From positions 1-57,597 of IMG/VR virus record IMGVR_UViG_3300037119_000577: a stretch of DNA of 57,597 nucleotides; one strand, written 5' to 3'. The notes under the pieces were generated by a model. It saw only the letters and a list, made by a program, of their open reading frames with translations, did not search any database and was not told the DNA's origin. This document shows, piece after piece, positions 1 to 57,597 of the stretch. Origin of the DNA: a virus. Numbering within the stretch: the stretch's first letter is position 1; every line of letters begins with the position of its first letter. Both the position numbers and the translations under genes were made by a program.

Positions 1-62
1 AATCAATAGAAAGAGAAAATCTAGTAAAGATATTAATAGATTACGGACCGGTTATTTTTAGA

Positions 63-78
63 GGGGGGGGGGGGGGGG
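63..78 (+). repeat. Homopolymer of 16 G
   Basis: Sixteen consecutive G are directly visible, running into the palindrome GGGCTTAAGCCC. The length is unusual for a phage genome and could vary by slippage, form a G-quadruplex, or mark an assembly-end artefact. Confidence 0.9.
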
Positions 79-244
79 CTTAAGCCCGTATCGGCACACT
101 TATTGCAGTTAATAACTTTGGCATAGATATTAATAGTGCAACTAACGTGCCAATACTCTTAATGCCTACCTGGTTGCAATTAATATACCAATTAACGCGA
201 CTAAGGCAAAAGTCTCACGTGTCCAAATAGACATACATGTATCC

Positions 245-274
245 TTTATAACACACCCAAAAATGGGCTGTCAA
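245..274 (-). promoter_or_regulatory. Sigma70-type promoter reading to the left end
   Basis: On the minus strand TTGACA (269-274) and TATAAA (245-250) are separated by 18 bases. The spacer holds ATTTTTGGGTG, an 11-base block also found in the promoter-like sequence at 56796-56825. It lies downstream of the last minus-strand gene and no gene follows, so it may make an RNA or read across a circular junction. Confidence 0.6.
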
Positions 275-308
275 GTTAAATGTTTACGATCCTAATGATA
301 TCAAATGC

Positions 309-506
309 TTACAAAAACGTCTCCTCTTCTAGTCCATCCTGGTGTTGCTGCCTAATCGCCTCGCACCGATTCAAGTCCATATAATCTGCCACGATTATTA
401 CCGCTGCCTCTGTCATTATAGCGGACACTAACGACGCGTAATTGTTAACAAAAACACCTTCCGAGTCGAACGACCGCGTAAATCGAGACTTAACGCTGGA
501 TCTCAT
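309..506 (-). CDS. Hypothetical protein, 65 aa
   Basis: This is the most distal gene of the minus-strand cluster. The ATG at 506 is preceded by GGAAGGGG, a good ribosome binding site. The start overlaps the end of the upstream gene (490-921) by 17 bases, which suggests coupling. The protein has a hydrophobic middle (around residues 25-42) and an acidic C-terminus. No family is recognised. Confidence 0.6.
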   Translation of the reverse strand: MRSSVKSRFTRSFDSEGVFVNNYASLVSAIMTEAAVIIVADYMDLNRCEAIRQQHQDGLEEETFL

Positions 507-921
507 AAACCCCTTCCGACACCTTGACGAAATACCGGCCGGTCGCGGACCGATACATTTCGCGCGGCGCCTGATTATACTGGCCGTATCGAATGCCGAC
601 GTATACGAGGCCTAGTGTATATCTAACTCGCTCGTCCTCCCTTCGGAGGGCGCGTTTGATCTGGAGGGCCGACGGCGCCTTTGTAGCGCTCGCCGGTTGC
701 GTGAGGTCATCCTGAAGTTTCGTTGCAGCGTTCATGTGGGCTCCATTGTGGCTACCATAATACTCTTCGACACTTTTCCGAAAAGCTTTAATCCTATTTT
801 CGAAATACTTAAACCATGAAATAATCACCTGTGATCTCGGTAAGTTAGCCCGCGCCCACCTGGTACTTACCTTAATCCATTTCGCCGCGCCCCGACCGGG
901 AGTTGACACGTACACCTCCAT
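490..921 (-). CDS. Hypothetical protein, 143 aa
   Basis: A complete ORF from an ATG at 921. The sequence is basic and rich in Arg, Lys and Tyr, with an aromatic stretch near residues 100-115, and it looks soluble. No motif is recognised. It is divergent from the small plus-strand gene at 972, leaving a 50-base shared upstream region. Confidence 0.65.
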   Translation of the reverse strand: MEVYVSTPGRGAAKWIKVSTRWARANLPRSQVIISWFKYFENRIKAFRKSVEEYYGSHNGAHMNAATKLQDDLTQPASATKAPSALQIKRALRREDERVRYTLGLVYVGIRYGQYNQAPREMYRSATGRYFVKVSEGVYEIQR

Positions 922-971
922 AATCTAGATTTGATTAGGTTAAGTATAACCGGCAACAGGGAGGAATACCA

Positions 972-1145
972 ATGTACCCCGAAGATAAAGAAGTGTACGT
1001 GATAGACGAAAATTCCCTCGACGAAGGCGGCGAGGGTTTAGGTCAGTGGATTGTAGGTTTGATTTTCGTGGCGGCGACTCTGATCATGTCTTACGCGATC
1101 GTACTTTGGCTTTGCATCTTGGTGCCCGACGGGTGCATTATGTAA
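972..1145 (+). CDS. Small membrane protein on the plus strand, 57 aa
   Basis: A rare plus-strand gene inside the minus-strand block. GGGAGG sits seven bases before the ATG. The first 26 residues are acidic, followed by one strongly hydrophobic segment (about residues 27-50, starting at WIVGLIFVAA) and a short tail. This is the layout of a single-pass membrane micro-protein. Its 3' end overlaps the convergent minus gene at 1138-1389 by eight bases. The function is unknown; small phage membrane proteins may act in lysis timing or superinfection exclusion, but nothing here shows which. Confidence 0.65.
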   Translation: MYPEDKEVYVIDENSLDEGGEGLGQWIVGLIFVAATLIMSYAIVLWLCILVPDGCIM

Positions 1146-1389
1146 CGGAACGCCAGGATGGTCGGAAATCAATATAGACACCGATGGTTGTATAGTAAGT
1201 ATAGTGGTATACCGTCGAATATTCAATACCCTCCGGATTAAGGCCGCGGTCGCGCTTCCATTCTCCCATATGGGTAGACTGAACGAGATCGCGAACCCAA
1301 CGTCGGCGCACCCCGCGTGACCGTCCGTCCGTCGATCCTACCAGAGTTCCGTTCTTGTATACATTGTAGCCACGGATTCGTTTACTCAT
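1138..1389 (-). CDS. Hypothetical basic protein, 83 aa
   Basis: Starts at an ATG at 1389 that overlaps the stop of the upstream ribbon-helix-helix gene as ATGA, so the two are translationally coupled. The protein is basic (many Arg/Lys) and Tyr-rich near the C-terminus. No family is recognised. The coupling suggests a shared role or simple operon packing. Confidence 0.65.
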   Translation of the reverse strand: MSKRIRGYNVYKNGTLVGSTDGRSRGVRRRWVRDLVQSTHMGEWKRDRGLNPEGIEYSTVYHYTYYTTIGVYIDFRPSWRSVT

Positions 1390-1565
1390 TTCAAATACCC
1401 CTTAGATTGTAAGGCCAACTCTACCAGGTGCGCTATCAGAGCCGATGCCGTAATTCCCTCAATTCGAGAGAACTTGTCGAGAGCCTCTTTAGTTTCGGAA
1501 GAGACGCGGGCGCCGATGTATTCGTCTTGAGCAGGCTTGCGTTTGAGGTGTTTAAGGTCGATCAT
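1386..1565 (-). CDS. Ribbon-helix-helix (CopG/Arc-like) DNA-binding protein, 59 aa
   Basis: A basic N-terminal arm leads into a short beta strand (EYIGARVSSETKEAL, residues 15-29) and two helices, the order expected of an RHH domain. In this family the strand of a dimer inserts in the DNA major groove. GAGAGG lies upstream of the ATG, and both gene boundaries are four-base ATGA overlaps. A role as repressor of nearby phage promoters is inferred; the operator is not identified. Confidence 0.75.
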   Translation of the reverse strand: MIDLKHLKRKPAQDEYIGARVSSETKEALDKFSRIEGITASALIAHLVELALQSKGYLK

Positions 1566-1918
1566 TTTAGCCTCTCGATGTACGTGTTAGCGGTCTCAAT
1601 AGACGCGAAATATCGAACTTTGATGCCGGCGTCACGGAGCTTGGTGTAGGCGCGCTTCAGTCGAAGCTTTGATGCCTTATCGTCGAAAGCAAGTACTACG
1701 ATTTGATTCGTCAGTTTATCGATGTAGTCGTCGTGCGCAACCAAATCGTTGTCCGTTAGTATAACTTTGTGGTGGCCTATACGGGCCCGGACTAGGCCAA
1801 GTTTAACATCTACCCACGTGGGACCCGTAAAGTTCAAAGCTTTGTCTGAATCCTTTGTGTTGTAGTCGACAATCATGCCGTCGTCAATAAATCGGTACAC
1901 GGGTTTGGTAAGTTGCAT
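1562..1918 (-). CDS. Hypothetical protein, 118 aa
   Basis: A full ORF with ATG at 1918, overlapping the downstream RHH gene by four bases. It appears to be a mixed alpha/beta soluble protein with a basic C-terminal half. Nothing recognisable is present. Confidence 0.65.
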   Translation of the reverse strand: MQLTKPVYRFIDDGMIVDYNTKDSDKALNFTGPTWVDVKLGLVRARIGHHKVILTDNDLVAHDDYIDKLTNQIVVLAFDDKASKLRLKRAYTKLRDAGIKVRYFASIETANTYIERLK

Positions 1919-1919
1919 G

Positions 1920-2108
1920 TTAGCCCCTTTTCCGGTTTAACGTAGGTAGACGGCCCGGAAACAATTTCTCATATTGAGCCGCGATTTTAGCGGGATCGAC
2001 GCGGTACTTAGTCGCGGCTTCATCGATTAGTTGGTAGAGACTGAAACTGGAAGTCTTAGCCTCGCGATTAACTGCCATGGCGGCGGAGTTAACGATAAGA
2101 AGTGACAT
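1920..2108 (-). CDS. Hypothetical protein, 62 aa
   Basis: The frame is open upstream to 2330, but the ATG at 2108 follows TGAGGTTAAC, a good ribosome binding site, and gives the plausible protein. The C-terminal half (EAATKYRVDPAKIAAQYEKL) looks helical. A repeated motif (see 2167-2185) lies upstream. Function unknown. Confidence 0.6.
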   Translation of the reverse strand: MSLLIVNSAAMAVNREAKTSSFSLYQLIDEAATKYRVDPAKIAAQYEKLFPGRLPTLNRKRG

Positions 2109-2166
2109 GTTAACCTCAGTGGTTTTTAGGGCCGTTAACAATTTGGGACGCCTTCTAAGTCCGCAT

Positions 2167-2185
2167 CCTACCCGACTCTTATCGG
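2167..2185 (-). repeat. Repeated 19-base intergenic motif, copy 1
   Basis: On the minus strand this reads CCGATAAGAGTCGGGTAGG and matches the second copy at 2434-2452 except for one base. A GGTTTTTAG word lies on the plus strand beside each copy. The position ahead of successive genes suggests an operator or promoter element. Confidence 0.5.
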
Positions 2186-2385
2186 TCGCAAAACTTAACG
2201 ACCTTCGACGCGGTGTCGAGACTATTATAGTCGTCGAGCGCTTCAGCGTAGGAGGTGTGAAAGCCGGTATTACTAATAATCCAGTTAGGGTCGCGTAGAT
2301 TGGCGACCGAGATAGACCCTTTGTCGCCATGAATTTCTAGTCGAACGAGATTTTGGCCGAGTACTTTGGTTTTAGCAACTTTCAT
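2179..2385 (-). CDS. Hypothetical protein, 68 aa
   Basis: The start was taken at the ATG at 2385 (MKVAKTKVLG), preceded by GGGGAC, rather than at the upstream in-frame codon at 2442. It is a small protein with beta-like segments. Its stop codon falls inside the repeated CCGATAAG motif. Function unknown. Confidence 0.6.
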   Translation of the reverse strand: MKVAKTKVLGQNLVRLEIHGDKGSISVANLRDPNWIISNTGFHTSYAEALDDYNSLDTASKVVKFCDR

Positions 2386-2433
2386 TTTTTGTCCCCATTG
2401 TCGGTTTTTAGTCAGCAGGTCTGACTTACACAG

Positions 2434-2452
2434 CCTACCCAACTCTTATCGG
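2434..2452 (-). repeat. Repeated 19-base intergenic motif, copy 2
   Basis: Reads CCGATAAGAGTTGGGTAGG on the minus strand, 18 of 19 bases identical to copy 1 at 2167-2185. It lies just upstream of the gene starting at 2385. The CCGATAAG word recurs at 49465-49480 in the divergent region. Confidence 0.5.
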
Positions 2453-2475
2453 CATCCTATCAAAAAACTTTAGCT

Positions 2476-2513
2476 GAATGTATAACAAATCGTATAACAT
2501 TGTATAAACATTC
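2476..2513. repeat. GTATAAC iterons within a GAATG/CATTC inverted frame
   Basis: GTATAAC occurs at 2480-2486 and 2492-2498, with GTATAAAC at 2502-2509. The cluster is bounded by GAATG (2476) and CATTC (2509-2513), giving partial dyad symmetry. The flanking DNA is AT-rich. This is consistent with a repressor-binding cluster or origin iterons. Confidence 0.45.
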
Positions 2514-2794
2514 ATATATTATTTTATAGAGACGATAAGTAGAGTTGACGGGGGCCCGGAGCCAGCGTATAAAGACCTAAGCAGCTGAGCCGACGTCAGC
2601 TACTAATGTAATGATCTGCCTCGCATGCAAGACCTGCGCCAATAATTTTCCGCAAATCTGCCCGCAATATTCATGCCAACTTTTCTATAGCCCCAAATAG
2701 ACTTTCGAAAATTCCCAAAAAGTAAAAATCCGAATTTCGACTTTTCGAGTTTCGGATCAAATATTCGGTCATTTGCTTTTGAGATTGGAGACCG

Positions 2795-3034
2795 TTAGGC
2801 GCGGCGCTTGGAAAGTTTCAAGGTCCGTAATTCTCTCAACTCGTCCAAATATATCACATCGGGGTCCCGGCGATCCCGACAAGCGCTCAGCATCTCTTGG
2901 AAATTCGCTAGTCGGCTGGGGAGATGGAGGTCGCGGGGAAACATCCGCATATATCCGTACGTTTGTTCGATGGCCTCGGTCAGATGCTTGATGCGGGTTT
3001 CGCGGATCTCATTGATAGTCTGGGTGAAGGACAT
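2795..3034 (-). CDS. Hypothetical helical protein, 79 aa
   Basis: An ORF from ATG 3034 made of alternating charged and hydrophobic residues, probably helical throughout, with a basic C-terminus. It abuts the small membrane-protein gene at 3035. Function unknown. Confidence 0.65.
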   Translation of the reverse strand: MSFTQTINEIRETRIKHLTEAIEQTYGYMRMFPRDLHLPSRLANFQEMLSACRDRRDPDVIYLDELRELRTLKLSKRRA

Positions 3035-3151
3035 TTACTTACCTTTCTTGAGTTTACGGCTAATCGCTAAACCGACTACGGCTACGATCGCGGATACTAG
3101 AAAGCACCCTATCAACATCGCTACCAAGTAGTCTTCTACGGAAAATCCCAT
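3035..3151 (-). CDS. Micro membrane protein, 38 aa
   Basis: ATG at 3151 is preceded by AGGAG. Eight mostly polar residues are followed by a single hydrophobic segment (LVAMLIGCFLVSAIVAVVGL) and a basic tail (SRKLKKGK). The positive-inside rule predicts an N-out/C-in single-pass protein. It abuts its downstream neighbour. No homologue is recognised. Confidence 0.65.
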   Translation of the reverse strand: MGFSVEDYLVAMLIGCFLVSAIVAVVGLAISRKLKKGK

Positions 3152-3161
3152 TGCAGTACTC

Positions 3162-3314
3162 CTAGATCATCGGTTCGGCGCCCGCGACTTCGAGGTCCTC
3201 GGGATTGTCGTTACCAAGGGCCTTCTCCGCGGCGCGCTTTTTACGTTTCTTAAGCTCTTCGGCTTTACGCTTCGCTTCGAGGTACGCGGCCATCGTATCG
3301 TAGTTGGGGTCCAT
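3162..3314 (-). CDS. Hypothetical charged protein, 50 aa
   Basis: ATG at 3314 follows AAGGAATTC, and the gene lies two bases after the stop of the CYTH gene. The middle is a Lys/Arg/Glu-rich helix (residues 10-32), probably a single amphipathic or coiled helix. Function unknown. Confidence 0.6.
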   Translation of the reverse strand: MDPNYDTMAAYLEAKRKAEELKKRKKRAAEKALGNDNPEDLEVAGAEPMI

Positions 3315-3316
3315 TT

Positions 3317-3892
3317 TTAGAATTCCTTTAGGATGCAAAGTTCGTACAGAGAGCCTTTCGCCCTTTCTACTTTAATATTAGCATGTTGGCGCAAGGAGTC
3401 AAGGACTAACCGCTCGAGACGTTCGACGCCCGCCATCGTACGGGCCTCAAATTCTAAGATCACGGAATTCTTCAGGCTTTCGTCGGTGTCCACGGTGTAC
3501 GCGGTGACGGTGTCGTACTCGGAAGCCGAAGTTTCCCACACGTAGTATGACTTACCGACGATGCCCGCGGTGGGGCCTAGTAGCGCGGTAAAGAACTTAA
3601 GGATAGTCGACGTGGGGGACGTGCAGTCGATGTCGATTTCAACGCGGTCGTCATTCGAGCCCTTGTCCTTACCTTTAACAGTGAGCTGCCGAATCCCGTC
3701 CCGCTCCCGAACACGGGCGAAGTCGGCAACGACGTTAGGGTCGCCGACGGTGAAGTATGTATCGTTCGAAGACCCGAAGCGGCGAACGTGCGACTCGGCC
3801 CGCATGATCTTGTCGATCTCCATAGTGACCCAATTAAGATCGGCACCGGTAAGGGTGAATTTTTTTTCTATCTCGCGATTTTTGAAGCCCAT
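3317..3892 (-). CDS. CYTH / triphosphate tunnel metalloenzyme-like protein, 191 aa
   Basis: The N-terminus carries the CYTH signature E-x-E-x-K (E7, E9, K11 in NREIEKKF), which in this superfamily binds divalent metal at one end of a beta-barrel tunnel. Basic residues follow at ARVRERDG and LTVKGKDKG, then an acidic strand (VEIDID) and a late ILEFEA strand, in the order seen in CYTH proteins. Characterised members include class IV adenylate cyclase, thiamine triphosphatase and inorganic triphosphatase; which activity applies here cannot be told. The gene lies between an HNH endonuclease and small hypothetical genes. Removal of a signalling nucleotide or a triphosphate group is a speculation. 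Confidence 0.8.
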   Translation of the reverse strand: MGFKNREIEKKFTLTGADLNWVTMEIDKIMRAESHVRRFGSSNDTYFTVGDPNVVADFARVRERDGIRQLTVKGKDKGSNDDRVEIDIDCTSPTSTILKFFTALLGPTAGIVGKSYYVWETSASEYDTVTAYTVDTDESLKNSVILEFEARTMAGVERLERLVLDSLRQHANIKVERAKGSLYELCILKEF

Positions 3893-4560
3893 ACGCGTAT
3901 CGCCTTCTGTATAGTAGGTTGACTCACGCCATATTTGGCTGCAAGATGCCTCTGTGAAACCGTACCACTCTCATATAAGGCCGCAATCTCTTTTTGCTGC
4001 GCCTCCGTCAGCCTAACCCATCTTTCCGATAAGAAATTTACGTTATCGCGTACGGCTTCTAAATGCGACCAGCGCTCACCGTGTTTTATCTTATGAATAG
4101 TAGCTTGACCTACGCCGAACATTGCTCCTATCTTTCGCTCGCTTAACACTCCGTCCCGCACTAATTTACAAATATCTATAACGTTCTCTTCGGTTAACTT
4201 AGCCGACCCGACACACACCCCTACTGCCGGTGGCGGCACTAATCCGGTGGCTCTAGAGTGCGTAATGTTCTCCATAGCCGTAGCCCATTCCAGGTTGCAT
4301 ACGCGATTGTCGCCCTTTATACCATTTTTATGGTTCACTTGCGGACGGCTTTCCGGGTTAGCCAGAAATTCTAATGCTACTAGCCTGTGGACCAACTTGT
4401 GTACTCCGCCTATTGTCACTCGGCAGTATCCTGCAGTCATATCCGGGGTAAGCAGTCGCTGAGACTGGACAGATAACACTCGCCCTGTACTACTAACTAA
4501 GTACCAGCCGTCGGTTTCGGACACCGTCCGCCACTCTTCGTCTATTAGTTTATTGAGCAT
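3868..4560 (-). CDS. NUMOD4-HNH homing endonuclease with HTH repeats, 230 aa
   Basis: The N-terminus has the NUMOD4 pattern (EEWRTV..TDGWYLVSSTGRV). An HNH core follows (VHRLVALEF, then VNHKNGIKGDNRVCNLEW), and then two helix-turn-helix segments (about residues 125-165 and 185-225; ERKIGAMFGVGQATIHKI and QRHLAAKYGVSQPTIQKA). This is the layout of free-standing phage homing endonucleases. The ATG at 4560 is chosen over an upstream in-frame start. It overlaps both neighbours slightly, as expected for a mobile gene that has settled into an operon. Confidence 0.88.
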   Translation of the reverse strand: MLNKLIDEEWRTVSETDGWYLVSSTGRVLSVQSQRLLTPDMTAGYCRVTIGGVHKLVHRLVALEFLANPESRPQVNHKNGIKGDNRVCNLEWATAMENITHSRATGLVPPPAVGVCVGSAKLTEENVIDICKLVRDGVLSERKIGAMFGVGQATIHKIKHGERWSHLEAVRDNVNFLSERWVRLTEAQQKEIAALYESGTVSQRHLAAKYGVSQPTIQKAIRVWASKIAR

Positions 4561-4934
4561 AACTCGACTACTCCAGACCAAGTAGGTTTAGCCGGTCTAC
4601 CTGTTAGTAGAGTAACGGCCCTCGGACTTAGGTCAAAACCCCGCACAGAAATCCAGCGTCCGTTCATTTTGTCGTTCAAGCGTACCGACTTACACGGATA
4701 CGGGCCGGCCAACTTAATGCGAATCCACCGTCCTACCATCTTTAGTCGGTGCGGGGCCGCCATTGCTACGGACGGTATTTGGTTAGGTTTAAACACTTCT
4801 CCGGATGCCGTAACGGCGCCGGATACACAGGGCTTAGGGGTACCGACGTCAGAGCAGTTTTTCTCCCCGTATCCGTAAGTGGTGGCGGTTAGTCCGGACG
4901 CCAGGGTAATTAATAGTTCGGTTAGGATGCTCAT
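4545..4934 (-). CDS. Exported RlpA-like double-psi beta-barrel protein, 129 aa
   Basis: A hydrophobic N-terminus (about residues 1-18) looks like a signal peptide. The rest matches the RlpA/DPBB pattern: YGYGEK near the start, TASGE, VAMAAPHRL, then VRLNDKMNG and FDLSPRAVTLL, corresponding to the NDRGP and IDLS motifs of RlpA. RlpA proteins are lytic transglycosylases that cut denuded glycan strands at bacterial septa. The Gly-Pro after NDR is replaced here, so catalysis is not assured. It overlaps the lipoprotein gene upstream as ATGA. A role in wall degradation or host envelope modification is inferred. Confidence 0.72.
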   Translation of the reverse strand: MSILTELLITLASGLTATTYGYGEKNCSDVGTPKPCVSGAVTASGEVFKPNQIPSVAMAAPHRLKMVGRWIRIKLAGPYPCKSVRLNDKMNGRWISVRGFDLSPRAVTLLTGRPAKPTWSGVVELCSIN

Positions 4935-5122
4935 TTGTCACCCTTCGCGCCACAGGCACACGCCCCTATCATCGAATCGTAGGACCGCACCACGCCCGGA
5001 TAGCAGACAACCCGGCAATTACGGGACATTAAGATATGCGAGTCGGGCCGCCATTGCGAGGGGTCCGTGGCGCATCCTGCTATTAATATTAAGATAGACA
5101 GCATACCTGATAATATACACAT
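4931..5122 (-). CDS. Small lipoprotein, 63 aa
   Basis: A type II signal peptide is visible: hydrophobic stretch SILILIAG followed by C17, a lipobox. The mature part is about 47 residues with four further cysteines. GAGG precedes the ATG at 5122. Coupled by ATGA to the RlpA-like gene, it could anchor or partner that protein at the outer membrane. An outer-membrane spanin subunit is an alternative, but no inner-membrane partner lies next to it. Confidence 0.7.
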   Translation of the reverse strand: MCILSGMLSILILIAGCATDPSQWRPDSHILMSRNCRVVCYPGVVRSYDSMIGACACGAKGDK

Positions 5123-5159
5123 AAAATCCTCATATAAGGCGGACGGGGGGTGTAGCCTA

Positions 5160-5384
5160 TCACGACCGCGACCGCGACCCCGACCACGACCCCGACCCCG
5201 ACCCCGACCGCGACCGCGACCCCGACCCCGACCCCGACCGCGACCCCGACCACGACCCCGACCCCGACCCCGACCGCGACCCCGACCACGACCCCGACCC
5301 CGACCCCGACCCCGACCACGACCCCGACCACGACCCCGACCCCGACCCCGACCGCTCCCTATATCTTTGCTTTAATCCGCGCAT
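5160..5384 (-). CDS. Low-complexity Ser-(Gly/Trp/Arg) dipeptide-repeat protein, 74 aa
   Basis: The ATG at 5384 follows GGGAGG by five bases and lies just after the stop of the conserved gene at 5395, as a normal operon member would. Ten leading residues (MRGLKQRYRE) precede about 32 Ser-X dipeptides, where X is Gly (most often), Trp or Arg, ending at a TGA. All Ser codons are TCG and X codons are GGG, TGG or CGG. Whether the protein is made is unproven, but the start signals are better than on any competing frame. Possible roles include a flexible linker or an RNA/DNA-binding tract. Confidence 0.5.
   Translation of the reverse strand: MRGLKQRYRERSGSGSGSWSGSWSGSGSGSGSWSGSRSGSGSGSWSGSRSGSGSGSRSRSGSGSGSWSGSRSRS
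5162..5353. repeat. Hexanucleotide tandem array, 32 units
   Basis: Thirty-two contiguous units of NCGACC on the plus strand (GGTCGN on minus). I count N as C in 20 units, A in 6 and G in 6, and never T; the other five positions are invariant. The minus strand is G-rich with GGGG runs and could form G-quadruplexes. Copy number may change by slippage. Confidence 0.93.
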
Positions 5385-5394
5385 ACGGCCTCCC

Positions 5395-5664
5395 TCACTT
5401 GTTCGTGAATACCCCGTACGACTCAATGATCGAAGTGCGTATTCTCCACTCGTCTCCCAGTTTTTGGGCGTCCTTAAATCCTTTATCTTTAAAATCTCCC
5501 GTCTCGTATACTAAAAACGCGTTACGTAAAATGATGTCGGTACTATTAACCCCTACAAGCTCCCCATGATATATGTAATTTAGGCAGAAAAACGTTACAT
5601 TCTGCCCCAGCAAAGCTTCCATACCTTGGCCTTCGACTTCTTGAACTTGTACTAGCTTTTTCAT
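5395..5664 (-). CDS. Conserved phage protein of unknown function, 89 aa
   Basis: Start chosen at the ATG at 5664 (MKKLVQVQEV). The central part, with NYIYHGELVGVN, then FLVYETGDFKDKGFKDAQKL and IIESYGVF, matches a pattern I know from many phage genomes as a short beta-rich conserved protein of unknown function. The YIYxGxLVGVN strand resembles an Sm-like barrel strand, but that is only an impression. Confidence 0.7.
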   Translation of the reverse strand: MKKLVQVQEVEGQGMEALLGQNVTFFCLNYIYHGELVGVNSTDIILRNAFLVYETGDFKDKGFKDAQKLGDEWRIRTSIIESYGVFTNK

Positions 5665-5730
5665 GCTGTCTCCTAAAGTTGACTTCCACACTACTCTTCG
5701 GATACCTTGCGAGCAAACTTTAGAAGAAAC

Positions 5731-5916
5731 TTACAACTTCATGTAAGTACGCCACTTTCCGTCTCGGTAATCGAGCGCACCCGCCTCGATCTGTTTAAGC
5801 TGCTCCGGGGGCACGGGCTCCTCGGGACAGTCGTACGTCGCTAGGTTCCTGGAAAGTTTACATTGTTTGCAAGTCGCCACTTCCGCCGCCTCTTCCCATA
5901 TATGCATCATTTCCAT
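5731..5916 (-). CDS. Hypothetical Cys-containing protein, 61 aa
   Basis: AAAGGAG precedes the ATG at 5916. A CKQCKLS motif at residues 16-22 with a further Cys at 30 could bind zinc, although four ligands are not obvious. It faintly recalls the CxxC form of the CPT-core family (CETCKLM), but the position and downstream sequence differ. Function unknown. Confidence 0.6.
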   Translation of the reverse strand: MEMMHIWEEAAEVATCKQCKLSRNLATYDCPEEPVPPEQLKQIEAGALDYRDGKWRTYMKL

Positions 5917-5956
5917 GCGCTCCTTTAGAAATTGCCTTAACTGGGTCGGGTATAGC

Positions 5957-6310
5957 TTATTTTACCTCCCCCTGCAACAAAGACTGAATTAGGCGCAACT
6001 TCATGTCGGGCGCGAACTCTTTGATGGCTAAAAGGGTGGCAATATTCTCTCGCAAAGTGCGCTCTCCAGTAGTGAGGATAATTTTCTTGTCCTCAATTTC
6101 CTCCCGGGCGTCCTGCCTATCGCGGGCGGCCTCGGCAGTAATCATATACCGGACCGCCATTTCTTTGATAGGAGCCTTAGTGCGAGGGGAGATATAGCCG
6201 CGGCTATTGAGTTCGGCGGCGATCCGGGAGTACTCGATCCCTTGTCTGCGGAGGCGGGTTGCGAGTTCGGCGGCTTCTTCGTGGGAGATTGCGGACTTTG
6301 CGGTGACCAT
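5957..6310 (-). CDS. Predicted helix-turn-helix protein, 117 aa
   Basis: Residues 10-45 (EEAAELATRLRRQGIEYSRI then AAELNSRG) resemble the helical DNA-binding segment seen in serine recombinases and phage regulators. No catalytic recombinase domain is present. The C-terminal half is helical and charged. A sigma70-like promoter lies directly upstream (6359-6387), so it is the first gene of a transcript reading into the left-hand accessory genes. A regulatory role is inferred. Confidence 0.6.
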   Translation of the reverse strand: MVTAKSAISHEEAAELATRLRRQGIEYSRIAAELNSRGYISPRTKAPIKEMAVRYMITAEAARDRQDAREEIEDKKIILTTGERTLRENIATLLAIKEFAPDMKLRLIQSLLQGEVK

Positions 6311-6358
6311 GTTAAACCCCTTGGCTTGTGTTAAGTGTGTCGACTGCCGACATCCACT

Positions 6359-6387
6359 CTTTTAAAGCAAACCGCGGGCCAAGTCAA
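6359..6387 (-). promoter_or_regulatory. Sigma70-like promoter, TTGACT-N17-TAAAAG
   Basis: On the minus strand TTGACT (6382-6387) and TAAAAG (6359-6364) have a 17-base spacer, 49 bases before the ATG at 6310. The same hexamers recur at 16982-17009. Confidence 0.55.
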
Positions 6388-6437
6388 GGGTCAGTGTAAG
6401 CAGGCACTTAACCCAAGAGGGGCTGTCTAAGGATTGG

Positions 6438-6740
6438 TCAGTTGGTATAGGGGGTTACGATCAGCGAATCGATCCCGGTTAAGAGCCTATCTTTGACCGT
6501 GGAACCGTGGAAGACCGGGTCGAGATTATGAAGAATATCGTACAAGGGTAGGGGTAAATCGACCAATTGGGCGAATATAGGGGCCAAAATCGGACGAAGG
6601 TCCACCCCGTGCTGACGGGCAATTTGGTAGTGCTTTGAGGCGTCGGAGTCCCACCCCAAGAAGGACCACACGTTGTCCGCAGTGGCGTCGTCGGGGATAC
6701 GGTCCAGGATCTCTTGACGAATTTTGAGTAAGTCGGCCAT
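6438..6740 (-). CDS. Hypothetical protein, 100 aa
   Basis: An ORF from ATG 6740, probably helical, with no recognised motif. It follows the CPT-core gene downstream of the polymerase and is the last gene before the promoter region at 6310-6437. Confidence 0.65.
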   Translation of the reverse strand: MADLLKIRQEILDRIPDDATADNVWSFLGWDSDASKHYQIARQHGVDLRPILAPIFAQLVDLPLPLYDILHNLDPVFHGSTVKDRLLTGIDSLIVTPYTN

Positions 6741-6753
6741 CGGGGAGTACCTC

Positions 6754-6942
6754 CTACCACTGTTTATCGTCCGGAATGATCCAACCTTTAGGTTTCTTTT
6801 TCGGATTCAGTAACTGGGCGGTCTCGCAGCAAAATTGGGGATACATCGCCCACCGACTAGGGTTTAGCCAGATCACGCGGAGTTCTTCGGGTGTGACGTA
6901 TCGCCAAGGATTCAGGGTGTCGAATTGGTGAAGCCAGATCAT
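6754..6942 (-). CDS. CPT-core family micro-protein, 62 aa
   Basis: Begins MIWLHQFD and contains the family core as FCCETAQLLN near residue 38, followed by a Lys/Pro-rich tail. The ATG overlaps the stop of the polymerase C-terminal gene as ATGA. It is one of six family members on the minus strand; three others sit just upstream of the polymerase. Function unknown. Confidence 0.75.
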   Translation of the reverse strand: MIWLHQFDTLNPWRYVTPEELRVIWLNPSRWAMYPQFCCETAQLLNPKKKPKGWIIPDDKQW

Positions 6943-7802
6943 TTAGCGTCCATCCACGTAAATCCTGAAACGAACCCGACCCTAATCTTGACTGTCCATC
7001 CGAGATCGTCGTTTAAAGATTGGACGGCGGCTTCTTTAGCGGCACGGAATTCCTCGAGGCGGTCGGTAGGCACTTCTGCCAAAATTTCGTCATGAATTAC
7101 GGTCACGAACCGACTGTAAGGCGCTAGAGCGAAAAGTTTGGCCGTCAGTATATGGATTAATCCAGACACGGAACTCTGGATCAAATAATTAAACGCCTTG
7201 CGAGGTTCGGGGGTTAGCCTATACCCAAACTCGTTTATCAATGCCCCGTCTAACTTAATCTGCCGCTCGAGACTGTCGGCCAACTCGCGAACTTTCGCAA
7301 AAAGTGCCCAATACACATTATAGAATTCCTTAGCCTCCTTAAACGACAATATGAATCCGTTTTCGTACGCAGTATTTACTAATTTGCGAGGCTGCATAGA
7401 ATAACCGAGACCGAGGCAAAGGATTTTATGCAGTTGTCTCAGGGTCTTAAGGGATTTCTTAATAATATCGTCGTCGGCTACCCACTGGTCCGCGAACGAC
7501 CCCGCAGGCCACGTCGCGTTGAACGCGGCGCGCACTTCGTCCTTACCTATCGGCGACCGGCTGGCCACCATTAAATAAATATCAGAAATCATCAACGTGT
7601 GATTACTATCGTAGTACGGCCGCTCGCCAACGCCGTCCAACGTTGCGTACCGGTACATGCGATCGCCGGAATAGTGACTAGTAACCGCAGGCTCTCCTGA
7701 AGCCAGGTCCATTGACACGATTGTATAACCTGGATCAGTCTCGATACACCGCATTAGCTCGGGGCTTTTCCTGCTGAGCCCTTGAGGATTTAATCGGGCC
7801 AC
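6939..7802 (-). CDS. Family A DNA polymerase, C-terminal part (palm and fingers), 287 aa
   Basis: Carries motif A (VSMDLASGEPAV, catalytic Asp), a motif B region (HKILCLGLGYSM, a KxxxxGxxY pattern) and motif C (VIHDEILAE, catalytic Asp). It starts inside what should be one continuous motif: RLNPQGLSRK normally follows the Thr-x-x-Arg segment that ends the N-terminal part at 8371. The GTG at 7802 is preceded by GGAGG with five bases between, so this part appears to be translated on its own and would have to assemble with the N-terminal polypeptide. A spliced intron is the alternative, but the insert leaves little room for a ribozyme. Confidence 0.88.
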   Translation of the reverse strand: MARLNPQGLSRKSPELMRCIETDPGYTIVSMDLASGEPAVTSHYSGDRMYRYATLDGVGERPYYDSNHTLMISDIYLMVASRSPIGKDEVRAAFNATWPAGSFADQWVADDDIIKKSLKTLRQLHKILCLGLGYSMQPRKLVNTAYENGFILSFKEAKEFYNVYWALFAKVRELADSLERQIKLDGALINEFGYRLTPEPRKAFNYLIQSSVSGLIHILTAKLFALAPYSRFVTVIHDEILAEVPTDRLEEFRAAKEAAVQSLNDDLGWTVKIRVGFVSGFTWMDAK

Positions 7803-8374
7803 GAATGCCTCCGACTCATGCAACGGTCAAACCATAACTTAAATTCAGTTAATGTCAGGTCGTTTTTGGCCACATTGCATGTTCCGCAACATGCTCGTAA
7901 ATTGTTAACTAGGTATCCTGCAGTGTTATCTAATCTATCTACCCCATTAACGCGTACCGAATCCGCGACTCTACCGCCTCGATTATATGTCTTAATATTA
8001 CTACTTGCGGGTATACCGCATATATAACATGGCGACATTATCAGGTCTCGGAATTCGTCTAAGGTCACAGAAAATTCGTAATTCCGGCTCTTGGCGTTAA
8101 ATTTATAACTCCGAAAATGCTGGCGCGTGGCGGCCTCCCCATCGGGTAGCCGGCTCAGGTTCTTGCGCGGACGATTCGCCCACCGGTCTGCTTTACAGCC
8201 ACACGAGGGTAGAGGTCGATACCGAAGATACGGCCCTCTGAACACCCGCTCGGTTCCGCAATCGCATCTACCTAAGTAGTAGGGTACTTTATTTTTGGTG
8301 TGCGAAAAACTTAGTACGGTCACTAATCCGAATTTCGCGTTGATCATATCGATCCGATTGTGCGCAGCAGTCAA
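7790..8374 (-). CDS. HNH homing endonuclease splitting the DNA polymerase gene, 194 aa
   Basis: The N-terminal domain has the pattern common in phage HNH proteins (FGLVTVLSF, YYLGRCDCGTERVF, SCGCKADRW), with a putative zinc site. The C-terminal part has CYICGIP, a conserved GVDRLDN, LRACCGTCNVAKND and FKLWF, an HNH with CxxC zinc pairs. The TTG start at 8374 lies behind GGGAGG, which is part of the codons for the polymerase's Gly-Gly; the TGA of the upstream half overlaps it. The ORF fills the whole interval between the polymerase halves. HNH endonucleases such as I-HmuI of phage SPO1 are known from DNA polymerase genes. Confidence 0.88.
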   Translation of the reverse strand: MTAAHNRIDMINAKFGLVTVLSFSHTKNKVPYYLGRCDCGTERVFRGPYLRYRPLPSCGCKADRWANRPRKNLSRLPDGEAATRQHFRSYKFNAKSRNYEFSVTLDEFRDLIMSPCYICGIPASSNIKTYNRGGRVADSVRVNGVDRLDNTAGYLVNNLRACCGTCNVAKNDLTLTEFKLWFDRCMSRRHSWPD

Positions 8375-9585
8375 TGGCGACCTCCCGCCATACGGCTCGT
8401 GCTAGTCCCGGCAACTTTGATGTCGATATACCAACGATTACAGTGACTTGACGCCGCGTATAGAGCGTCAATCTGTTTCAGTACGATCATGCGCTTCTTC
8501 CGTTTCTGTAACATTAGTCCCGGCTCGCCCCACTGACCCAGTAAACTAGCCTTCGTAGACGGGGCTCCCTTCTTAGTAAAGAACTTGGGCACCATCCCCA
8601 TCTTAATCATAAATAGGTGCACCAGTTGCGCCCCCGATCCGGGATTGAATTTCACTTCCTTGAGTGCCTTCGGGTCCCCGGCGCGGTACTTACGAAGACG
8701 GCCCTCCCGACCCTTGTCGGTCTTAACCTTACTCAACCACTTCTGTAGGCGGTCCTCTTCGACTTCCGCGATCTGAGGGGCGTACGCCGTCAAAAAGCGC
8801 TGCTCAATCTCGGTAATCTCCTTGGCGACGATTTCCCGGTTCTTAAGAGCGAGGGGCCGGTTAATCGGAACGCCCCGGATCTTAGCGCCCACCACGAAAT
8901 CCGCGGTCGACTTGTACAGCTGGTGATCGAGGGACCAGTCGTACCCGATCGTCACGAAATAGTCCGTGATGAACTTATAGAGGCGGAGGGTAATCTCAGT
9001 GTCCGCGACGTTGTAAGTACGCAGAATGTCCGGGGGCAGCCGATCGAGGTACATACCCTCCTGGCCCTTCTTAACCCCGGGCACGTTCGCCTTGATCCAG
9101 TCGTGGGCCTCTTTTTTATGGGAGACGGTTTCACCGAGGATCCGGAGGGCGCACTTAACGAGACCGAGGCCCGCGGTTGGGATCTTTTTAACCTCAGGGG
9201 TCTCCCCGTACTCAATAACAACGGACTCGTCGACCACGACTTCAAACGCGCTCTTGTCGCCCCCGTTATCATACACTTGCGCGAGGCGCATCGTATCGAA
9301 GGCCAAGTCGGGCTGTAGGTGCGGGTATCGACACAGGAAAACGCCCTTCTCGAATTGGTAGTTATGGACTATAAATTGGTAGCTGTCGGCGACAAGCTCG
9401 GCGATACGTTGGCCGACTTCGACTTCACCTACCAAGTACTCTGACCGGATCTCGTCCCCGACGAACTCGGAAAAGGCACACGACATTACCCGGAACAGGG
9501 GCCTGTAGTATTCGGTCGAGGCTCGAAAGGACCCGTCGGGCTGGAGTTCGCCGGTCTCAAAGTCCAAGCATATTATCTTATACAT
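8371..9585 (-). CDS. Family A DNA polymerase, N-terminal part (3'-5' exonuclease and start of polymerase), 404 aa
   Basis: Exonuclease motifs are in order: CLDFETGE (residues 7-14, metal-binding Asp and Glu), IVHNYQFEKGVF, and YNVADTEITL. The polymerase domain starts in the second half and stops right after GTSTSRMAGG, the Thr-x-x-x-Arg motif, followed by two stray residues and a TGA. The ATG at 9585 (MYKIICLDFE) is preferred to the upstream in-frame ATG at 9651, because the upstream stretch is occupied in another frame by a CPT-core gene. Together with 6939-7802 it would make a T7/PolI-type replicative polymerase of about 690 residues. Confidence 0.88.
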   Translation of the reverse strand: MYKIICLDFETGELQPDGSFRASTEYYRPLFRVMSCAFSEFVGDEIRSEYLVGEVEVGQRIAELVADSYQFIVHNYQFEKGVFLCRYPHLQPDLAFDTMRLAQVYDNGGDKSAFEVVVDESVVIEYGETPEVKKIPTAGLGLVKCALRILGETVSHKKEAHDWIKANVPGVKKGQEGMYLDRLPPDILRTYNVADTEITLRLYKFITDYFVTIGYDWSLDHQLYKSTADFVVGAKIRGVPINRPLALKNREIVAKEITEIEQRFLTAYAPQIAEVEEDRLQKWLSKVKTDKGREGRLRKYRAGDPKALKEVKFNPGSGAQLVHLFMIKMGMVPKFFTKKGAPSTKASLLGQWGEPGLMLQKRKKRMIVLKQIDALYAASSHCNRWYIDIKVAGTSTSRMAGGRH

Positions 9586-9695
9586 AAGGTGAACATCTCC
9601 ACCGTGGGGCACATAGTCCGCATCGTAATCGTCGGGTATGTCCGCGACCATCTATAGTAACGGCCAAGTAAGAACGTATCTTCTACCCAATACAT
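9573..9695 (-). CDS. CPT-core family micro-protein, 40 aa
   Basis: Begins MYWVEDTFLL and ends with the core MCPTVEMF and six residues. It overlaps the start of the DNA polymerase gene by 13 bases in another frame, which is why the polymerase start is placed at 9585. One of three family members in tandem here. Confidence 0.75.
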   Translation of the reverse strand: MYWVEDTFLLGRYYRWSRTYPTITMRTMCPTVEMFTLCIR

Positions 9696-9700
9696 TCTTC

Positions 9701-9853
9701 TCACGGGCGCGCCTTAAATGGGTTACGGACGGATTGGGCGAACAACTTAATAGTCGGACAGCATACGTACTGCGCGGATATGCTCCACACCCTAAGCGTG
9801 GGTATGCGCATCCAGTGCGGCCCGTCCGGTACTCCGACGTCTCGCCAAAACAT
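9701..9853 (-). CDS. CPT-core family micro-protein, 50 aa
   Basis: Begins MFWRDVG and has the core VCCPTIKLFA at residues 30-39, followed by a basic tail (SVRNPFKARP). The start overlaps the previous stop by one base (TGATG), showing tight coupling to the gene at 9853. Confidence 0.75.
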   Translation of the reverse strand: MFWRDVGVPDGPHWMRIPTLRVWSISAQYVCCPTIKLFAQSVRNPFKARP

Positions 9854-9972
9854 CAGCGCCTCAACATATTAACGGTGGGGCACGCCGCCGGATAAATGCT
9901 ACCTACGGCAGGACCGAGCCAATATAGGACCCTACCCCCGAGCTTGCCGTATACCCAAATCGACGTTACCAT
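9853..9972 (-). CDS. CPT-core family micro-protein, 39 aa
   Basis: A very short member: aromatic N-terminal half (IWVYGKL, LYWLG) and the core ACPTVNML followed by Arg-Arg and stop. The ATG lies seven bases inside the end of the collagen-like lipoprotein gene. The core ends almost at the C-terminus, so the tail beyond it is dispensable in the family. Confidence 0.72.
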   Translation of the reverse strand: MVTSIWVYGKLGGRVLYWLGPAVGSIYPAACPTVNMLRR

Positions 9973-10679
9973 ACGACTTCACCTGCCGAAGTTACGGAAA
10001 AATAACAGAGGGTTCCGTCCGTTGAAACATAGTTACCGGGCACCAGTAGCGAAAATCGCGTGTTCTTGCCGTTCGCATTATCGGAGAACGAAGCCAAAAT
10101 TGATCCGTCGTTGAGCCTTAAGAGCACCTCGTCGAACCCGGGCCCATTTCCGCACGGATCAATCGCCGCCACGGGGGTAAATGGGGTCGGAGGGGCGTCC
10201 AAACCGTTTTCGCCGTCCTCCCCGTTACACACCGTCGCCGACTGTTGGCCCGTGTCGAAGGGGGACCAGAGGCCGTCACGATCCGAGTCGAGGGCCGCCA
10301 ACCAGGTCACTCCTCCCGCGGGGCATCCGATTGCGGGGCCGAATTCAAATACGACAGAATACCCAGCAGGCCCCGTTGGACCATAATCGCCAGTAGCGCC
10401 GTTAGCACCGTCAGTACCAGAAACGCCCGTACTCCCCACAGAGCCAGTAGGACCGGCGCTCCCAGTAGGGCCTTGAGTACCGTTCGCGCCGTTTTCACCG
10501 GGGAGCCCATTCGTGCCGTCCTTACCGTCTTTTGGTTGTTGACCGGATTGTACCGTAGGGGGAGGGGTTGGCGCAGGGTCCGGTTGGGCGCACCCTTCGG
10601 TCACGCATTCCGACTGATAATAGACGCGCCCGCAGCCTATGATTAACGCGGCCGTTGCAAGTATTTTGACCAGGTACAC
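9966..10679 (-). CDS. Collagen-like lipoprotein, 237 aa
   Basis: The GTG at 10679 is preceded by GGGAGG. A signal peptide with lipobox (ATAALIIGC, C16) is followed by a Cys/Pro-rich linker and about 16 Gly-x-y triplets (about residues 52-100; for example GTNGLPGENGANGTQGPTGS), then a C-terminal globular region with a DSDRDGLWSPFDTG calcium-loop-like segment and several Cys. Phage collagen-like repeats are usually found in fibres; here the lipobox suggests a membrane-anchored trimeric stalk made in the infected cell. It is coupled to the exported ClpP-like gene upstream. Surface shielding or adhesion is inferred. Confidence 0.75.
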   Translation of the reverse strand: MYLVKILATAALIIGCGRVYYQSECVTEGCAQPDPAPTPPPTVQSGQQPKDGKDGTNGLPGENGANGTQGPTGSAGPTGSVGSTGVSGTDGANGATGDYGPTGPAGYSVVFEFGPAIGCPAGGVTWLAALDSDRDGLWSPFDTGQQSATVCNGEDGENGLDAPPTPFTPVAAIDPCGNGPGFDEVLLRLNDGSILASFSDNANGKNTRFSLLVPGNYVSTDGTLCYFSVTSAGEVVW

Positions 10680-11365
10680 GAGATACCTCCCGAAAGATTG
10701 AGGAACATGCCCAAGGATTTTTGTAGACGCACCGACTTAAGAATACGGGGCACCAGCTGGGGGTAATTAGGGACGATCTTAAGAAAATGCGGATCGGCTT
10801 CATTAAGCTCGTATCCGGACCAGAGGGTTTCCCGATTAAAATGGTGAAGGATAACGTCCGCCTTCATCCGAAGCGCGCCGTACAGCTGATAAAGCATCAA
10901 CCGGTCGTCGTGCTGAAGAGACTCGGCCCAATTGGTAGCGGACTCCCGGGTGAGCACTCCCGACACACCAATCCGCGCCCCATGCCACAGTAGATAAGAG
11001 CCCGGCAAGGCCCACCGGTTCGTACACTGGGAGTATATGTAGAACGCCATGGACGCCGACATACTCAAGGTGTAACAATTGACAGTGCGCTTTTGGCCTT
11101 TGAGGAGGGCGATCAGGTTGATCAACTCCTGGCCCGCTGTAACCACGCCGCCCGGGGAGTCGATCAGGATGTCCACGGACTGCTTTGAGGGCACTAGGAG
11201 CCGCTGTTGGAGGGCGGCTTTGATAGGTGTGATCGACTCATCGGTAATCATGCCGTCGATAAAGATGAGGGGATCGGGTTCGGCGTCGGCGAACGTGGCC
11301 CACAGTAGGCAGCTAAGGACCGCCGCCAGAGTAACTAAAGACAGCCAATTAATAAACTTGCTCAT
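10643..11365 (-). CDS. Exported ClpP/SppA-like serine protease, 240 aa
   Basis: A hydrophobic N-terminus (LVTLAAVLSCLLWATFADA) looks like a signal peptide or anchor. The ClpP fold is indicated by DSPGGVVTAG (oxyanion loop), LSMSASMAFYIYSQC (nucleophile Ser in the position of the SMA motif) and LPGSYLLWHGARI (His). The C-terminal part beyond residue 200 is extra. It starts as ATGA with the Sak4-like gene. Targeted outside the cytoplasm, it may process envelope or phage-exported proteins such as the neighbouring collagen-like lipoprotein. A second, cytoplasmic ClpP-like gene lies at 54143. Confidence 0.78.
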   Translation of the reverse strand: MSKFINWLSLVTLAAVLSCLLWATFADAEPDPLIFIDGMITDESITPIKAALQQRLLVPSKQSVDILIDSPGGVVTAGQELINLIALLKGQKRTVNCYTLSMSASMAFYIYSQCTNRWALPGSYLLWHGARIGVSGVLTRESATNWAESLQHDDRLMLYQLYGALRMKADVILHHFNRETLWSGYELNEADPHFLKIVPNYPQLVPRILKSVRLQKSLGMFLNLSGGISCTWSKYLQRPR

Positions 11366-12210
11366 TTGCCCATCCTGTCCGCTTTAAGTTTCGCGAGTAA
11401 CGAAAGATCCGCAGGCATCGTAGGTTCTTGGATGTCCAGACCGGACAATCGCGGCGAAAAGTTCATTGCTTTCTTCTGGTTACCCGATTCGTCCTTCGAA
11501 ACCTTGGTGAGGTCGGTAAGAAACTGGAACTTGTACTTTGTTTCCCCGCCCCGCGTCATCTTACCGACGACCGCGATGTCCCCGAAATGCTGATTCAAGG
11601 ACTCCGCCAAACCGTAGCCGCCAAGCCGGGGGGCCGCCTCGTCGATAGCGCCAAACGCGTCCGTCGATTTGACATCCAGGACCCCCGTTACAACGATATG
11701 GGTACCGAGTTCCCGCTGGCATGCCTTGAGGAGGCCAATAACTTCGCCTAGGATTTCTTGGGTCGCTTCGGTCTCCTTGTACGTATTATGCTTACCCGCG
11801 GTAGTGCGGCACTTCTCCTTCCACTCCTGGGTACCTTTCACCATCGCTTCAAGGACCGCGAGACCGTCGACGGCAATCGCCTTGTACGCCTGGGACTTGA
11901 TGTACGCCTGGTCCATCAAGATCGCACGAAGGAACTCGAGGGACTCGTCGGAAGTAAAGGCGCGCTCGTCTTTCTCCCCGGGCCACACGCCATAGTCGAT
12001 GCACATTGGCTCGACATTAGCCTTACCTTGAACGGATGCGGTCTTCGGCCCGTGGGACTCTCGGAGCCCATACAGATAAAGCGTCTTAACGCCCAAGGTA
12101 CCGATACAATACGACTTTCCCGCGCCTTGACTTCCAAGCACAATAAGTTCAAGCAGTGGGTTCTTAAGAGCCTTAGCGGCGGACTTTTTCGCGGCGTCGA
12201 AGTTAAACAT
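11362..12210 (-). CDS. RecA/Sak4-like AAA ATPase, 282 aa
   Basis: A Walker A motif (LGSQGAGKS, about residues 26-34), a Walker B-like strand (YKAIAVDGLAVLEAM) and a later THIVVTGVLD strand fit the RecA-fold ATPases that phages use as Sak4-type single-strand annealing or recombination proteins. It lies among exonuclease, SSB and resolvase genes, which supports a role in recombination. P-loop NTPases of this type are hard to separate, so the exact class is less certain. Confidence 0.72.
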   Translation of the reverse strand: MFNFDAAKKSAAKALKNPLLELIVLGSQGAGKSYCIGTLGVKTLYLYGLRESHGPKTASVQGKANVEPMCIDYGVWPGEKDERAFTSDESLEFLRAILMDQAYIKSQAYKAIAVDGLAVLEAMVKGTQEWKEKCRTTAGKHNTYKETEATQEILGEVIGLLKACQRELGTHIVVTGVLDVKSTDAFGAIDEAAPRLGGYGLAESLNQHFGDIAVVGKMTRGGETKYKFQFLTDLTKVSKDESGNQKKAMNFSPRLSGLDIQEPTMPADLSLLAKLKADRMGK

Positions 12211-12452
12211 TACTTACGGTCTCCTTTGAGGTTCAAACGTTTAACCAGGTCCAAGTTAGCGGCCTTACGGTCCGCAGCTTCCCGGCGCTTAGCTTCCCAC
12301 TTCCGACGGGCCAGACGCTCGAGAGGGGTGCGACGACGGGACTGATCGTACGGGATCACTTGGGCCAAGCCAATGCTGCCCCCGAAGACCGAGACCCGGG
12401 CCGTTTGAAAGACCCGGTTAAGGACGGTATTAATATCTTTTTGATCACTCAT
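12210..12452 (-). CDS. Hypothetical basic protein, 80 aa
   Basis: ATG at 12452, with GGAGG upstream, overlapping the previous stop as ATGA. The C-terminal half is Arg/Lys/Ala-rich and helical (for example RLARRKWEAKRREAADRK). It may bind nucleic acid. It lies between recombination genes. No family is recognised. Confidence 0.65.
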   Translation of the reverse strand: MSDQKDINTVLNRVFQTARVSVFGGSIGLAQVIPYDQSRRRTPLERLARRKWEAKRREAADRKAANLDLVKRLNLKGDRK

Positions 12453-12586
12453 TGTTTGGTTCCTCCATTAAGCTTATCGTCGGTCCGTCTGGAAAACTTT
12501 AGCAGTTTCTCAGAACCGCAGCGAGGACAGCGGGTTACCTTGGTGCGCATTAATAGTCGGCAAGAGGCGCACTTGTATATAGTCAC
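12449..12586 (-). CDS. Small zinc-ribbon protein, 45 aa
   Basis: GTG start overlapping the exonuclease stop as GTGA, and an ATGA overlap at its end. Two CxxC pairs (YKCASCRLL and RCPRCGSEK) separated by about 11 residues form a typical zinc ribbon, followed by a basic tail. It may be an accessory to the exonuclease, which ends in a zinc ribbon of its own, or a small DNA-binding factor. Confidence 0.72.
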   Translation of the reverse strand: MTIYKCASCRLLMRTKVTRCPRCGSEKLLKFSRRTDDKLNGGTKQ

Positions 12587-13371
12587 CGGGACCCCGGCCG
12601 CAGAGACGCCTTCTTTTCCAGTGAAAGCAGATTGTTACGATCACGGGTCTCCGCGCCGCACTCGACGCATTTGTATCTTTGATACTTACCAACCGCGGTA
12701 AACTTGTAACCGTTCTTCTTAAACTCCGTGGATCCACAGTTACACTCAGTATCTAAGGATGCGGAATACATATTGAAATTGATCGAGTTATCCCACGGTT
12801 CGAGCTTCTTATAAAGTTCCTCGAGCGAGAGTACATCGTACTTATTATACCGCTCCATCTCTTTCCACGCCGCCAGATTGCCCGCGAGGCACTCCTTCCA
12901 CAATTCGAACCCGCCAAACTTCGCGTGCTTGATCTTCTTGTACTTAACGCACAGTTTGTCCGTCATGTACTCGAGCTTATTGGAAGTAAATTTGAAATGC
13001 TTGGACGCGATCTGTTTGGTATCAATATGCTTAAACGACGATGGGGGCTGAAATCCGTTGAGAATGAACCGCGCGTTCAATTTCTTCTGATCAAAGGACT
13101 TTCCATTTTGGGTGATTACGATATCGGCCTCGTTAAGGAGGTCCCAGATACCCTGGAGCAGCTTGCGGTCGTCTTGGATGTCCTTAACGCCCCGCTGATC
13201 CTTGTACATGATCTTGGTAGGCGGATCATGCAGCCACTTGGCGGACCACGAAAGTACGTGCCAGTCGGAATGGACCTGATTGAGGGCGACGTTGTTCTCC
13301 CAGAGACCCCACACATAGCCGAGCATGGGAGCCGTCTCTATATCAAAGATAAGGACCTTAGGCTTACTCAT
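12583..13371 (-). CDS. DEDDy 3'-5' exonuclease with C-terminal zinc ribbon, 262 aa
   Basis: RNase H-fold exonuclease motifs appear in order: LIFDIETAP (residues 7-15), VITQNGKSFDQKKLNARF, and YNKYDVLSLEELY (Y-x3-D form). This is the layout of exonucleases related to the family B polymerase proofreading domain. The C-terminus has CNCGS and YKCVECGAE, a zinc ribbon. It sits in the recombination/replication operon and probably trims DNA ends for recombination with the Sak4-like ATPase. Confidence 0.8.
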   Translation of the reverse strand: MSKPKVLIFDIETAPMLGYVWGLWENNVALNQVHSDWHVLSWSAKWLHDPPTKIMYKDQRGVKDIQDDRKLLQGIWDLLNEADIVITQNGKSFDQKKLNARFILNGFQPPSSFKHIDTKQIASKHFKFTSNKLEYMTDKLCVKYKKIKHAKFGGFELWKECLAGNLAAWKEMERYNKYDVLSLEELYKKLEPWDNSINFNMYSASLDTECNCGSTEFKKNGYKFTAVGKYQRYKCVECGAETRDRNNLLSLEKKASLRPGSR

Positions 13372-13502
13372 TGTGTTATCATCCTAGCGGCAATAGATAG
13401 TACGCAAGCGGTCCCTGCTCCGAATATAGTAACCGACATACAGTAGCATAGCATCCAACAAATATCGGCTACCCGATCTCGGTATTCACCTAAACTACTC
13501 AT
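13368..13502 (-). CDS. Micro membrane protein, 44 aa
   Basis: ATG at 13502 overlaps the upstream stop by eight bases and the TGA overlaps the next ATG as ATGA. After a charged N-terminus of about 12 residues, the rest is one hydrophobic stretch (ICWMLCYCMSVTIFGAGTAC onward). It is not far from the endolysin gene (13909), so a holin-like role is possible. Confidence 0.6.
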   Translation of the reverse strand: MSSLGEYRDRVADICWMLCYCMSVTIFGAGTACVLSIAARMITQ

Positions 13503-13776
13503 CGTCAGACCTCATCGGGATGTTAAACTTGAGACCACGAACTTTAGCGAATGCTCGAGCCGCTTTCAGCTTAGATGCGAACTTACGTTTATTGTCTAAA
13601 TACTTAGTATCGCGGTAGTCCTTAAGTTCCGCCGTCATCTTCTCGATCTGCTCGTCAGATTTCATAGCCTCGTCTAACCGCTTAATACCCTCGAACAGCG
13701 AGCCAACTAAGTCCACTAGCTCCTCGTCGGTCATGTTTACGAGCCGCGCCTCTTCTAGAATGAGCTTATTTGCCAT
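13495..13776 (-). CDS. Hypothetical helical protein, 93 aa
   Basis: The ATG at 13776 (MANKLILEEA) has GAGG upstream and is preferred to the in-frame ATG at 13818. The protein is strongly charged and predicted helical, possibly a coiled coil, with a basic C-terminal half. Function unknown. Confidence 0.65.
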   Translation of the reverse strand: MANKLILEEARLVNMTDEELVDLVGSLFEGIKRLDEAMKSDEQIEKMTAELKDYRDTKYLDNKRKFASKLKAARAFAKVRGLKFNIPMRSDDE

Positions 13777-13919
13777 GTATGCCTCGGCTTTAAAATGTTT
13801 ATCTCCATCGGGTGCCATGTATAGAAATCAGGCTCTTTAATCAAAAGGCACGTAGGGCAACTCCACCCCCGACTTGTAAAGAACGTCGTATACAGCGGCG
13901 TGGGTCCGCTATACGTCAA
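13755..13919 (-). CDS. CPT-core family micro-protein, 54 aa
   Basis: Starts at a TTG at 13919 inside the 3' end of the endolysin gene. The core is SCPTCLLI at about residue 20, and unusually it is followed by a long tail of about 27 residues. The start codon and its weak binding site make the 5' boundary uncertain. It connects the family to the lysis region. Confidence 0.55.
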   Translation of the reverse strand: MTYSGPTPLYTTFFTSRGWSCPTCLLIKEPDFYTWHPMEINILKPRHTWQISSF

Positions 13920-14331
13920 GATCCGCCCGCCATTTCCGGAGATCGTTTCGGAAGTCTTCGGGGTCAAAATTGGGGCAAGTCTTTCCGGCGTTGAATTCCC
14001 GATGCCCATAAACGTCCTTACTCTTAAGGCCGAATTCGTCCAAAAGGTCTGATACCAGTTCATACATTGACTCCCGTTGCACTTCAGTCATCCGGTCTCG
14101 CCCGATCCAACAAATACCGATAGACTCGGCGTTCTTCCCCTCGCAATGGGCTCCGCGTTGGTCAACCGGACGCCCATCTTCGATCGCGCCATTGCGACGG
14201 ATAACATAATGATATCCCACATCTTTCCAGCCGCGCCCTTTAACGTGCCATTCGCGGACCTCTCTTACGCCGACGTCTAGAGTATCGGGGCTGTCCGACG
14301 TATGCAGGATAATCATGGAAATTTTACGCAC
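13909..14331 (-). CDS. N-acetylmuramoyl-L-alanine amidase endolysin (T7 lysozyme type), 140 aa
   Basis: Matches the Amidase_2/PGRP fold: IILHTSDSP (His 10, zinc ligand), VGYHYVIRRNG, then VYGHREF (second zinc His) and KTCPNFD (zinc Cys), the same order as in T7 lysozyme. The length of about 140 fits that family. It cleaves the bond between muramic acid and L-Ala in peptidoglycan. The GTG at 14331 lies behind AAGGAG and overlaps the upstream gene. No signal peptide is seen, so a holin would be needed for release. T7 lysozyme also inhibits RNA polymerase, but no such phage polymerase is seen here. Confidence 0.9.
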   Translation of the reverse strand: MRKISMIILHTSDSPDTLDVGVREVREWHVKGRGWKDVGYHYVIRRNGAIEDGRPVDQRGAHCEGKNAESIGICWIGRDRMTEVQRESMYELVSDLLDEFGLKSKDVYGHREFNAGKTCPNFDPEDFRNDLRKWRADLDV

Positions 14332-14758
14332 GCCAAATCTCCTTGATAGCGTAGCCCTGCGGGGTTACGTATAGCCCGAAGCGTTTTGCTACCAGCAGCT
14401 CGTAAGGGTCTGTACACTCGATCCATATAAGCGGGTCCGCGCAAAGCCTGTCTAAATTTTCAGCAAACCTTATACGCGCGACCTCTATACGCTCTTGGTG
14501 ACTATTGTCGTACAACTTTGCCAAATGCCGCATCGCCCGGCTGCGGTACCTGCTACTAGTCCACATACCCTTAGGCGTTCGTAGCAGGTCATAGTCCGTA
14601 CCGGGTCTAGAGTTAAATAGCTCGATTACGCGGGTCTTTAGCCCTGCATATGATAATAGGGCAGGCACGGTTAGATCGCCGAGATAGACTACTTCCCCGG
14701 AACTACGTACACCGTACTCCATTACAACTTTTGGCTTGAATAGGTCTCTAATCTTCAT
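14324..14758 (-). CDS. Hypothetical protein, 144 aa
   Basis: A good GGAGGG site precedes the ATG at 14758, and a promoter-like sequence lies 30 bases further up. It is a basic, helical-looking protein without recognised motifs. As first gene of a transcript it leads into the endolysin gene, with which it overlaps by eight bases. Confidence 0.65.
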   Translation of the reverse strand: MKIRDLFKPKVVMEYGVRSSGEVVYLGDLTVPALLSYAGLKTRVIELFNSRPGTDYDLLRTPKGMWTSSRYRSRAMRHLAKLYDNSHQERIEVARIRFAENLDRLCADPLIWIECTDPYELLVAKRFGLYVTPQGYAIKEIWRA

Positions 14759-14786
14759 TTAACAACCCTCCTCGCGACTCGAAAAT

Positions 14787-14815
14787 AACTTATCAACTAT
14801 TAATATCAACGTCAA
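14787..14815 (-). promoter_or_regulatory. Possible sigma70-like promoter
   Basis: TTGACG (14810-14815) and TAAGTT (14787-14792) on the minus strand with a 17-base spacer in AT-rich DNA, just downstream of the helicase gene and upstream of 14324-14758. The -10 is weak. Confidence 0.4.
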
Positions 14816-14832
14816 CATATTAATGTTTGCGC

Positions 14833-16293
14833 TTATGATTCTGCCCAAACTATAGACTCGACGAAGGACTTAGGCAACTTGTCCTTATACTGGCGAATGA
14901 GTCGGCTAAAGTTGCCGTCCAGAATGTAGGTCTTCGAAAAATCATCAGGATCCCGGGTGGACCGCCCGCACGCCTGGATCACCACTTTAAGCGTCTCGAG
15001 CGCGTACCAATCGTCCCCATCCTGGAGGGCCTTCCTCTTCGCAACAATCGGATCTTTGAGGTCGGGGAACGGGAGCTTAGGTATAATATTCAGGCGGCAC
15101 AGATCGCCCTTCAAGTCGATCCCCTCGGCGCACCCCGACGCCAGAAACACGCCCCCGTGCTGCTTAAAGAAGTCTAGCTTTTCAATCTTGTTCGTGGAGT
15201 CATTCACGATCACGGGCCCCGAAAAGTGGGGAGCCAGCTTCTTGGACATCGAGTACGTCGTATGGACCAAAGTATTAAGGCCCAGATTCGCCGCCAAGAT
15301 CTTCTCGATTTCGCCCACGATCTTCCGGGGGTCCGCCTCCCAATTCATCCGGAACGGGGCGGGCTTGAAGTACACGGGCCGATTCTCTTTGGGGATCGGG
15401 GAGGGCGCGTCTAGGAATTTAACGTGCCGATCGCCCACCAGATCGAGAATGTCGGACTGCATCAAGGTTCCCGACATTAAGATCAACTTCTTGGCTCTTA
15501 ATAGTTTATCAACGACGAACCGCGGAGGCCGGATGGGCTTAATATTAAGATACCGATCGGGCCTACCCCGGTACTTACCCGAATCGATCCACACCGCGTA
15601 ATTCTCGGGGGCCTCCTCCAGGCCGCGGAGGGTCATCCGGATTTGCTCGAGTTCGCGGGTTATTTCGGCGAACCGTGTGGGTTGGGCCTTATAGTAAATC
15701 GCGAGCGCGGACAGCTTTTTGATCTGATCCTGGAGCCACCGACCGAGGAATACGGTATTCGTGACGGTCTCGGGGAACTTGAACATCGAATACCGGAGCC
15801 GAGATCCGCACAACAAGAGGAGCATCGACGGAAGGGTGTGAGCCTCGTCGACTATCAGGACGTTCGGGTCCTCCCACCCCTCTGCCTGCGTAAGATAATA
15901 AAGCGACATAGGGTTAAAGAACGTCGGTTGCGTAAGGGCCCGCTGCTTACAAACGGTATAGGGGCAGTCCTGACACGCTTTTTGCTCAAGGGTGTTAGTC
16001 CAATCGTGGCACGAATAACCCGACGAGCAGTTATAATGGGTCTTCCCCTTCAAGAAATTCTTCTTTGGGTATGAAGCGGCGTACTGGTCGATCAGAAGGT
16101 TCGACGGCGTTATAACGTGGGCCCCGGTCACCAGGGAGATTGCCTGCGCTAAGGCGGACTTCCCGAGAGCGACGGGGAAATTGCCCGCGAGGATCGGGTG
16201 CTTCCAGTTTTCGGCGAACCACTCAAGAACGTCCTTCTGAACAGGTCGAGGAACGCGCGAGGTGCCATCGAAGTATTTAAGGAAGTCTACCAT
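14833..16293 (-). CDS. XPD/DinG-like superfamily 2 helicase, 486 aa
   Basis: A Walker A-like segment (FPVALGKSALAQA), DEAH box (LIVDEAHTLPS), a motif III-like LILMSGTL and motif VI (QACGRSTRDPDD) fit the Rad3/XPD/DinG group. Four cysteines between motifs I and II (NCSSGYSC and CQDCPYTVC) match the position of the iron-sulfur domain of that group. These enzymes unwind DNA 5' to 3'. The ATG at 16293 follows GAGG and lies four bases from the stop of a CPT-core gene. It is the likely replicative or recombination helicase, as no DnaB-type helicase is seen. Confidence 0.85.
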   Translation of the reverse strand: MVDFLKYFDGTSRVPRPVQKDVLEWFAENWKHPILAGNFPVALGKSALAQAISLVTGAHVITPSNLLIDQYAASYPKKNFLKGKTHYNCSSGYSCHDWTNTLEQKACQDCPYTVCKQRALTQPTFFNPMSLYYLTQAEGWEDPNVLIVDEAHTLPSMLLLLCGSRLRYSMFKFPETVTNTVFLGRWLQDQIKKLSALAIYYKAQPTRFAEITRELEQIRMTLRGLEEAPENYAVWIDSGKYRGRPDRYLNIKPIRPPRFVVDKLLRAKKLILMSGTLMQSDILDLVGDRHVKFLDAPSPIPKENRPVYFKPAPFRMNWEADPRKIVGEIEKILAANLGLNTLVHTTYSMSKKLAPHFSGPVIVNDSTNKIEKLDFFKQHGGVFLASGCAEGIDLKGDLCRLNIIPKLPFPDLKDPIVAKRKALQDGDDWYALETLKVVIQACGRSTRDPDDFSKTYILDGNFSRLIRQYKDKLPKSFVESIVWAES

Positions 16294-16463
16294 ACGTTCC
16301 TCTTTCCTAGCTGAATGAACATATCTATCGTGGGGCACGCGGGAATAATTTTAATAGAGGCGGGCTGCCTAAGCCTGGCTAATTGCGCGCGGTCACGCTT
16401 ATAATTACATCTAATCCATATACCTTGGTACGCCGTCAACCACCCATCTTGTGGGTCGATCAT
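16287..16463 (-). CDS. CPT-core family micro-protein, 58 aa
   Basis: Begins MIDPQDGWLT and carries the core PACPTIDMFI at residues 41-50, followed by QLGKRNVW. Its ATG overlaps the RuvC-like gene stop (ATGA), and its own end carries the helicase ribosome binding site. So it is translated between the resolvase and helicase genes. Confidence 0.75.
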   Translation of the reverse strand: MIDPQDGWLTAYQGIWIRCNYKRDRAQLARLRQPASIKIIPACPTIDMFIQLGKRNVW

Positions 16464-16951
16464 CGCGCAGCCCAACATTTGTAGATCATTACGCTATCCG
16501 AAATGTCATCCGACACAATGTGGTGCGTGACCATATCGAATCCCGTTTCCGCAAGGGACCGGCAACCCTTAATATCCGCGGTCGGTCCGGCAGCCCCATT
16601 CTTCTTGGCCCACTGCTTCCACGACGAAGAGTAAATGAAGGACGCGGACTCCGACATCTTTGCATGGATCCGGGGGCAGCAGAGGAACGACCCGATCACA
16701 ATAAGGACCAGCCGAGACTTAACGCCCTCGAACAGGACTTTCTGAACGTCCAAACCGGGGGGCAGGTGCTCGTTAAGGAAGTCCGTAAGCTGCTCGAGCT
16801 GATACTGGACACGCCGGGAGAAGGGGTCCGTGGGCTTCCGCGAGCGGAGGACCGTGGTCGCGATCAGGTTGCCGTTGAGCCACAGGGACACCCCCGCGGC
16901 ATTTGACGCCTGATCGATCGAGAGGACGTAGCCAGCTTCCTTAGATTTCAC
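16460..16951 (-). CDS. RuvC-like Holliday junction resolvase, 163 aa
   Basis: Begins with a typical RNase H-fold strand (VLSIDQASNAAGVSLW, catalytic Asp), then VLFEGVK (Glu), and late acidic residues in DDISDSVMIY matching the final Asp pair of RuvC. Such phage resolvases cut branched DNA before packaging. The GTG at 16951 has AAAGGA upstream. Confidence 0.8.
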   Translation of the reverse strand: MKSKEAGYVLSIDQASNAAGVSLWLNGNLIATTVLRSRKPTDPFSRRVQYQLEQLTDFLNEHLPPGLDVQKVLFEGVKSRLVLIVIGSFLCCPRIHAKMSESASFIYSSSWKQWAKKNGAAGPTADIKGCRSLAETGFDMVTHHIVSDDISDSVMIYKCWAAR

Positions 16952-16981
16952 AGGGACGTCCTTTGCTCGGTTAGGGTTGGC

Positions 16982-17009
16982 CTTTTAATGACTTGCCAAG
17001 GTCAGTCAA
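16982..17009 (-). promoter_or_regulatory. Possible promoter, TTGACT-N16-TAAAAG
   Basis: Minus-strand hexamers identical to those at 6359-6387, with a spacer one base shorter, about 30 bases before the resolvase start. A hairpin (stem AGGCGC/GCGCCT, 17013-17032) without a T run lies just upstream. Confidence 0.45.
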
Positions 17010-17042
17010 GGTAGGCGCCCGTTGAAGCGCCTCGTTACGGGA

Positions 17043-17051
17043 TTACTTCAT
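17043..17051 (-). other. Minimal ORF ATG-AAG-TAA behind a strong ribosome binding site
   Basis: Just after the SSB stop, the minus strand has GAAGGAGGG (17060-17068), then eight bases, then ATG AAG TAA. It could be a relic of a deleted gene or a short ribosome-loading site. Confidence 0.5.
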
Positions 17052-17070
17052 GGGTAATTCCCTCCTTCGC

Positions 17071-17751
17071 TTACCAGTTGGAGACAGCTTTGATCTTAGC
17101 GTTAGCAGAGGCGGTGTACTCGAGGACCGACGCATACTTCTGGACCCGGATCTGATTGGCTTCGGCATGTGCAGAAGCGGCATCGAAATCCGCGAACACG
17201 AGGGCCTTGCCCCGGGTGTCAGCCAGCGTCGAACCGTCCGCCATAACGATATTGTAGACCTTGGTGCCGATCTCGTCCTTACCGATGTACTTGATGTAGT
17301 TACCGTCGAACCCGAGTTGGATCGTCATTGTGCGACCGATCAAGGCCTTAACGACGCCATCTTCAGCGGCCGTGAAGTTCTCGTTAAGAACGTCCTCGAG
17401 CGTCTCGATGGTAACAACGACGCCGAGCGCTTTCATGAACTTCTGAAACTTGCCGTACAAGAAAGTGGTCTTCTTGCCGGTGTCCGGATTGGTGTACTCA
17501 ACGTCCGCCATGGGGACAAGGAGGAACGCCGTCGTCGTCTTTTCGCCCAGACCTTCGAGGGTAAGTTTGAAGTTACCCCAATTCGGGTCACGGGCGGGAC
17601 CTTGGAACACCGCAGCCTGAATCGTCACGTCATGCTTGCCCGGATCGAGGTACTTCGATTTGAAGCCTCCCGACTCGGCCAACTTCTTTTGAAGTTCGTC
17701 CTCCGTCTTAATAACTGCCTTGGTTAGTTTAAATTTTGGAATGCTCGCCAT
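17071..17751 (-). CDS. Probable phage single-stranded DNA-binding protein, 226 aa
   Basis: A basic, beta-rich protein of about 25 kDa beginning MASIPKFKLTKAVIKTEDEL, in the replication block between resolvase and Cas4-like genes. The central part (HDVTIQAAVFQGPA, WGNFKLTLEGLG) is compatible with an OB-fold, and I recall this pattern from phage ssDNA-binding proteins, but no invariant motif proves it. The C-terminus is not the acidic tail usual for SSBs. Confidence 0.6.
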   Translation of the reverse strand: MASIPKFKLTKAVIKTEDELQKKLAESGGFKSKYLDPGKHDVTIQAAVFQGPARDPNWGNFKLTLEGLGEKTTTAFLLVPMADVEYTNPDTGKKTTFLYGKFQKFMKALGVVVTIETLEDVLNENFTAAEDGVVKALIGRTMTIQLGFDGNYIKYIGKDEIGTKVYNIVMADGSTLADTRGKALVFADFDAASAHAEANQIRVQKYASVLEYTASANAKIKAVSNW

Positions 17752-17784
17752 AATCTATGTACCTCATTGCTTGTTACCAGAACC

Positions 17785-17805
17785 CTTACCGCAACATACG
17801 GTAAG
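17785..17805. promoter_or_regulatory. Perfect 7-bp stem-loop between the HNH and SSB genes
   Basis: CTTACCG and CGGTAAG pair around a seven-base loop, with no T run, so it is not a classical terminator. It could stabilise or process the SSB message, or be a scar of the HNH insertion. Confidence 0.5.
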
Positions 17806-18282
17806 TTATTCTCTTAATACATGTCGCTCGATATAATCCGAGCGAGCTTTTTCTGAGGCGCGAGCCGCGTCCTCTAATTGATCAAAATACCCTAGAAAAT
17901 GATTATATCCGCCGTGTTTAATCTGAGCCCGCCACCGCCCTCTATCCTTACACCACACTACCCCGCGGTACCCTGAAGCATTCTTGCGCTTACTATTAAC
18001 ACAATTAGCACTTTGACTGATAAATCTCAGGTTACTTTTCTGATTGTTGAGCGGGTTACGGTCAATATGATCCACTACGTACCCCTCCCTACGTCCCATG
18101 ATTGCAAAGTGTAGTAGTAATACCGTACCTATAGCCGCCCATTCTGACGTCAATTCGCGGACGCCGTACCCTTTGGTGTGTCTTGTCCAGTTAAATTGGT
18201 CTAGAAACGCATAATCTTCGTCGTCTACCATAGCGAATATCGCGGCCGTCTTATTTCTCTTACTTAATTGTAATAGTCGCAT
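17806..18282 (-). CDS. HNH homing endonuclease with AP2-type DNA-binding domain, 158 aa
   Basis: The HNH core is VVDHIDRNPLNNQKSNLRF, followed by NCVNSKRKNASGYRGVVW and YFDQLEDAARASEKA, the AP2 domain that recognises DNA in this homing endonuclease family. The start is placed at the ATG at 18282 (MRLLQLSKRN). It sits between the SSB and Cas4-like genes and is probably a free-standing mobile gene. Confidence 0.88.
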   Translation of the reverse strand: MRLLQLSKRNKTAAIFAMVDDEDYAFLDQFNWTRHTKGYGVRELTSEWAAIGTVLLLHFAIMGRREGYVVDHIDRNPLNNQKSNLRFISQSANCVNSKRKNASGYRGVVWCKDRGRWRAQIKHGGYNHFLGYFDQLEDAARASEKARSDYIERHVLRE

Positions 18283-18295
18283 GTCCAGCCATTCT

Positions 18296-19081
18296 TTACT
18301 CCTTAACAAACTGTTTGCTTACAGAAACGAAGTCATCGACCGATTCGATAACCCCAGAGTCCCAAGATGTACACGCCTCCTTAAAGGCACAATAATTACA
18401 CGGGCTCCCGAACGCCGCTGCGTAATTAATTGGGCGGTCCCAAATGATATCCTCATCAATGCACTTCGCCGCCATCTGCGTGTGCGCCATCTGATCGTAC
18501 ACGGTGAACCGGTTAGGCTTACCGTCGATAATCAGCCGCCCGAAATCGTCTATCTTAATATCGAAGGCGCGCTCTTTCTTGATCGTGTAATTGCCGGCGG
18601 CGTCGGGCTCCATATACGCGTACCGAAGCTCACCTTTATCGGTGCCCACCGAGATCATATACGAAACCAACTGCGCCAAGTTCTCAGTCTTAAACTTGCC
18701 GTTCTTAATGACTTCCCGAAGGACGTTCTTAGATTCGGTAGACTTAAGCTCGTGAACCGTTACACCGCTCGAATCAGAAACCACAAAATCGCACCTACCA
18801 GAATGCTCAATCCCAGGTACGCCATCGATCGGTCGGCGGAGGACTTTTTCCGCTTGAAAGGTAAGACCGTCCCCTTGGAGTCTTTGTCCGTGCTGCTGCT
18901 CAAATTGTGTACCTCGCTTAAGATGTACTTCCGGGATCGATCCGCGAACGCCGCGGGATCGTAGGTAGACTTTCCGCAGACATCCTGTATCGTAATCTGT
19001 AAATACGAGCCGTCCCCACATAAAGGCCGACTCAGACCCGCGAACTTTGCGCTCCTTCGTATCATTTTTGCCACTTGACAT
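18296..19081 (-). CDS. Cas4/RecB-like PD-(D/E)XK nuclease with Fe-S cysteines, 261 aa
   Basis: Nuclease residues are visible as SGRCDFVV (Asp) and VTVHELKST (Glu-x-Lys). One Cys near the N-terminus (TGCLRKVY) and three near the C-terminus (SPCNYCAFKEAC) match the four-cysteine iron-sulfur site of Cas4/AddB-type exonucleases. Phage versions act in end processing during recombination or replication. No CRISPR array or Cas1 is present. Confidence 0.83.
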   Translation of the reverse strand: MSSGKNDTKERKVRGSESAFMWGRLVFTDYDTGCLRKVYLRSRGVRGSIPEVHLKRGTQFEQQHGQRLQGDGLTFQAEKVLRRPIDGVPGIEHSGRCDFVVSDSSGVTVHELKSTESKNVLREVIKNGKFKTENLAQLVSYMISVGTDKGELRYAYMEPDAAGNYTIKKERAFDIKIDDFGRLIIDGKPNRFTVYDQMAHTQMAAKCIDEDIIWDRPINYAAAFGSPCNYCAFKEACTSWDSGVIESVDDFVSVSKQFVKE

Positions 19082-19556
19082 GGTAGTCCGCTCTCGCTTT
19101 CAGCTCGTCGTTTTCGAAGTGTGGCTCAGGGGTACCGGTAGTGGAAACAACGTGGAAGTGGGTCACGAGACCCGAAAAGCGCGATCTCAGGTGATCAATT
19201 TCGCACAGTTTGCGGACGTCGTCAATAACAAATATCTTTGCCCCTGTTAATATCTTTACAGACTCTAATAGTCGGTCCGACAATAAAGATACCCACACCG
19301 TCGGATTAATGGCGGCCTTCTTTTGTCCATACTCAACTAGAACGTCGCGCATCGACATGCGGCCCGACCCGTACTCCTTGATTCGGGTAGTCTCTTTGTA
19401 CGCCTGATCTTTGGAAAACCATTTGTAGCCCGGATATTGGCGGGACAGGTCTTCCCGAAGTGCTCCGGCGATTGACCACACTTCGTCGCCCAACTTGGCG
19501 GCGAGTGTCGACTTACCTGACCCGTACCCATCGCCCGATATAAGATAGATTTTCAT
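19062..19556 (-). CDS. P-loop nucleotide kinase, probably deoxynucleoside monophosphate kinase, 164 aa
   Basis: The N-terminus has a P-loop (ISGDGYGSGKSTLA) and a later Walker B-like strand (KIFVIDDVRK). Length and pattern resemble phage dNMP kinases, which supply dNDPs for replication. Substrate cannot be told. It overlaps the Cas4-like gene by 20 bases. Confidence 0.72.
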   Translation of the reverse strand: MKIYLISGDGYGSGKSTLAAKLGDEVWSIAGALREDLSRQYPGYKWFSKDQAYKETTRIKEYGSGRMSMRDVLVEYGQKKAAINPTVWVSLLSDRLLESVKILTGAKIFVIDDVRKLCEIDHLRSRFSGLVTHFHVVSTTGTPEPHFENDELKARADYHVKWQK

Positions 19557-19739
19557 TTATACCTCGTCCGAAGACCAAATCACGCGGTCACCCCTAGCCA
19601 CTAGGGTATAGCGCTTAGCACATGCTATCGCGTAATCTTCTCGAAAAGACGTATATCGCCACCACCATATGCCGCATATACGTCGCTGTACGGTATACCT
19701 CAGTTCTCCCGAGTGTATGGTTTTAATAACCCTGTACAT
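19557..19739 (-). CDS. Hypothetical protein, 60 aa
   Basis: ATG at 19739, directly adjoining the kinase gene. A small basic protein, rich in Tyr, Trp and Arg (GIWWWRY). It has no CPT core despite similar size and aromatic content. Function unknown. Confidence 0.6.
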   Translation of the reverse strand: MYRVIKTIHSGELRYTVQRRICGIWWWRYTSFREDYAIACAKRYTLVARGDRVIWSSDEV

Positions 19740-19742
19740 AAT

Positions 19743-19976
19743 TTAGCCCTCATCATAAAGTTCGCAAAAATGCTCCACGGCGTCGTCTAATTGTGCTACC
19801 AGGTCCGCGTCACAGTGCGCCTCATCGTCGTCGAGTTCCACATCGACGCCCACGATCGCTAGACGGGCGAGGACTTCCACCAGGGCTCTGTACGTATAAT
19901 CAGGGATCCGATACGCGTTGCCATCAGGGTACGCCCGCTGCATACGCTCGACGATGTCTGCAAGGGACTGTCTCAC
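19743..19976 (-). CDS. Hypothetical acidic protein, 77 aa
   Basis: The GTG at 19976 overlaps the stop of the upstream membrane-protein gene (GTGA), with AAGGAG upstream. This start is preferred to the in-frame codon at 20036, which lies inside the neighbour. The C-terminal half is strongly acidic (VDVELDDDEAHCDADL), so DNA mimicry is conceivable but unproven. Confidence 0.62.
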   Translation of the reverse strand: MRQSLADIVERMQRAYPDGNAYRIPDYTYRALVEVLARLAIVGVDVELDDDEAHCDADLVAQLDDAVEHFCELYDEG

Positions 19977-20077
19977 GTCGGGGGCTCCTTCCGAAAACAA
20001 GAAATAATACCGAAGATACAGAAGTACGCGGTCCACACGATTGCTACTGCCAGAAATCCGCCGAAGATAGCTACCAT
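19973..20077 (-). CDS. Micro membrane protein, 34 aa
   Basis: GGAGTTTTAAC precedes the ATG at 20077. Nearly the whole protein is one hydrophobic segment (AIFGGFLAVAIVWTAYFCIF) ending in a short basic tail (CFRKEPPT). Together with the neighbours at 20079 and 20718 it forms a cluster of small membrane proteins that may include the holin. Confidence 0.6.
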   Translation of the reverse strand: MVAIFGGFLAVAIVWTAYFCIFGIISCFRKEPPT

Positions 20078-20078
20078 G

Positions 20079-20525
20079 TTAAAACTCCATTCGTAAGCCG
20101 ACGATTATTGCGCGATCCCGAAACCTGTAATCGAGAGTCCCAAATGCCGGCAGATCCCCCAGGCGCACGCCAATACCTACCTGATAATCTTTCCAATCTT
20201 TCCAGGCACTTACCGGCGTGGCCACATGGAGATCGTACCGACTAATGGGGGAGGTCACAACCGACACATCCTTCTTATCGGCGACTACTTGGGAAACTTT
20301 AGTATCTTTTTTAGTTTCGACGATCTTTTTTTCTTTGGTGCCGTCGGGCTTAACTGTAATAGTGGTGACTTTTTGCTCGGTAGCGATTTCCTCAACCTTT
20401 TCATCGGTATGCGCTCCCGCAACAGTAATAGCGGTTGGACAAACCTGATCCGGTCTGGTATAAAGGACATAGGTTACGGCACTTAATACCAATATTAGCA
20501 GTTCACGCCAAAAACGTATTAACAT
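20079..20525 (-). CDS. Membrane-anchored protein, possibly spanin-like, 148 aa
   Basis: Start at ATG 20525 (MLIRFWRELL) with AAGGA upstream. One N-terminal membrane segment (LLILVLSAVTYVLY) precedes a charged Lys/Glu/Thr-rich stretch (residues 45-85) and a beta-rich C-terminus ending in RAIIVGLRMEF. Topology resembles an inner-membrane spanin or another lysis accessory. A CPTAIT string at about residue 29 is not the micro-protein core. Confidence 0.55.
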   Translation of the reverse strand: MLIRFWRELLILVLSAVTYVLYTRPDQVCPTAITVAGAHTDEKVEEIATEQKVTTITVKPDGTKEKKIVETKKDTKVSQVVADKKDVSVVTSPISRYDLHVATPVSAWKDWKDYQVGIGVRLGDLPAFGTLDYRFRDRAIIVGLRMEF

Positions 20526-20540
20526 TAAGAGTCCTTGAAA

Positions 20541-20762
20541 ATGAAGAAATTCGCCGAATTCGAGATACACGAAGTCGCCATCGAGATCGTATACAAAGAG
20601 ATTCAGGAAATCAAGAAGAAAAAATTCCGGGATGAGGACGATATCGCGCGGATGGAAAAGCTGATCCGCATGTACTCCACATTAATGGATAACTTGCGGA
20701 CCAACATTAGGGATGGGTTACACGATAAACTTGTTCCAGATAGCGGCGACGACGGCACTTAA
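20541..20762 (+). CDS. Hypothetical charged helical protein on the plus strand, 73 aa
   Basis: A plus-strand ORF lying in a gap between minus-strand genes and divergent from the one at 20525. The protein looks natural: highly charged and helical (VYKEIQEIKKKKFRDEDDIA). AAGAG lies about ten bases before the ATG, which is weak. Its last 45 bases overlap the convergent gene at 20718. Function unknown. Confidence 0.55.
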   Translation: MKKFAEFEIHEVAIEIVYKEIQEIKKKKFRDEDDIARMEKLIRMYSTLMDNLRTNIRDGLHDKLVPDSGDDGT

Positions 20763-20918
20763 TGCGGCGACCCCCAGAGCGGCGATCATCTTAACGGACC
20801 CCTTGACCCACTCGAGCGCCTCTTCGGCCCGGGATATCCGGGACTGATAGGTGTCTAGCTTCTCTTCGATCTTGTCGAGCCGAGCTTCGAGATACTGATG
20901 CAGGTCGCGGATTTCCAT
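20718..20918 (-). CDS. XhlA-like holin accessory protein, 66 aa
   Basis: A coiled-coil N-terminal part (residues 1-40) and a C-terminal membrane segment (MIAALGVAALSAVVAAIW) ending in NKFIV. This is the layout of the small haemolysin XhlA/holin-associated family. It lies next to tail-fibre and small membrane-protein genes, a usual place for lysis genes. Confidence 0.62.
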   Translation of the reverse strand: MEIRDLHQYLEARLDKIEEKLDTYQSRISRAEEALEWVKGSVKMIAALGVAALSAVVAAIWNKFIV

Positions 20919-20928
20919 AACAGACCCT

Positions 20929-21777
20929 TTAGTTGGTATGGTCGAGAAGTAGCTTGAGAACGAAGGCCCGGTGAGCCAAACAATAAGCGGGAGCGCCCCG
21001 GACGTACGGAGGGCAGTCGTAACCAGGGTCGAGCATTAGAGCGATTGCGGGCTCAAAGGTGCCGAAGTAAATACCGCGGGCCGTTTGGAAGAGGCCGTCC
21101 TGAGGATGGAGAGCTGCCAAAGCGGCTACCAGACTAGCGGACGCCTTGTTAGTGGACCCTTCGATTTCGCCTTGAAGCAAGATCGCGAGTACTTGTATAT
21201 GCTGCTCGTAATCCGACGGGACGGGAAAGAAGGCTGCGGGCGTCTTCCTACATTCGCGGGCGTCGTCGCCGGCCGACAAAGCGTAGATCGCACGGCACAA
21301 TAGGCCCTTGAGATTGTCGCCTAAGTAAACCTCGGGCTGGGACGCGGGTAAGCCCATCTGCCAATCGTGCGCGGCGCCATAGTCCGCGAGCCGCTGGAGC
21401 TCCCCCAGATCCTTGGCGGACCAGCGGGACCAGATATAACCGATCAACATATCGCGGGATACCGTGGACTTAGACCCCCGATCGACACCGTCCCAACAGG
21501 GGCCTACGGTAACGGGTCTACGGTGAATCTCGCCCGACGCGTGTTCCGCCAAATCCATTTGGGGGGATCCGCCTGCCGCCGACGCGATACCTGCCCACAT
21601 GGTGCCGTCGCAATCGTGGGACGAGGGCCAGCCAGTCTGGGGGTCCGAAGCATCCCGTAAGCTGCCGAGAACGTCCTGATAAGCAGCCTGTAGGTTGCCC
21701 GACGCGCCACCCTCGCGCACTTCCGCACGCCCGCACCCTATTAACATTAATACCAATATCGGATAATAAGCGCGCAT
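20929..21777 (-). CDS. Lipoprotein with helical, hydrolase-like domain, 282 aa
   Basis: A signal peptide with lipobox (ILVLMLIGC) and a mature domain of repeated helices. SRDMLIGYIWSRW, ADYGAAHDWQMG and GLLCRAIYAL recall a conserved phage protein found near tail fibres and resemble an (alpha/alpha) toroid such as those of some glycosidases. Catalytic residues are not identified. It is directly downstream of the 894-aa fibre gene, so it may modify surface glycans or block superinfection. Confidence 0.6.
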   Translation of the reverse strand: MRAYYPILVLMLIGCGRAEVREGGASGNLQAAYQDVLGSLRDASDPQTGWPSSHDCDGTMWAGIASAAGGSPQMDLAEHASGEIHRRPVTVGPCWDGVDRGSKSTVSRDMLIGYIWSRWSAKDLGELQRLADYGAAHDWQMGLPASQPEVYLGDNLKGLLCRAIYALSAGDDARECRKTPAAFFPVPSDYEQHIQVLAILLQGEIEGSTNKASASLVAALAALHPQDGLFQTARGIYFGTFEPAIALMLDPGYDCPPYVRGAPAYCLAHRAFVLKLLLDHTN

Positions 21778-24462
21778 TTAATCAAACTTTACATAAGATA
21801 TTGTGTTAGTGTACGTAGTGGACACGGTATACGCCAAGGTCGCAATCGACGTGGCGACTTGCCGACTGAACCCGGAAAGGAGGCCGGTCGTACTGGCTTG
21901 AACAACCGTGAACGTCGAGCTGGACAGGTTATTCCATGCTAGAACCGTGTTCGCTGGACGGGCCCATGCAGGAAGCTCCGCAGATTGACTGTCGACGGAG
22001 TTACCTGGAGACCCGGTGCCGATGGCCCAATTGATAGTGACCTGGACCTGCCGCCCGACCCTGGTTGCATAAACCGCATACGTCCCGCCCGTACCTCCGC
22101 CTGATGCGATGTTAACGGCCGTATTTTTATACGATTGGTAGTATTCGCCAATAAAGTCCCAAGAGGCGGACCCATCGGACTGCAGGGTAACCGAGTCCCC
22201 GGGCAGCGCCAAAGTGAGCGCCGTCTCCGAACCGGGCCCGATGGTATCCGAACCCGCCCGAGCGATCGTCAGAATCGCCGTGGAAACATTGACGAAGGTG
22301 ATAGGCCGCGACGAGTTGTTAGCAGCAGCCGGCAAGGTGAACGTGCGCGCCGTAGATCCGGTCAGCTTAACTACGTGATAGCCGTCGGTGTCCGTGACCG
22401 TATACGCCGCGGACGTGGAGTTCGTGGAATTCCACCCCCATACCGGAGTCGTCGCGCCCGCTGACCTGAGCCGTTGACCTGCAACCCCGGCCGCCAAACG
22501 GGTACCCGTGCCCGATGCGCCCCCGTAGACGATGTCGCCCGCAGTGGTCATAGGGGAAAGCGCGTCGTACCCCGCCGCCTTCGTAATTTGCCCGGTACCT
22601 CCGTTGGCGATCGGAGTAGCGCCCGAAAGCTGAGTCGCCGCCAGAACCGTCAAAGTGTTGCTGTTACCGTCAATGGTCTTACTGGTAAGCGTCTGAGACG
22701 CATTCGTACCTACGAGCGTGGTGTCGGCGTTCGGGACCCCGAAAGTGCGCGTAGTGGACGCGGACACGTTCGTAGCATCAAAGACAAAGCGCTTAGTTGG
22801 GTCCGAATTGTCCCGAATCTCGAAACCTGTATCCAGAAGAGTTACGGTGTTCGTGGTTGACAGTGCCGCACTCGTGATAACCGGAGCCGTCAAAGTCTTA
22901 TTGGTTAATGTGTCGGTAGTGGCCCGACCCACCAAAGTGTCCGTGGACGTCGGCAACGTAAGAGTGCCTGTATTTGTGATGGTAGCAATTACAGGGGCCG
23001 TCAGCGTTTTATTAGTTAGAGTCTGGCTCCCCGCTTCCGTAACCACCACGCCCGATGTAGGGAACGTCGCCGTAGAATTTTGCCCAGTACCGCCGTTAGC
23101 GGCAGGCAATATCCCCGACACATCCGTCGTGAGGACAGCTTTGGTCCACGAAAGCGTGCCCGACCCATTATTACGCATGAACGTATTCGCAGCACCTTGG
23201 GCGTCCGGGAGCACTAGGCCGTAGGTAACGTCGCCCACACCCGGAACCGGGGGCGCCGACAAATTGACGGTCATTGTGTCGAAATTAGTCGAATTCTGCA
23301 AAGACAACGCCGCACCCGAAGACCCCAGTTCCTGGTACGCTATAATAGCCGGGTCACCTGCGAGGGCTCCCGCAACGACCGCCGCCGCACCGCCCGTAAC
23401 ATAAGGCGTGATCCCCGCCGTAGTGGCCGACGTCGCCAGTACACCGACCGCCGCGGTACCGGATCCCGACGCCGTAGCGGCTGCCCAAATCGCCGCCGGA
23501 CGATCCGCAGCCCCCGTGGTATCATTCGCGGTAACGGTCAATCCTGCCACAGCGGATCCTACATCCAGTACATAATCGCCTGTAGTAATCGTATCGCCGC
23601 CAGCAAAGGCAGTTTGCAAAGACGTGGCCAATATGCCGGATGTAGGCAATGTTACGTTTGTAGTCCCCGTCGTTGTCAGCGTGAGCGCATGATTACCAGA
23701 CCGCGTGAGGGTGGCCGCCGCATTGTTGGCTACACCCGTACCGCCGTTCGCAGGAGGTACAACGCCCGTCGTAATATCGCCATACCCAAGAACAACAGAA
23801 CCGGTTTGACCGTTCACCGATAGAACGGTATCCGTAGGCGTAAGCAACTCTTGCCAATCGCCGAGAACTGTGGGGTCGGTGCCCGCTAAAATGTAGCTCT
23901 TACTTAAGTCCGTGCGAACCGCAACGTCGCCGGTTTCGGCGGTCAAAGCCAACATAGCTACCTGACTGGCAACAACGAACGTATTAGTAATCGCGATTGC
24001 AGGCAGCTGAATTTGCGGGATTTTCGCGGACCCGTCGAGAGAGGCGACGCCTCCTGCAACGCCCACCGACGTAGTGGCCACTTTGGCGTTCAACTGAGTC
24101 TGTATCGACGACGTCACATTGTCGAGGTAGCCAATCTCCGTTGACGTTATAGTATTGATCGACGTAACACCCGTAAGATCCCCGCCATCAGATACGATCA
24201 CAGTAGAGTTCTGCGCAGCCATCCCCGTGGTACCGTCCCACCGCACCAACGCGTTGTCCGTGGTTGAACCGGGACCAATCACCGTATCTGGATCCACCGA
24301 CGACGTATGCCACGCCGCCCCATCGTACGTGTAAAGCGTGTCGGTGTCCTCGACGTATCGAATAGACCCCACCGGCACTCCAGCGGGGAGGTCCGCCGCC
24401 GTCGCGACCGTGGTGATCGCGTCCGCAACTTTAGTAGGCAAAGATAGGAAAATATTCGACAT
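21778..24462 (-). CDS. Long tail fibre / receptor-binding protein, 894 aa
   Basis: The N-terminal module (VATAADLPAGVPVGSIRYVE then DTDTLYTYDGAAWH) is shared with the 705-aa fibre and a small protein at 27101. The body is low-complexity and Thr/Gly/Ala-rich with repeats of the type ANGGTGQNSTATF and NKTLTAPVI, typical of trimeric beta-helical fibres. The C-terminal 120 residues are different and probably form the receptor-binding tip. No intramolecular chaperone protease motif is visible. Confidence 0.85.
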   Translation of the reverse strand: MSNIFLSLPTKVADAITTVATAADLPAGVPVGSIRYVEDTDTLYTYDGAAWHTSSVDPDTVIGPGSTTDNALVRWDGTTGMAAQNSTVIVSDGGDLTGVTSINTITSTEIGYLDNVTSSIQTQLNAKVATTSVGVAGGVASLDGSAKIPQIQLPAIAITNTFVVASQVAMLALTAETGDVAVRTDLSKSYILAGTDPTVLGDWQELLTPTDTVLSVNGQTGSVVLGYGDITTGVVPPANGGTGVANNAAATLTRSGNHALTLTTTGTTNVTLPTSGILATSLQTAFAGGDTITTGDYVLDVGSAVAGLTVTANDTTGAADRPAAIWAAATASGSGTAAVGVLATSATTAGITPYVTGGAAAVVAGALAGDPAIIAYQELGSSGAALSLQNSTNFDTMTVNLSAPPVPGVGDVTYGLVLPDAQGAANTFMRNNGSGTLSWTKAVLTTDVSGILPAANGGTGQNSTATFPTSGVVVTEAGSQTLTNKTLTAPVIATITNTGTLTLPTSTDTLVGRATTDTLTNKTLTAPVITSAALSTTNTVTLLDTGFEIRDNSDPTKRFVFDATNVSASTTRTFGVPNADTTLVGTNASQTLTSKTIDGNSNTLTVLAATQLSGATPIANGGTGQITKAAGYDALSPMTTAGDIVYGGASGTGTRLAAGVAGQRLRSAGATTPVWGWNSTNSTSAAYTVTDTDGYHVVKLTGSTARTFTLPAAANNSSRPITFVNVSTAILTIARAGSDTIGPGSETALTLALPGDSVTLQSDGSASWDFIGEYYQSYKNTAVNIASGGGTGGTYAVYATRVGRQVQVTINWAIGTGSPGNSVDSQSAELPAWARPANTVLAWNNLSSSTFTVVQASTTGLLSGFSRQVATSIATLAYTVSTTYTNTISYVKFD

Positions 24463-24471
24463 TGGGCACCT

Positions 24472-24648
24472 TTATTTTTGGAACTTAGCCTTAAACGACG
24501 CTTCGGCCGCGTTGGACCCCGCCAAACCGATCGCCACCGACGCCAACGCCATTGATGTATCTATACCGTGAAGAACACTCATCGCCATAAGAGCGCTCAT
24601 AGCAAACACGGCGATAAAGGTCCGACGGCATAATAGAACGTTTTTCAC
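24472..24648 (-). CDS. Small membrane protein, holin-like, 58 aa
   Basis: The GTG at 24648 lies behind GAGG. Two hydrophobic segments (TFIAVFAMSALMAMSVL and SMALASVAIGLAG) are separated by HGIDT, with a charged C-terminus (AEASFKAKFQK). This is a small two-pass layout such as class II holins have, although it lies between tail-fibre genes. Other explanations are possible. Confidence 0.55.
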   Translation of the reverse strand: MKNVLLCRRTFIAVFAMSALMAMSVLHGIDTSMALASVAIGLAGSNAAEASFKAKFQK

Positions 24649-24668
24649 GAGTACCTCACTTTAATCGA

Positions 24669-24971
24669 TTAAGCGTCCGGGGCCCCGACAAACGGGTGGC
24701 TCGGCGCGAACGGCGGTGTCTCTTCCTTGATCTTATCGTAGCACTTGGTGCGAATGGTACCCGCGGTCATATCCATAGACGTAACCACGTTGACCCACTC
24801 GAAATAGTATTTCTTAGACGCCTTGAATCCCGCGTCTCGTGTCGCTTTGTCCACGAACCCGCCAAGCGTAACCTTGGTCAAATTCGCCTCTAGGTCTACC
24901 GTCACCGATATAATGCGCCAATAACTCAGCGTCACACCAGTGTTTTGCGGTAATGATATTGCCAAAGCCAT
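24669..24971 (-). CDS. Tail-fibre-associated small protein, 100 aa
   Basis: Lies just downstream of the 705-aa fibre. The sequence (VTVDLEANLTKVTLGGFVDK, then ARDAGFKASKKYYFEW) resembles short conserved proteins encoded beside fibre genes in other phages. Probably a virion or fibre assembly protein. Confidence 0.62.
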   Translation of the reverse strand: MALAISLPQNTGVTLSYWRIISVTVDLEANLTKVTLGGFVDKATRDAGFKASKKYYFEWVNVVTSMDMTAGTIRTKCYDKIKEETPPFAPSHPFVGAPDA

Positions 24972-24982
24972 TCCTGTCTCCG

Positions 24983-27100
24983 TTACGACATCAAGCCTAA
25001 GGCCCGTACTGCGTTATAGACTTCCTGTAACATCGTCTGTTCAACGGACGTATACAGGACCCCAGCCGTAGCCGCACCGGACGAGGCCGGCTGCGAAACC
25101 GGACTAGTTCCGAAGAATCCCAAATTGCCCGTAAACGCCGCCGCACCGTCTACTTCGAACGCATGCGCGGTCGTGTCGGACCCTCCGATCTTAAGGGCAT
25201 TCGCTAAATAATTGTACTTCGCGCCCGAATCGTAAAATCCCCAGGAGTTTACGGCTACATCCCCCGCCCCGTAATCTGCGAAGAAATTAATAGACTGCGT
25301 AATCGTCTGGGTACCGCCGGTAGACACGTTGAATGACCGAGCCCCGATCAATCTACCAATCGTACCGCCAGTATTGCCGGCGTCAAACACGTTGGCATAT
25401 ACGCACGCAGTTAGATTATCCAATGTTGCCCCCGCCTGCATCGAAATTACATTGGGGAGCGCTAAAGAGGCTAGCCCGAGTCCGAATGGGCCCGACGTAC
25501 CCACAAAGGTAGCGTCCATGTTAACCAAACACGACGTATTAAACGCAATCGTGTCGCAGTTTGCAACCGTGCCCGTTGCTGTTAGCATCGTAACTAGTAG
25601 GTTATTAGACGCGGGGTTACCGCCGCCATCGGCTACCGTATAGCCCGAGGTGGACGTGAGCTTGCCGATAGTGAGGCCGCCTGAGAATTGCAAGCTACCT
25701 TGGATCTCCACGTCCCCCATAAACCGCGCGGCGCGAACCGTACCGGAAGACGTAACATTTTGCATATCGACAACGATACCCTCTGCGGACTGGCATGCAC
25801 CTACGTTAGGGGCGATGTTTACCCCAAAAAAGGAGCCGCCAAGGGTCTCTAGATTCGGCTGCAGCGCGGCCGAGAAGTAATTCGACCCAATCGTGCCGCC
25901 CGACTGCTGATTAAAGTCCGTAAACGCGTTAACAGTGTTACTGACGTCAGTTAGGCCGTGCGCAGTCTGAAAGCAGGCCACATCGCCCGCAGACGATATA
26001 TTGAGGCCTTGTACATACCCGAAAAATTGATCGGTCTCGGCAATCGCTCCGTTGACTGTCGATCCGAGAGTCTGCCCTGCAACAAGCGCGGTTGCGTCCA
26101 CGCCAATATTAATGTTTTGCCCAATGATTTTGGACGCCTCACACCCGGCGGCAACATGAATCGTACTGTCGTAAGATTTTAGTTCGCCGCTCGTTAATGG
26201 GTCCGTCCCATTGCCGACCGTCATATAGGCGGCAAACGGGGTCATATTTCCCGTGTTGGACGCTTGGATAGACCTCAGGGACACCCCGACCCCAAACAAT
26301 GACCCCTCGGACGGAAGGGCTGACATATCGTCCCCGATGGACCCCTCGTAAAAATGGAGGTTCCAACTCTCGATGGCACCTACGTCGGCCGCATTAATCG
26401 CAGAATAGTGCGTATGAAGTGCATTAAACGTATTCTGGTCGCTTGGTACGATAGTATGATTGAAAATCTGACCGTGCGTGACTTCGCCGAATGTGTATCC
26501 AGGAACGGAGTACAGCTCCCCATCGTCGTCGAAACCCGCAAACGACCGCACATTGCCCGTGATATCCGCCGCGACCGGGGACCACGACAACTGCCCGTTA
26601 CCGTCATTAACTAGGGCAGTCGCTGCGGCCCCTTGCCCGTTAGGCCACGTATAATCCACACCCCGGACTTGACTCAAGCCGTTCGGGGTAAACTGCGCCG
26701 TCAGAACCGCATTAGCGTAAACCGAAATAACCCCGTCGGACGGAGACGTGAAGCCGGTATCATTGCCCGTCTCACCGAACGTTAGACCGCCGTCCGAAAA
26801 GTCTGTCGACTCGTACAGCCGCAAAGACTGAGTCTGAATGGGGCCGGAATCTGTGAGATCGATATCCGCACCAGTAAGTTCAACTACGCCGGTAAGACCG
26901 TTAATCGAATCTACCGCCCCGGACCCTCCGCCCGCAACCGCCGACCACGTCGACCCATTAAATGTGTATAAGGTCTCGTTGTCCGAAACATAAAGCAACG
27001 ACCCTTCGACCACACCCTGAGTCGGTAGGTCGGCGACCGTCGGCACCGTCAAAACGGCGTCCGTAGCGGTAATCGGTAAGTCTACGAAATTAGTGGTCAA
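24983..27100 (-). CDS. Tail fibre protein, 705 aa
   Basis: The N-terminal module (PTVADLPTQGVVEGSLLYVS and NETLYTFNGSTWSAV) matches that of the 894-aa fibre. The rest is Gly/Ser/Thr-rich beta structure. A second fibre with the same attachment module suggests that both dock on the same site or assemble as a branched receptor-binding complex. Confidence 0.82.
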   Translation of the reverse strand: MTTNFVDLPITATDAVLTVPTVADLPTQGVVEGSLLYVSDNETLYTFNGSTWSAVAGGGSGAVDSINGLTGVVELTGADIDLTDSGPIQTQSLRLYESTDFSDGGLTFGETGNDTGFTSPSDGVISVYANAVLTAQFTPNGLSQVRGVDYTWPNGQGAAATALVNDGNGQLSWSPVAADITGNVRSFAGFDDDGELYSVPGYTFGEVTHGQIFNHTIVPSDQNTFNALHTHYSAINAADVGAIESWNLHFYEGSIGDDMSALPSEGSLFGVGVSLRSIQASNTGNMTPFAAYMTVGNGTDPLTSGELKSYDSTIHVAAGCEASKIIGQNINIGVDATALVAGQTLGSTVNGAIAETDQFFGYVQGLNISSAGDVACFQTAHGLTDVSNTVNAFTDFNQQSGGTIGSNYFSAALQPNLETLGGSFFGVNIAPNVGACQSAEGIVVDMQNVTSSGTVRAARFMGDVEIQGSLQFSGGLTIGKLTSTSGYTVADGGGNPASNNLLVTMLTATGTVANCDTIAFNTSCLVNMDATFVGTSGPFGLGLASLALPNVISMQAGATLDNLTACVYANVFDAGNTGGTIGRLIGARSFNVSTGGTQTITQSINFFADYGAGDVAVNSWGFYDSGAKYNYLANALKIGGSDTTAHAFEVDGAAAFTGNLGFFGTSPVSQPASSGAATAGVLYTSVEQTMLQEVYNAVRALGLMS

Positions 27101-27274
27101 TTAAACTGCACCCCAAGTCGTGCCATTATAAAATTCGAGCACATCCGTATCGACATTAAAAACAACCATACCCGCGGACGGCACCAGGGCGTCCCGCTGC
27201 GCGGTCGTCAAAGGGGTCAACTGGACCCAAGCAAAGATATTTTCTACTGGTAGCTCTTTATAATCAGATGTCAC
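27101..27274 (-). CDS. Small fibre-attachment protein, 57 aa
   Basis: The GTG at 27274 overlaps the upstream stop as GTGA and has GGAG upstream, so it is preferred over the longer frame to 27334. The end of the protein (MVVFNVDTDVLEFYNGTTWG) is a stand-alone copy of the module at the start of the two large fibres. It could be a baseplate adaptor or a decayed fibre. Confidence 0.68.
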   Translation of the reverse strand: MTSDYKELPVENIFAWVQLTPLTTAQRDALVPSAGMVVFNVDTDVLEFYNGTTWGAV

Positions 27275-27765
27275 AAGCGCTCCGCAATGAAAAGGGCTAC
27301 TTGAAGAAACCCGAGACCGACGATCGCGCACCAAAGCCGGACATGGGACAGTACAGGGGGAACATTAGGGATACGGGCATCGACCTTACTGACGTCGGTC
27401 GCAACATCTTGCACACCCGTCTGAGTATCCCGGATCCGACGTTCCATTTGGCCGATTAGCTTGATGATTTCGTCACGCTCGTCCTTGATCGCCCCAAACG
27501 CGGCGCCGAGGCCTGAATCGAGATCCGCATGCGCCTGAGCCAAGGCATCGAGGGATACGCGGTTCTCGTCCACACCATCGCCTAATAGTGACACCTGCTG
27601 ATGCGTGTCGGCGAACTTGGTCCGATAGTCCTCGAGACGCCGCTCAACTTCGAACAGGCGGTTGTCCAGCTTATCGGCAAGAGTCGACACCGCGCCAATC
27701 GCCTTGACAGAATTGTCATTGACGGCCGCGGCCTTCGACGGTTTGCCGATCACACTGAAACCCAT
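27271..27765 (-). CDS. Coiled-coil protein with C-terminal membrane segment, 164 aa
   Basis: The ATG at 27765 overlaps the upstream stop as TAATG; the longer frame to 27924 is an artefact. Residues 30-110 are heptad-like (VERRLEDYRTKF, LIGQMERRIRDTQ), followed by a hydrophobic C-terminus (LWCAIVGLGFLQVALFI). The design resembles the 66-aa XhlA-like protein. It may be a virion or ejection-linked membrane protein. Confidence 0.65.
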   Translation of the reverse strand: MGFSVIGKPSKAAAVNDNSVKAIGAVSTLADKLDNRLFEVERRLEDYRTKFADTHQQVSLLGDGVDENRVSLDALAQAHADLDSGLGAAFGAIKDERDEIIKLIGQMERRIRDTQTGVQDVATDVSKVDARIPNVPPVLSHVRLWCAIVGLGFLQVALFIAERL

Positions 27766-28817
27766 TACACGATACCTTTGTAATTCAGGTACGCGGTGAA
27801 ATCGCCCGAGCCCGACGTTGCGGTATATACGAGGCGGAACCAGAGATAGTAGACATCTGAGACGTTCCAGAACTGGGAACCAGATCCAGCAACCGCTGTC
27901 GACGAGCCCGTAATATCGACCCACACCGCGTTCGGGTCCGCCATCTGAGCGGGGGTAAGGTCACCGACGTTATCGAGTTCGGCGTTATTCGACGCTTGGA
28001 GTTTGAACGCGCCAACCAGGGCCGTAGTGTCGATGGTCTGAGTGCCCGTGCCGAAGTCAGTAATATCGATCACCGGGACGCCCGCAATAGCGTTAGCGTA
28101 AGACGTCGCTAGCTTAATAGTGTCCACGTCGATCTTAATGACATAATAGTCCGTAGCGACCAACAGAGGTGCCGGAAGGGCCGACGATGTCGTGAAGCGG
28201 ACCTTGAGGCCGGTAACCAGACCGTGGGCGGTTTTGGTGATCGTGTTTGCGGTCGGGTTGACGGCCGTAGCGACGCCGCCAGTGGTCTGAACGCCTGCAA
28301 TAGAACCGGCGCCCGAGTCGTTAAGATTATGGGGGACCGGGTTGGTCGTTGGGCCGCGAACGGTTTGCGTCAACAGCATCGTACCGTCGGCCGCAGTGTC
28401 GTCCGTGGTGACCGACGCTGTAAAGCCGGTGAGAGTATTAAAAGCCGTCTCAAACCGCGCCGCAACTTCGGCAGCCGTAGTGTCTGCACTGACATTGGCT
28501 TTAACTTTGAAGGACGCAGCAACGTATGCCGCGCCCGTGGGGGCGATCGAGGTGCCCGTTTTGTCGGCGTACACCGCGAACGACGTGCCCGCCTGGTTGT
28601 AGACGACGATATAATCGCGGTCCGTGAGACCCACAAACGCGGGGAACGTGAGCGTTTGGACCTCGAGCACGCCCGAAAGGAACGTCGGGTCCGTGGGCGT
28701 GGTGTCCGTCCATGAGGCGCAAATTGAGTACCCTTCGATTGACTCAACCTTAACGGGGTTACCGTTGAAGGACGTGAGCAACGAGCCGCCCGAATCTACG
28801 CGTTTACCGAATTTCAT
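27765..28817 (-). CDS. Virion protein with FCCH-like module, 350 aa
   Basis: A beta-rich structural-type protein. A central module (ALPAPLLVATDYYVI, then IKLATSYANAIAG) is closely similar to one in the 1094-aa tail hub (GLPAPLAAATDYYVI) and resembles the E1 FCCH domain found in phage tail proteins. The C-terminal part (FWNVSDVYYLWFRLVYTATS) recalls particle-surface proteins. Exact location in the virion unknown. Confidence 0.7.
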   Translation of the reverse strand: MKFGKRVDSGGSLLTSFNGNPVKVESIEGYSICASWTDTTPTDPTFLSGVLEVQTLTFPAFVGLTDRDYIVVYNQAGTSFAVYADKTGTSIAPTGAAYVAASFKVKANVSADTTAAEVAARFETAFNTLTGFTASVTTDDTAADGTMLLTQTVRGPTTNPVPHNLNDSGAGSIAGVQTTGGVATAVNPTANTITKTAHGLVTGLKVRFTTSSALPAPLLVATDYYVIKIDVDTIKLATSYANAIAGVPVIDITDFGTGTQTIDTTALVGAFKLQASNNAELDNVGDLTPAQMADPNAVWVDITGSSTAVAGSGSQFWNVSDVYYLWFRLVYTATSGSGDFTAYLNYKGIV

Positions 28818-31693
28818 TAAGAGTCTCCGTATTTACCTTCTGAAACTTTAGTGGCCTCAGTCGCCACCGCAGTCATTGGGTCAAGTTTAAGTTTCGACTT
28901 AGGTCGTTTGGTTTGCTGGGATGCCTGAGCGCCTTGATCCTGGTCCGCGAACAAGTTCTGCATTTCCGCAATGAACTCGGGCTGCAGCGTATAGTCCGTT
29001 GGTATATCAAAGATGGCACTTAATGTTAACTTTGCTTGATAAGGTACTTCTGATCCCTTGTCTAATATACCATCCATAACCCTACGTTGCAAGCGGGCAA
29101 ACAGGTCGGGGTGAACGACTTTAAGTGCTTCGGTCTCTTCGGGGGTCACGGTGCCGTCGGCAATTTTATCAATAACTTGGAGGGGCTGATCGACCGCATT
29201 AACATACCGCATAAACGTCTCAAACTCTTGGTTCGACGGGGTCCACTTCGACGAGCCGAACGGCGACACCGCGAGGGTCGTATCTTGAGGTATCTTTGAC
29301 TGCAAAAAGCCCGCGGCCGTTGCGAGGCGGGACTGAATTTCCAACTTTAGGGCCGGCATCCCTTGAACACCCGCGGTCGCGTCCGCTAGAGAATTCGCCA
29401 TATAATCCGGATCTTGCATCCGAGGGAGAACTTTAGCAATCTTCTCAAAGCGTTGCAGGCGTTCGGTGGGGGACAGGGATTTAACAGCGGAAACCGTCGT
29501 TAAACGTTTCGCGGGAGCGGCCGTCAGTGAATCAATAACCCGGTCCGACGCTTTAGCGAACAGAGCGGCGCCGCGTGAAGCAACTCCGTCGATTGTCGCT
29601 AAAGTTTGTATAGCTTTAACGGGGGTCATAGCGGTAGTCGCCCCATTCGCGAGCGCCGCGCCGATGGGGCCTCCGATTTTGCCGCCGATGAAAGTCGCCG
29701 CGGTCCTGCCGATGGGCGCCTGAACGTCAAGCTCTTGAAGGCGCTGAAACGCCGCCATCTTATCGCGCAAGGGGAGCAGCTTTTCCATGGCGGCAACATC
29801 TTTACCCATCGCACGCTGGAACAGGATAGCTGCGGAAAACGGGTCAACGCCTTCTGTACTCTTAAGTATGTCCGACGCTTTCCGGACGTCCTCGAGTTTA
29901 GACATAATGTCGCCCCGCTTGGGCGTCAGTAGCTTAAAGATCTCGTCCATGTCGCCGAGGGACACGTTCCCGTCGACCGACCGGCCGATACTCTGCGATA
30001 TCTTATCTTTAGCCTGTTTTAAAATTGCCTGGCGCTCTTGGAACGTCCCAACCTTGGATTGAAATTTCGCCAGCTCCGGAGCGTAGTCCGCCAAGTTCTC
30101 GAGCATGGGCCGAATGGCGGCGAACTTCTCTGGGGACGCTAGAATCGATCCGAGATGCTTAAAGTTGGCGTCTTTGATCGTCGATGAAACGGCGGAATGG
30201 AGAGCGTCCATGCCGTCCTGTGGGCGGATCACATTCTCGTAGAGAGCGGTGAGATTTTCGTCCTTGGAGCTGCGGACCATGTCGTCAAGGTCGGCGCGAA
30301 ATTTTTGGGCGTACTCCGCGACCTGGGGCCGAGACTCGATCTGACGGGAGATATTGCGGAAGTCCTTGAACGCCGCCATCTCGTCGGAAAGGCTCAAATC
30401 AGATTTGGCAAACTTGGCCTGAAGATGGTCCTTAAGCTCGCGAACGGTCGAATTGGTCTTAGTACCCGGAACCTTCTCCAGGTCGCCGATCAGCTTTTGC
30501 ACGCGGCTTTCAAGGGCATCGAGCTGCGCCGGGGGCATACCGACGTACTCGGGAACGGCTATCGCCGAATCAAACCTCTGCGAAGCCAATTCAGTGCGCG
30601 CTGCCAAATCGTCAAGGGCCTGACGCATGTCCCCACCCGCGGCCTCCAAGCCTTGAGTAACTTCAGCTTGAGCTTGCTTCGGTAACGTTTTGAACTTGGA
30701 TACCAACTCCCCTTCGGCACGCTTAGTTTGCGAAAGGTAGTTGGCGTGCGCGGCTTCGGCGTCTCGGACGTATCTTTGGGCTTCACCGGGGGCACCCTCC
30801 TTGATGAGGCGCATGGCTTCGGGACTAGAGGCTAAGTCTTTAAAGAGTAACCCGGCCTCCTTCTCCCCCGCAAGGGAGAGGACCGCTTTCCCCGCGGAAC
30901 CCGCGCCGGACCGCATTGCTGAACGTACGATATCAGAGGTCTTCTCGACGATCTTTGATACTTTCTGTTTAATGAAGGGAGATACGGTTTCGACACCCGC
31001 GAAGGCACCCCCGAGCGCCCCGCCGATCAAGGCCCCGGTTCCGATATGGCTGATCATATTATCGAGGACTTCTTTACGGTCCCCGAGAGCGGCTTCCGAA
31101 ACACCCTGATCAAAGCCGAACGTCGCACCTTCCGCGGCCGAAGCGAGTACTTTGGGGGCAATCCGGCTCACGACGTTCGCGGCCTGGGTAGACGTTTTCA
31201 CGACCTTACCAACCGCGGATATAGGGTTCGGAGCTATGAGACCGGCGATCTCTCCGACCGTGGTCGCGACCGGATTCTCCGTCTTAATGTCGGAAGAAAG
31301 TTGGCGAGCCTCGTCCTCGGTAACTTGGCCCCCGGAAAAGGTCTCCGCGAGCTTGGGGGCGACGATGTCCGACGCGCCCAAGGTCATGGTACGAAGGGCA
31401 CCCGCAGCGGCGGCGGCAACCGGGGTATTCGCGGCATCGCGGCGGATCGCGGCGGCCTGATCGGCGTTACTTTGGTTCTTGTCGGCCTGAGTGGCCCACC
31501 GGAAATCGTTCTTGGTGAACGCCTCGTGCGCCCGGGACGAATCGAGGTCCATCAGCTCCCCTGTGGGGGCGACCGACGGAATACTAATACCTTGTTCGAA
31601 CGTGTAATTGCCCGACCGAACGGCCGAATCTACTTGGTCGTCCGGTACTTCAACCCACGTTTTCGTTGAATGGTCGTATAGTTTTGCCGACAT
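28817..31693 (-). CDS. Large DNA-ejection (internal virion) protein, 958 aa
   Basis: Long, mostly helical, Ala/Lys/Glu-rich, with Gly-rich hydrophobic stretches (HIGTGALIGGALGGAFAGV; IGGKIGGPIGAALANGA) that could insert in membrane. It follows two other large helical proteins downstream of the tail hub, the order of internal virion proteins in podoviruses. No lytic transglycosylase motif was found. Such proteins leave the capsid first and form a channel across the envelope. Confidence 0.75.
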   Translation of the reverse strand: MSAKLYDHSTKTWVEVPDDQVDSAVRSGNYTFEQGISIPSVAPTGELMDLDSSRAHEAFTKNDFRWATQADKNQSNADQAAAIRRDAANTPVAAAAAGALRTMTLGASDIVAPKLAETFSGGQVTEDEARQLSSDIKTENPVATTVGEIAGLIAPNPISAVGKVVKTSTQAANVVSRIAPKVLASAAEGATFGFDQGVSEAALGDRKEVLDNMISHIGTGALIGGALGGAFAGVETVSPFIKQKVSKIVEKTSDIVRSAMRSGAGSAGKAVLSLAGEKEAGLLFKDLASSPEAMRLIKEGAPGEAQRYVRDAEAAHANYLSQTKRAEGELVSKFKTLPKQAQAEVTQGLEAAGGDMRQALDDLAARTELASQRFDSAIAVPEYVGMPPAQLDALESRVQKLIGDLEKVPGTKTNSTVRELKDHLQAKFAKSDLSLSDEMAAFKDFRNISRQIESRPQVAEYAQKFRADLDDMVRSSKDENLTALYENVIRPQDGMDALHSAVSSTIKDANFKHLGSILASPEKFAAIRPMLENLADYAPELAKFQSKVGTFQERQAILKQAKDKISQSIGRSVDGNVSLGDMDEIFKLLTPKRGDIMSKLEDVRKASDILKSTEGVDPFSAAILFQRAMGKDVAAMEKLLPLRDKMAAFQRLQELDVQAPIGRTAATFIGGKIGGPIGAALANGATTAMTPVKAIQTLATIDGVASRGAALFAKASDRVIDSLTAAPAKRLTTVSAVKSLSPTERLQRFEKIAKVLPRMQDPDYMANSLADATAGVQGMPALKLEIQSRLATAAGFLQSKIPQDTTLAVSPFGSSKWTPSNQEFETFMRYVNAVDQPLQVIDKIADGTVTPEETEALKVVHPDLFARLQRRVMDGILDKGSEVPYQAKLTLSAIFDIPTDYTLQPEFIAEMQNLFADQDQGAQASQQTKRPKSKLKLDPMTAVATEATKVSEGKYGDS

Positions 31694-33327
31694 TACTTCT
31701 TCTTTTTAGATTGCTGCTTTTCCGTATACGTCTGCATATACGGCGACCGAGTAGTGGGAACCGTCAAAACTTCCTGCTGCGACATACGCTGATTGTACGC
31801 ACGCTTCGCCGACCCATCGAGCAGCACTTCCAACTTCGTTACCAACAATTCCGGATTGTCGGAATAGTCCGCGATAGCCTTCGCACCACGAATCGCTTCT
31901 TGGGGAGACAGTACGCCGCCGTACAGTTCGTTAAGACGGGCGTTTGCAATTTCCGAAACTCGCGCCCGGAACGCTTCCGACTTGGGATCGGCGTTGCTGC
32001 CCAAGGACTGCAAGGCCTTCGCCTTAATGTCCGACAGGAGACCGGCCTTATTCGGATCCGCTTTGATGTCCTTGATCAACGCGTCGATCTGGTCCAACTG
32101 CGTTTCGCTGTTGACCATCTTCTCCATAGACGTCGCGTTCTGGACTTCTTTCGGCTTACTGACGATAACCTGAGGCTTCGTGGTCTGGAGGACTTCGGAA
32201 AGCTCCATATTGTACCGCGCCTGTTTCTCTTGAACCCCGGCAAGCCCCTGTGCCAACGACATCTTTTGTGCATCGTTGGTAGCTCGTCCGATGGCCGACT
32301 CGTACTCTCCGGCAATTTTCTGCAAAGCCATCTCTTTGGTAGCTAGACGGGCCGCGCGCTCATCCCCTGTAGCCTGGAGGAAATCCTGGTACGCGGTCCG
32401 CTCGGCGTCGAGTTCCCGGCCCCGCTGATTAATGTTGGCCTTTTGTTGGTCGATGTCCCGGTCAATTGTTTTGTCGATAATATCCCACGCGGGATTACCG
32501 GCACGCCCTTGAAGAGCCATACCCATGCCGCCGAGCGCCATCGCGACAGTCGCAAGTAGCTTGTCGCCCGTCGATGCGTCGTTCCACATCCGGCGCGAGT
32601 CGACCGTGAGGCCGTTGTACTCGTCCTTTTTGGCTTGATATTGAGAGAGTCGCTCCGCTTTGGCTTTGTCTTCCTCGTGCCGCTGTTGAAGCTCGGTATC
32701 GATGAACTTAGCGTTCTCGAGGGTAAGCCGATCCGCTTGAGTCTGCTTAGCAGTCGATAGGGCGGCCTCGGCGTCCATATGGGCCTTGTAGGCGCCGATT
32801 TCGGAAACTTGGGCCTCGTGGGACGCTTTCATCTCTTTGTCGCCGTATAGCTTTCTTTGAGTCTCCGTAATGTCGACCGTCTGAGGCCCTTGTGCCGATT
32901 GGGGGGATTCCGCAGCGGGACTGGGGACGGGAACGGCCTCGCCACCTTCCATAGGCTGAACGGTCTTCGGCTCGGCGCGAACGGGGGCCGATTGGGGGAC
33001 GATTGGGGGTTGAACGGGGGTCGATTGGGGGTCCGAAGCGAACATCGTTCGCATATTCTCAGCGGGCGTGGGGACCTGCTTAGCGGCATCGGCGACGGCG
33101 CTACCGACGGCCTTCGCGCCCGACGCAATCGACGAACCGAAATCCGCCCACTCCTTCAGGCTTTTCTGATCTTCCGAGGGGGCCGCGACACCAAGAGACC
33201 GAAGAACCGGACCGTGCTCCGGGATATCCGGATAGAACGGCGCGGTGCCGTGCTCGGTCTCCACGACGTAATACGGCTTCCCGGTATTCGGGTCGGTTTG
33301 TGGATTAGGATCAGCTAAACGCGCCAT
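31693..33327 (-). CDS. Internal virion / ejection protein, 544 aa
   Basis: Begins with a Pro-rich N-terminal half, then a long coiled-coil (residues 180-380, Gln/Lys/Glu-rich). A short hydrophobic segment (KLLATVAMALGGMGMAL) occurs mid-protein. Overlaps its neighbours by one base. Probably the second of the three ejection proteins. Confidence 0.72.
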   Translation of the reverse strand: MARLADPNPQTDPNTGKPYYVVETEHGTAPFYPDIPEHGPVLRSLGVAAPSEDQKSLKEWADFGSSIASGAKAVGSAVADAAKQVPTPAENMRTMFASDPQSTPVQPPIVPQSAPVRAEPKTVQPMEGGEAVPVPSPAAESPQSAQGPQTVDITETQRKLYGDKEMKASHEAQVSEIGAYKAHMDAEAALSTAKQTQADRLTLENAKFIDTELQQRHEEDKAKAERLSQYQAKKDEYNGLTVDSRRMWNDASTGDKLLATVAMALGGMGMALQGRAGNPAWDIIDKTIDRDIDQQKANINQRGRELDAERTAYQDFLQATGDERAARLATKEMALQKIAGEYESAIGRATNDAQKMSLAQGLAGVQEKQARYNMELSEVLQTTKPQVIVSKPKEVQNATSMEKMVNSETQLDQIDALIKDIKADPNKAGLLSDIKAKALQSLGSNADPKSEAFRARVSEIANARLNELYGGVLSPQEAIRGAKAIADYSDNPELLVTKLEVLLDGSAKRAYNQRMSQQEVLTVPTTRSPYMQTYTEKQQSKKKK

Positions 33328-34394
33328 TATTTCATTCCGTTATTAGAGCCGCTAGCGGCCACGTTTCCTTCGCCAGAGCCCGCGACGGAGGAGTAGCCGT
33401 CGGGCTGAGCTGCACCGTTTCCAGTGTTACTCGCCAATTTCGCACCGGCCTGGTTGCCGACGGCGGCCCCTGCAGGACCCCCGAAATACGCCCCTAAAAT
33501 CGTCCCGCCAGTTGACATCAATCCACCGAGCATATTAGCGCCGCGATCTTTTGCCGCCTGGTCTCCTTGGTACCGGATCCTATCAACTTCAATTGCCGCC
33601 ATCTGGTTCGCGCGCTGAGCGTCTATTCCCATAGCGGCGTACTTGGCGACCAGATCGTTATACTGCATCGCCATCTGCTGATTAAGCTGAGCCTGGGACT
33701 GCATCTGTTGAATACCGCCCTGATATCCCGCTAAATTGGCTTGCTGATGAAGACTCGCCTGAGCTTGCGCCAACCCGATATCTTGCTCCCGACCCTGACC
33801 TGCGACTTGACCAAGCGTAGCCTGGGATTGCTGCATTTCGGCCAACTTGGCTAGCGCTGCATCCCGAGACGTTTTTGCGGCTAAGTCCGACGATGTCGCC
33901 ATAGTCTGACGGGCCAATAGAGGATTAGCCCCACCCCGGGCCGATGCCAATTGGGCGAACGTTGCTGCCTGATTCGTATCTTGGGCCTGCTTAAGAGCCA
34001 GGTCGGAAACAAACTGACCTTGCCCCGACGCCCGCTCCGCTAGCTGCTTTGCAAGATTGTCCTGATATCCGCGAAACTGACCTTGGGCCAACGTATTAAT
34101 GTGCGCACCAGTAGGGCCTGCCAGTGCAATATCGCCCGTACTCAGACGCCCACCCGCGAACCCCGCAGGATTAACCGCGCCAGGACCCTGCACTTGAAGC
34201 GGATTACTGGGGTTGGGGCCCGATCCGCCGCCTAAAGCGTTCTTAGCTTCATCTGTAATACCCTCGAACTTGTCCTTATTAGAACGCCAGTCCTCCCGCC
34301 AAACGTCGCCCGTAGCATAATCCGACGCCGCCCCGCCCAGATTTCCAGACTTGGCTTTATTAACCGCCTTCGTCGTACCTTCCATCCAAGCCAT
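33327..34394 (-). CDS. Internal virion protein, 355 aa
   Basis: Ala/Gln-rich helices (for example QASLHQQANLAGYQGGIQQM) and a Gly-rich hydrophobic C-terminal region (MSTGGTILGAYFGGPAGAAV). The smallest of the three likely ejection proteins, next to the tail hub gene. Overlaps both neighbours by one base. Confidence 0.72.
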   Translation of the reverse strand: MAWMEGTTKAVNKAKSGNLGGAASDYATGDVWREDWRSNKDKFEGITDEAKNALGGGSGPNPSNPLQVQGPGAVNPAGFAGGRLSTGDIALAGPTGAHINTLAQGQFRGYQDNLAKQLAERASGQGQFVSDLALKQAQDTNQAATFAQLASARGGANPLLARQTMATSSDLAAKTSRDAALAKLAEMQQSQATLGQVAGQGREQDIGLAQAQASLHQQANLAGYQGGIQQMQSQAQLNQQMAMQYNDLVAKYAAMGIDAQRANQMAAIEVDRIRYQGDQAAKDRGANMLGGLMSTGGTILGAYFGGPAGAAVGNQAGAKLASNTGNGAAQPDGYSSVAGSGEGNVAASGSNNGMK

Positions 34395-37300
34395 TACAGA
34401 CTCCCGATGCGCTTCGAACCGCGCATTTTATTAATAGTCGACTTCAGGCCCACTTCCAAAGTTAGCCCGACCAAATTAAACGACCCGCCGCCTTCGAGCA
34501 CCTGATTATCAAGATCTTCGATGCGGAATTTCATGGATTCACATTTTTGCTTGCGGGGTTTGGACGAGAACTGATAGACACCCGACCCACTTCCCCCGTA
34601 AACGGTTGAATCCCCGTACGTTGGATCATCTCCATAATACGACAGATCTAACCCCTCGTCAACATTGAAGTAGACCGTTTCGGTGAAAGCCTCTTCGTAA
34701 TCGTAGGCTAGCTTTACCCTGGTAATATGGTCACTTACAAAGTCGCCTAAAAATGCATAACGGTAAACGCGCTGATATCCTTGGAGTTGCGCGAACGCCA
34801 ACCAGGACGTCTCAATCGCCATCTTAATCTTGCGGCCCGCATCGAGGTATCCGGTAGACTCGGCGCGCACCGATCCGTCGGACTTAAGATGGTGGTAAAC
34901 GCCAAACACGTTAATGGCGGAAACCGCCTCGTAATTAGTGAACGTCGACCACTGATCAAAGAAGTAGTTGTAAACGAGGGCTTGGCCGGTCGATGTGGTA
35001 AACCGGACCTCATTATTGTCCGCCAAAATCGCCGCGGACGTAACTGTAAGACTATTGAAGTTCTCAACCGGAGCGCCTACATACGTGACCGACAAAGACC
35101 GGTCAAGTAGGTAGATGCCCTTGTCGGACTTAAACATGGTGCCCGTAGGCGTAATCGCGATCGACTCGGGCTGCCGACAACCGGTATCAGAGGCCACAAG
35201 GTACGGCGCAAAGTAATCGGTCTGTTGGCCGGTATCGAGGGGCCCGTCGCCCGACAAGGTAAAGATCCGGTCCTCTTTAAAGATGATCAACTTATCGTCA
35301 AGAACGCCGAGCGCGGTAATTGGCCCGCCCCGGGGGTCGACTTGGATAATGAACGCGTCGGAGAAAGCCACACCTTCGCCGGACACGAACTCCTTGGAGT
35401 AGGCGATCTGATTCGGGTCCTCGAGACCGGCAAGAAACAGTCGGTTCTTATGCTTGAGGACTATAGATCCCGACGGAGGGGCGATGTTATCAAGTACTCC
35501 CCCAGTCGTGTAAAGAACGGCTTTGGTTGCCAGAACGGCGTCCGACTGAGTTAGACTGATCGTAAGGGTGTCCACGGTCGGGTCATTGGTGACGTCGTTG
35601 TCCCGATAAAGGACTTCGACTCCACCTGCGAGGGACCGGTAAACGACGATCTTGCAGTCGGCACGGTCCCCGGTCTTTTGGGTCAAACGTAGGGTGGGGA
35701 CGGTAACCGCGATGTACCCGTTGGCCGCAACCACGATTTGCGCCTTGATACCCGCGGCGGACTGATGGATCTGTCCTTGAGCGTCGATCCACTCATACAC
35801 GGCGGTATACCGGTAGGTGCCCGACGATAATGCGGAAGATGGGTCCACGATGGTATGAACGCCCGTGCCCTGAGTGGTGATATTGATCGCGGTCCCGGCC
35901 TGCGCGTTAACTAAAGATGTCGCCAGCTTAAAGGGGCCGTTAAAAACGGGGATAACGTAATAGTCGGTCGCCGCCGCGAGAGGGGCCGGGAGACCGCCGG
36001 TCGTGGTGAGTCGGATGACTTTGCCGACCGTGTAACCGGTGTCCTTGGCGATCGAGTCGTCCGTGGTGTCAACGTCGGCGGGCAGGAAGGTTATCGGGGA
36101 AACCGCCGAGAATCCTTCGGGAAAAATATTGAAGCCCAACTCGGTCAGGGAGACCCCGTCGTACGCGCCTACGATACCGGACCCGACATGGAGATTTTGG
36201 CCGAGCTGATCGGAATACATCGTCGCGGCGTCAAATGTTACATTGTATCGCTGAACACCATACGACGCTGCCACCACGGTACCGTCCAGATCCGCAGCCA
36301 ACCGGTTCGTGATTTGACCTACGATTGCGCGGTTATCGCCCACAACGTCGAAGGACGAGAGACCCGACCGGAGGGTGCGCGCAGTGTTTACGGTCCTAGT
36401 GAGACCGCCGCCGACACCGGGGGACATTTTGCCGACAATGAGGCCGTCGTCGCGGATAATGAAATAGGTGGACTGCAGCGTCGACTCATGAGAAACCGTC
36501 ACGTAAACGTAGGGCCCGACCATAGTGGGCTTGGAATAGAGGCCCACAGATCGAGCGAAGACCGCGGGGACTCCAGTGGACAGAGTATTAAGGATAGGGG
36601 TGTAAGTGGCGGCCCCCATCTTAACATAGTGATTTTTAACCTGAGACGCGGACACTTCGTAAAAGACCGTGTACGTCCCGTCTCCCGCCGACGCGCAACC
36701 GACGTTCCGCACCAGGGCCAAGGTTTCAAAGTCGTCGTCATCCTGAAAAAGGAAGGCGGTGTCCGTCGCGAGTACGCCCACTTTATTGATGTACGTGCCC
36801 GAGGAGGCGTGGAAGGTAACCATGATCGTATCGAGGACGGCATCGGCGACAATATTGATGCAAGTCAGGGCGTCGAAGTCCGTCGCGGAACCGAAAGTGA
36901 TCGCCGAGGGCATACCGTTCGTACCCGAGCCTACCGCGCCCTCGGAATTGAATTGCGCGACCTTAATTTGGCCGCCCGTGGTGACGTAAGTGAGGGCGGC
37001 CTTAACCGTAATGGGACAAATGTCGAACGGTAGCGCCGCGGCAACCCCGGAGCCAACTAGAGATCCCTCAAGGAAAAATTGAGTGGGGTCGGACGCGGAG
37101 ACGCGCGTATACTTGAGGGCGTTACCGACCAGGTAGACCATGATAATTTGGCCATTAATACCGACCACTTTAGGCCGAGACGCCGCAACATTAAGGGTAT
37201 GGTCGTATACTAAGGAAGAGCCGGAGGTTTCGTCGAAAATGGAGCAGTGGACCTGGGTGACCCCCGCGACATCGACTTCCCAAACGACGGCCGTTATACC

Positions 37301-37678
37301 GTTGGTATAAGCAATGTCCGCCATGCCCTGCACGAGCGAGTTCCGGATCGCGGGCGTGGATTGGATATTGACGGACGATATCGCCCCTTTGTCGATCCAA
37401 TTGTCGTTCGCAGGGGAGTGTGAGTAGATCTTTTCCGAGTTCATCAAAACCAGGTCGTCGTCAAGTAGGCCTAGACGAATTCCAGACTCGATTGAACTCC
37501 CGCCCACCACGTCACGGGACAAGGCGCTGAAACCGAAGCGCTTTTCGATCCGACCCAGCTTCCGACGCACACAATTTTCCAGGACCAGGAACCGACCTGG
37601 CACGGCAAGCTGCTTAGCCGACTTGGTGTCCAAGCCGCCAGCAAAAAGGACCGGAATTACCGAACGGGGTAGACTCAT
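34394..37678 (-). CDS. Tail hub/nozzle protein, beta-propeller type, 1094 aa
   Basis: A large beta-rich protein with strings typical of phage tail hub or DNA-stabilisation proteins (FAGGLDTKSAKQLAVPGRFL near the start; DDKLIIFKEDRIFTLSGDG and GIYLLDRSLSV near residue 800). A FCCH-like module lies near residue 560 (GLPAPLAAATDYYVIP). It occupies the place of the podovirus tail nozzle between head adaptor genes and ejection proteins. Confidence 0.75.
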   Translation of the reverse strand: MSLPRSVIPVLFAGGLDTKSAKQLAVPGRFLVLENCVRRKLGRIEKRFGFSALSRDVVGGSSIESGIRLGLLDDDLVLMNSEKIYSHSPANDNWIDKGAISSVNIQSTPAIRNSLVQGMADIAYTNGITAVVWEVDVAGVTQVHCSIFDETSGSSLVYDHTLNVAASRPKVVGINGQIIMVYLVGNALKYTRVSASDPTQFFLEGSLVGSGVAAALPFDICPITVKAALTYVTTGGQIKVAQFNSEGAVGSGTNGMPSAITFGSATDFDALTCINIVADAVLDTIMVTFHASSGTYINKVGVLATDTAFLFQDDDDFETLALVRNVGCASAGDGTYTVFYEVSASQVKNHYVKMGAATYTPILNTLSTGVPAVFARSVGLYSKPTMVGPYVYVTVSHESTLQSTYFIIRDDGLIVGKMSPGVGGGLTRTVNTARTLRSGLSSFDVVGDNRAIVGQITNRLAADLDGTVVAASYGVQRYNVTFDAATMYSDQLGQNLHVGSGIVGAYDGVSLTELGFNIFPEGFSAVSPITFLPADVDTTDDSIAKDTGYTVGKVIRLTTTGGLPAPLAAATDYYVIPVFNGPFKLATSLVNAQAGTAINITTQGTGVHTIVDPSSALSSGTYRYTAVYEWIDAQGQIHQSAAGIKAQIVVAANGYIAVTVPTLRLTQKTGDRADCKIVVYRSLAGGVEVLYRDNDVTNDPTVDTLTISLTQSDAVLATKAVLYTTGGVLDNIAPPSGSIVLKHKNRLFLAGLEDPNQIAYSKEFVSGEGVAFSDAFIIQVDPRGGPITALGVLDDKLIIFKEDRIFTLSGDGPLDTGQQTDYFAPYLVASDTGCRQPESIAITPTGTMFKSDKGIYLLDRSLSVTYVGAPVENFNSLTVTSAAILADNNEVRFTTSTGQALVYNYFFDQWSTFTNYEAVSAINVFGVYHHLKSDGSVRAESTGYLDAGRKIKMAIETSWLAFAQLQGYQRVYRYAFLGDFVSDHITRVKLAYDYEEAFTETVYFNVDEGLDLSYYGDDPTYGDSTVYGGSGSGVYQFSSKPRKQKCESMKFRIEDLDNQVLEGGGSFNLVGLTLEVGLKSTINKMRGSKRIGSL

Positions 37679-39168
37679 TATTGGTACATCATTACAACGC
37701 GGTAACTGTTAGAAGAATTATTATCTTCATTATTTAATATGATATCGGGGTTAGACCCTCCCGCCGCCGAAATTTGGCCAGAGGTGCTCGCCCCCACAGA
37801 CCCCACAATAGTACGGTTATAATTCGCCCCACCATTGAGAGTCGTAACTCCAAATAGGCCTAATAGTGCGGTTCCCGGATTACTTAGGGTAATGGTATCC
37901 CCCGCCGTTAAAGTTCCCGTGAACACCTTCCACTTAACCGCGTCCGCCGTAGACGTAGAGCCCGACGTCAAACCAGATGACGTGACCAAAGACCGCACCG
38001 ATCCGCCGGTAACCAGGGACAACTCGTCGGCGCCGCTATTATAGAGACCCGTGTTAGTGTCCGTAATGAACCCTAGACCCGGGATCGACGCGGACCCGGA
38101 TAGAACCCGGAACGCGGTACCGAGGGCCGCAATTGCCGTGCCCCCGGTAACTAGGGTAAGCGTATCGGCACCGGGGGAGTAAATGCCCGTATTAAGGTCC
38201 CCGGCGAACGTGTACGAAGGGGTAGACAGCGCGCCCGGAGGAGCTAGGTAAGGTAGGGTCGACGTAACCGCGGCGGTGTTCACGGAAAGGCGGAGGGTAC
38301 CCGAAGTAGATACACCAACGGTGTTCGCCGCGGGGGCATACAAACCGGTGTCCGTGTCTCCGATGAAGGCCAAGGAGGGGTCCGCTGCGGTACCGGCGAT
38401 TGTTCCGAGGCCCACCGAAGCGATATAAGCAACCCGGGATCCGGCCGCCGACGCGGAAATCGTATTCGCGGAGCTAAGATAGAGGCCCGTGTCCTTGTCG
38501 CCCGCGAAATACATCGAGGGGGCGCCTACGGTACCGTTGCCTACGCCCTGGGTGATCGCTCCCGTAGTATCCATACCGAGAACGCCGGTCTGAGTCGGGA
38601 CTGCGGCGGGGAGGGTCAAGGAATACGTAACAGTCGTAGTAGGGACGGTAAGGGCGATGTACTCAGTATACGGAGCCGCGCCCGAAGCGTCATAAGCGTG
38701 TAGCTGAATCGTCGAAATGTCGAACTTAGCCTGCGAGGCGCCATCAAGATAGAAAGCTAGGATGTTCGTGGCATCGTAGTAAACGCCCGACGAGCCGCCG
38801 TCGCCGAGGCCCGTAATCGCACCCGGGGTACCTGCGATCGAGTTTCCGTTAGTGATTTGGACCTGGTCCCCGGCGGTGTTCGTGTAATAGAGATCGCCGC
38901 CCACCGAGTAGATGGAACGCACGTCGGTAAGAGCCGCCAGCTGATCGTCGAGGCCCACGCGCTCGAGAGTAATCGCCGCATACGAATTGAACGTGAGGTC
39001 GCCGTTGATACCGAGGCCCGCAGTCGGGACTAAATTTCCATCCCCAGGCGTATGCGTATGGGCAGAGACGACTTCTAGAGCCGTATTGAGTTCCGATGCC
39101 CACTCGGGCCCTAATGTTAGACTAACATCCGGTAGCACAAGATTCATTTCGGGCGTGGTCGTCGACAT
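37678..39168 (-). CDS. Tail fibre-like protein with four repeats, 496 aa
   Basis: The ATG at 39168 overlaps the upstream stop (TAATG) and gives a natural start (MSTTTPEMNLVLPDVS); the longer ORF to 39180 is not needed. The middle has four repeats on a GD-x-DTGxY pattern (FAGDKDTGLYLS, FIGDTDTGLYAP, FAGDLNTGIYSP, FITDTNTGLYNS), known from tail fibre shafts. It is a separate, early-positioned fibre or appendage. Confidence 0.78.
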   Translation of the reverse strand: MSTTTPEMNLVLPDVSLTLGPEWASELNTALEVVSAHTHTPGDGNLVPTAGLGINGDLTFNSYAAITLERVGLDDQLAALTDVRSIYSVGGDLYYTNTAGDQVQITNGNSIAGTPGAITGLGDGGSSGVYYDATNILAFYLDGASQAKFDISTIQLHAYDASGAAPYTEYIALTVPTTTVTYSLTLPAAVPTQTGVLGMDTTGAITQGVGNGTVGAPSMYFAGDKDTGLYLSSANTISASAAGSRVAYIASVGLGTIAGTAADPSLAFIGDTDTGLYAPAANTVGVSTSGTLRLSVNTAAVTSTLPYLAPPGALSTPSYTFAGDLNTGIYSPGADTLTLVTGGTAIAALGTAFRVLSGSASIPGLGFITDTNTGLYNSGADELSLVTGGSVRSLVTSSGLTSGSTSTADAVKWKVFTGTLTAGDTITLSNPGTALLGLFGVTTLNGGANYNRTIVGSVGASTSGQISAAGGSNPDIILNNEDNNSSNSYRVVMMYQ

Positions 39169-39461
39169 TAATAAACCCACATCTTGATAGTGACTGCTCC
39201 GGAGGCGGTCAACGTCATTGTTTTAGAATCCCACGCCGTCCGATAAACGGTGGCCGCCGAATCGCGGTCCACAATGATCCACCCTTGGGGGATGCGCTGA
39301 AGAGTCTGAGCGATCCGATTGGATCCCGAAGCTAACGTAGCAGTAACGTGGACCCCGTCTATCACGGGCACGCGCACCAGAGAATCGAGCACGCCCGCCA
39401 CATTCTCTTGAAGAGACTGGACGTCGGACGTAGGAAAATTTATTTTTGCAAAGAATTTCAT
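39168..39461 (-). CDS. Hypothetical virion-region protein, 97 aa
   Basis: Starts at ATG 39461, one-base overlap with the adaptor stop. Contains SLQENVAGVLDSLV and WIIVDRDSAATVYRTAWDS, beta-rich, with no clear family. The place between head adaptor and fibre suggests a head-tail or fibre adaptor. Confidence 0.65.
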   Translation of the reverse strand: MKFFAKINFPTSDVQSLQENVAGVLDSLVRVPVIDGVHVTATLASGSNRIAQTLQRIPQGWIIVDRDSAATVYRTAWDSKTMTLTASGAVTIKMWVY

Positions 39462-40153
39462 TAGACAAACGGGGGGAACATGTCGGCCCCGAGGAACTCC
39501 GTACTAATTAAAACCAATGAATTCCCGTACATATGGTACTGGAGGGCGCCGTACACCATCTGGATGTTGGGCCGATAGATGTCCGAAATCCGGAACGCCA
39601 TTCCCGTGTCGCGGGGGTTCGCCATATCGCGGATCCGCTTGAGGGTCCGGTCGTACTTGGCTTGAAGGGCCGTGGTATCGGACTCTTCCGCGTTAAGGAA
39701 GTCGATTGCCAACGAGAGCGTCATTAGACGATCCCATCCGGCCACACCGTCAACTTCAGTCGCGAGATCGGTAAAGATGGGGGGCGCGGGAACATACCGA
39801 AGGCGCAAAGAGCCCGAGGGGATCGTGACATTAGTAGTTAGTGTGACATTTCGTTCGGCGTTCTGGTACGGGCGGAGCGTAATGTAAGCGTCGTTATTAA
39901 CCTGAAAATCCACCCCGATCATCTTATAGAAGTCGTCGGGCAGATCGTATTCGTTCGTACCGGTAGTAAGAGTCAACGTCTCGGTAGCGGAATAGTAGTC
40001 TTCGTACGAGCCGACAAGCTCATCGTAAAGTTCGCAAAAGCAGTCGTTAACGAGAGCGAGGGCTTCCGCGTTGGAGATGAAATTGGAGGACTTCATGTCC
40101 GCCAAAATCCGCGCTTTATCGACAATCGACTGAAGGGAAACAGCGCGAGCCAT
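39461..40153 (-). CDS. Head-tail adaptor protein, 230 aa
   Basis: The pattern of an N-terminal helix (ALALVNDCFCELYDELV), then EYDLPDDFYKMIGVDF, and LRLRYVPAPPIF is that of podovirus adaptor/tail-tube-like proteins (the gp4/gp11 type), which bind below the portal. Length about 230 fits. It lies after the capsid genes as expected. Confidence 0.75.
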   Translation of the reverse strand: MARAVSLQSIVDKARILADMKSSNFISNAEALALVNDCFCELYDELVGSYEDYYSATETLTLTTGTNEYDLPDDFYKMIGVDFQVNNDAYITLRPYQNAERNVTLTTNVTIPSGSLRLRYVPAPPIFTDLATEVDGVAGWDRLMTLSLAIDFLNAEESDTTALQAKYDRTLKRIRDMANPRDTGMAFRISDIYRPNIQMVYGALQYHMYGNSLVLISTEFLGADMFPPFV

Positions 40154-40180
40154 CCGTGGCCCTCCCTGATATTAAAGTCG

Positions 40181-40208
40181 AGAGCGGGATTTTTAGGCCC
40201 CGCCCTCT
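40181..40208. terminator. Hairpin between two capsid-region genes
   Basis: GCGGG (40184-40188) pairs with CCCGC (40199-40203), extended by AGA/TCT with a two-base bulge. On the minus strand it lies after the gene at 40215-40409; no T run follows, so partial termination or message processing is more likely than a full terminator. Confidence 0.4.
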
Positions 40209-40214
40209 AACCGT

Positions 40215-40409
40215 TTAGCACTGTTCGTAAAAAGCCTTGAGAGCCGACTTAAGAGCCGACGCATCCTTGCTCTCGACCGCCGCTAGAATGTCTTCCGCGG
40301 CAGCATCGAGACCCTCGTCGCCGTTGCTTTCCGCTTCGCCTTCAGGACCCCGGGGGCCCATCTTGGAAACGAGAAGTGCGGCGATTCCTTTTCCTTTACC
40401 TTCGGACAT
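40215..40409 (-). CDS. Small conserved capsid-region protein, 64 aa
   Basis: Begins MSEGKGKGIAALLVSKMGPR with an acidic middle and a helical end (DASALKSALKAFYEQC). Similar short proteins with this type of ending occur next to capsid genes in other phages. Function unknown. Confidence 0.65.
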   Translation of the reverse strand: MSEGKGKGIAALLVSKMGPRGPEGEAESNGDEGLDAAAEDILAAVESKDASALKSALKAFYEQC

Positions 40410-40420
40410 TGTGGTGCTCC

Positions 40421-40816
40421 TTAGGTAGCGGACGAGTTACGGAGGTCGATCTTGAAGTACGCAACCGCGCCTGAAGCCGGGTCCGCAGCGGCGCCGTCGT
40501 CCGTCGCCACGAATTGAAACACGACCGTGGGGGTCGTTGTTGCAACGGCTTGGGAAAACAGGTCCGCGAACACGCCGACGGACGAGGGGTCCGACAGGGT
40601 CGCATTCAGGATCTTGCAGTCCGCCCACAGAAACGCGTTGTACGTATCTTGGAGGAGGACGGTGTACTTACCGGCCGAGTTGCGCGTAACCGACGTGATA
40701 CCTTTGCCAGTCGATGACGCAACGGCGCCCGTAGAGCCGAAGGTGACCGAGCCGTAAAGACTTACGACATCGTTTTCTAGGCAGCCCAACGGCTGTCTAA
40801 AGGTCCTATTTGCCAT
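40421..40816 (-). CDS. Probable head decoration or minor structural protein, 131 aa
   Basis: Beta-rich (VVSLYGSVTFGSTGAV; GITSVTRNSAGKYTVLLQD), directly downstream of the capsid gene and its terminator. The pattern fits small capsid-associated structural proteins. Decoration function is inferred from position. Confidence 0.6.
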   Translation of the reverse strand: MANRTFRQPLGCLENDVVSLYGSVTFGSTGAVASSTGKGITSVTRNSAGKYTVLLQDTYNAFLWADCKILNATLSDPSSVGVFADLFSQAVATTTPTVVFQFVATDDGAAADPASGAVAYFKIDLRNSSAT

Positions 40817-40845
40817 GATTAATGTTCCTTAAAAGAGTGGTTGAT

Positions 40846-40881
40846 AAAACGGGGAGACTATTAATATTAACAGCCGCCCCG
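40846..40881 (-). terminator. Rho-independent terminator after the capsid gene
   Basis: Read on the minus strand: CGGGG, then a nearly self-complementary centre CTGTTAATATTAATAG flanked by short unpaired bases, then CCCCG and TTTT. It would limit read-through from the highly expressed capsid gene. Confidence 0.65.
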
Positions 40882-40897
40882 AATTATCGTAATTAAC

Positions 40898-42112
40898 TTA
40901 GAAACTTAGAACAGCATTTGCTCCTGGGGCAGTGCATCCGAGCTGGAAGTAGCCGCCGATCCGAACTTCCATCGCATCGGCGGTGGATTCACGAAGCAAA
41001 CGATTTCCATCTTGGTCCAACAGTTGAACCGGCTCTTTCAGCGAGTACAGAGCCCAGGTGTCTTTCTCGAGCATGTACGCCTTGTCTTCCGGGCAATCGC
41101 GGTCCGCGAAGACTTTGATCGTGCCAGCAGGACCGGAGATCTCAATAGCGCGGAAAGCGATACCGGCAATCGTCTCTTCTTTATAACGGACTTTCGAGCC
41201 CAACAGTTTCTCGAGGGAAGCATAACGAGCAAAGCCCATAAGGACGGTGTCGGGGTTGCCCACACCTTCACGGGCGAGCCGGCGCGCGGCATCGATCAAG
41301 GCTTCGTCAATCGGCTTACCAGTCGACGTCACGCGAACGCCGCCGAGACGGGTCGAGTCGATCGTACGGTCTACGCCGAAGAACGCGGTCGCGGCAGGGG
41401 CACTTGACGGAATCCAAGCAGCGAGTCCGCTCAGTTTCGCGTTGTAGTCACCCTTAACATTAACAGTGTCCGAAGCGGCGATTGTACCCGAAGAGGTATA
41501 AGCGACGTTAACGGTGAACGCGCCCGTGTCACGGTTGACAGCGGAAACAAGGCCCGAAGAGATCGTGCCGTCGAACGTGCGGAGAGTGGCGCCCGAACGG
41601 AACTGGACCGTTTGGCCCACTTCGATTTTGCTGATGTTCTCAACCGAGGAGAAGGTCACGACCGTGGTCGCGGCTTCGGCCGGTTCGGCGACAATAGCGC
41701 CCATAGAACCAGAACCGTCACCGAAAATGGCCCAGCCCATCCGACGACGCATGGTGTCGAAGGCGCCGTCGATTTCGGCGGTGGCGAGTTGTAGGAACGC
41801 GCCCGGGTTGGTTTCGGAAGCGAGAACGGCTTCAGTCTCGATCGACGCCAAGGAGTAGTCCTTAACGCGGGTCAGGGAGAACTTCTTGTAATTGGAAGGA
41901 ACTTTTTGGGCTTGGGCATCTTCAAACGTCGCAGATCCGCCTTGGGGATTGCTGACGCGCATCGGAAGGGGGTAGCTCGAACCGAAGAAATCTTTGGTCT
42001 TCGTGAGCATCGCATAGAACGGGCTGTCCTTAATGGTCAGCTGGGTAACGCGCTGCTTCGAGTAATATTCCTTAAGAATCGCACTGGCTGACGTGGTGTC
42101 TAGAGCCGTCAT
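40898..42112 (-). CDS. Major capsid protein, 404 aa
   Basis: Directly downstream of the scaffold. The order of segments (a helix at the N-terminus, EYYSKQRVTQLTIKDSPFY; SYPLPMRVSNPQGGSATFED; VKDYSLASIETEAVLASE; DTMRRRMGWAIFGDGSGSMG) is typical of an HK97-fold capsid protein of podoviruses. About 404 residues is usual. A terminator-like hairpin follows. Confidence 0.85.
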   Translation of the reverse strand: MTALDTTSASAILKEYYSKQRVTQLTIKDSPFYAMLTKTKDFFGSSYPLPMRVSNPQGGSATFEDAQAQKVPSNYKKFSLTRVKDYSLASIETEAVLASETNPGAFLQLATAEIDGAFDTMRRRMGWAIFGDGSGSMGAIVAEPAEAATTVVTFSSVENISKIEVGQTVQFRSGATLRTFDGTISSGLVSAVNRDTGAFTVNVAYTSSGTIAASDTVNVKGDYNAKLSGLAAWIPSSAPAATAFFGVDRTIDSTRLGGVRVTSTGKPIDEALIDAARRLAREGVGNPDTVLMGFARYASLEKLLGSKVRYKEETIAGIAFRAIEISGPAGTIKVFADRDCPEDKAYMLEKDTWALYSLKEPVQLLDQDGNRLLRESTADAMEVRIGGYFQLGCTAPGANAVLSF

Positions 42113-42125
42113 CGATTAAATCCTT

Positions 42126-43115
42126 TTAATCTTGTTTATATTGAAGTTTTTTAGCTAGATATGCGATAGCGTCCTGCTTCGACATATCATCAATATTAAC
42201 CGTGGCTTGGGGGGCGGTTTGAAGGCCCTGGGTGAGCGTCTGTTTAGGGGCTTTAACTTCTTTAGGGGCTGGTTGCTTTGAGGTCTCGGGCTGCGGGAGT
42301 CGAGACTTAAGTTTCTTAGTTGTGACGAACCGGTTTAAGTACTCGTCTTCGTAATGTTTTTCGACGATCTCAGCGGCTTCGGCGTAATCAAGCATCTTTT
42401 GATGCCTACTGAAGTACTCTACCACGGTATCCCTAATTAAGTCAATGGCATCGTCGCCAATAACATTAATAAGCTCATACTTTTCTACGTCCGCCGCAAC
42501 CGAACGTATCTCCGACATCGCCTGGTTATAATTCTCTTGCTGCGCCTTCATCGTAAGCTCAGACTTAAGCCCTTGGATTTCCGACTTAAGAGCCTCGAGA
42601 TTCGGCTCAAACTTGTCCCACTTGTCTTTAAGGGGCTTAAGCTTAGCGTCGACCGGGTCCAGTTCGGGTTCCTTGTAACCGCCCATAAAGTCTTGGAGGG
42701 CGTCGTTATATTGAAAGCCGTGCTCTTTCAAGAGGTCGAGTGGGCGCCGCTTAGCGGACTGGAGACGGGCTTCGCGATCCTGGAGGGCCTTCTCCCGGGC
42801 GTCGAACTCTTGCTGACGCTGACTAACTTTGGCCTGCTCATCGCGGAACGATTTCTCACGGCGTGCGAGGGCAGCAAACCGAGACGACGCCGGGTCTTTC
42901 TTGGGCTCGGGCTTGGGTGCTTCGGGGACGGGGGCAGCTACAACGGGTTCCGCGGTAACCTGAGAATGCTGGGCTGCGGAGTCCGGGGTAGGTACCGCAT
43001 TCGGGTCCGACGTGGTGCCGCCCGCGCCGGAAGAACCGTCGGTAACGGGGGCCTCGTGGGACGGGCCCGAGAACTTGGCAGCGACTTCACTAATTGACGG
43101 TAGACCATCTGACAT
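42126..43115 (-). CDS. Capsid scaffolding protein, 329 aa
   Basis: Between portal and capsid genes. Pro-rich N-terminal 80 residues, then a long charged coiled coil (REKSFRDEQAKVSQRQQEFD), and a C-terminal part. This acidic, helical composition and position are typical of scaffolds, which leave or are degraded after procapsid assembly. No protease domain is visible. Confidence 0.8.
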   Translation of the reverse strand: MSDGLPSISEVAAKFSGPSHEAPVTDGSSGAGGTTSDPNAVPTPDSAAQHSQVTAEPVVAAPVPEAPKPEPKKDPASSRFAALARREKSFRDEQAKVSQRQQEFDAREKALQDREARLQSAKRRPLDLLKEHGFQYNDALQDFMGGYKEPELDPVDAKLKPLKDKWDKFEPNLEALKSEIQGLKSELTMKAQQENYNQAMSEIRSVAADVEKYELINVIGDDAIDLIRDTVVEYFSRHQKMLDYAEAAEIVEKHYEDEYLNRFVTTKKLKSRLPQPETSKQPAPKEVKAPKQTLTQGLQTAPQATVNIDDMSKQDAIAYLAKKLQYKQD

Positions 43116-43142
43116 TAATAACCTCTTAACTTTTAAGGCCCG

Positions 43143-44915
43143 TTATTGAGCCGGGGGTAACTGCTGCTGGGACGCGGCCGCCTTCTTAATGAGAGCGTCA
43201 CTTTGGCTGATCCAACGCCGCAAGAGTTCCAACGTGGATTCGGGAACCTTAGTGGACCGCGCCCGCAGGTACGCCGAGTGGAAGATACGGATACCACTGA
43301 CTAAATCCTGCATCGGATCCGGGGCCTCATAACGGCCGGTCTTCATGATCCGCTCGAGCGTCTCCATGATGTCGTCCATAGGGGCGTTCACCATGGACGC
43401 GTACGTATCCAAGTCCGGGAAATCAAGGAGCTTCATAGCTTGCTCTTTAGGGACGTACCCGGCGTTCACCAGGTCCTCGACCATCTGAAGGCGGCCCGCG
43501 GGCGTGTGCGGGAGCATCGAGACGGGGAAAGCTTTCATAATGAATTCATTGCCTTCGGTCTTAATGTCGGACCACTTAATCCGCTCGATGAACTTCTTGG
43601 ATTCAGCTTGAGCCTCGTAGTCCACGCCCGACTCGTACATCTCCTTAACCAGGTCGATATAAATGCGGGCGGTCTCCATAAAGGTCCGCTCGTACTCCTG
43701 AGAGATAATCGCGAACCGCTCGGTCTCGATGTCGTTGTACTCACGGAGCGCCTTCCCCGAATCAAGGCCCGCCGGCTTAACCGACGACGCCGACAGCTGG
43801 GAGATGCCCGCTTCTTCGTACGAGGACTGGATCAAGAACTGAAGATGCCGGAAATATTCCTCGGACACCACTTTAGGGACGTAGTACTCGGGCTTGGTGC
43901 CAGTGTAGTACACTAACCCACCGATTTCATTGGAAAGATGCTCTTTCGCAATCTTCGAGCCGTGCTCGAGGAACACCTTGAACGACGATCCCAGGTGGAA
44001 CGCCCGCTGGATCATCCGAAGCATCTTGTTGATCTCGATCTGGTTACCGGTGAGCCGGTTGGCCAGAGAGTCGCCCCAGAAGCCCGTAAGTCGCGGAGAC
44101 CAGCGAAACCAGGTAAACGGCGGATAATCTTTAGTGTAGTCGTTGATTTCTAGCCAATCTTTATCCGTGCATATAACATGCTTACCGTCATCGGCGCCAG
44201 GCTTAGACGCCGTATACCAAGCCTCGACCACTACAACGTAATCTGCGGCGGAGTCCGGAGTATCAATTTGCGAAGTTAACGTGTTCGACGACATCTTAAT
44301 AGACGCCGCTTTCTTGGGAAACATCTGTGTTAACACGGTCTTATGGATAAATTTCACTTGAAAATACGACCTGGGCTTACCGTACATGGCGTCAACCGGG
44401 TCTACAAAGAGTTCGTTGGCATGAACGCGCTCCGACTTTATACGATCGCCATCTATGTAATGCTTAATCGCCCCACAGTCCGCGACCGTAGCGTCTCTAA
44501 ATCCTGCCTGATGTAGTCTGTGCACACCGTTGGCATAAAAAAGACCGTCCACGAATTTCGACAGATCTTGAGCCTGAGACTGAGAGGAATAGTCACCCCC
44601 CTCAGTAAGAAACGTGATCCGAGGACGTATCTTTGAAATTTTCGCAGATACCGTGTCACACATATTAGTCACTATAGATAATTTTACTCGACCCTGATCG
44701 AGTGACGGCATGGTAAAAGACTGAACAGACGACCCGTATCCGCCAACGTCCGATACCTCACCATAAAGGCGCATACATCGAATATTACGGTCACGTCGGT
44801 CCGAAGTAGATGCCCATAAAGCCGAAACCGTATCGAAAATATGCCGGTGGATGTTATCTTTAGGCTCTAACCACCACAATTTCGACAATCCCGCCGTCCC
44901 TGGCGCGTTTTTCAT
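43143..44915 (-). CDS. Portal protein, 590 aa
   Basis: Located between terminase and scaffold. Its start was set at the ATG at 44915, overlapping the HNH stop (TAATG), not at the in-frame codon at 44966. Segments such as WFRWSPRLTGFWGDSLANRL and LDSGKALREYNDIETERFAI are typical of podovirus portals. The length of about 590 fits. It forms the dodecameric channel at one capsid vertex. Confidence 0.85.
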   Translation of the reverse strand: MKNAPGTAGLSKLWWLEPKDNIHRHIFDTVSALWASTSDRRDRNIRCMRLYGEVSDVGGYGSSVQSFTMPSLDQGRVKLSIVTNMCDTVSAKISKIRPRITFLTEGGDYSSQSQAQDLSKFVDGLFYANGVHRLHQAGFRDATVADCGAIKHYIDGDRIKSERVHANELFVDPVDAMYGKPRSYFQVKFIHKTVLTQMFPKKAASIKMSSNTLTSQIDTPDSAADYVVVVEAWYTASKPGADDGKHVICTDKDWLEINDYTKDYPPFTWFRWSPRLTGFWGDSLANRLTGNQIEINKMLRMIQRAFHLGSSFKVFLEHGSKIAKEHLSNEIGGLVYYTGTKPEYYVPKVVSEEYFRHLQFLIQSSYEEAGISQLSASSVKPAGLDSGKALREYNDIETERFAIISQEYERTFMETARIYIDLVKEMYESGVDYEAQAESKKFIERIKWSDIKTEGNEFIMKAFPVSMLPHTPAGRLQMVEDLVNAGYVPKEQAMKLLDFPDLDTYASMVNAPMDDIMETLERIMKTGRYEAPDPMQDLVSGIRIFHSAYLRARSTKVPESTLELLRRWISQSDALIKKAAASQQQLPPAQ

Positions 44916-45499
44916 TATGCAACGTCCTTGTACTTGGCAGACTTTTTGAGATTGTCGGCCGCCCATAGAGGCTGTAAATTTGTGTAATGGCAGGCTTTAA
45001 GAAATTGTTCGCGGTCCGTTAAATCGAAGGATGCCAAGGGCTTAATATGATCAATATGCCAACCTTGCTTTCCATGATTATCCCACGTCATACCCGGTTG
45101 AAACTTTGTCTCTAGATACCTGCGTAATTCGTCTACAGTGCATCCTACGTCTTTTACCGCCGATCCGATCTTCTTTCGCGTAGATTTAACTGCCGCCGCG
45201 ACCCGCACTCGCAATACTTTCTTAAGCCGGAATTCTACATCGATTGCGTACCTCTCTCTTTCCCGGACTCTAGTCGCGGGCAAACGCTGTCTTGCATTCT
45301 CCTTAAATATCGCCGCGTTCTCGAGATAATATACAGCCTTATTCGCCTTAACGGCCTCGGCATTTAGTGAATTATACGCGGCAGAGGCGCGTTTAATTTC
45401 CTCAGGCTTATCTACGTAACGCTGACGGGCGCGCGCCTTAATAGTCTCTTTATTATTTTGGTAGTACTCTGCGGCCTTGATTTGTTTAATAGTTTTCAT
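44915..45499 (-). CDS. HNH endonuclease between terminase and portal genes, 194 aa
   Basis: A long basic N-terminal helical part (NNKETIKARARQRYVDKPEE) precedes the HNH core (GWHIDHIKPLASFDLTD and ACHYTNLQPLWAADNLKKS). This is the common free-standing phage HNH type. It ends in a TAATG overlap with the portal. Confidence 0.86.
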   Translation of the reverse strand: MKTIKQIKAAEYYQNNKETIKARARQRYVDKPEEIKRASAAYNSLNAEAVKANKAVYYLENAAIFKENARQRLPATRVRERERYAIDVEFRLKKVLRVRVAAAVKSTRKKIGSAVKDVGCTVDELRRYLETKFQPGMTWDNHGKQGWHIDHIKPLASFDLTDREQFLKACHYTNLQPLWAADNLKKSAKYKDVA

Positions 45500-45502
45500 A
45501 GA

Positions 45503-45769
45503 TTACGGTGCGCTATAGTACAAGTCTTCGTCCGCCGAAGCCGCCACCTGTTGCAAACGATCCTTAATGCGCGCCAGCTCCTCTTCCCGCTGCTCCGGGG
45601 TCAAAGTGACCGTGACGACTTCTCCAGCGGACGGAGCGCTCATACCGAACGTGACCTTAACGGCGTCCGCGGTAACTTCGAACGAGTCCACGTTTTGCGA
45701 GCGCATATACTCGACCAAACTTTTCACCGCTTCGAGATTAATAGACGAACTCTGTTTCTTCGCGGGCAT
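45503..45769 (-). CDS. Hypothetical small protein after terminase, 88 aa
   Basis: AAAGGAGG lies upstream of the ATG at 45769. A short helical N-terminus (LEAVKSLVEYMRSQNV), beta middle and acidic C-terminal helix (TPEQREEELARIKDRLQQ). It overlaps the terminase end by 32 bases. Similar small proteins occur beside terminases; role unknown. Confidence 0.65.
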   Translation of the reverse strand: MPAKKQSSSINLEAVKSLVEYMRSQNVDSFEVTADAVKVTFGMSAPSAGEVVTVTLTPEQREEELARIKDRLQQVAASADEDLYYSAP

Positions 45770-47129
45770 CTTCGGTTTCCTCCTTTGCTTGGCGAACTAG
45801 CGACTCTATCATTAAATCTTCAGTGGTCGGCGGGGGCTGGAAGTGCTTCAAGTGCACCGTATAAATGTGCCGATACAACGTAAGGCACGCATCCGACATT
45901 AAACACTCGTTACCGTCGTCAATTTCCACGCCGGCAGAATCTCTCACAATTCTAACCCATTCTTCAATAATGGGCAAGTCTTCTTTAATACGGATGTAAT
46001 TCGCTACTAAGTCTTGGCGCATCGTCATCTGAAAGAATGACTTGTCGTCTTGAGTGCCTTCAACAAATCCCAACTCATAACGCTTGCTTATCTCTTGGAG
46101 GACGTCCGTGGTGAACTCGCCCAGATTACAGACACGAAATTGCGAGTAATTGTACCAGGTTCGCAGGATCTCAACGTCCTCGGTACAGGAAAACGATCCA
46201 ACGTACGAATTCTTAATATTAATATGCCGGGAATATTCCGAATGCTCAACAACGACGGCGCCGAACGTGCCGTTGGGCCCTAGGCAGATACCCAAGGAAG
46301 GTTGGCCTCCGTAAATGGTCTCGGGTACAAAGTTGGCCGCGGTCGCGGGGTACACCTTGTGGGTATCGTCGGTCACATACAGGCCCAAGTACTCCCGCCG
46401 GAAAGCGGGATGGTCCCGGTTACCGCCGAACTGGAGCTTGCAGATCGTATCGAGTTCCTCTTCGCCCGACGAGGTGTACTTCGACGGATCGGAGGCGGGC
46501 ACCATAAAGTGGGGATTGTCTCTCAAGTCCCAGCTGAACTGATGCCAGGACGACTTGAGCTTGCCCATGTAGGCTTCGTAAAAGAAACCTGAAAGTAGCT
46601 CGCCGGGGGACGACGTGAGCGCAAGCGTGCCCTTCGTGTCCGCAAGAGCCGGTAAAAGGGCCTCCACGAGTCCGCTCAAGCCCGTGTAGAAGCCCGTTTC
46701 GTCGATCACCACTAAGGAAAACTTCTGCCCCCGGAGCCGGTTCTTCATGTTTGAAACGTCGGCCCCGGTCACCTGGATCGCGGACCCGTTGGGGAACTTG
46801 ATAGTGAGCGTCGAGATCTCGATTTCGTGGGGGATCTCGGCAGAGTCAAGGAACGACACCAGGATAGGCCAAATCGCGTTCTTAGAGGCTTCCCGGGTGA
46901 GGCCGCAATAGAGGGACTTGGTTCCCTGCTTAAGGAGGCAATTCATGATCATCATCGCGCCGTCGACGTACGACTTGCCCCCGCGGCGGCCCGCCACCAG
47001 GATCTTAAAGCGGTAGGGGTCATCTACGAACGCCAGCTGCCGAGGGGACAGTAGGGCCCGAAGCGCGGCAACCATCCGTCCGACGGTCGCAACCTTGGTC
47101 GCCCTAAGAGAGGAGCTAAGAGTCTTCAA
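45738..47129 (-). CDS. terL: Terminase large subunit, 463 aa
   Basis: The ATPase domain has Walker A (VAGRRGGKS, about residues 46-54) and Walker B (SLVVIDETGFY), with a coupling segment (LALTSSPGE). A C-terminal nuclease-like domain follows, with EVEIDDGNECLMSDACLTL-type acidic residues near the end. It is the motor that cuts and packages phage DNA through the portal. It precedes portal, scaffold and capsid genes in the usual order. Confidence 0.92.
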   Translation of the reverse strand: MKTLSSSLRATKVATVGRMVAALRALLSPRQLAFVDDPYRFKILVAGRRGGKSYVDGAMMIMNCLLKQGTKSLYCGLTREASKNAIWPILVSFLDSAEIPHEIEISTLTIKFPNGSAIQVTGADVSNMKNRLRGQKFSLVVIDETGFYTGLSGLVEALLPALADTKGTLALTSSPGELLSGFFYEAYMGKLKSSWHQFSWDLRDNPHFMVPASDPSKYTSSGEEELDTICKLQFGGNRDHPAFRREYLGLYVTDDTHKVYPATAANFVPETIYGGQPSLGICLGPNGTFGAVVVEHSEYSRHINIKNSYVGSFSCTEDVEILRTWYNYSQFRVCNLGEFTTDVLQEISKRYELGFVEGTQDDKSFFQMTMRQDLVANYIRIKEDLPIIEEWVRIVRDSAGVEIDDGNECLMSDACLTLYRHIYTVHLKHFQPPPTTEDLMIESLVRQAKEETEDAREETEFVY

Positions 47130-47390
47130 TTATTCTTCAACGAATAGAACGGAGCCCACGGACGCCCACGGGAGGAACTGCGAATACGGAGGTTTACCGG
47201 GCTTATGGAAGTCAATCCGGAGGAATGTTGAATCGTACTTGGAAAGTTCAACTTTACCGAACACGTATGCGGTATGTGGATCTAAACGCTGATCGACCAA
47301 ACAATTCATCGGCTCCAACTCGGTCCCGATCAGAGGATGGTCAATGAACCTAACGATCGTGATTCGCATACTTTTCTTAACGTTGCTCAT
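47130..47390 (-). CDS. Hypothetical protein upstream of terminase, 86 aa
   Basis: The ATG at 47390 overlaps the acetyltransferase stop (TAATG). A small beta-rich protein (FLRIDFHKPGKPPYSQFLPW) with no recognised motif. Confidence 0.65.
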   Translation of the reverse strand: MSNVKKSMRITIVRFIDHPLIGTELEPMNCLVDQRLDPHTAYVFGKVELSKYDSTFLRIDFHKPGKPPYSQFLPWASVGSVLFVEE

Positions 47391-47824
47391 TACTTACCCC
47401 AGAAGGTGAAAGGGTCGTACGTGTAATCTTGCCGTCTACTTATCGCTTTGAAAACGGGCGGGGTCCGGGTCGAATACCGCACCGACGTATGGGGCAGCTT
47501 TAAGAGTTCCGCCTCCATAGCCTTCGCGACCCCGAACCCGCGCAGGGCGTGCTTACAATAGAAAAAATGGAGGATGAGGACGTCCTTGTCCACTTCCCCC
47601 ACTCCCCACCCGTAGATCAGGTCAGGTTCCGCCGGATCGCAAGCTATTACAATGTTTGACCGTTTAAGGAGACTCTCAACAATCGCATGCATCGCAGGAT
47701 AGTAGGTCGAATTGGGCGTACCCGCGACGAACGTAGAGTCCCTAAACGTCTTAAGGAACGAATTAAACACGAAGCTCACGTCGCTCTCAGACGGGGCCCG
47801 TAGGTGCCAATGCGGCTTGTCCAT
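47390..47824 (-). CDS. GNAT-type N-acetyltransferase-like protein, 144 aa
   Basis: The start at 47824 (MDKPHWHLRAPSESDVSFV) is better placed after AAGGA than the upstream ATG at 47833. The pattern (VIACDPAEPDLIYGWGVGEV, then FYCKHALRGFGVAKAMEAEL, corresponding to the acetyl-CoA binding R/Q-x-x-G-x-G/A loop) is that of GNAT-like proteins often found next to phage terminases. The substrate is unknown; modification of host or phage proteins is possible. Confidence 0.75.
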   Translation of the reverse strand: MDKPHWHLRAPSESDVSFVFNSFLKTFRDSTFVAGTPNSTYYPAMHAIVESLLKRSNIVIACDPAEPDLIYGWGVGEVDKDVLILHFFYCKHALRGFGVAKAMEAELLKLPHTSVRYSTRTPPVFKAISRRQDYTYDPFTFWGK

Positions 47825-48002
47825 TGCTATCATCCTTAATAGTGGCCAACTGGCCCTCGAGCGCCTTCTTGGCCCTCGTTAGATCTGCCATCTCGGAACG
47901 AAGCTTCGCAAGGGCGGCCTCTAGTTCCTGAAGCTTAAACGCCCGGTCCCCCATTTGAACGGCGATCCGGGTATACTGCTGATTAAGTTCTTCTTTATTC
48001 AA
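47787..48002 (-). CDS. Coiled-coil protein, 71 aa
   Basis: Starts at a TTG at 48002 with GGAG upstream and just below a strong promoter; the longer frame to 48086 includes the promoter itself. Heptads are clear (FKLQELEAALAKLRSEMADL). As the first gene of the late transcript and before the terminase, it might be a small-terminase or packaging accessory, but no HTH is visible. Confidence 0.6.
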   Translation of the reverse strand: MNKEELNQQYTRIAVQMGDRAFKLQELEAALAKLRSEMADLTRAKKALEGQLATIKDDSNGQAALAPTGPV

Positions 48003-48057
48003 GGCCTTGGCTCCTATTGATACTGGAAGTGTGCAAGAATCGCGCCACTCTGTTATC

Positions 48058-48086
48058 AATATAGACCGAGGCACTCTTAATGTCAA
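48058..48086 (-). promoter_or_regulatory. Strong sigma70-type promoter for the virion genes
   Basis: TTGACA (48081-48086) and TATATT (48058-48063), spacer 17 bases, on the minus strand, a few bases downstream of the TV-Pol-like gene stop and 55 bases ahead of the first late gene. Confidence 0.72.
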
Positions 48087-48089
48087 CTA

Positions 48090-49439
48090 TTATTGAATCT
48101 TGGGGACCCAATCATTGTAGTCTTTATACTTGCGCATCAAGACCTTGTAACAGGACTCCATATAATGCCGCAGCGTATCCTTATCTTCCGCTTTTACGAT
48201 GAAAGAATCGTGAACCCCTAAACAAGGTCTACCGGCGCGCTTGAACGATAACATAATATTATTAGCCAGTTGCGAGTCTAGATATTGTAGGTCAAGCCCT
48301 ATACCTGTAAAAAATTTATCTGCAATCGGGGCGTGCGCGCCTATTAGCAAATCGATCAAAGACTTTGCCGGGTCGTTGCAGTCCGACACACTTAACCCAT
48401 CATGCAAGATGATACCCTTCTCCTTTAAACCGCTTACAATGGCCTTAATCGCAACCTGGCGCGACGTTGCGTTAAAGACGCACATCAGGGCCACTTTCGC
48501 CGCCTCGCGGTTTAGCGGGCCAATTCCGGCTGCCTGGTAGGGATCTCCGACTACAGGTGCACCTTTAATATGGTAGATCATCGTCGGATGCAAAGAGCTG
48601 TAGTCTAACTCAACCGTAGGCTCCCCATCGATCTCTATAGTGGCTCGCTCCAGCTTACGCAGGTTCTGGAAGTCCGCGTAAAACCTACCCCCCTTATGGA
48701 ACCTCCCCATGAATACTCTATTAAATGATATAGACGCCGGTTCCAAATCTATAGATTTCCTATTTGGGTTACTTATCAGTAATGATTGGTCTAATGTACT
48801 AAGTCTTCTATGTAGGAGGGGGAGGGAGAGGGGGGGAGGGGTGTACCTATACTTATAGGATAGATTACTATCATTAATTAGTCCTAATAACTGATGAGTC
48901 TCTTTAATCTTTCCAGATAAGTAGTACTTCATTAACTTACCCGTATCAGGGTTCCGTAGGAGGAGGCGCCCCTTTTCCTTTATTTGTTCGGTACTTAGGG
49001 TGTTTACGTACTGAGCCAGCAATCGGTTAAACTTAACCGTAGGCCAAAGACCAGTACGGAGGCCCTTTTCGTAACCTGGCGTTTTGAATCCCTTTTTCTG
49101 TTCTAGAAAACCGTCTCGCTCGAGGGTGTCGATCGCTAAGACTAATGCGGCTAGGTTTATATGTTTGTAATTGTACACCTTTGGGTCCTTAACATAGTCC
49201 GACGCGGCCCGCGAGACCACGACGCGGCACTCCGACGCCTGTTGCTCGGAGATCAAGGATGCGCACGCGAGATTGAATATGAGACATGTATACGCGAGCT
49301 GCGTTTCGGGACCGGGACCAACGTTAAATTGTCCAATGATGTTGCGGGATAGGTCGCCGATTTCGCCCCGGGACATCGAGAAAAAAATGAATAGGCCGTG
49401 GGGGTCTGTGCCAGACTTCGGTAAGGTATCAATACTCAT
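48090..49439 (-). CDS. TV-Pol-like polymerase of superfamily A, 449 aa
   Basis: The C-terminal half has a polymerase palm pattern: RFYADFQNL, then VELDYSSLHPTMIYHIKG (motif A-like, Asp followed by SSLHP), DPYQAAGI, a Lys-containing helix (REAAKVALMCVFNATSR, motif B-like), LDLQYLDSQLANNIM and GVHDSFIV (motif C-like His-Asp). This matches the TV-Pol family described by Iyer and colleagues, related to superfamily A DNA polymerases and T7 RNA polymerase and proposed to be prim-pol-like. The N-terminal half is unassigned. It is divergent from the plus-strand array, far from the other polymerase. Confidence 0.7.
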   Translation of the reverse strand: MSIDTLPKSGTDPHGLFIFFSMSRGEIGDLSRNIIGQFNVGPGPETQLAYTCLIFNLACASLISEQQASECRVVVSRAASDYVKDPKVYNYKHINLAALVLAIDTLERDGFLEQKKGFKTPGYEKGLRTGLWPTVKFNRLLAQYVNTLSTEQIKEKGRLLLRNPDTGKLMKYYLSGKIKETHQLLGLINDSNLSYKYRYTPPPLSLPLLHRRLSTLDQSLLISNPNRKSIDLEPASISFNRVFMGRFHKGGRFYADFQNLRKLERATIEIDGEPTVELDYSSLHPTMIYHIKGAPVVGDPYQAAGIGPLNREAAKVALMCVFNATSRQVAIKAIVSGLKEKGIILHDGLSVSDCNDPAKSLIDLLIGAHAPIADKFFTGIGLDLQYLDSQLANNIMLSFKRAGRPCLGVHDSFIVKAEDKDTLRHYMESCYKVLMRKYKDYNDWVPKIQ

Positions 49440-49457
49440 CGTAAAGGCTCCTGCAAG

Positions 49458-49486
49458 TTAGTGCCCGACAGACTTATCGGTAAAAT
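49458..49486 (+). promoter_or_regulatory. Candidate promoter of the plus-strand array with operator-like dyad
   Basis: TTAGTG (49458-49463), 17 bases, TAAAAT (49481-49486), about 50 bases ahead of the first array gene. The spacer is CCCGACAGACTTATCGG, holding a CCGA/TCGG dyad at 49465-49480, and the CCGATAAG word (minus strand) recurs at 2167-2185 and 2434-2452. A repressor may act here. Confidence 0.4.
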
Positions 49487-49538
49487 CTATTAAAGTCTTG
49501 AGGGCCGTCTGCCGATTAGTGGGGTGGAGGTACGATTT

Positions 49539-49703
49539 ATGATTTTATGGGTGCAGTTTAGAACGCCGAATACTCCCGATAGACTCGAGGGCCGGCACGG
49601 TCGGTGGGGGTTCGACACGGCCGGGGCCCTTTATCCGGCCCGGGGCTGGGTTAACGCGAGATACGTACCCTACTGCCCCACCGTCGGCATATTTTGGGCA
49701 TAA
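49539..49703 (+). CDS. CPT-core family micro-protein, 54 aa
   Basis: First gene of the plus-strand array. GGAGG precedes the ATG. It begins MILWVQF and ends PYCPTVGIFWA, so the core is almost at the C-terminus. The middle (residues 10-40) is Gly/Arg-rich. Confidence 0.75.
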   Translation: MILWVQFRTPNTPDRLEGRHGRWGFDTAGALYPARGWVNARYVPYCPTVGIFWA

Positions 49704-49718
49704 TTAAGGAGTCCGTGT

Positions 49719-49895
49719 ATGTGGGTTCATAGTGGCGGCCCCGATTCGCCGGTTAAGTTGCTCAGGTCGGGAGATATGGCGGGCCTACAAAATCCGATGT
49801 ACGAACCTTTCTCGGCCTGGCTTGCGCGCACTTGTTCATGGGACTTCTGCTGCCCCACCGCGCAGCTTTTCAATCGGGGAGGGTCGAACCTGTGA
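49719..49895 (+). CDS. CPT-core family micro-protein, 58 aa
   Basis: Behind TAAGGAG with eight bases to the ATG. Begins MWVHSGG; core FCCPTAQLFN at residues 43-52, tail RGGSNL. Its TGA overlaps the GTG of the next gene. Confidence 0.76.
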   Translation: MWVHSGGPDSPVKLLRSGDMAGLQNPMYEPFSAWLARTCSWDFCCPTAQLFNRGGSNL

Positions 49896-50128
49896 AAATC
49901 GTGCGGCCGATTCGTATGATGCGGGTAACGGCGGACGTAGGGCCAAAATACTGGTTGGTTAAGGTCGCGCCGCCCGGGCGTACGAACTGGATGCACGGAC
50001 TCTATTACTTTATTATGCGCGATGGGGGTAGTAAGCTTGATACGATTAGCGAACGCGCTCTAATTGAGTTCGGCTATCGGCCCGTTTGCGAACTCCAGGC
50101 CCTTTTCGCTATTGAGGAGACCCCGTGA
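49892..50128 (+). CDS. CPT-core family protein, longer variant, 78 aa
   Basis: GTG start overlapping the previous stop (GTGA), with GGGAGG upstream; the frame is open further 5' but the start decides. Core variant VCELQALFAIEETP at the C-terminus, with Glu-Leu in place of Pro-Thr. N-terminal half is basic and beta-like. Confidence 0.72.
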   Translation: MKIVRPIRMMRVTADVGPKYWLVKVAPPGRTNWMHGLYYFIMRDGGSKLDTISERALIEFGYRPVCELQALFAIEETP

Positions 50129-50373
50129 AATTCTTCCCCACGCAAGTCGACGACATAATTATGAATTTAGGCGGTAAGTACTTCTTGGTCGGAGAGCGTA
50201 TGTATAAGGAGAAATACTCCTTAGGGGCGCCGTGGGACCTCGTATCGCCGTCTGGGAGTTCGCCGTTCGGCCCTACAGAGTGGGACCGGTGGCGGAAGAG
50301 TTACGATCATCGTCTGATACGGTGTGATACGGTAAAGCTATTTTGCGGAGGGACCGATGTACGTAATCCATAA
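50125..50373 (+). CDS. CPT-core family protein, longer variant, 82 aa
   Basis: GTG start overlapping the previous stop, GAGGAG upstream. Core IRCDTVKLFCGG near residue 66. An N-terminal VDDIIMNLGGKYFLVGE segment suggests two beta strands ahead of the core. Confidence 0.74.
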   Translation: MKFFPTQVDDIIMNLGGKYFLVGERMYKEKYSLGAPWDLVSPSGSSPFGPTEWDRWRKSYDHRLIRCDTVKLFCGGTDVRNP

Positions 50374-50536
50374 ATCAGATGGGCGCGTGGAAAGGTTGTA
50401 CCGGGGAGACTACGGACAATTTTGGCGTGCCGGAGTGGGTCCGCATCATGTACGTCCGCTAAAATTGTGGACGTTCTATTGGTACGTTCACATTTGTCCC
50501 ACGGTGGAGATGATCATATCTAAGGAGAATTTCTAA
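50357..50536 (+). CDS. CPT-core family micro-protein, 59 aa
   Basis: GGAGGGACCG precedes the ATG at 50357, inside the previous gene. Core HICPTVEMII, with Ile in the last aromatic position, followed by SKENF. Ends in a TAATG overlap. Confidence 0.75.
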   Translation: MYVIHKSDGRVERLYRGDYGQFWRAGVGPHHVRPLKLWTFYWYVHICPTVEMIISKENF

Positions 50537-50739
50537 TGCGGATCGGTGATCTTCAAGTGGGCGATATTATTTGGGAAACCGAGTCCGGACTACTTAAAGG
50601 GGGCCTAGTTCTGAATTCTCGTCATTATATTTGTGAGACGAATCGTTTGGACCTACCCGCTCACGACCTAGATATTTCCTATCTGCGTGTAGTGCGGTGC
50701 CCGCTCTTGACGAAACTTTTCCCGGGGAGTCCGCTTTAA
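50536..50739 (+). CDS. CPT-core-like protein, divergent, 67 aa
   Basis: Starts by TAATG overlap. Core is a variant, RCPLLTKLFPGSPL, with an extra residue. The N-terminal DLQVGDIIWETESG is similar in style to the gene at 50125. Last member before the MoxR gene. Confidence 0.65.
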   Translation: MRIGDLQVGDIIWETESGLLKGGLVLNSRHYICETNRLDLPAHDLDISYLRVVRCPLLTKLFPGSPL

Positions 50740-50830
50740 AATTATGTTCTAAAGTTTTTCCGCGCGGGGTCGATAAGAAGTAAGTGAGTTGCGAAAGTCC
50801 ACTATTAATATCTTTACCGGAGTAACGTCG
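50740..50830 (+). other. Leader before the MoxR gene
   Basis: A 91-base gap in an otherwise overlapping array. It contains a T-rich stretch (AAAGTTTTTCC), a TATTAATATC word and GGAG ahead of the ATG at 50831. An internal promoter is possible but no clear -35/-10 pair was found. Confidence 0.35.
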
Positions 50831-52069
50831 ATGAATCTTAAAGAGTACCGCGAGGCGCTGCCCCTACTGTTCCAGGCACGCGTAACGTCACTTTGCTGGT
50901 CATTTCACGGAGTTGGAAAGAGTTCCGTTCCGCAACAATTTGCGGACGAGGGGGGCCATAAGCTAGTCAATTACCGTCTCGGCAATGTGGAGGCCGGGGA
51001 ACTTCTAGGTATCCCGACCGAGGTTATTGACCAGTACAATTCGGCCAATAAAGTCGCCACTCGCAACCTAATGCCCGAGTGGCTTAAAGATATGATCGCC
51101 TTTTGTGTAGCTAATCCGGATAAATATGGCATTCTACACTTGGACGAGATCAACCACTGCAGAAAAGACATGCAGTCATTCGTTTTCCAAATGTCCCTGG
51201 ATCACCGCCTGCACGAAACGGACTTCCCACCGAACCTTCATGTGATTTGTTCAGCAAACCCCCCTACGGACGACTACGCGGGCGTGTTCGACTTTTCCAA
51301 CAAGGCGCTCTTAAGCCGCTTCTGTCATATTAAGCTTCAGCCCACCTCCTCGGAATGGCTCGAGTATGCGCGCTTCAAAGAGTTCGACGCCGACGTGGTC
51401 GACTATATTGCTCTTAATCCGGAGCAGCTCGACCCGGTCCTTCAGCCGTTCTCCGTGGACGAATACGCGAACCGGAACCGCCGAAGTTTCGAGTTCTTCT
51501 CGAGGCTCCGGAAGCTGGGCGCCTCGAATGAGCTTCTGATGGGTATCATCGGTTCGGCGAACGTACTCGCTTTTAATAAGTGGCTCGACGAAGCCCGGGA
51601 AAAGTCCATTGTGGGTGCGGACATTCTCGACGGCTATTCGAAGGTCCAAGATCGGGTGCGCGAACTTGTGAAGGCGGGTAAAATCGCCTCCCTGACCACG
51701 ATAACCGCGTCCCTGGTGTCCGCAATCGAGCCGATCCCCGAGGCGGCCTTCGTCGACCAAGTGGACCGTGTGCGCAATGTGGCGGCCTTTATTTGCGACT
51801 TGCCCCCGGACATCGGTTGGGCCGCTGCGAGTCAGATCGTATTCCTTCCCGCCGCCCACTACGGTCCCGACAAGCCCACCGGCAAGGAGCCCACCCAAAC
51901 GCCCGGATCGATGTGGGGCCCCCACACGTGTCCGGAGCTTTACGAAACCGTAAAAGCGTGGAAGGAAGCGGGCATCGACAAGAAGCACCAGGCCGCGGAA
52001 GAGACGAAAGCCAGAGAGGCCGAAGTTGCCGCAGAAGCCCCAGTCGCCAAAAAGAAAAAGAAGGCTTAA
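50831..52069 (+). CDS. MoxR-type AAA+ ATPase, 412 aa
   Basis: Walker A is FHGVGKSSVPQQ, Walker B ILHLDEINHC, sensor 1 VICSANPPTDD, and an arginine-finger-like LLSRFCHIKL follows. Together these are typical of the MoxR subgroup. The C-terminus ends in a Lys/Ala-rich tail (AEAPVAKKKKKA). The ATG at 50831 is preferred to the in-frame TTG at 50789. MoxR ATPases act with VWA proteins; one lies 370 bases downstream. The pair may remodel or disassemble protein complexes in the infected cell. Confidence 0.85.
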   Translation: MNLKEYREALPLLFQARVTSLCWSFHGVGKSSVPQQFADEGGHKLVNYRLGNVEAGELLGIPTEVIDQYNSANKVATRNLMPEWLKDMIAFCVANPDKYGILHLDEINHCRKDMQSFVFQMSLDHRLHETDFPPNLHVICSANPPTDDYAGVFDFSNKALLSRFCHIKLQPTSSEWLEYARFKEFDADVVDYIALNPEQLDPVLQPFSVDEYANRNRRSFEFFSRLRKLGASNELLMGIIGSANVLAFNKWLDEAREKSIVGADILDGYSKVQDRVRELVKAGKIASLTTITASLVSAIEPIPEAAFVDQVDRVRNVAAFICDLPPDIGWAAASQIVFLPAAHYGPDKPTGKEPTQTPGSMWGPHTCPELYETVKAWKEAGIDKKHQAAEETKAREAEVAAEAPVAKKKKKA

Positions 52070-52086
52070 TCCTTTTAGGAGATCTC

Positions 52087-52299
52087 ATGTATATTATGTT
52101 GTATGTTATTGTACCTATCGGCTACAACGATAAGACAGACTGGGTCGATTTTATGGACGTTCAGTGCGCGGGCCCCTTTGATACTGAGGAGGCGATGCAC
52201 GAATTCGATATACCGCTATTAAGTGGTACCTGCGCCCCGCTTAAATTTTTCCGCCTAGATCCTGCGACGGGCCTATACGCGCCGTATCTTCCAGAATGA
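52087..52299 (+). CDS. Divergent CPT-core-like protein, 70 aa
   Basis: AGGAG precedes the ATG. It contains GTCAPLKFFRLDP near residue 48, which keeps the Cys and the Leu-x-Phe-Phe spacing but lacks Thr. The N-terminus (MYIMLYVIVPIGYND) is hydrophobic. It is coupled to the clear family member at 52296. Membership is tentative. Confidence 0.55.
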   Translation: MYIMLYVIVPIGYNDKTDWVDFMDVQCAGPFDTEEAMHEFDIPLLSGTCAPLKFFRLDPATGLYAPYLPE

Positions 52300-52439
52300 G
52301 AGTCTACTGGTCTCGCATCCGCGGCGACTACGGCCGCAACGTTGAGAATCCGGGTATGCGGGAGCTTTTCTGGGAGCATATCCCCTTAGAAGAAATCGCG
52401 TGCCCCACGGTTGGCCTATTTTTAAGGGAGTACTCTTAA
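52296..52439 (+). CDS. CPT-core family micro-protein, 47 aa
   Basis: ATGA overlap at its start and TAATG overlap with the VWA protein gene at its end. Begins MRVYWSRI, core IACPTVGLFLREYS. Being sandwiched between the two ATPase-system genes ties the family to that system. Confidence 0.77.
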   Translation: MRVYWSRIRGDYGRNVENPGMRELFWEHIPLEEIACPTVGLFLREYS

Positions 52440-53593
52440 TGGATATTAATCCCCTCGAGCGCGCGATCATGCACTTGATTCGCGAGGAGCGCTGGTACGC
52501 CGAAGTGATCATGCAACTGGACCGTAAGGAGGACCCCAAAATCCCGGGAGGCACCGCCGCGGTGGGTATTCGCCCCCGGCCCACCCTCTACTATCATCCG
52601 GATCTATTTGCGAATAACGACTTACAGACGAACGTCCAACTCCTTAAACACGAAGTGGTCCATCTTCTTAATCAGCACTTAACGCGCACGGGCGGAACGA
52701 TGAACCGCCTCCAGAACGCGGCTGCGGACCTCGCCGTTAATTCCTTTATCGACGGCTTTCAGGGCCTTAAGACGAAGGACCCCGACGGCCAGTGGACCTT
52801 CAAGAAGGGGTGCACGGTCGAGAATATGAAGGACCAGTTTCCGTCATTGATCAAGGGGCAGACTATGGAGTGGTACATTGCCGCTCTCAAGCAGGACGGC
52901 GCAACCGAGGGGGGTGCTCCCGACACGTCCGACGATCACTCGAAGTGGTCCGAGGGCGACTCGTCCGGGTCCGAACTCGAGGAGTACGCCGTCAAAGGGA
53001 TCATGCAAACCGCGGTCGAGCGCACCCAGCGCGCCGGGGGGCAGGTTCCCGACGGTCTTCGGGACCTCCTTAAGAGCTTGCTATCAAGTAAGAGCCAGTG
53101 GCAGCGGGAGCTTCAACGGTTCCCCCAAGATGCTGAAATCGTGGGCACTGAAGATACGTGGCGCCGCAGGAATCGGAGGTTGGGATCTATAGTTCCCGGG
53201 TCCAAGAAGGTCCGCAAAGTCAAGGTGTGCGTGGGTATTGATGTATCCGGATCGGTGGACGGGCCTCTGTTGCAGCTTTTTTACGCGGAAATCGACAAAA
53301 TCGCCCAACATGCCGAAGTGGTAGCGAGTTTCTTTGACCATTGCGTGCAAAAAACGCTCCCGTGGTCTGAAGTGCGCAAACTTTCCAAAATTCCGGGCGG
53401 GGGCGGTACCTGTTTTCAGCCGATGCTCGACGAGGCCACAAAGATTAAAGCTGATGGGCTAATCATGTTAACTGACGGCATGAACGGGGACACGATCACC
53501 CGGCCGAAGTACCCGGTAATCTGGGCCGTCCCGGAACAGTACAACTACGTGCCCCAATTCGGAAAGTTGGTCAATATTGCGGATCCGAAATGA
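52439..53593 (+). CDS. VWA domain protein with metallopeptidase-like N-terminus, 384 aa
   Basis: The N-terminal half has HEVVHLLNQH (an HExxH zinc motif plus third His) as in the DUF2201-type metallopeptidase domain. The C-terminal half is a VWA domain: VGIDVSGSVDG (MIDAS D-x-S-x-S), GGGGTCFQPM (Thr) and MLTDGMNGD (Asp). The middle is acidic and Ser/Gly-rich. This family is the usual partner of MoxR AAA+ ATPases. The start is the ATG at 52439 (MDINPLERAI), coupled to the preceding micro-protein gene. Confidence 0.84.
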   Translation: MDINPLERAIMHLIREERWYAEVIMQLDRKEDPKIPGGTAAVGIRPRPTLYYHPDLFANNDLQTNVQLLKHEVVHLLNQHLTRTGGTMNRLQNAAADLAVNSFIDGFQGLKTKDPDGQWTFKKGCTVENMKDQFPSLIKGQTMEWYIAALKQDGATEGGAPDTSDDHSKWSEGDSSGSELEEYAVKGIMQTAVERTQRAGGQVPDGLRDLLKSLLSSKSQWQRELQRFPQDAEIVGTEDTWRRRNRRLGSIVPGSKKVRKVKVCVGIDVSGSVDGPLLQLFYAEIDKIAQHAEVVASFFDHCVQKTLPWSEVRKLSKIPGGGGTCFQPMLDEATKIKADGLIMLTDGMNGDTITRPKYPVIWAVPEQYNYVPQFGKLVNIADPK

Positions 53594-53727
53594 AAATATG
53601 GGGATGGGACGCTACGTATAATTCGTGGGTGTTAATCGGACGTAACGCGTGTCGCGCCTGGCCCATTTGGAGTGGGCACTTTATAGCATGCCCTACTGTA
53701 GCTCTACTAATACAGGATCCGAAATGA
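53590..53727 (+). CDS. CPT-core family micro-protein, 45 aa
   Basis: ATGA overlap with the VWA gene. Begins MKIWGWDAT, core IACPTVALLIQDPK. The last codons and following start (GGATCCGAAATGAAAA) duplicate those at the VWA gene end, suggesting the gene arose or moved by recombination there. Confidence 0.76.
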   Translation: MKIWGWDATYNSWVLIGRNACRAWPIWSGHFIACPTVALLIQDPK

Positions 53728-53864
53728 AAAACGGAATTCAGGGTGTCGTCTGGTGGCGCGAGTTCGGTGATTATCCGAACCCATGGCGGTCCAGGTTTAT
53801 GGTGGACTCCGGAATTGCTGAACGGCTCTGGTGTGAAACGTGCAAACTGATGGGGACTAAATGA
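53724..53864 (+). CDS. CPT-core family micro-protein, CxxC form, 46 aa
   Basis: ATGA overlap. N-terminus MKNGIQGVVWWREF; core LWCETCKLMGTK, with a second Cys giving CxxC. Coupled at both ends. Confidence 0.76.
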   Translation: MKNGIQGVVWWREFGDYPNPWRSRFMVDSGIAERLWCETCKLMGTK

Positions 53865-54013
53865 TTTTTCGCTCAAAAAGTGTTTGGTGGCGCCCTTTTA
53901 ACGACCCACAAGCGGGGCCGGAGACGTGCCCTTACGATTTCTACACCAACTCGTACGTCGCCGAGGGTCTATACTGTCCCACGTGTAAGCTTTTCGCCAC
54001 TCGAGGCACTTAA
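53861..54013 (+). CDS. CPT-core family micro-protein, CxxC form, 50 aa
   Basis: ATGA overlap at start, TAATG at end. Begins MIFRSKSVWWRPF, core LYCPTCKLFATRGT. The N-terminal VWWR motif resembles the preceding gene, a sign of local duplication. Confidence 0.77.
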   Translation: MIFRSKSVWWRPFNDPQAGPETCPYDFYTNSYVAEGLYCPTCKLFATRGT

Positions 54014-54150
54014 TGTACTGGTTCACCATAAATGGGGGGCCTGAATGGGAATATTATATACCCGGGCGCTCCGGCGACACGGTCTACAGCAACGAAACGA
54101 TATGCGAAACGTGCCGACTCTTTTTACGCGAGTCTACTCATAATGCTTGA
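54013..54150 (+). CDS. CPT-core family micro-protein, CxxC form, 45 aa
   Basis: Begins MYWFTINGG, core TICETCRLFLRESTHNA. Its stop overlaps the ClpP-like gene start by eight bases. Third CxxC member in a row. Confidence 0.77.
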   Translation: MYWFTINGGPEWEYYIPGRSGDTVYSNETICETCRLFLRESTHNA

Positions 54151-54679
54151 CCAAATACACGAATTTAACATCGATCGCCGTAAGCGCACTCTCTATTGCT
54201 TATACGAGTCCATCGACGGCGCGGCGGCGAATCAATTCCTTAAAAATCTTGATTACCTCAATCGCACCAAGGGCCGGATCCGCGTATACTTTTCCACCAG
54301 CGGCGGTTCGGTGATCGACGGTCTCACGATGTACGAGGCGATCCGGCGGTCCGCCAATCCCGTAGATATCATTATTACCGGCGCCGTCCAGTCGATCGGG
54401 GCGTTTATTATCCAAGCCGCCCATCGCCGCCTGATTGAGCCCACTGCCTATATCATGTATCATTCCGGGACGTTCCAGACTTCGGAAACCGCCGTGGACG
54501 AGGTCGCTAAAGAGGCCTTGTTTACTCGCGACCAATTCTCGATGATCGACTCCTTGATGTATGCGCGTATCAAGCCAAAGATGTCCCTCGATGCGTTTCG
54601 GGAAGCCGTGAGGAGATCTATTTGGCTTGATGCTAGGCAAGCTTTGAAGGCGGGATACGTGGACGAGGTGCTTAAATGA
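54143..54679 (+). CDS. ClpP-like serine protease, 178 aa
   Basis: FSTSGGSVIDGLTMYEA (oxyanion loop), GAVQSIGAFIIQAA (nucleophile Ser), AYIMYHSGTF (His) and DARQALKAGYVDEVLK (C-terminal signature) fit the ClpP fold at the usual length. No signal peptide, so cytoplasmic. The ATG at 54143 is chosen; the frame open to 54032 overlaps the neighbour. Embedded in the CPT array, it may degrade or process substrates delivered by host chaperones or by the MoxR/VWA pair. Phage prohead proteases of this fold exist, but it is far from the capsid genes. Confidence 0.82.
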   Translation: MLDQIHEFNIDRRKRTLYCLYESIDGAAANQFLKNLDYLNRTKGRIRVYFSTSGGSVIDGLTMYEAIRRSANPVDIIITGAVQSIGAFIIQAAHRRLIEPTAYIMYHSGTFQTSETAVDEVAKEALFTRDQFSMIDSLMYARIKPKMSLDAFREAVRRSIWLDARQALKAGYVDEVLK

Positions 54680-54957
54680 AAACTCTTTGGCTGTGGGCGG
54701 ATCCGCTGTCCGATAATGACAGCCCAAGAGCCACGTCGAATGCCGGATTGACTATAGGCGAACGTCGATTCGTCAAAATTGCGCAAGATAACGACAGTCA
54801 TATCAATGATCAAGCCGTTAAGCACGCCAACCATGGTTGGATCACCTCCAACACCATCGGAGTGCGCCTCGATCCGAATTCGAGCAGTTCCGCCTGGTGG
54901 GTTGCGCGAGAGAACTTGTCGATCTGCTGTCCAACCCTTTTTCTGATGGGTATCTAA
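54676..54957 (+). CDS. CPT-core family protein, longest variant, 93 aa
   Basis: ATGA overlap with the ClpP-like gene. Begins MKTLWLWADPL; the core ICCPTLFLMGI is the C-terminus. The 70 residues between are polar. The longest clear member. Confidence 0.72.
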   Translation: MKTLWLWADPLSDNDSPRATSNAGLTIGERRFVKIAQDNDSHINDQAVKHANHGWITSNTIGVRLDPNSSSSAWWVARENLSICCPTLFLMGI

Positions 54958-55194
54958 ATGTGGTATCATTATATAGACTCGAAAACACCAATGCTCCGGG
55001 CCCTTCCAACCGATAAGATCGGCGCGCGTGCAGTTAGTGAGTTTATCAGTACGCCCGCTTATAGGACCAAGTACATCTGTCTACGAACTTTCCGCAACGA
55101 CCCGACGTCCGCAGCCTTTTATGAACGCCGTTACTATGAGGCCTTCTGCCCTCTGGTGCGCTTAATGGACGAGGTAGCCCGTGGTGTGGGTTAG
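54958..55194 (+). CDS. CPT-core family protein, 78 aa
   Basis: ATG directly after the previous TAA. Begins MWYHYIDSKT; core variant AFCPLVRLMDEVARGVG. Basic middle part. The next gene starts 11 bases before its end. Confidence 0.72.
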   Translation: MWYHYIDSKTPMLRALPTDKIGARAVSEFISTPAYRTKYICLRTFRNDPTSAAFYERRYYEAFCPLVRLMDEVARGVG

Positions 55195-55339
55195 GACAAA
55201 TCATGGTGTAATCTGTGCAGTACGACATTCGCAAAACGAGTACGGCGGATATAAATATGTCAACTCGCGCGTGTCGTGGGATTTTGCGAAAAGTTTCAAG
55301 GTCTACTGCCCAACTTCCGCAATGTTATTCGGAGGTTAG
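55184..55339 (+). CDS. CPT-core family micro-protein, 51 aa
   Basis: GTG start within the preceding gene, GAGG upstream. Begins (M)WVRTNHG, core VYCPTSAMLFGG at the C-terminus, with one extra residue. Opening WVR is shared with the next gene. Confidence 0.74.
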   Translation: MWVRTNHGVICAVRHSQNEYGGYKYVNSRVSWDFAKSFKVYCPTSAMLFGG

Positions 55340-55342
55340 CCG

Positions 55343-55489
55343 ATGTGGGTCCGGTTCAGTCACGTGAGCGATGCGGTGCGGTCATTCTGCGTCAATTGGG
55401 ACATCTTTAATACATGTTATAAAAACAAGTCTACGGTCCTAAAGTTTTGCTGCGAGACTGCCGATATGTTTAGAGTGGGAGGTGACTAA
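55343..55489 (+). CDS. CPT-core family micro-protein, 48 aa
   Basis: GGAGG lies upstream. Begins MWVRFSHV; core FCCETADMFRVGGD. Ends with a TAATG overlap into the amber-containing copy. Confidence 0.76.
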   Translation: MWVRFSHVSDAVRSFCVNWDIFNTCYKNKSTVLKFCCETADMFRVGGD

Positions 55490-55644
55490 TGTTTTAGTGG
55501 CGCGCGGGTCCCGGAAAGCACTTAAACGGGAAATGGTACAACTTCGAATACGCTAAAGCTAATGCCGTAATAGTTTCCGGTCAAGAAGTGTGCCCGACCG
55601 TCCGCCTGTTCGTGAGGATCTGGGATGTGGATGTATCACCGTAG
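55489..55644 (+). pseudogene. CPT-core family copy with amber codon at position 3
   Basis: ATG TTT TAG TGG, then an uninterrupted frame (WRAGPGKHLNGKWYNF) to the core VCPTVRLFVR and a stop. Other copies have Trp at this place (MFWR, MFWY, MYWF), so one G to A change explains the TAG (55495-55497). No in-frame ATG follows, so the copy is broken unless the amber is read through. Confidence 0.75.
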
Positions 55645-55789
55645 CGACCCCCTGCAATTCGGTAAAATGCAGCCGATGTACGAATATCGCTATATTACGT
55701 TAAGTGTAAATCAGTATTACCAGATTTCCGGATCGTCTAAGATATTCACGTACTTCTGCGATACGTGCGAAATGTTGCGAGGCGCCTGA
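55625..55789 (+). CDS. CPT-core family micro-protein, CxxC form, 54 aa
   Basis: AGGATC upstream of the ATG at 55625. Begins MWMYHRSD; Tyr-rich middle; core YFCDTCEMLRGA. Its start is inside the end of the amber copy, so it does not depend on that copy's first stop for coupling. Confidence 0.75.
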   Translation: MWMYHRSDPLQFGKMQPMYEYRYITLSVNQYYQISGSSKIFTYFCDTCEMLRGA

Positions 55790-55959
55790 TGTGGATCTTG
55801 GCGGGGGGTATGTTGGGAAAGGTGCGCGCCGATCTGCGGGATCATTGGCCACATATTTACGTTGCGGAAATGGTGTACAAGTTTCGCGGATATTCGACAA
55901 GTCTACGAGTGGATGATTTCATATTCGTGTGCCCAACCGTTGAACTATTTAAGAGGTAA
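55789..55959 (+). CDS. CPT-core family micro-protein, 56 aa
   Basis: TGATG overlap. Begins MWILAGGML; core FVCPTVELFKR. Last member before the unrelated 113-aa gene. Confidence 0.76.
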   Translation: MWILAGGMLGKVRADLRDHWPHIYVAEMVYKFRGYSTSLRVDDFIFVCPTVELFKR

Positions 55960-55962
55960 CTA

Positions 55963-56304
55963 ATGAATCTCAGTAAAATGCTTAAGAGAGTCAAGAAGCG
56001 CGAAGCTCTAAAATTGGCTGGTCATCTCGAATCTTTGGGGGCCGCCTTCTGCCGCGATCAGGAGATCCCGCCCACCGACGCGATGCTGATCTCCAAGCGG
56101 CGAGAAGACGGGTCCACAGAGTACTTCTTTGAGCGCAAGATCGATAAGGTGGACCTTAACGAACTCCACGACGATATCCGCCTAGTGTTCGACTTTGCCT
56201 TTAAGAAGTCGTGGGGCCCCGACGTGACCGACGAGGAGGCCGAGCAGTTAAAATCGGTCATGGAAAAGTACCGCGAGGACTATGAATCCCAGGAGACCAA
56301 ATGA
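55963..56304 (+). CDS. Hypothetical protein in the CPT array, 113 aa
   Basis: Not a CPT member. Basic N-terminus (MLKRVKKREALKLAG), then an acidic, helical C-terminal half (KVDLNELHDDIRLVFDF; ending DYESQETK). Preceded by AAGAGG. Coupled to the next micro-protein by ATGA. Function unknown. Confidence 0.68.
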   Translation: MNLSKMLKRVKKREALKLAGHLESLGAAFCRDQEIPPTDAMLISKRREDGSTEYFFERKIDKVDLNELHDDIRLVFDFAFKKSWGPDVTDEEAEQLKSVMEKYREDYESQETK

Positions 56305-56444
56305 TCGTTATCTGGGAGTACGCCGGTAAAATTTCCCACCGATATACGTGGACGGACGTGACCTATGTGCGCGCCTCCTACGCAATAGGTCCGCACCACT
56401 GGACCCCCTGGTGCCCTACGGTGGCGCTGATGGTGGGCCTATGA
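56301..56444 (+). CDS. CPT-core family micro-protein, 47 aa
   Basis: ATGA at both ends. Begins MIVIWEYAG; core PWCPTVALMVGL is the C-terminus. Confidence 0.76.
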   Translation: MIVIWEYAGKISHRYTWTDVTYVRASYAIGPHHWTPWCPTVALMVGL

Positions 56445-56605
56445 GGTACGTTGTATGGTTTAAATGGTCCGGCGATCCCGGAATCCGCGGAAGCGGGCTA
56501 CCGGCGTTCTATCAGTGCGATCCTATCTCGCATAACGTGCGCGAGGGATTGCGGGTCCCCTGCTGCCCAACCATCTCCTGCTTCAACTACAAGAGTCGCA
56601 TATGA
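56441..56605 (+). CDS. CPT-core family micro-protein, 54 aa
   Basis: ATGA at both ends. Begins MRYVVWFKWSG; core PCCPTISCFNYKSRI, with Cys in the Leu position. Confidence 0.75.
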   Translation: MRYVVWFKWSGDPGIRGSGLPAFYQCDPISHNVREGLRVPCCPTISCFNYKSRI

Positions 56606-56769
56606 AGCCCTGGTCCATGTGGTTGTGGGACTGTATCAGGGGCGATTGGCGATGGGTCGACGCGGGTAAACTGTGTCACGACATTCCACCGCACCTGGTG
56701 TTCGACGCGATCAGAAACCATAACTCGGTGATCCGGATCGCGTGCCCCACCACACGGCTACTCGTTTAA
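56602..56769 (+). CDS. CPT-core family micro-protein, 55 aa
   Basis: Begins MKPWSMWLWDC, the most Trp-rich start; core IACPTTRLLV is the C-terminus. ATGA overlap with the previous gene. An intergenic gap with a promoter follows. Confidence 0.76.
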   Translation: MKPWSMWLWDCIRGDWRWVDAGKLCHDIPPHLVFDAIRNHNSVIRIACPTTRLLV

Positions 56770-56795
56770 TATCATTAACTATTTAACATTAATAC

Positions 56796-56825
56796 TTGAC
56801 AGAGGTTATTTTTGGGTGATATAAA
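56796..56825 (+). promoter_or_regulatory. Sigma70-type promoter inside the CPT array
   Basis: TTGACA (56796-56801), 18 bases, TATAAA (56820-56825). The spacer holds ATTTTTGGGTG as in the promoter at 245-274. It would serve the last four micro-proteins. The TTG start at 56812 lies inside it, so a transcript from here would use a later start or begin at the next gene. Confidence 0.6.
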
Positions 56826-56967
56826 GAACAAATATCGGTTGTGGTTAGGCCTCGCGGCAGAGTACCGCGGGCACGGTATCATCTACGCGCACGGGTTCAG
56901 ATCCTGGGTTAGTGCGTCAACCTGGTTTCCGGCCTGCTCCACGGTCGAGATCTTCGGTGGCATATAA
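56812..56967 (+). CDS. CPT-core family micro-protein, 51 aa
   Basis: The TTG at 56812 has GAGG upstream; another in-frame TTG at 56839 (giving MWLGLAAEY) would fit the promoter position and the M-W habit of the family. Core PACSTVEIFGGI. Confidence 0.65.
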   Translation: MGDIKNKYRLWLGLAAEYRGHGIIYAHGFRSWVSASTWFPACSTVEIFGGI

Positions 56968-57136
56968 TCACCTGTGGCTATCGCGCGGTAAGCGGGTCCG
57001 CACTCGTCGGGATAGGTACTTTAAAAACTTCTGGGACGAGTTGGAAGATACTTGCCTATATCTCCAGGCGCCCGGCCCCGATCGATTGGCGTGCGACCTC
57101 TGTTACCTTTTCCTGAATAACGAGGATACCCGATGA
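56957..57136 (+). CDS. CPT-core family micro-protein, CxxC form, 59 aa
   Basis: GTG start 11 bases inside the preceding gene. Begins (M)AYNHLWLSRG; basic middle; core variant LACDLCYLFLNNEDTR. Confidence 0.7.
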   Translation: MAYNHLWLSRGKRVRTRRDRYFKNFWDELEDTCLYLQAPGPDRLACDLCYLFLNNEDTR

Positions 57137-57282
57137 ATAATTCCCTATATATGTACTGGTGCGTTTACAAGGGCCAAGTTATTAAGATCGAGAACCCGCG
57201 TACCCGATCGGGCTTCTATTTTAAGCGCGAGGAGCAAGTGTGCGAAACGATTCAGCTATTCTTCGTGGGAGACTTCCGCTAA
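57133..57282 (+). CDS. CPT-core family micro-protein, 49 aa
   Basis: ATGA overlap at start, TAATG at end. Begins MNNSLYMYWCVYKG; core QVCETIQLFFVGDFR. Confidence 0.76.
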   Translation: MNNSLYMYWCVYKGQVIKIENPRTRSGFYFKREEQVCETIQLFFVGDFR

Positions 57283-57428
57283 TGTTCTGGTATCTCGAAC
57301 ACCGGATCGGCGATAATATGCGTAAACCTTACAAGTATTTAGGCCGCCCTTCTACGAGTCAAGTCTTTTATTGGTTCCATCCTTCCTTGGTTCCCCTCTG
57401 TTTGACGTGTAAACTCTTTAGTGTTTGA
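57282..57428 (+). CDS. CPT-core family micro-protein, CxxC form, 48 aa
   Basis: Last gene of the window. Begins MFWYLEHRIG; core PLCLTCKLFSV is the C-terminus. Confidence 0.76.
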   Translation: MFWYLEHRIGDNMRKPYKYLGRPSTSQVFYWFHPSLVPLCLTCKLFSV

Positions 57429-57597
57429 TTAATAGCCCTTAAGTACCTATTAATTTGGCCGATTCCTTAGCCCGAAGGGCAGACTACCCAATAAAAATCA
57501 ATTAAATCGTAAAAATACTTAATATTAATACATATTTACCTCAAAATTAACTATAAATATTAAAACCTGTCTCTTACAGACCCATCTTTTAATATTT
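57429..57597. other. Right non-coding end with weak hairpin
   Basis: AT-rich, without ORFs. GCCC-GAA-GGGC (57470-57480), or GCCCTT (57435-57440) with AAGGGC (57475-57480), could form a hairpin after the array. No T run follows directly, so terminator function is uncertain. No repeat of the left-end sequence was seen by eye. Confidence 0.45.

What the first reader, a model, noticed from the sequence alone, without database searches (positions are those of the whole stretch)
6754..16463. Six CPT-core copies are dispersed next to replication and lysis genes on the other strand
Copies at 6754, 9573, 9701, 9853, 13755 and 16287 lie against the polymerase halves, helicase, resolvase and endolysin, partly overlapping them. 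So the family is not confined to one array or one strand; copies seem to move individually and to be kept where they are co-translated with core genes.
Basis: partly seen in the sequence, partly recalled or inferred. Interest (0 to 1): 0.75.

Follow-up and report, generated by a model that had tools for sequence, protein, structure and literature searches.

The report
Phage small-protein family, anchored ends, variable middles
A 57-kb phage genome carries at least 27 tiny related genes whose proteins keep the same start and end but differ almost completely in between; five of the six strays reported outside the main cluster are real members, and what the family does is unknown.

Summary
The motif is real. 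A strict form, C[PE]T[VCAI]x[LMI][FLMI], occurs 19 times in six frames against 0.06 expected. All 19 lie in the plus-strand array or at the six reported minus-strand sites. A profile trained only on 22 array members ranks five of the six dispersed copies first to fifth of all non-array ORFs. The sixth (13755) scores E=1.0, which is noise. The five also share the second family mark, an early Trp (24 of 27 members, 7 of 62 other genes). Synonymous codons in the core follow genome usage, so protein is conserved, not a DNA element. The middles are hypervariable and rich in Trp and Tyr, only in the coding frame. Copies sit at gene junctions with touching stop and start codons on both strands. Three of the five form one tandem block, so 'moving individually' is not shown. 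The tree is unresolved. I found no relative in phage, IMG/VR or genome collections. Best reading: a lineage-specific, translationally coupled family of small accessory proteins on one fold, diversified for different partners, probably host takeover or counter-defence. The family is well supported; the function is inferred.

The parts
6754..6942 (-). dispersed copy 1, 62 aa, ATG overlaps the stop of the polymerase C-terminal half
   Evidence: core CETAQLL; array-trained profile E=0.013; Trp at residue 3; next gene ATG 13 nt after its stop
9573..9695 (-). dispersed copy 2, 40 aa from ATG 9695; its stop lies inside the start of the polymerase N-terminal half (ATG 9585)
   Evidence: core CPTVEMF; profile E=0.003; Trp at residue 3
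9701..9853 (-). dispersed copy 3, 50 aa, middle of a three-copy tandem block
   Evidence: core CPTIKLF; profile E=0.0009; Trp at residue 3
9853..9972 (-). dispersed copy 4, 39 aa, first of the tandem block; TGATG overlap with copy 3
   Evidence: core CPTVNML; profile E=0.0098; Trp at residue 6
13755..14063 (-). claimed sixth copy, 102 aa ORF overlapping the endolysin by about 155 nt; not confirmed
   Evidence: strict core CPTCLLI but profile E=1.0, 28-residue tail, start uncertain
16287..16463 (-). dispersed copy 5, 58 aa; ATGA overlap with the resolvase-like gene's stop; its stop overlaps the helicase start ATG 16293
   Evidence: core CPTIDMF; profile E=0.0012
49539..57428 (+). array: 22 copies used here, interleaved with MoxR ATPase, VWA/DUF2201, ClpP-like protease and a 113-aa gene
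   Evidence: divergent members at 54958 (FCPLVRLM) and 56957 (ACDLCYLF) included
55489..55644 (+). broken array copy: in-frame TAG at codon 3, core CPTVRLF intact
50831..52069 (+). MoxR-type ATPase within the array (ORF 50789-52069)
   Evidence: phrog_1297 E=3.8e-41; tblastn to phages
52436..53593 (+). VWA-like/DUF2201 protein within the array, start overlapping a copy's stop
   Evidence: Pfam PF09967, PF13203
54143..54679 (+). ClpP-like protease within the array, start inside a copy's last codons
   Evidence: phrog_94 E=9e-24

Best explanation
This is a lineage-specific family of small phage proteins (about 39 to 93 aa, at least 27 intact genes plus one broken copy) that grew by duplication and then diverged very fast except at its two ends. 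The early Trp and the C-terminal Cys-(Pro/Glu/Asp)-Thr-x-x-(Leu/Met)-(Phe/Leu) segment probably form a common scaffold: a beta hairpin followed by a helix whose first turn is capped by the Cys. The hypervariable, Trp/Tyr-rich middle would carry the partner-specific surface. Copies are made in series by translational coupling, as their starts and stops touch those of neighbouring genes in both operons. The five dispersed copies are ordinary members in the replication operon, not a separate class. The likeliest role is a set of accessory binders for host takeover or counter-defence. Shown: family membership of five copies, protein-level constraint, junction placement, interruption of one copy by a nonsense codon. 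Inferred: scaffold, coupling in the cell, binding role.
For: Motif excess 19 vs 0.06. Array-trained profile finds five dispersed copies on top. Early Trp in 24 of 27 members vs 7 of 62 other genes, p=1.7e-12. Core codons: 509 of 1,249 same-residue pairs share the codon, 482 expected from genome usage, 71 of 400 simulations as high, hence no DNA-level constraint detected. Interior Trp 5.4% and Tyr 7.0% in frame, 0.5-1.4% and 1.9-3.6% in the other two frames; whole-protein Trp 5.3% vs 1.6% in 27 other small genes, p=8e-8. Touching or overlapping stops and starts. Both AlphaFold runs give a hairpin and then a helix starting right after the Cys. One copy is interrupted by TAG while its core persists.
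Against: The structure models are poor (mean pLDDT 59 and 57, pTM 0.21 and 0.30). There is no partner, host or expression evidence. No relatives were found, so selection cannot be measured. Arg is not enriched against other small genes of this phage. Placement next to replication genes could mean a replication role rather than takeover. Three of 27 members have no Trp in the first 10 residues.
Confidence: 0.5

Rival explanations
1. Subunits or regulators of the phage replication machinery: each dispersed copy is co-translated with polymerase, resolvase or helicase and binds its neighbour.
For: Copies touch the starts or stops of the two polymerase halves, the resolvase and the helicase.
Against: Most members (22 of 27) lie in the other operon beside each other and beside MoxR, VWA and ClpP-like genes. 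The dispersed copies do not cluster in the tree, which is unresolved.
Confidence: 0.15
2. Thiol-redox or metal-binding miniproteins: the conserved Cys, with a second Cys directly before it or three residues after it, is a reactive or metal-binding site.
For: In the 27 aligned cores 6 have Cys at -1, 6 have Cys at +3 and none has both (counted from the sequences listed); interior Cys is only 1.6%. The Cys sits at the predicted helix start. phrog_33053 matches the CETC segment of one copy near its own C-terminus, E=0.011.
Against: 15 of 27 have no second Cys at those two places, and some have no other Cys at all, so there is no shared metal site. The phrog_33053 match is one of 27 members scanned and weak.
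Confidence: 0.15
3. Regulatory leader peptides: the coding sequence matters less than ribosome passage, which sets expression of the next gene.
For: Tight stop-start junctions and short tails carrying purine-rich stretches before the next start.
Against: The Trp-to-Cys distance varies from 24 to 79 residues, unlike recalled arrest peptides with fixed spacing; codons are free; the composition of the middle is frame-specific.
Confidence: 0.08
4. Small mobile cassettes that hop individually into gene junctions.
For: Present on both strands; junction placement.
Against: No flanking repeats or mobility genes attached to copies were seen; three of five strays are a tandem block; no empty site known; ordinary duplication and drift suffices.
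Confidence: 0.1

Closest known systems
Host-takeover gene clusters of small early proteins, such as the SPO1 module (search listing and abstract starts only: PMC6873191, PMC8208478, PMC10531801)
   Same: Many small phage genes packed together with diverse targets
   Different: As far as I recall, SPO1 genes are not one paralogous family with shared ends; here at least 27 genes share two anchors and lie in two operons
phrog_33053 (43 aa, function unknown)
   Same: One copy (53724) matches its C-terminal positions 30-40 of 43, the CETC segment, in the same place in the protein
   Different: E=0.011 for one of 27 members scanned; no other copy matches; members of the PHROG could not be identified
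phrog_34438 (47 aa); Arthrobacter phage Tank gp30 may belong to it (my inference)
   Same: First 26 residues of the 57282 copy match at E=0.0023
   Different: Tank gp30 has no C-terminal core, so probably a chance N-terminal likeness

Membership tests
CPT-core family of this genome | C-terminal core C-x-T-x-x-[LM]-[FLM] | tested here: met
   Five of six dispersed copies by array-trained profile; the sixth (13755) not
CPT-core family of this genome | Trp within the first 10 residues | tested here: met
   24 of 27 members, including all five confirmed dispersed copies
CPT-core family of this genome | start and stop close to or touching neighbouring genes | tested here: met
   All five dispersed copies within 15 nt at both sides
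Any Pfam, NCBIfam, PADLOC or solved-structure family | profile or sequence match above chance | tested here: not met
   24 members against Pfam, NCBIfam and PADLOC, best E 0.036, 0.099 and 0.018, each in a single member; profile against PDB, no match to E=10
PHROGs | a PHROG matched by several members | tested here: not met
   27 members scanned; six PHROGs each matched by one member, best E 0.0023
SPO1-type host-takeover genes | experimental effect on host processes | not testable with these tools
   no expression or binding data
mobile cassettes | presence/absence variation between related genomes | not testable with these tools
   no close relative found

The most novel reading that the evidence does not exclude
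A phage-borne repertoire: one small scaffold with fixed ends and a hypervariable, Trp/Tyr-rich middle, duplicated about 28 times across both operons, giving each infection a ready-made panel of binders against varied host defences or targets, refreshed by rapid duplication, divergence and decay of copies.
Probability: 0.2. Interest if true: 0.8.

Novelty: new variant of a known kind. Interest (0 to 1): 0.5.

Why it matters
Phage genomes are full of tiny genes of unknown role, usually unrelated to each other. Here a large set in one genome is a single family with two fixed anchors and free middles, so a structure of one member and a binding screen of several would say what the fixed part does and whether the variable part sets the target. 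That would make the role of a whole class of 'orphan' small genes testable at once.

Tried and rejected
DNA-element reading of the core: rejected, because codon choice follows genome usage (one search had one polymerase start off by one base, corrected in 82). One clade of dispersed copies versus array: tested, undecided. Finding relatives: megablast of window 1-25000, single-protein scans with polymerase, gp48090, terminase and major capsid, two- and three-core motif patterns in viral contigs and three-core in genome contigs. All matched stretches were chance or unrelated repeats. The pattern was too strict: by my own reading of the spacings (no call tested it) the window would not match it either. 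The polymerase-based set (80 loci, 966,382 bases) gave two isolated strict hits. The VWA-based set (80 loci) and the 35 genome stretches, 1,581,552 bases together, gave hits in 32 loci under a looser motif, none an array of similar short genes. The IMG/VR loci share only polymerase, MoxR or VWA with the window, at about 21-30% identity, so their lack of the family says little. Tank gp30, 4MG (wrong strand) and Daredevil were taken as chance; Daredevil was scanned for the motif only. Rfam: nothing. Structure library searches were not run because both models were too poor. Literature: five searches listed no description of such a family in titles or abstract starts, and one more was for the SPO1 comparison; no paper was opened, and this is a search result, not proof of absence.

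Full report
The window is a virus record of 57,597 bases. Nearly all its long genes run on the minus strand (terminase, portal, major capsid, tail, polymerase, helicase), and a plus-strand stretch from about 49.5 to 57.4 kb holds many small genes.

Observation. A strict motif C[PE]T[VCAI]x[LMI][FLMI] occurs 19 times in six frames; 200 Markov shuffles give 0.06 on average, at most 2. A broader form occurs 27 times against 0.58. Six strict hits are on the minus strand, exactly the six sites of the finding; the other thirteen are in the plus-strand array. To avoid circularity I trained a 14-column profile on the 22 array copies alone and searched 1,109 ORFs of the window. Five of the six reported copies are ranks one to five among non-array ORFs (E 0.0009 to 0.013). 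The copy at 13755 has E=1.0, among noise. In 30 shuffles the best single scores were 13.7 and 12.4 bits, so the two weakest of the five (12.0 and 12.4 bits) rest also on the early Trp and their position. An earlier model trained on both groups gave the same picture for 13755 (E=1.2).

Anatomy. For later tests I used 27 intact genes: 5 dispersed and 22 in the array; I left out 13755, the broken copy at 55489, and two possible divergent members (50536 with CPLLTKLF, and an ORF ending at 50128 with CELQALF). Trp lies within the first 10 residues in 24 of 27, and in 7 of 62 other genes of the window (one of those 62, the polymerase N-half, was misframed in that run), p=1.7e-12. Between the ends there is little alignable similarity: mean column identity is 13-15%. 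The middles hold 5.4% Trp and 7.0% Tyr in the coding frame but 0.5-1.4% and 1.9-3.6% in the other two frames. Against 27 other small genes of the phage, Trp is raised (5.3% vs 1.6%, p=8e-8) and Arg is not. In the core, codons for the same residue agree in 509 of 1,249 pairs; 482 are expected from the codon usage of 24 large genes and 71 of 400 simulations reach 509 (this test used the 27 core sites's broad list, with 13859 and 55591 included). Selection therefore acts on the protein. Twelve of 27 cores have a second Cys, six at -1 and six at +3, none at both (counted from the alignment).

Position. With the likely starts, copies begin and end at gene boundaries. The 6942 ATG overlaps the polymerase stop. 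9972, 9853 and 9695 follow each other and run into the polymerase start at 9585. The 16463 ATG overlaps the resolvase stop, and its stop overlaps the helicase start at 16293. Array copies are placed the same way, mostly against each other, with many TAATG, TGATG and ATGA junctions. Three of the five strays form one tandem block, so the confirmed strays occupy three places.

Decay. A copy at 55489 reads Met-Phe-TAG-Trp and then continues in frame to an intact core. It looks like a recently broken copy, consistent with birth and death of members; readthrough is not excluded.

History. A maximum-likelihood tree of 27 proteins on 46 columns has no well-supported branch; the dispersed label changes 4 times against 4.7 in shuffles (144 of 500 as low), and one clade is not rejected (AU p 0.33). 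Two of the four pairs drawn as resolved join a dispersed and an array copy (9573 with 50357; 9853 with 53590), which hints at mixing but is not proof.

Relatives. None was found. The phage collection gave no megablast match for the first 25 kb and no tblastn match at 1e-5 for the polymerase N-half or the capsid; the polymerase C-half, MoxR, VWA and gp48090 proteins have only distant matches. IMG/VR scans with four proteins found no relative. Motif-array patterns found only chance or repeats. No PHROG, Pfam, NCBIfam or PADLOC family was matched by more than one member, and no PDB chain matched.

Structure. Two AlphaFold runs on window-only alignments gave a beta hairpin and a helix starting after the Cys, at low confidence (pLDDT 59 and 57). 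I treat the fold as a guess.

Interpretation. Repeated duplication with fixed ends and free, aromatic middles fits a common scaffold with varied partner surfaces. Placement among non-structural genes and the touching stops and starts fit co-translated accessory proteins. A role in host takeover or counter-defence is a common fate of such small phage genes (recalled), but no experiment or homologue supports it here.

Noticed in passing
6939-9585, strand -: Family A polymerase is split in two ORFs with an ORF that reads like an HNH endonuclease (7790-8374) between them; no Rfam intron matched. Further HNH-like ORFs at 3868-4581 and 17806-18309. The HNH labels are my reading of the translations, not tested by a profile.
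   Followed up: partly
17-39, 114-136, 14796-14815, 46202-46224, 50800-50823, 57508-57530: Repeated TATTAATA-containing sites, possibly a phage promoter.
   Followed up: no
5156-5360: About 200 bases of CGACCx hexamer repeats.
   Followed up: no
10643-11365 strand - and 54143-54679 strand +: Two ClpP-like proteases in one phage, one with a signal-like N-terminus close to the dispersed tandem block, one inside the array.
   Followed up: no
9966-10679, strand -: Collagen-like repeat protein with a lipoprotein-like N-terminus just before the tandem block.
   Followed up: no
48090-49439, strand -: Protein of unknown function (phrog_4756, E=1.3e-54) with two or three places in some Vibrio phages.
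   Followed up: no
49905-50128 and 50536-50739, strand +: Two further small ORFs with degenerate cores (CELQALF, CPLLTKLF), possibly diverged members.
   Followed up: partly

What the first reader, a model, noticed from the sequence alone, without database searches (positions are those of the whole stretch)
48090..49439. Second, TV-Pol-like polymerase in a phage without a visible primase
VELDYSSLHP, a Lys-bearing helix and GVHDSFIV give the palm motif order of superfamily A relatives called TV-Pol, proposed in the literature to combine primase and polymerase activity. No DnaG-type or AEP primase is recognised in the window, so this protein may prime replication.
Basis: partly seen in the sequence, partly recalled or inferred. 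Interest (0 to 1): 0.75.

Follow-up and report, generated by a model that had tools for sequence, protein, structure and literature searches.

The report
Second phage polymerase, divPolA2/TV-Pol type
This phage gene encodes a small second polymerase of a recently described, untested family, and its place in related phage genomes hints that it may help start DNA replication, although a primase role is not shown.

Summary
Observation confirmed: 48090-49439 (-) encodes 449 aa with an intact superfamily-A palm (GGR hairpin, VELDYSSLHP, RxxxK, HDS). Pfam misses it; it matches PHROG_4756 and published divPolA2. The AF2 model resembles mitochondrial/T7 RNA polymerases and DNA Pol I about equally. A conventional, split PolA is also present.

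No primase or DnaB was found in the window, but 19 of 19 relatives searched carry a DnaB-type helicase domain and 13 a TOPRIM domain, so the protein does not generally replace a primase.

New here: (i) bacterial relatives sit beside resolvases/integrases, the TV-Pol setting, so divPolA2 and TV-Pol look continuous; (ii) the N-terminus is probably a winged helix; (iii) the Pol I ribonucleotide-gate Glu is His in 47 of 55 rows, unlike the assayed TV-Pol CCPol; (iv) the gene flanks the window's only divergent junction, is often near relatives' GC-skew minimum, and in ICP1 lies at the published theta-origin peak. The position evidence is suggestive, post hoc and phylogenetically non-independent.

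Best reading: an origin-side primer-making polymerase. Function is inferred, not shown.

The parts
48090..49439 (-). Second polymerase ORF, 449 aa (P0001), divPolA2/TV-Pol-like
   Evidence: PHROG_4756 E 1.3e-54
49041..49310 (-). Probable winged-helix core of the N-terminal domain, residues 44-133
   Evidence: AF2 models; weak matches, mostly winged-helix folds
48093..48746 (-). Palm/fingers region, residues 232-449
48678..48692 (-). Hairpin GGRFY with invariant Arg252
   Evidence: R in 55 of 55 rows
48585..48614 (-). Motif A VELDYSSLHP: catalytic D279; H284 at the Pol I E710 position
   Evidence: D 55 of 55, H 47 of 55 rows
48471..48512 (-). Motif B, N310-N323, with R311xxxK315, M319 and N323
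48195..48218 (-). Motif C GVHDSFIV, catalytic D411
   Evidence: D 55 of 55, S 48 of 55 rows
49440..49831 (.). The only divergent strand-switch junction in the window by a three-gene rule, immediately upstream of the gene
   Evidence: no iterons and no marked AT-rich stretch
47787..48086 (-). Next gene downstream, 99 aa, coiled-coil-like by eye, no clear family
8371..9651 (-). Main PolA, N-terminal part
   Evidence: phrog_17 positions 667-977
6939..7823 (-). Main PolA, C-terminal part with motifs A, B, C
   Evidence: DNA_pol_A E 1e-12; phrog_17 positions 983-1233
12583..13371 (-). DNA polymerase exonuclease subunit
   Evidence: phrog_403 E 3.5e-97
14833..16338 (-). DNA helicase with Helicase_C_2 domain, not DnaB-like

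Best explanation
Shown by sequence and model: a minimal superfamily-A-type polymerase without an exonuclease domain, with its catalytic residues intact, of the divPolA2 lineage, which is continuous with bacterial mobile-element polymerases found in TV-Pol-type settings. Inferred from weak fold evidence: its N-terminal domain is a winged helix that binds DNA. Inferred: it acts at an origin next to its own gene, binding there through the winged helix and making a short primer de novo, or a primer transcript as T7 RNA polymerase does. The main PolA, with its exonuclease subunit and helicase, then elongates. Because the Pol I ribonucleotide-gate Glu and the K+8 Tyr positions are His and Asn, I expect it to accept ribonucleotides. 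It would work beside, not instead of, a gp4-type primase in relatives. In this phage the lagging-strand primase would be the host's, or one encoded outside this record.
For: Identity: PHROG_4756 E 1.3e-54; tblastn to MG592441 at 25685-26197, E 2e-9, inside AUR84708, the published divPolA2 model protein; a profile built from eight members (window plus seven phages), without AUR84708 or ICP1 ORF100, finds these two at 8.4e-45 and 2.9e-50. Fold: pLDDT 80.5, pTM 0.76; VIA Z 14.9 (rmsd 5.3, 273 aligned) to yeast mitochondrial RNAP, 13.8 (3.8, 227) to apicoplast PolA, 12.8 (5.2, 269) to T7 RNAP, 12.2 (3.6, 222) to T7 DNAP. Sugar gate: +5 after the motif-A Asp is H in 47 of 55 rows and E in 1; K+8 is N in 44 of 55, while CCPol keeps the E710 and F762 equivalents (PMC7581432, passages). 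Position: first gene at the window's only divergent junction; in 7 of 8 IMG/VR relatives tested a copy starts within 0.5 kb of a divergent junction; 9 of 17 relatives have a copy within 6 kb of the cumulative GC-skew minimum, 2.6 expected; [quoted passage not shown]
Against: In the nine named phages the junction link is looser: 1 of 9 within 0.7 kb, 2 of 9 within about 1.1 kb. ICP1's own skew minimum is 34 kb from ORF100, and the mean normalised distance to the skew minimum is weak (p 0.10 and 0.07 per set, 0.03 together). The relatives are not independent. The helicase gene used as a control lies within 6 kb of the skew minimum in 5 of 17. In the window itself the skew minimum is 21 kb away, though the record is linear. 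No iterons or strong AT-rich element at the window junction. The winged-helix call rests on Z 6.4 at best and Foldseek E 0.019 at best. CCPol primes only with its partner MP; no such partner is identified here. The main PolA of this phage also lacks the F762 aromatic, so that change is not diagnostic. The AUR84708 row has an E, Y or W at the +5 position, an F or Y at K+8 and E at the motif-C Ser position in my alignment, so the changes are not universal, or that row is misaligned.
Confidence: 0.4

Rival explanations
1. Accessory DNA polymerase for repair, lesion bypass or recombination-primed synthesis: it extends existing 3' ends and does not prime.
For: Often present in addition to a replicative polymerase; DNA_pol_A in 12 of 20 records over the cut-off; variable gene neighbours; two copies in 7 of 19 relatives; one of the roles proposed for divPolA2 (PMC11348598 section 13).
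Against: Pol I ribonucleotide gate (Glu) and K+8 Tyr are replaced; motif C is HDS as in T7-type RNAPs; repeated placement at divergent junctions and, in ICP1, at the theta-origin peak is not expected of a repair enzyme.
Confidence: 0.25
2. A minimal single-subunit RNA polymerase that transcribes phage genes from the divergent junction.
For: Best VIA matches are mitochondrial RNAPs, within about 1 Z of PolA; the motif-C segment fits the ssRNAP profile better (hhalign E 8.8e-4) than PolA (0.031); KASIA's copy has a weak RNA_pol hit, E 0.0024; 2 of 35 members hit RNA_pol, best E 0.011; proposed in PMC11348598.
Against: KASIA carries a full T7-like RNAP as well; motif A lacks the T7-type DGSCSG pattern and K+8 is not Tyr; about half the size of T7 RNAP; no promoter-recognition element was sought.
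Confidence: 0.2
3. One reading: the protein is this phage's substitute for a missing general primase, laying lagging-strand primers.
For: No DnaG/TOPRIM or DnaB found in the window; CCPol, classed as a TV-Pol, is a DNA primase with MP.
Against: Relatives keep a DnaB-type helicase domain (19 of 19) and usually TOPRIM (13 of 19); the window record may be a fragment; host DnaG can serve.
Confidence: 0.1

Closest known systems
divPolA2 (Virol J 2024, PMC11348598; barbaviruses and Vibrio phages)
   Same: Homologous over the palm and most of the protein; palm with both Asp; no exonuclease; N-terminal domain in place of the thumb; present beside a regular DNAP
   Different: Window protein branches on the other side of a 95/96 split from the Barba, AUR84708 and ICP1 rows, with bacterial relatives, on a long branch; its record is only 57.6 kb and lacks a gp4-type primase-helicase
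TV-Pol, N-terminal-domain subset (Iyer 2008, PMC2579912)
   Same: Hairpin Arg, palm Asp pair, fingers Asp plus RxxxK; bacterial relatives next to resolvase or phage integrase genes
   Different: No direct alignment with a sequence named in that paper; the Ma-LMM01 record gave no match even at E<=10; no D5 helicase seen in the window
CCPol-MP PolA-SSB primase (PMC7581432, PMC10061031)
   Same: Exonuclease-less superfamily-A palm of a mobile element
   Different: CCPol keeps the E710 and F762 equivalents and needs MP to prime; here H284 and M319, and no MP-like gene identified
T7-type and mitochondrial single-subunit RNA polymerases
   Same: Fold match; HDS motif C; RxxxKxxxM in motif B
   Different: Much smaller; motif A and K+8 differ

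Membership tests
divPolA2 | Homology to the published reference AUR84708 and to barbavirus copies | tested here: met
   tblastn E 2e-9 to AUR84708's gene, about 5e-8 to Barba records; profile 8.4e-45
divPolA2 | Palm with main catalytic residues | tested here: met
   D279 and D411 in 55 of 55 rows, K315 in 55, R311 in 54
divPolA2 | No exonuclease domain; separate N-terminal globular domain | tested here: met
   No Pfam family in the protein at E<=1; models
divPolA2 | Encoded besides a regular DNAP | tested here: met
   Split PolA in the window
TV-Pol (Iyer 2008) | Hairpin Arg, two palm Asp, fingers Asp and RxxxK | tested here: met
   R252 55/55, D279 55/55, D411 55/55, D299 46/55, R311 54/55, K315 55/55
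TV-Pol (Iyer 2008) | Thumb of two antiparallel helices | tested here: inconclusive
   Model has one long helix 176-193 before the palm; residues 207-217 and 219-223 have low pLDDT
TV-Pol (Iyer 2008) | Homology to a named TV-Pol | tested here: inconclusive
TV-Pol (Iyer 2008) | D5 helicase, resolvase, integrase or transposase neighbours | tested here: inconclusive
   None recognised beside the window gene; in bacterial relatives integrase hits in 8 and resolvase in 5 of 64 neighbours scanned
Family A DNA polymerase, Pfam PF00476 | Curated profile match | tested here: not met
   No match at E<=1; not placed in this Pfam family, although the fold is related
Single-subunit RNAP, Pfam PF00940 | Curated profile match | tested here: not met
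   Window none
PolA-SSB primase | Adjacent OB-fold partner and de novo priming | tested here: inconclusive
   Neighbour 47787-48086 has no clear family; activity not testable here

The most novel reading that the evidence does not exclude
divPolA2 and the N-terminal-domain TV-Pols are one family of winged-helix polymerases that bind an origin next to their own gene and lay the first primer, probably of RNA: an origin-specific initiator and primase in one polypeptide, spread across ICP1, 80-140 kb Vibrio, Aeromonas and Rheinheimera phages, small prophages and bacterial mobile elements.
Probability: 0.28. Interest if true: 0.85.

Novelty: new member of a known kind. Interest (0 to 1): 0.6.

Why it matters
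divPolA2 was published with its role left open between repair DNAP and RNAP, and the 2020 CCPol paper says that, to its authors' knowledge, no other TV-Pol had been characterised biochemically. The data here link the two groups, give a testable sugar-gate difference from CCPol, and place one member, ICP1 ORF100, at a mapped theta-origin peak in a genetically tractable phage, so the role can be tested with one deletion and one primer-synthesis assay.

Tried and rejected
Rejected: DnaG/AEP-like primase identity for the protein (no profile match). Rejected: the idea that absence of a primase goes with this protein. Ma-LMM01 was tried as a TV-Pol anchor: no match, a limit of sensitivity, not disproof. 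ICP1 ORF100 as a query in genome contigs found nothing. The window protein alone in viral contigs found nothing. Two PWH3a-P1 ORFs in alignment A1 were mis-picked non-homologs and were dropped before A2. The first hhalign run was accidentally global; it was repeated locally; those E-values are single comparisons and uncalibrated. No conserved partner gene next to the polymerase; KASIA's and the window's AAA ATPases do not match each other by BLAST there. Group I intron in the split PolA: no Rfam match of note. Origin-like repeats or an AT-rich stretch at the window junction: none convincing. The 55-row motif tally keeps only bacterial rows of at least 400 aa (15 of 20). My motif regular expression failed on 7 of 11 DNAP control rows, so the DNAP comparison rests on the four that were read. 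The GC-skew and junction tests were made after seeing the window's layout; set B (8 of the 10 IMG/VR records with handles G001-G010) was fetched after set A's skew result, but the junction statistic was defined only.

Full report
OBSERVATION. Pfam gives no family at E<=1; PHROGs gives only phrog_4756, unknown function, E 1.3e-54 over residues 73-439. tblastn finds 290 phage records, all below 60% identity: Vibrio 146, Rheinheimera 115, Aeromonas 14 and others.

WHAT IT IS. One hit lies in the gene of AUR84708 of Vibrio phage 1.063.O, the reference model of divPolA2 in PMC11348598 (sections 13 and 15 and search passages read). That paper describes a palm with intact catalytic residues, no exonuclease, an N-terminal domain with no detected relatives, and a guess between repair DNAP and RNA polymerase. 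Another hit is ORF100 of ICP1. A profile from eight members, not including these two, finds them at E 8.4e-45 and 2.9e-50. Thirty-five rows (window plus viral contigs) keep R252, R265, E277, D279, R311, K315, H410, D411 and S412 invariant.

STRUCTURE. The AF2 model on 35 sequences has pLDDT 80.5 and pTM 0.76. Foldseek's best PDB matches are Pol I fragments (E about 1e-3). VIA gives mitochondrial RNAP Z 14.9 (rmsd 5.3, 273 aligned), apicoplast PolA 13.8 (3.8, 227), T7 RNAP 12.8 (5.2, 269) and T7 DNAP 12.2 (3.6, 222): RNAP and DNAP are close to tied. Among predicted viral structures the top hits include Aeromonas phage 2L372X and 4L372D proteins and a Barba31A protein named DNA polymerase. The N-terminal 149 residues modelled alone (pLDDT 75.5) match winged-helix proteins weakly but repeatedly: Foldseek best E 0.019, MarR, then replication terminator protein and PadR; VIA best Z 6.4 (below 8, so it may mean only a common arrangement). 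Single members also give weak hits to TrmB, HTH_27, F-93_WHD and others. I call this probable, not shown.

LINK TO TV-POL. Scanning bacterial genomes with an alignment of three viral-contig members gave relatives in Falsirhodobacter, Paracoccus, Hyphomicrobium, Phenylobacterium and others (7 loci), and 25 of 198 genomes of the Paracoccus family sample had a match. Near such genes are serine resolvases (L046, L047), a tyrosine integrase (L083) and terminases (L042, L048). In 64 neighbours scanned from 20 further loci, Phage_integrase appeared in 8 and Resolvase in 5. This is the setting described for TV-Pols with an N-terminal domain (PMC2579912, parts 1 and 2 of 3 read). In the tree the window falls with the bacterial rows and the HNL01 group (split 95/96), opposite Barba, AUR84708 and ICP1, but on a long branch. 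I found no statement joining divPolA2 to TV-Pol in the passages read or in the listings of searches; this covers only the open library. Direct homology to a named TV-Pol was not shown.

ACTIVE SITE. CCPol, classed as a TV-Pol, keeps the Pol I ribonucleotide-discriminating E710 and F762, uses dNTPs for priming and needs MP to prime (PMC7581432, passages). Here the E710 position is His284, His in 47 of 55 rows; the K+4 position is aromatic in 1 of 55; the K+8 position is Asn in 44 of 55; motif C is HDS in 48 of 55. The window's own main PolA keeps Glu, K+8 Tyr and HDE but also lacks the K+4 aromatic. T7-type RNAPs have DGSCSG-like motif A, K+4 Met, K+8 Tyr and HDS. The site is thus neither standard DNAP nor standard RNAP, and relaxed sugar choice is a prediction.

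PRIMASE QUESTION. In 20 records including the window, Toprim_2 passes its cut-off in 13, DnaB_C in 16 (19 at E<=0.1), the DnaG zinc ribbon in 1; the window has none. KASIA has an annotated DNA primase, a helicase, Pol I and a T7-like RNAP plus this protein. ICP1 has Pol I and a GP4-type helicase-primase (PMC9040626, passages). Thus the protein is not a general primase substitute, and the window phage may use host DnaG or lack part of its genome in this record.

POSITION. The window has one divergent junction by a three-gene rule, directly upstream of this gene. Of 8 IMG/VR relatives, 7 have a copy starting 154-500 bases from a divergent junction; the eighth has no such junction. In nine named phages the nearest-copy distances are 0.4 to 32 kb, with Barba at 0.38 and J2-1 at 1.0 kb. 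A copy lies within 6 kb of the cumulative GC-skew minimum in 4 of 9 and 5 of 8 records (expected 1.2 and 1.4; permutation p 0.019 and 0.006), 9 of 17 together (p 0.0004); the mean-distance version gives p 0.10, 0.07 and 0.03. The relatives fall into fewer lineages than records, so these p values are too small. In ICP1_2006_E ORF100 spans 58,951-60,618; the published early read peak, interpreted as theta replication from one origin, is near 60 kb in an engineered version of that isolate lacking CRISPR and cas2-3 (PMC7145576, passages), so coordinates may be shifted by some kilobases. ICP1's skew minimum does not coincide (34 kb away). A helicase control gene is within 6 kb of the minimum in 5 of 17 records.

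VERDICT. Polymerase identity: very likely (about 0.95). divPolA2 membership: met. TV-Pol membership: sequence features met, direct anchor missing. Function: origin-side primer synthesis is my best guess (0.4), ahead of repair DNAP and transcription.

Noticed in passing
window 6939-9651: The main PolA is split by an HNH/endonuclease VII-like gene (7790-8374) exactly between its two halves (phrog_17 positions 977 and 983), just before motif A; the ORFs overlap slightly at both ends; no Rfam intron match.
   Followed up: partly
window 17071-17751: 226-aa protein in the replication region that looks to me like a phage SSB (by eye, no family hit); a possible partner for a PolA-type primase.
   Followed up: no
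window 50789-53593: AAA ATPase (phrog_1297) and DUF2201/VWA-like protein pair on the plus strand, across the junction from the polymerase.
   Followed up: no
window 10643-11365 and 54032-54679: Two ClpP-like protease genes in one phage record.
   Followed up: no
window 3868-4581, 17806-18309, 44915-45499: Several homing-endonuclease-like genes (NUMOD4/HNH, HNH/AP2, endonuclease VII-like between terminase and portal).
   Followed up: no
window 3317-3892: 191-aa protein with an N-terminal EIEKKF that recalls a CYTH triphosphatase motif (recalled, no family hit).
   Followed up: no
records: 7 of 19 relatives with a match carry two copies of the polymerase.
   Followed up: partly
L042, L048, L082; L005 (KASIA); window: The polymerase gene often lies a few genes upstream of the large terminase on the same strand, in small alphaproteobacterial phage regions as well as large phages.
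   Followed up: partly
window about 4048-5396: An exact direct repeat of at least 39 bases (the script's limit) within one 1349-base tile, the longest of all tiles.
   Followed up: no

What the first reader, a model, noticed from the sequence alone, without database searches (positions are those of the whole stretch)
49539..57428. An undescribed family of at least 32 micro-proteins with a C-[P/E/D]-T-x-x-[L/M/I]-[F/L/M] core
Seen directly: 26 coupled tiny genes in this array share an aromatic start (often M-x-W) and a C-terminal core such as VCPTVELF, YCPTCKLF, WCETCKLM or FCCETADMF, while the rest is nearly unalignable. About eight copies have a second Cys making CxxC. Most cores end within about 15 residues of the stop. 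Such extreme diversification around a fixed core is the kind of pattern expected of arms-race proteins such as inhibitors of host defence, or of adaptors for a shared partner that binds the core. I know no family with this signature. Most members are under 60 aa and would be dropped by standard gene callers.
Basis: partly seen in the sequence, partly recalled or inferred. Interest (0 to 1): 0.95.

Follow-up and report, generated by a model that had tools for sequence, protein, structure and literature searches.

The report
Phage with about thirty related micro-proteins
A virus of bacteria carries about thirty tiny, translated-looking genes whose proteins share almost nothing except a tryptophan near the start and a seven-residue C-P-T-x-x-L-F core near the end, and no database searched holds a relative, so it is a real, undescribed family whose job remains unknown.

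Summary
The window holds 32 candidate small genes with a core C-[P/E/D]-T-Φ-x-[L/M]-[F/L/M] near the stop: 26 on the + strand (49539-57428), 6 on the - strand. The strict core occurs 22 times in short ORFs against 0.05 expected. A leave-one-out profile supports 29; 50536-50739, 52087-52299 and 13755-14063 are doubtful. Ribosome-binding-like sites (17/26 against 8% of control ATG/GTG), 21 of 29 overlapping junctions and synonymous codon variation at the core indicate translated proteins under protein-level constraint, not a DNA element. No convincing match was found in PHROGs, Pfam, NCBIfam, PADLOC or PDB, and no second array in IMG/VR, GTDB contigs or INPHARED with the patterns tried. AlphaFold gave no confident fold. 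My best mechanism, weakly supported, is a set of adaptors/inhibitors sharing one C-terminal docking helix, with diversified N-termini. An N4 gp24/gp25-like ATPase/VWA pair and a ClpP are embedded in the array.

The parts
49539..49703 (+). micro-gene, 54 aa, core CPTVGIF
49719..49895 (+). micro-gene, 58 aa, core CPTAQLF
49916..50128 (+). micro-gene, 70 aa (or 78 aa from GTG 49892), variant core CELQALF
   Evidence: moderate
50125..50373 (+). micro-gene, 82 aa, core CDTVKLF
50357..50536 (+). micro-gene, 59 aa, core CPTVEMI
50536..50739 (+). doubtful member, 67 aa, CPLLTKLF
   Evidence: not supported by leave-one-out profile
50831..52069 (+). AAA+ ATPase, PHROG 1297; relatives include N4 gp24-like ATPases of Schitoviridae
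52087..52299 (+). doubtful member, 70 aa, CAPLKFF
   Evidence: not supported
52296..52439 (+). micro-gene, 47 aa, core CPTVGLF
52439..53593 (+). VWA-like / DUF2201 protein (N4 gp25-like)
53590..53727 (+). micro-gene, 45 aa, core CPTVALL; a 16-nt direct repeat covers its own start junction and that of the next copy
53724..53864 (+). micro-gene, 46 aa, core CETCKLM
53861..54013 (+). micro-gene, 50 aa, core CPTCKLF
54013..54150 (+). micro-gene, 45 aa, core CETCRLF
54143..54679 (+). ClpP-like protease
54676..54957 (+). micro-gene, 93 aa, core CPTLFLM
54958..55194 (+). micro-gene, 78 aa, core CPLVRLM
55184..55339 (+). micro-gene, 51 aa (GTG start), core CPTSAML
55343..55489 (+). micro-gene, 48 aa, core CETADMF
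55489..55644 (+). copy with in-frame TAG at codon 3, core CPTVRLF
55625..55789 (+). micro-gene, 54 aa, core CDTCEML
55789..55959 (+). micro-gene, 56 aa, core CPTVELF
55963..56304 (+). 113-aa protein without family match, not a member
56301..56444 (+). micro-gene, 47 aa, core CPTVALM
56441..56605 (+). micro-gene, 54 aa, core CPTISCF
56602..56769 (+). micro-gene, 55 aa, core CPTTRLL
56839..56967 (+). micro-gene, 42 aa (TTG start), core CSTVEIF
56957..57136 (+). micro-gene, 59 aa (GTG start), core CDLCYLF
   Evidence: moderate
57133..57282 (+). micro-gene, 49 aa, core CETIQLF
57282..57428 (+). micro-gene, 48 aa, core CLTCKLF
6754..6942 (-). micro-gene, 62 aa, core CETAQLL
9573..9695 (-). micro-gene, 40 aa, core CPTVEMF
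9701..9853 (-). micro-gene, 50 aa, core CPTIKLF
9853..9972 (-). micro-gene, 39 aa, core CPTVNML
13755..14063 (-). doubtful member, 102 aa, core CPTCLLI
   Evidence: weak
16287..16478 (-). micro-gene, 63 aa, core CPTIDMF

Best explanation
Shown: about 29 diverged paralogues of one small-protein family, arranged as overlapping, probably co-translated genes that fill one transcription direction of a divergent tailed phage, with outliers in the replication region. Inferred: each protein is a minimal two-part unit, an aromatic N-terminal segment (possibly a hairpin starting M-x-W) and a C-terminal element in which an invariant Cys caps a short amphipathic helix (PTΦx[LM]F). The constant C-terminal helix docks on one shared partner (or makes a dimer), while the diversified N-terminal half contacts different host targets, so that the phage makes a repertoire of adaptors or inhibitors against variable host proteins. 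The partner is unknown; the co-encoded AAA+ ATPase/VWA pair or ClpP are candidates only by neighbourhood.
For: Core far above chance. Protein-level constraint: Cys, Pro, Thr and Phe codons at the core vary as elsewhere in the same genes (chi-square p 0.07-1; codons). Translation: Shine-Dalgarno-like 4-mers before 17/26 starts against 8% of other ATG/GTG, 21 of 29 junctions overlapping, third-position GC 0.60 against 0.49 and 0.47 at positions 1 and 2. Helix at the core in both low-confidence models, strands 2-5 and 13-16 in the second. Core polar at position 5, apolar at 4, 6 and 7. Soluble, aromatic-rich (15.5%), no long hydrophobic stretch. 26 of 30 + strand genes in the array are candidate members, with only the ATPase, VWA, ClpP and one 113-aa gene between them.
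Against: No structure above pLDDT 61, so hairpin and helix are suggestions. No partner, target or expression data. Core-to-stop distance varies from 1 to 27 residues, so docking cannot depend on the free C-terminus. No orthologues, so adaptive diversification is not shown; slow divergence of old paralogues would look alike.
Confidence: 0.3

Rival explanations
1. Diversified inhibitors of host defences (anti-defence repertoire): each copy neutralises another host defence, and the core is only the folding nucleus of a common micro-fold, not a docking site.
For: Extreme divergence outside the core and W; short, soluble, tightly packed genes.
Against: No convincing PADLOC or PHROG relationship; no comparative data; an invariant Cys is more than a mere fold nucleus should need, and 10 of 32 copies have no other Cys.
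Confidence: 0.28
2. Adaptors or regulators for the co-encoded AAA+ ATPase / VWA / ClpP proteins: the common core binds the machine, the variable half brings substrates.
For: The three genes lie inside the array and adjoin or overlap micro-genes.
Against: Six copies lie elsewhere; the five Schitoviridae and one Thermus phage region searched that carry the ATPase/VWA pair have no such cores around it, so the pair does not need the family.
Confidence: 0.15
3. Selfish or relaxed paralogue accumulation: short cassettes that spread by duplication at start/stop junctions with little benefit, kept in frame by coupling.
For: An exact 16-nt repeat spans the start junctions of 53590 and 53724, so that removing one cassette restores a perfect junction; one copy has a TAG at codon 3; rarer codons than in the large genes (ATA 0.25 against 0.11).
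Against: The core is kept at the amino-acid level in nearly all copies, including one invariant Cys, which relaxed copies would lose; only one junction repeat of this kind was found.
Confidence: 0.15
4. Nucleic-acid element or leader-peptide/arrest sequence that happens to be translated.
For: The core sits close to the stop and to the next start.
Against: Synonymous positions in the core are free; core-to-stop distance varies from 1 to 27; no Rfam match; most copies precede another copy, not a regulated gene.
Confidence: 0.04

Closest known systems
Small early genes of N4-like phages (Schitoviridae), around the gp24 ATPase / gp25 VWA pair
   Same: ATPase plus DUF2201 VWA pair embedded among many short hypothetical genes
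   Different: The regions searched carry no C-[PED]-T-x-x-[LM]-[FLM] core in small ORFs; the rest of the present virus is only distantly related
phrog_33053 (43-residue phage family, unknown function)
   Same: Matches 11 residues including CETCKLM of copy 53724-53864 near its own C-terminus (E = 0.011)
   Different: One member of 32 only, not significant after 32 tests; its member sequences could not be read here
phrog_34438; Arthrobacter phage Tank gp30 found by tblastn with the same copy
   Same: N-terminal match to copy 57282-57428 (phrog E = 0.0022; Tank gp30 E = 7)
   Different: Tank gp30 lacks the core and lies among tail genes; probably chance
CxxC / CxxT helix starts of thioredoxin-fold proteins (ArsC, Spx, glutaredoxin), from memory
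   Same: Strand, Cys, Pro/Asp/Glu-Thr-Cys/Val-Lys and a helix
   Different: There the motif opens the domain; here it lies within a median of 5.5 residues of the end, too little protein remains for the fold, and no profile match was found

Membership tests
Any Pfam, NCBIfam, PHROG or PADLOC family | Profile match shared by several members | tested here: not met
   at most one member per family, all weak
Protein family with solved structure | Profile match in PDB sequences | tested here: not met
   none up to E = 10
Schitoviridae early small genes | Homologous small proteins next to gp24/gp25 | tested here: not met
   none of six regions (five Schitoviridae, one Thermus phage) has a member
Thioredoxin-fold CxxC proteins | CxxC at the start of helix 1 followed by the rest of the fold | tested here: not met
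   second Cys in 7 of 31, median 5.5 residues after the core
Zinc-binding micro-proteins | At least two Cys/His pairs; tested here as number of Cys only, His not counted | tested here: inconclusive
   10 of 32 copies contain a single Cys, which speaks against a Cys-based site
Anti-defence (Acr-like) proteins | Inhibition of a host defence | not testable with these tools
   needs infection or plasmid assays
One paralogous family (this one) | Left-out member recognised by a profile of the others | tested here: met
   29 of 32; three doubtful

The most novel reading that the evidence does not exclude
A phage that devotes one transcription direction of its genome to a repertoire of about thirty interchangeable micro-proteins: one constant C-terminal docking element and a freely diversified recognition half, gained and lost as cassettes at start/stop junctions, so that the virus carries a modular toolkit against variable host proteins.
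Probability: 0.2. Interest if true: 0.92.

Novelty: new variant of a known kind. Interest (0 to 1): 0.7.

Why it matters
Phages are full of short genes of unknown function, most of them single and unrelated. Here about thirty in one genome are one family with a definable core, which turns an anonymous cluster into something that can be tested: one core mutation, one common partner search, many natural variants. If the constant-plus-variable reading is right, it would be a multigene repertoire strategy that I do not know from phages (own knowledge; the few literature searches made here found no such report).

Tried and rejected
Relatives sought without success: ATPase, major head protein and phrog_4756 protein in viral contigs; helicase gave one 27% relative without cores; a polymerase fragment gave 34 distant loci without arrays; a single-core pattern, two tandem-core patterns and one tandem-core pattern in genome contigs gave only chance hits; tblastn of four copies against INPHARED up to E = 10 gave chance-level hits. 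Recoding of TAG as an explanation of copy 55489 was rejected because TAG ends 6 micro-genes and 4 other genes; five of the six micro-gene extensions look meaningless, the sixth would fuse copy 55184 to 55343. Foldseek with the weak model gave nothing. CxxC as metal or redox site judged unlikely. A larger leave-one-out run timed out and was repeated with fewer controls.

Full report
What the window is. The record is a 57,597-base virus record with terminase, portal, major head protein, DNA polymerase pieces and helicase matches. It is very divergent: most large proteins tried found no relative in IMG/VR or INPHARED, or only distant ones. The large genes lie on the - strand except in the region 49.5-57.4 kb, where the + strand holds 30 genes, of which 26 are candidate members of the family. 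The other four are an AAA+ ATPase and a DUF2201/VWA protein, which resemble the gp24/gp25 pair of N4-like phages, a ClpP-like protein and a 113-aa protein without a match.

Is it more than chance. The strict core in short ORFs close to the stop occurs 22 times, 17 of them in the array; dinucleotide-resampled windows give 0.05 on average and never more than 1. On the + strand outside the array there is no strict core; the other five lie on the - strand in plausible small genes. Leave-one-out profiles recognise 29 of 32 candidates above nearly all of 2,898 control ORFs. That test leans on the core, by which candidates were chosen; the independent part is the N-terminal W, with a frequency of 9.9% in residues 2-12 against 3.7% later. 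A final profile from 29 copies finds no further convincing copy.

Are they genes. Shine-Dalgarno-like 4-mers precede 17 of 26 starts against 8% of other ATG/GTG in the same region. Neighbouring reading frames overlap at 21 of 29 junctions. Position-specific GC is 0.49/0.47/0.60, of the kind seen in the large genes though weaker (0.57/0.44/0.65). Codons at the core vary synonymously and do not depart significantly from codons elsewhere in the same genes, so the conserved thing is the peptide, not the DNA. Codon choice is less adapted than in the large genes (ATA, CTA and AGT at least about doubled). One copy, 55489-55644, reads ATG TTT TAG TGG and is probably broken; TAG is an ordinary stop in this genome.

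Anatomy. Consensus: M-x(0-8)-W ... W/Y ... Φ-x-Φ-C-[P/E/D]-T-[V/C/I/A]-(polar)-[L/M]-[F/L/M]-x(1-27)-stop, with a median of 5.5 residues after the core. Cys is invariant; position 4 takes Cys as one of several small apolar residues, so CxxC is unlikely to be a functional pair, and 10 copies have only the core Cys. AlphaFold put a helix at the core in both attempts and strands in the N-terminal half in one, at pLDDT 55 and 61: suggestive only.

How copies may multiply. An identical 16-mer (GGATCCGAAATGAAAA) spans the stop/start junction before 53590 and before 53724; random placement reached 12 at most in 300 trials. Loss or gain of the 53590 cassette between these repeats would keep both neighbours intact. 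It is one case, not a rule.

What it does. Not shown. I rank a shared C-terminal docking element with a diversified recognition half first (0.30), a repertoire of defence inhibitors on a common micro-fold close behind (0.28), then adaptors for the neighbouring ATPase/VWA/ClpP (0.15) and selfish accumulation (0.15). Five Schitoviridae and one Thermus phage region with the ATPase/VWA pair lack such cores, which weakens but does not exclude the third. Sequence alone cannot separate these; orthologues or a partner screen would.

Novelty. No convincing family in PHROGs, Pfam, NCBIfam, PADLOC or PDB, and no second array with the patterns tried. Absence is limited by the exact-pattern searches and by possible withholding of near records. 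I call it a new variant of a known kind (clustered small phage proteins of unknown role), being one large diverged paralogous family with a defined core.

Noticed in passing
window 55489-55644: Copy with in-frame TAG as third codon, exactly before the conserved W (ATG TTT TAG TGG); possibly a broken copy.
   Followed up: yes
window 6939-9651 (-): DNA polymerase in two pieces (8371-9651 and 6939-7823) with a 194-aa ORF 7790-8374 between; by eye its Cys/His pattern resembles a homing endonuclease, not searched.
   Followed up: no
window 10643-11365 (-) and 54143-54679 (+): Two ClpP-like proteins in one phage genome, the first apparently with an N-terminal hydrophobic segment.
   Followed up: no
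window 9966-10679 (-): 237-aa collagen-like (GXY repeat) protein with an N-terminal lipoprotein-like stretch.
   Followed up: no
window 5089-5375: Long low-complexity repeat that reads RPRPRP on + and V/G-rich on -.
   Followed up: no
window 48090-49439 (-): phrog_4756 protein with distant relatives, sometimes in two or three places per genome, in Vibrio, Pseudoalteromonas, Aeromonas and Rheinheimera phages; an HDSF motif suggests a polymerase-like enzyme.
   Followed up: partly
window 63-78: Run of 16 G near the left end of the record.
   Followed up: no
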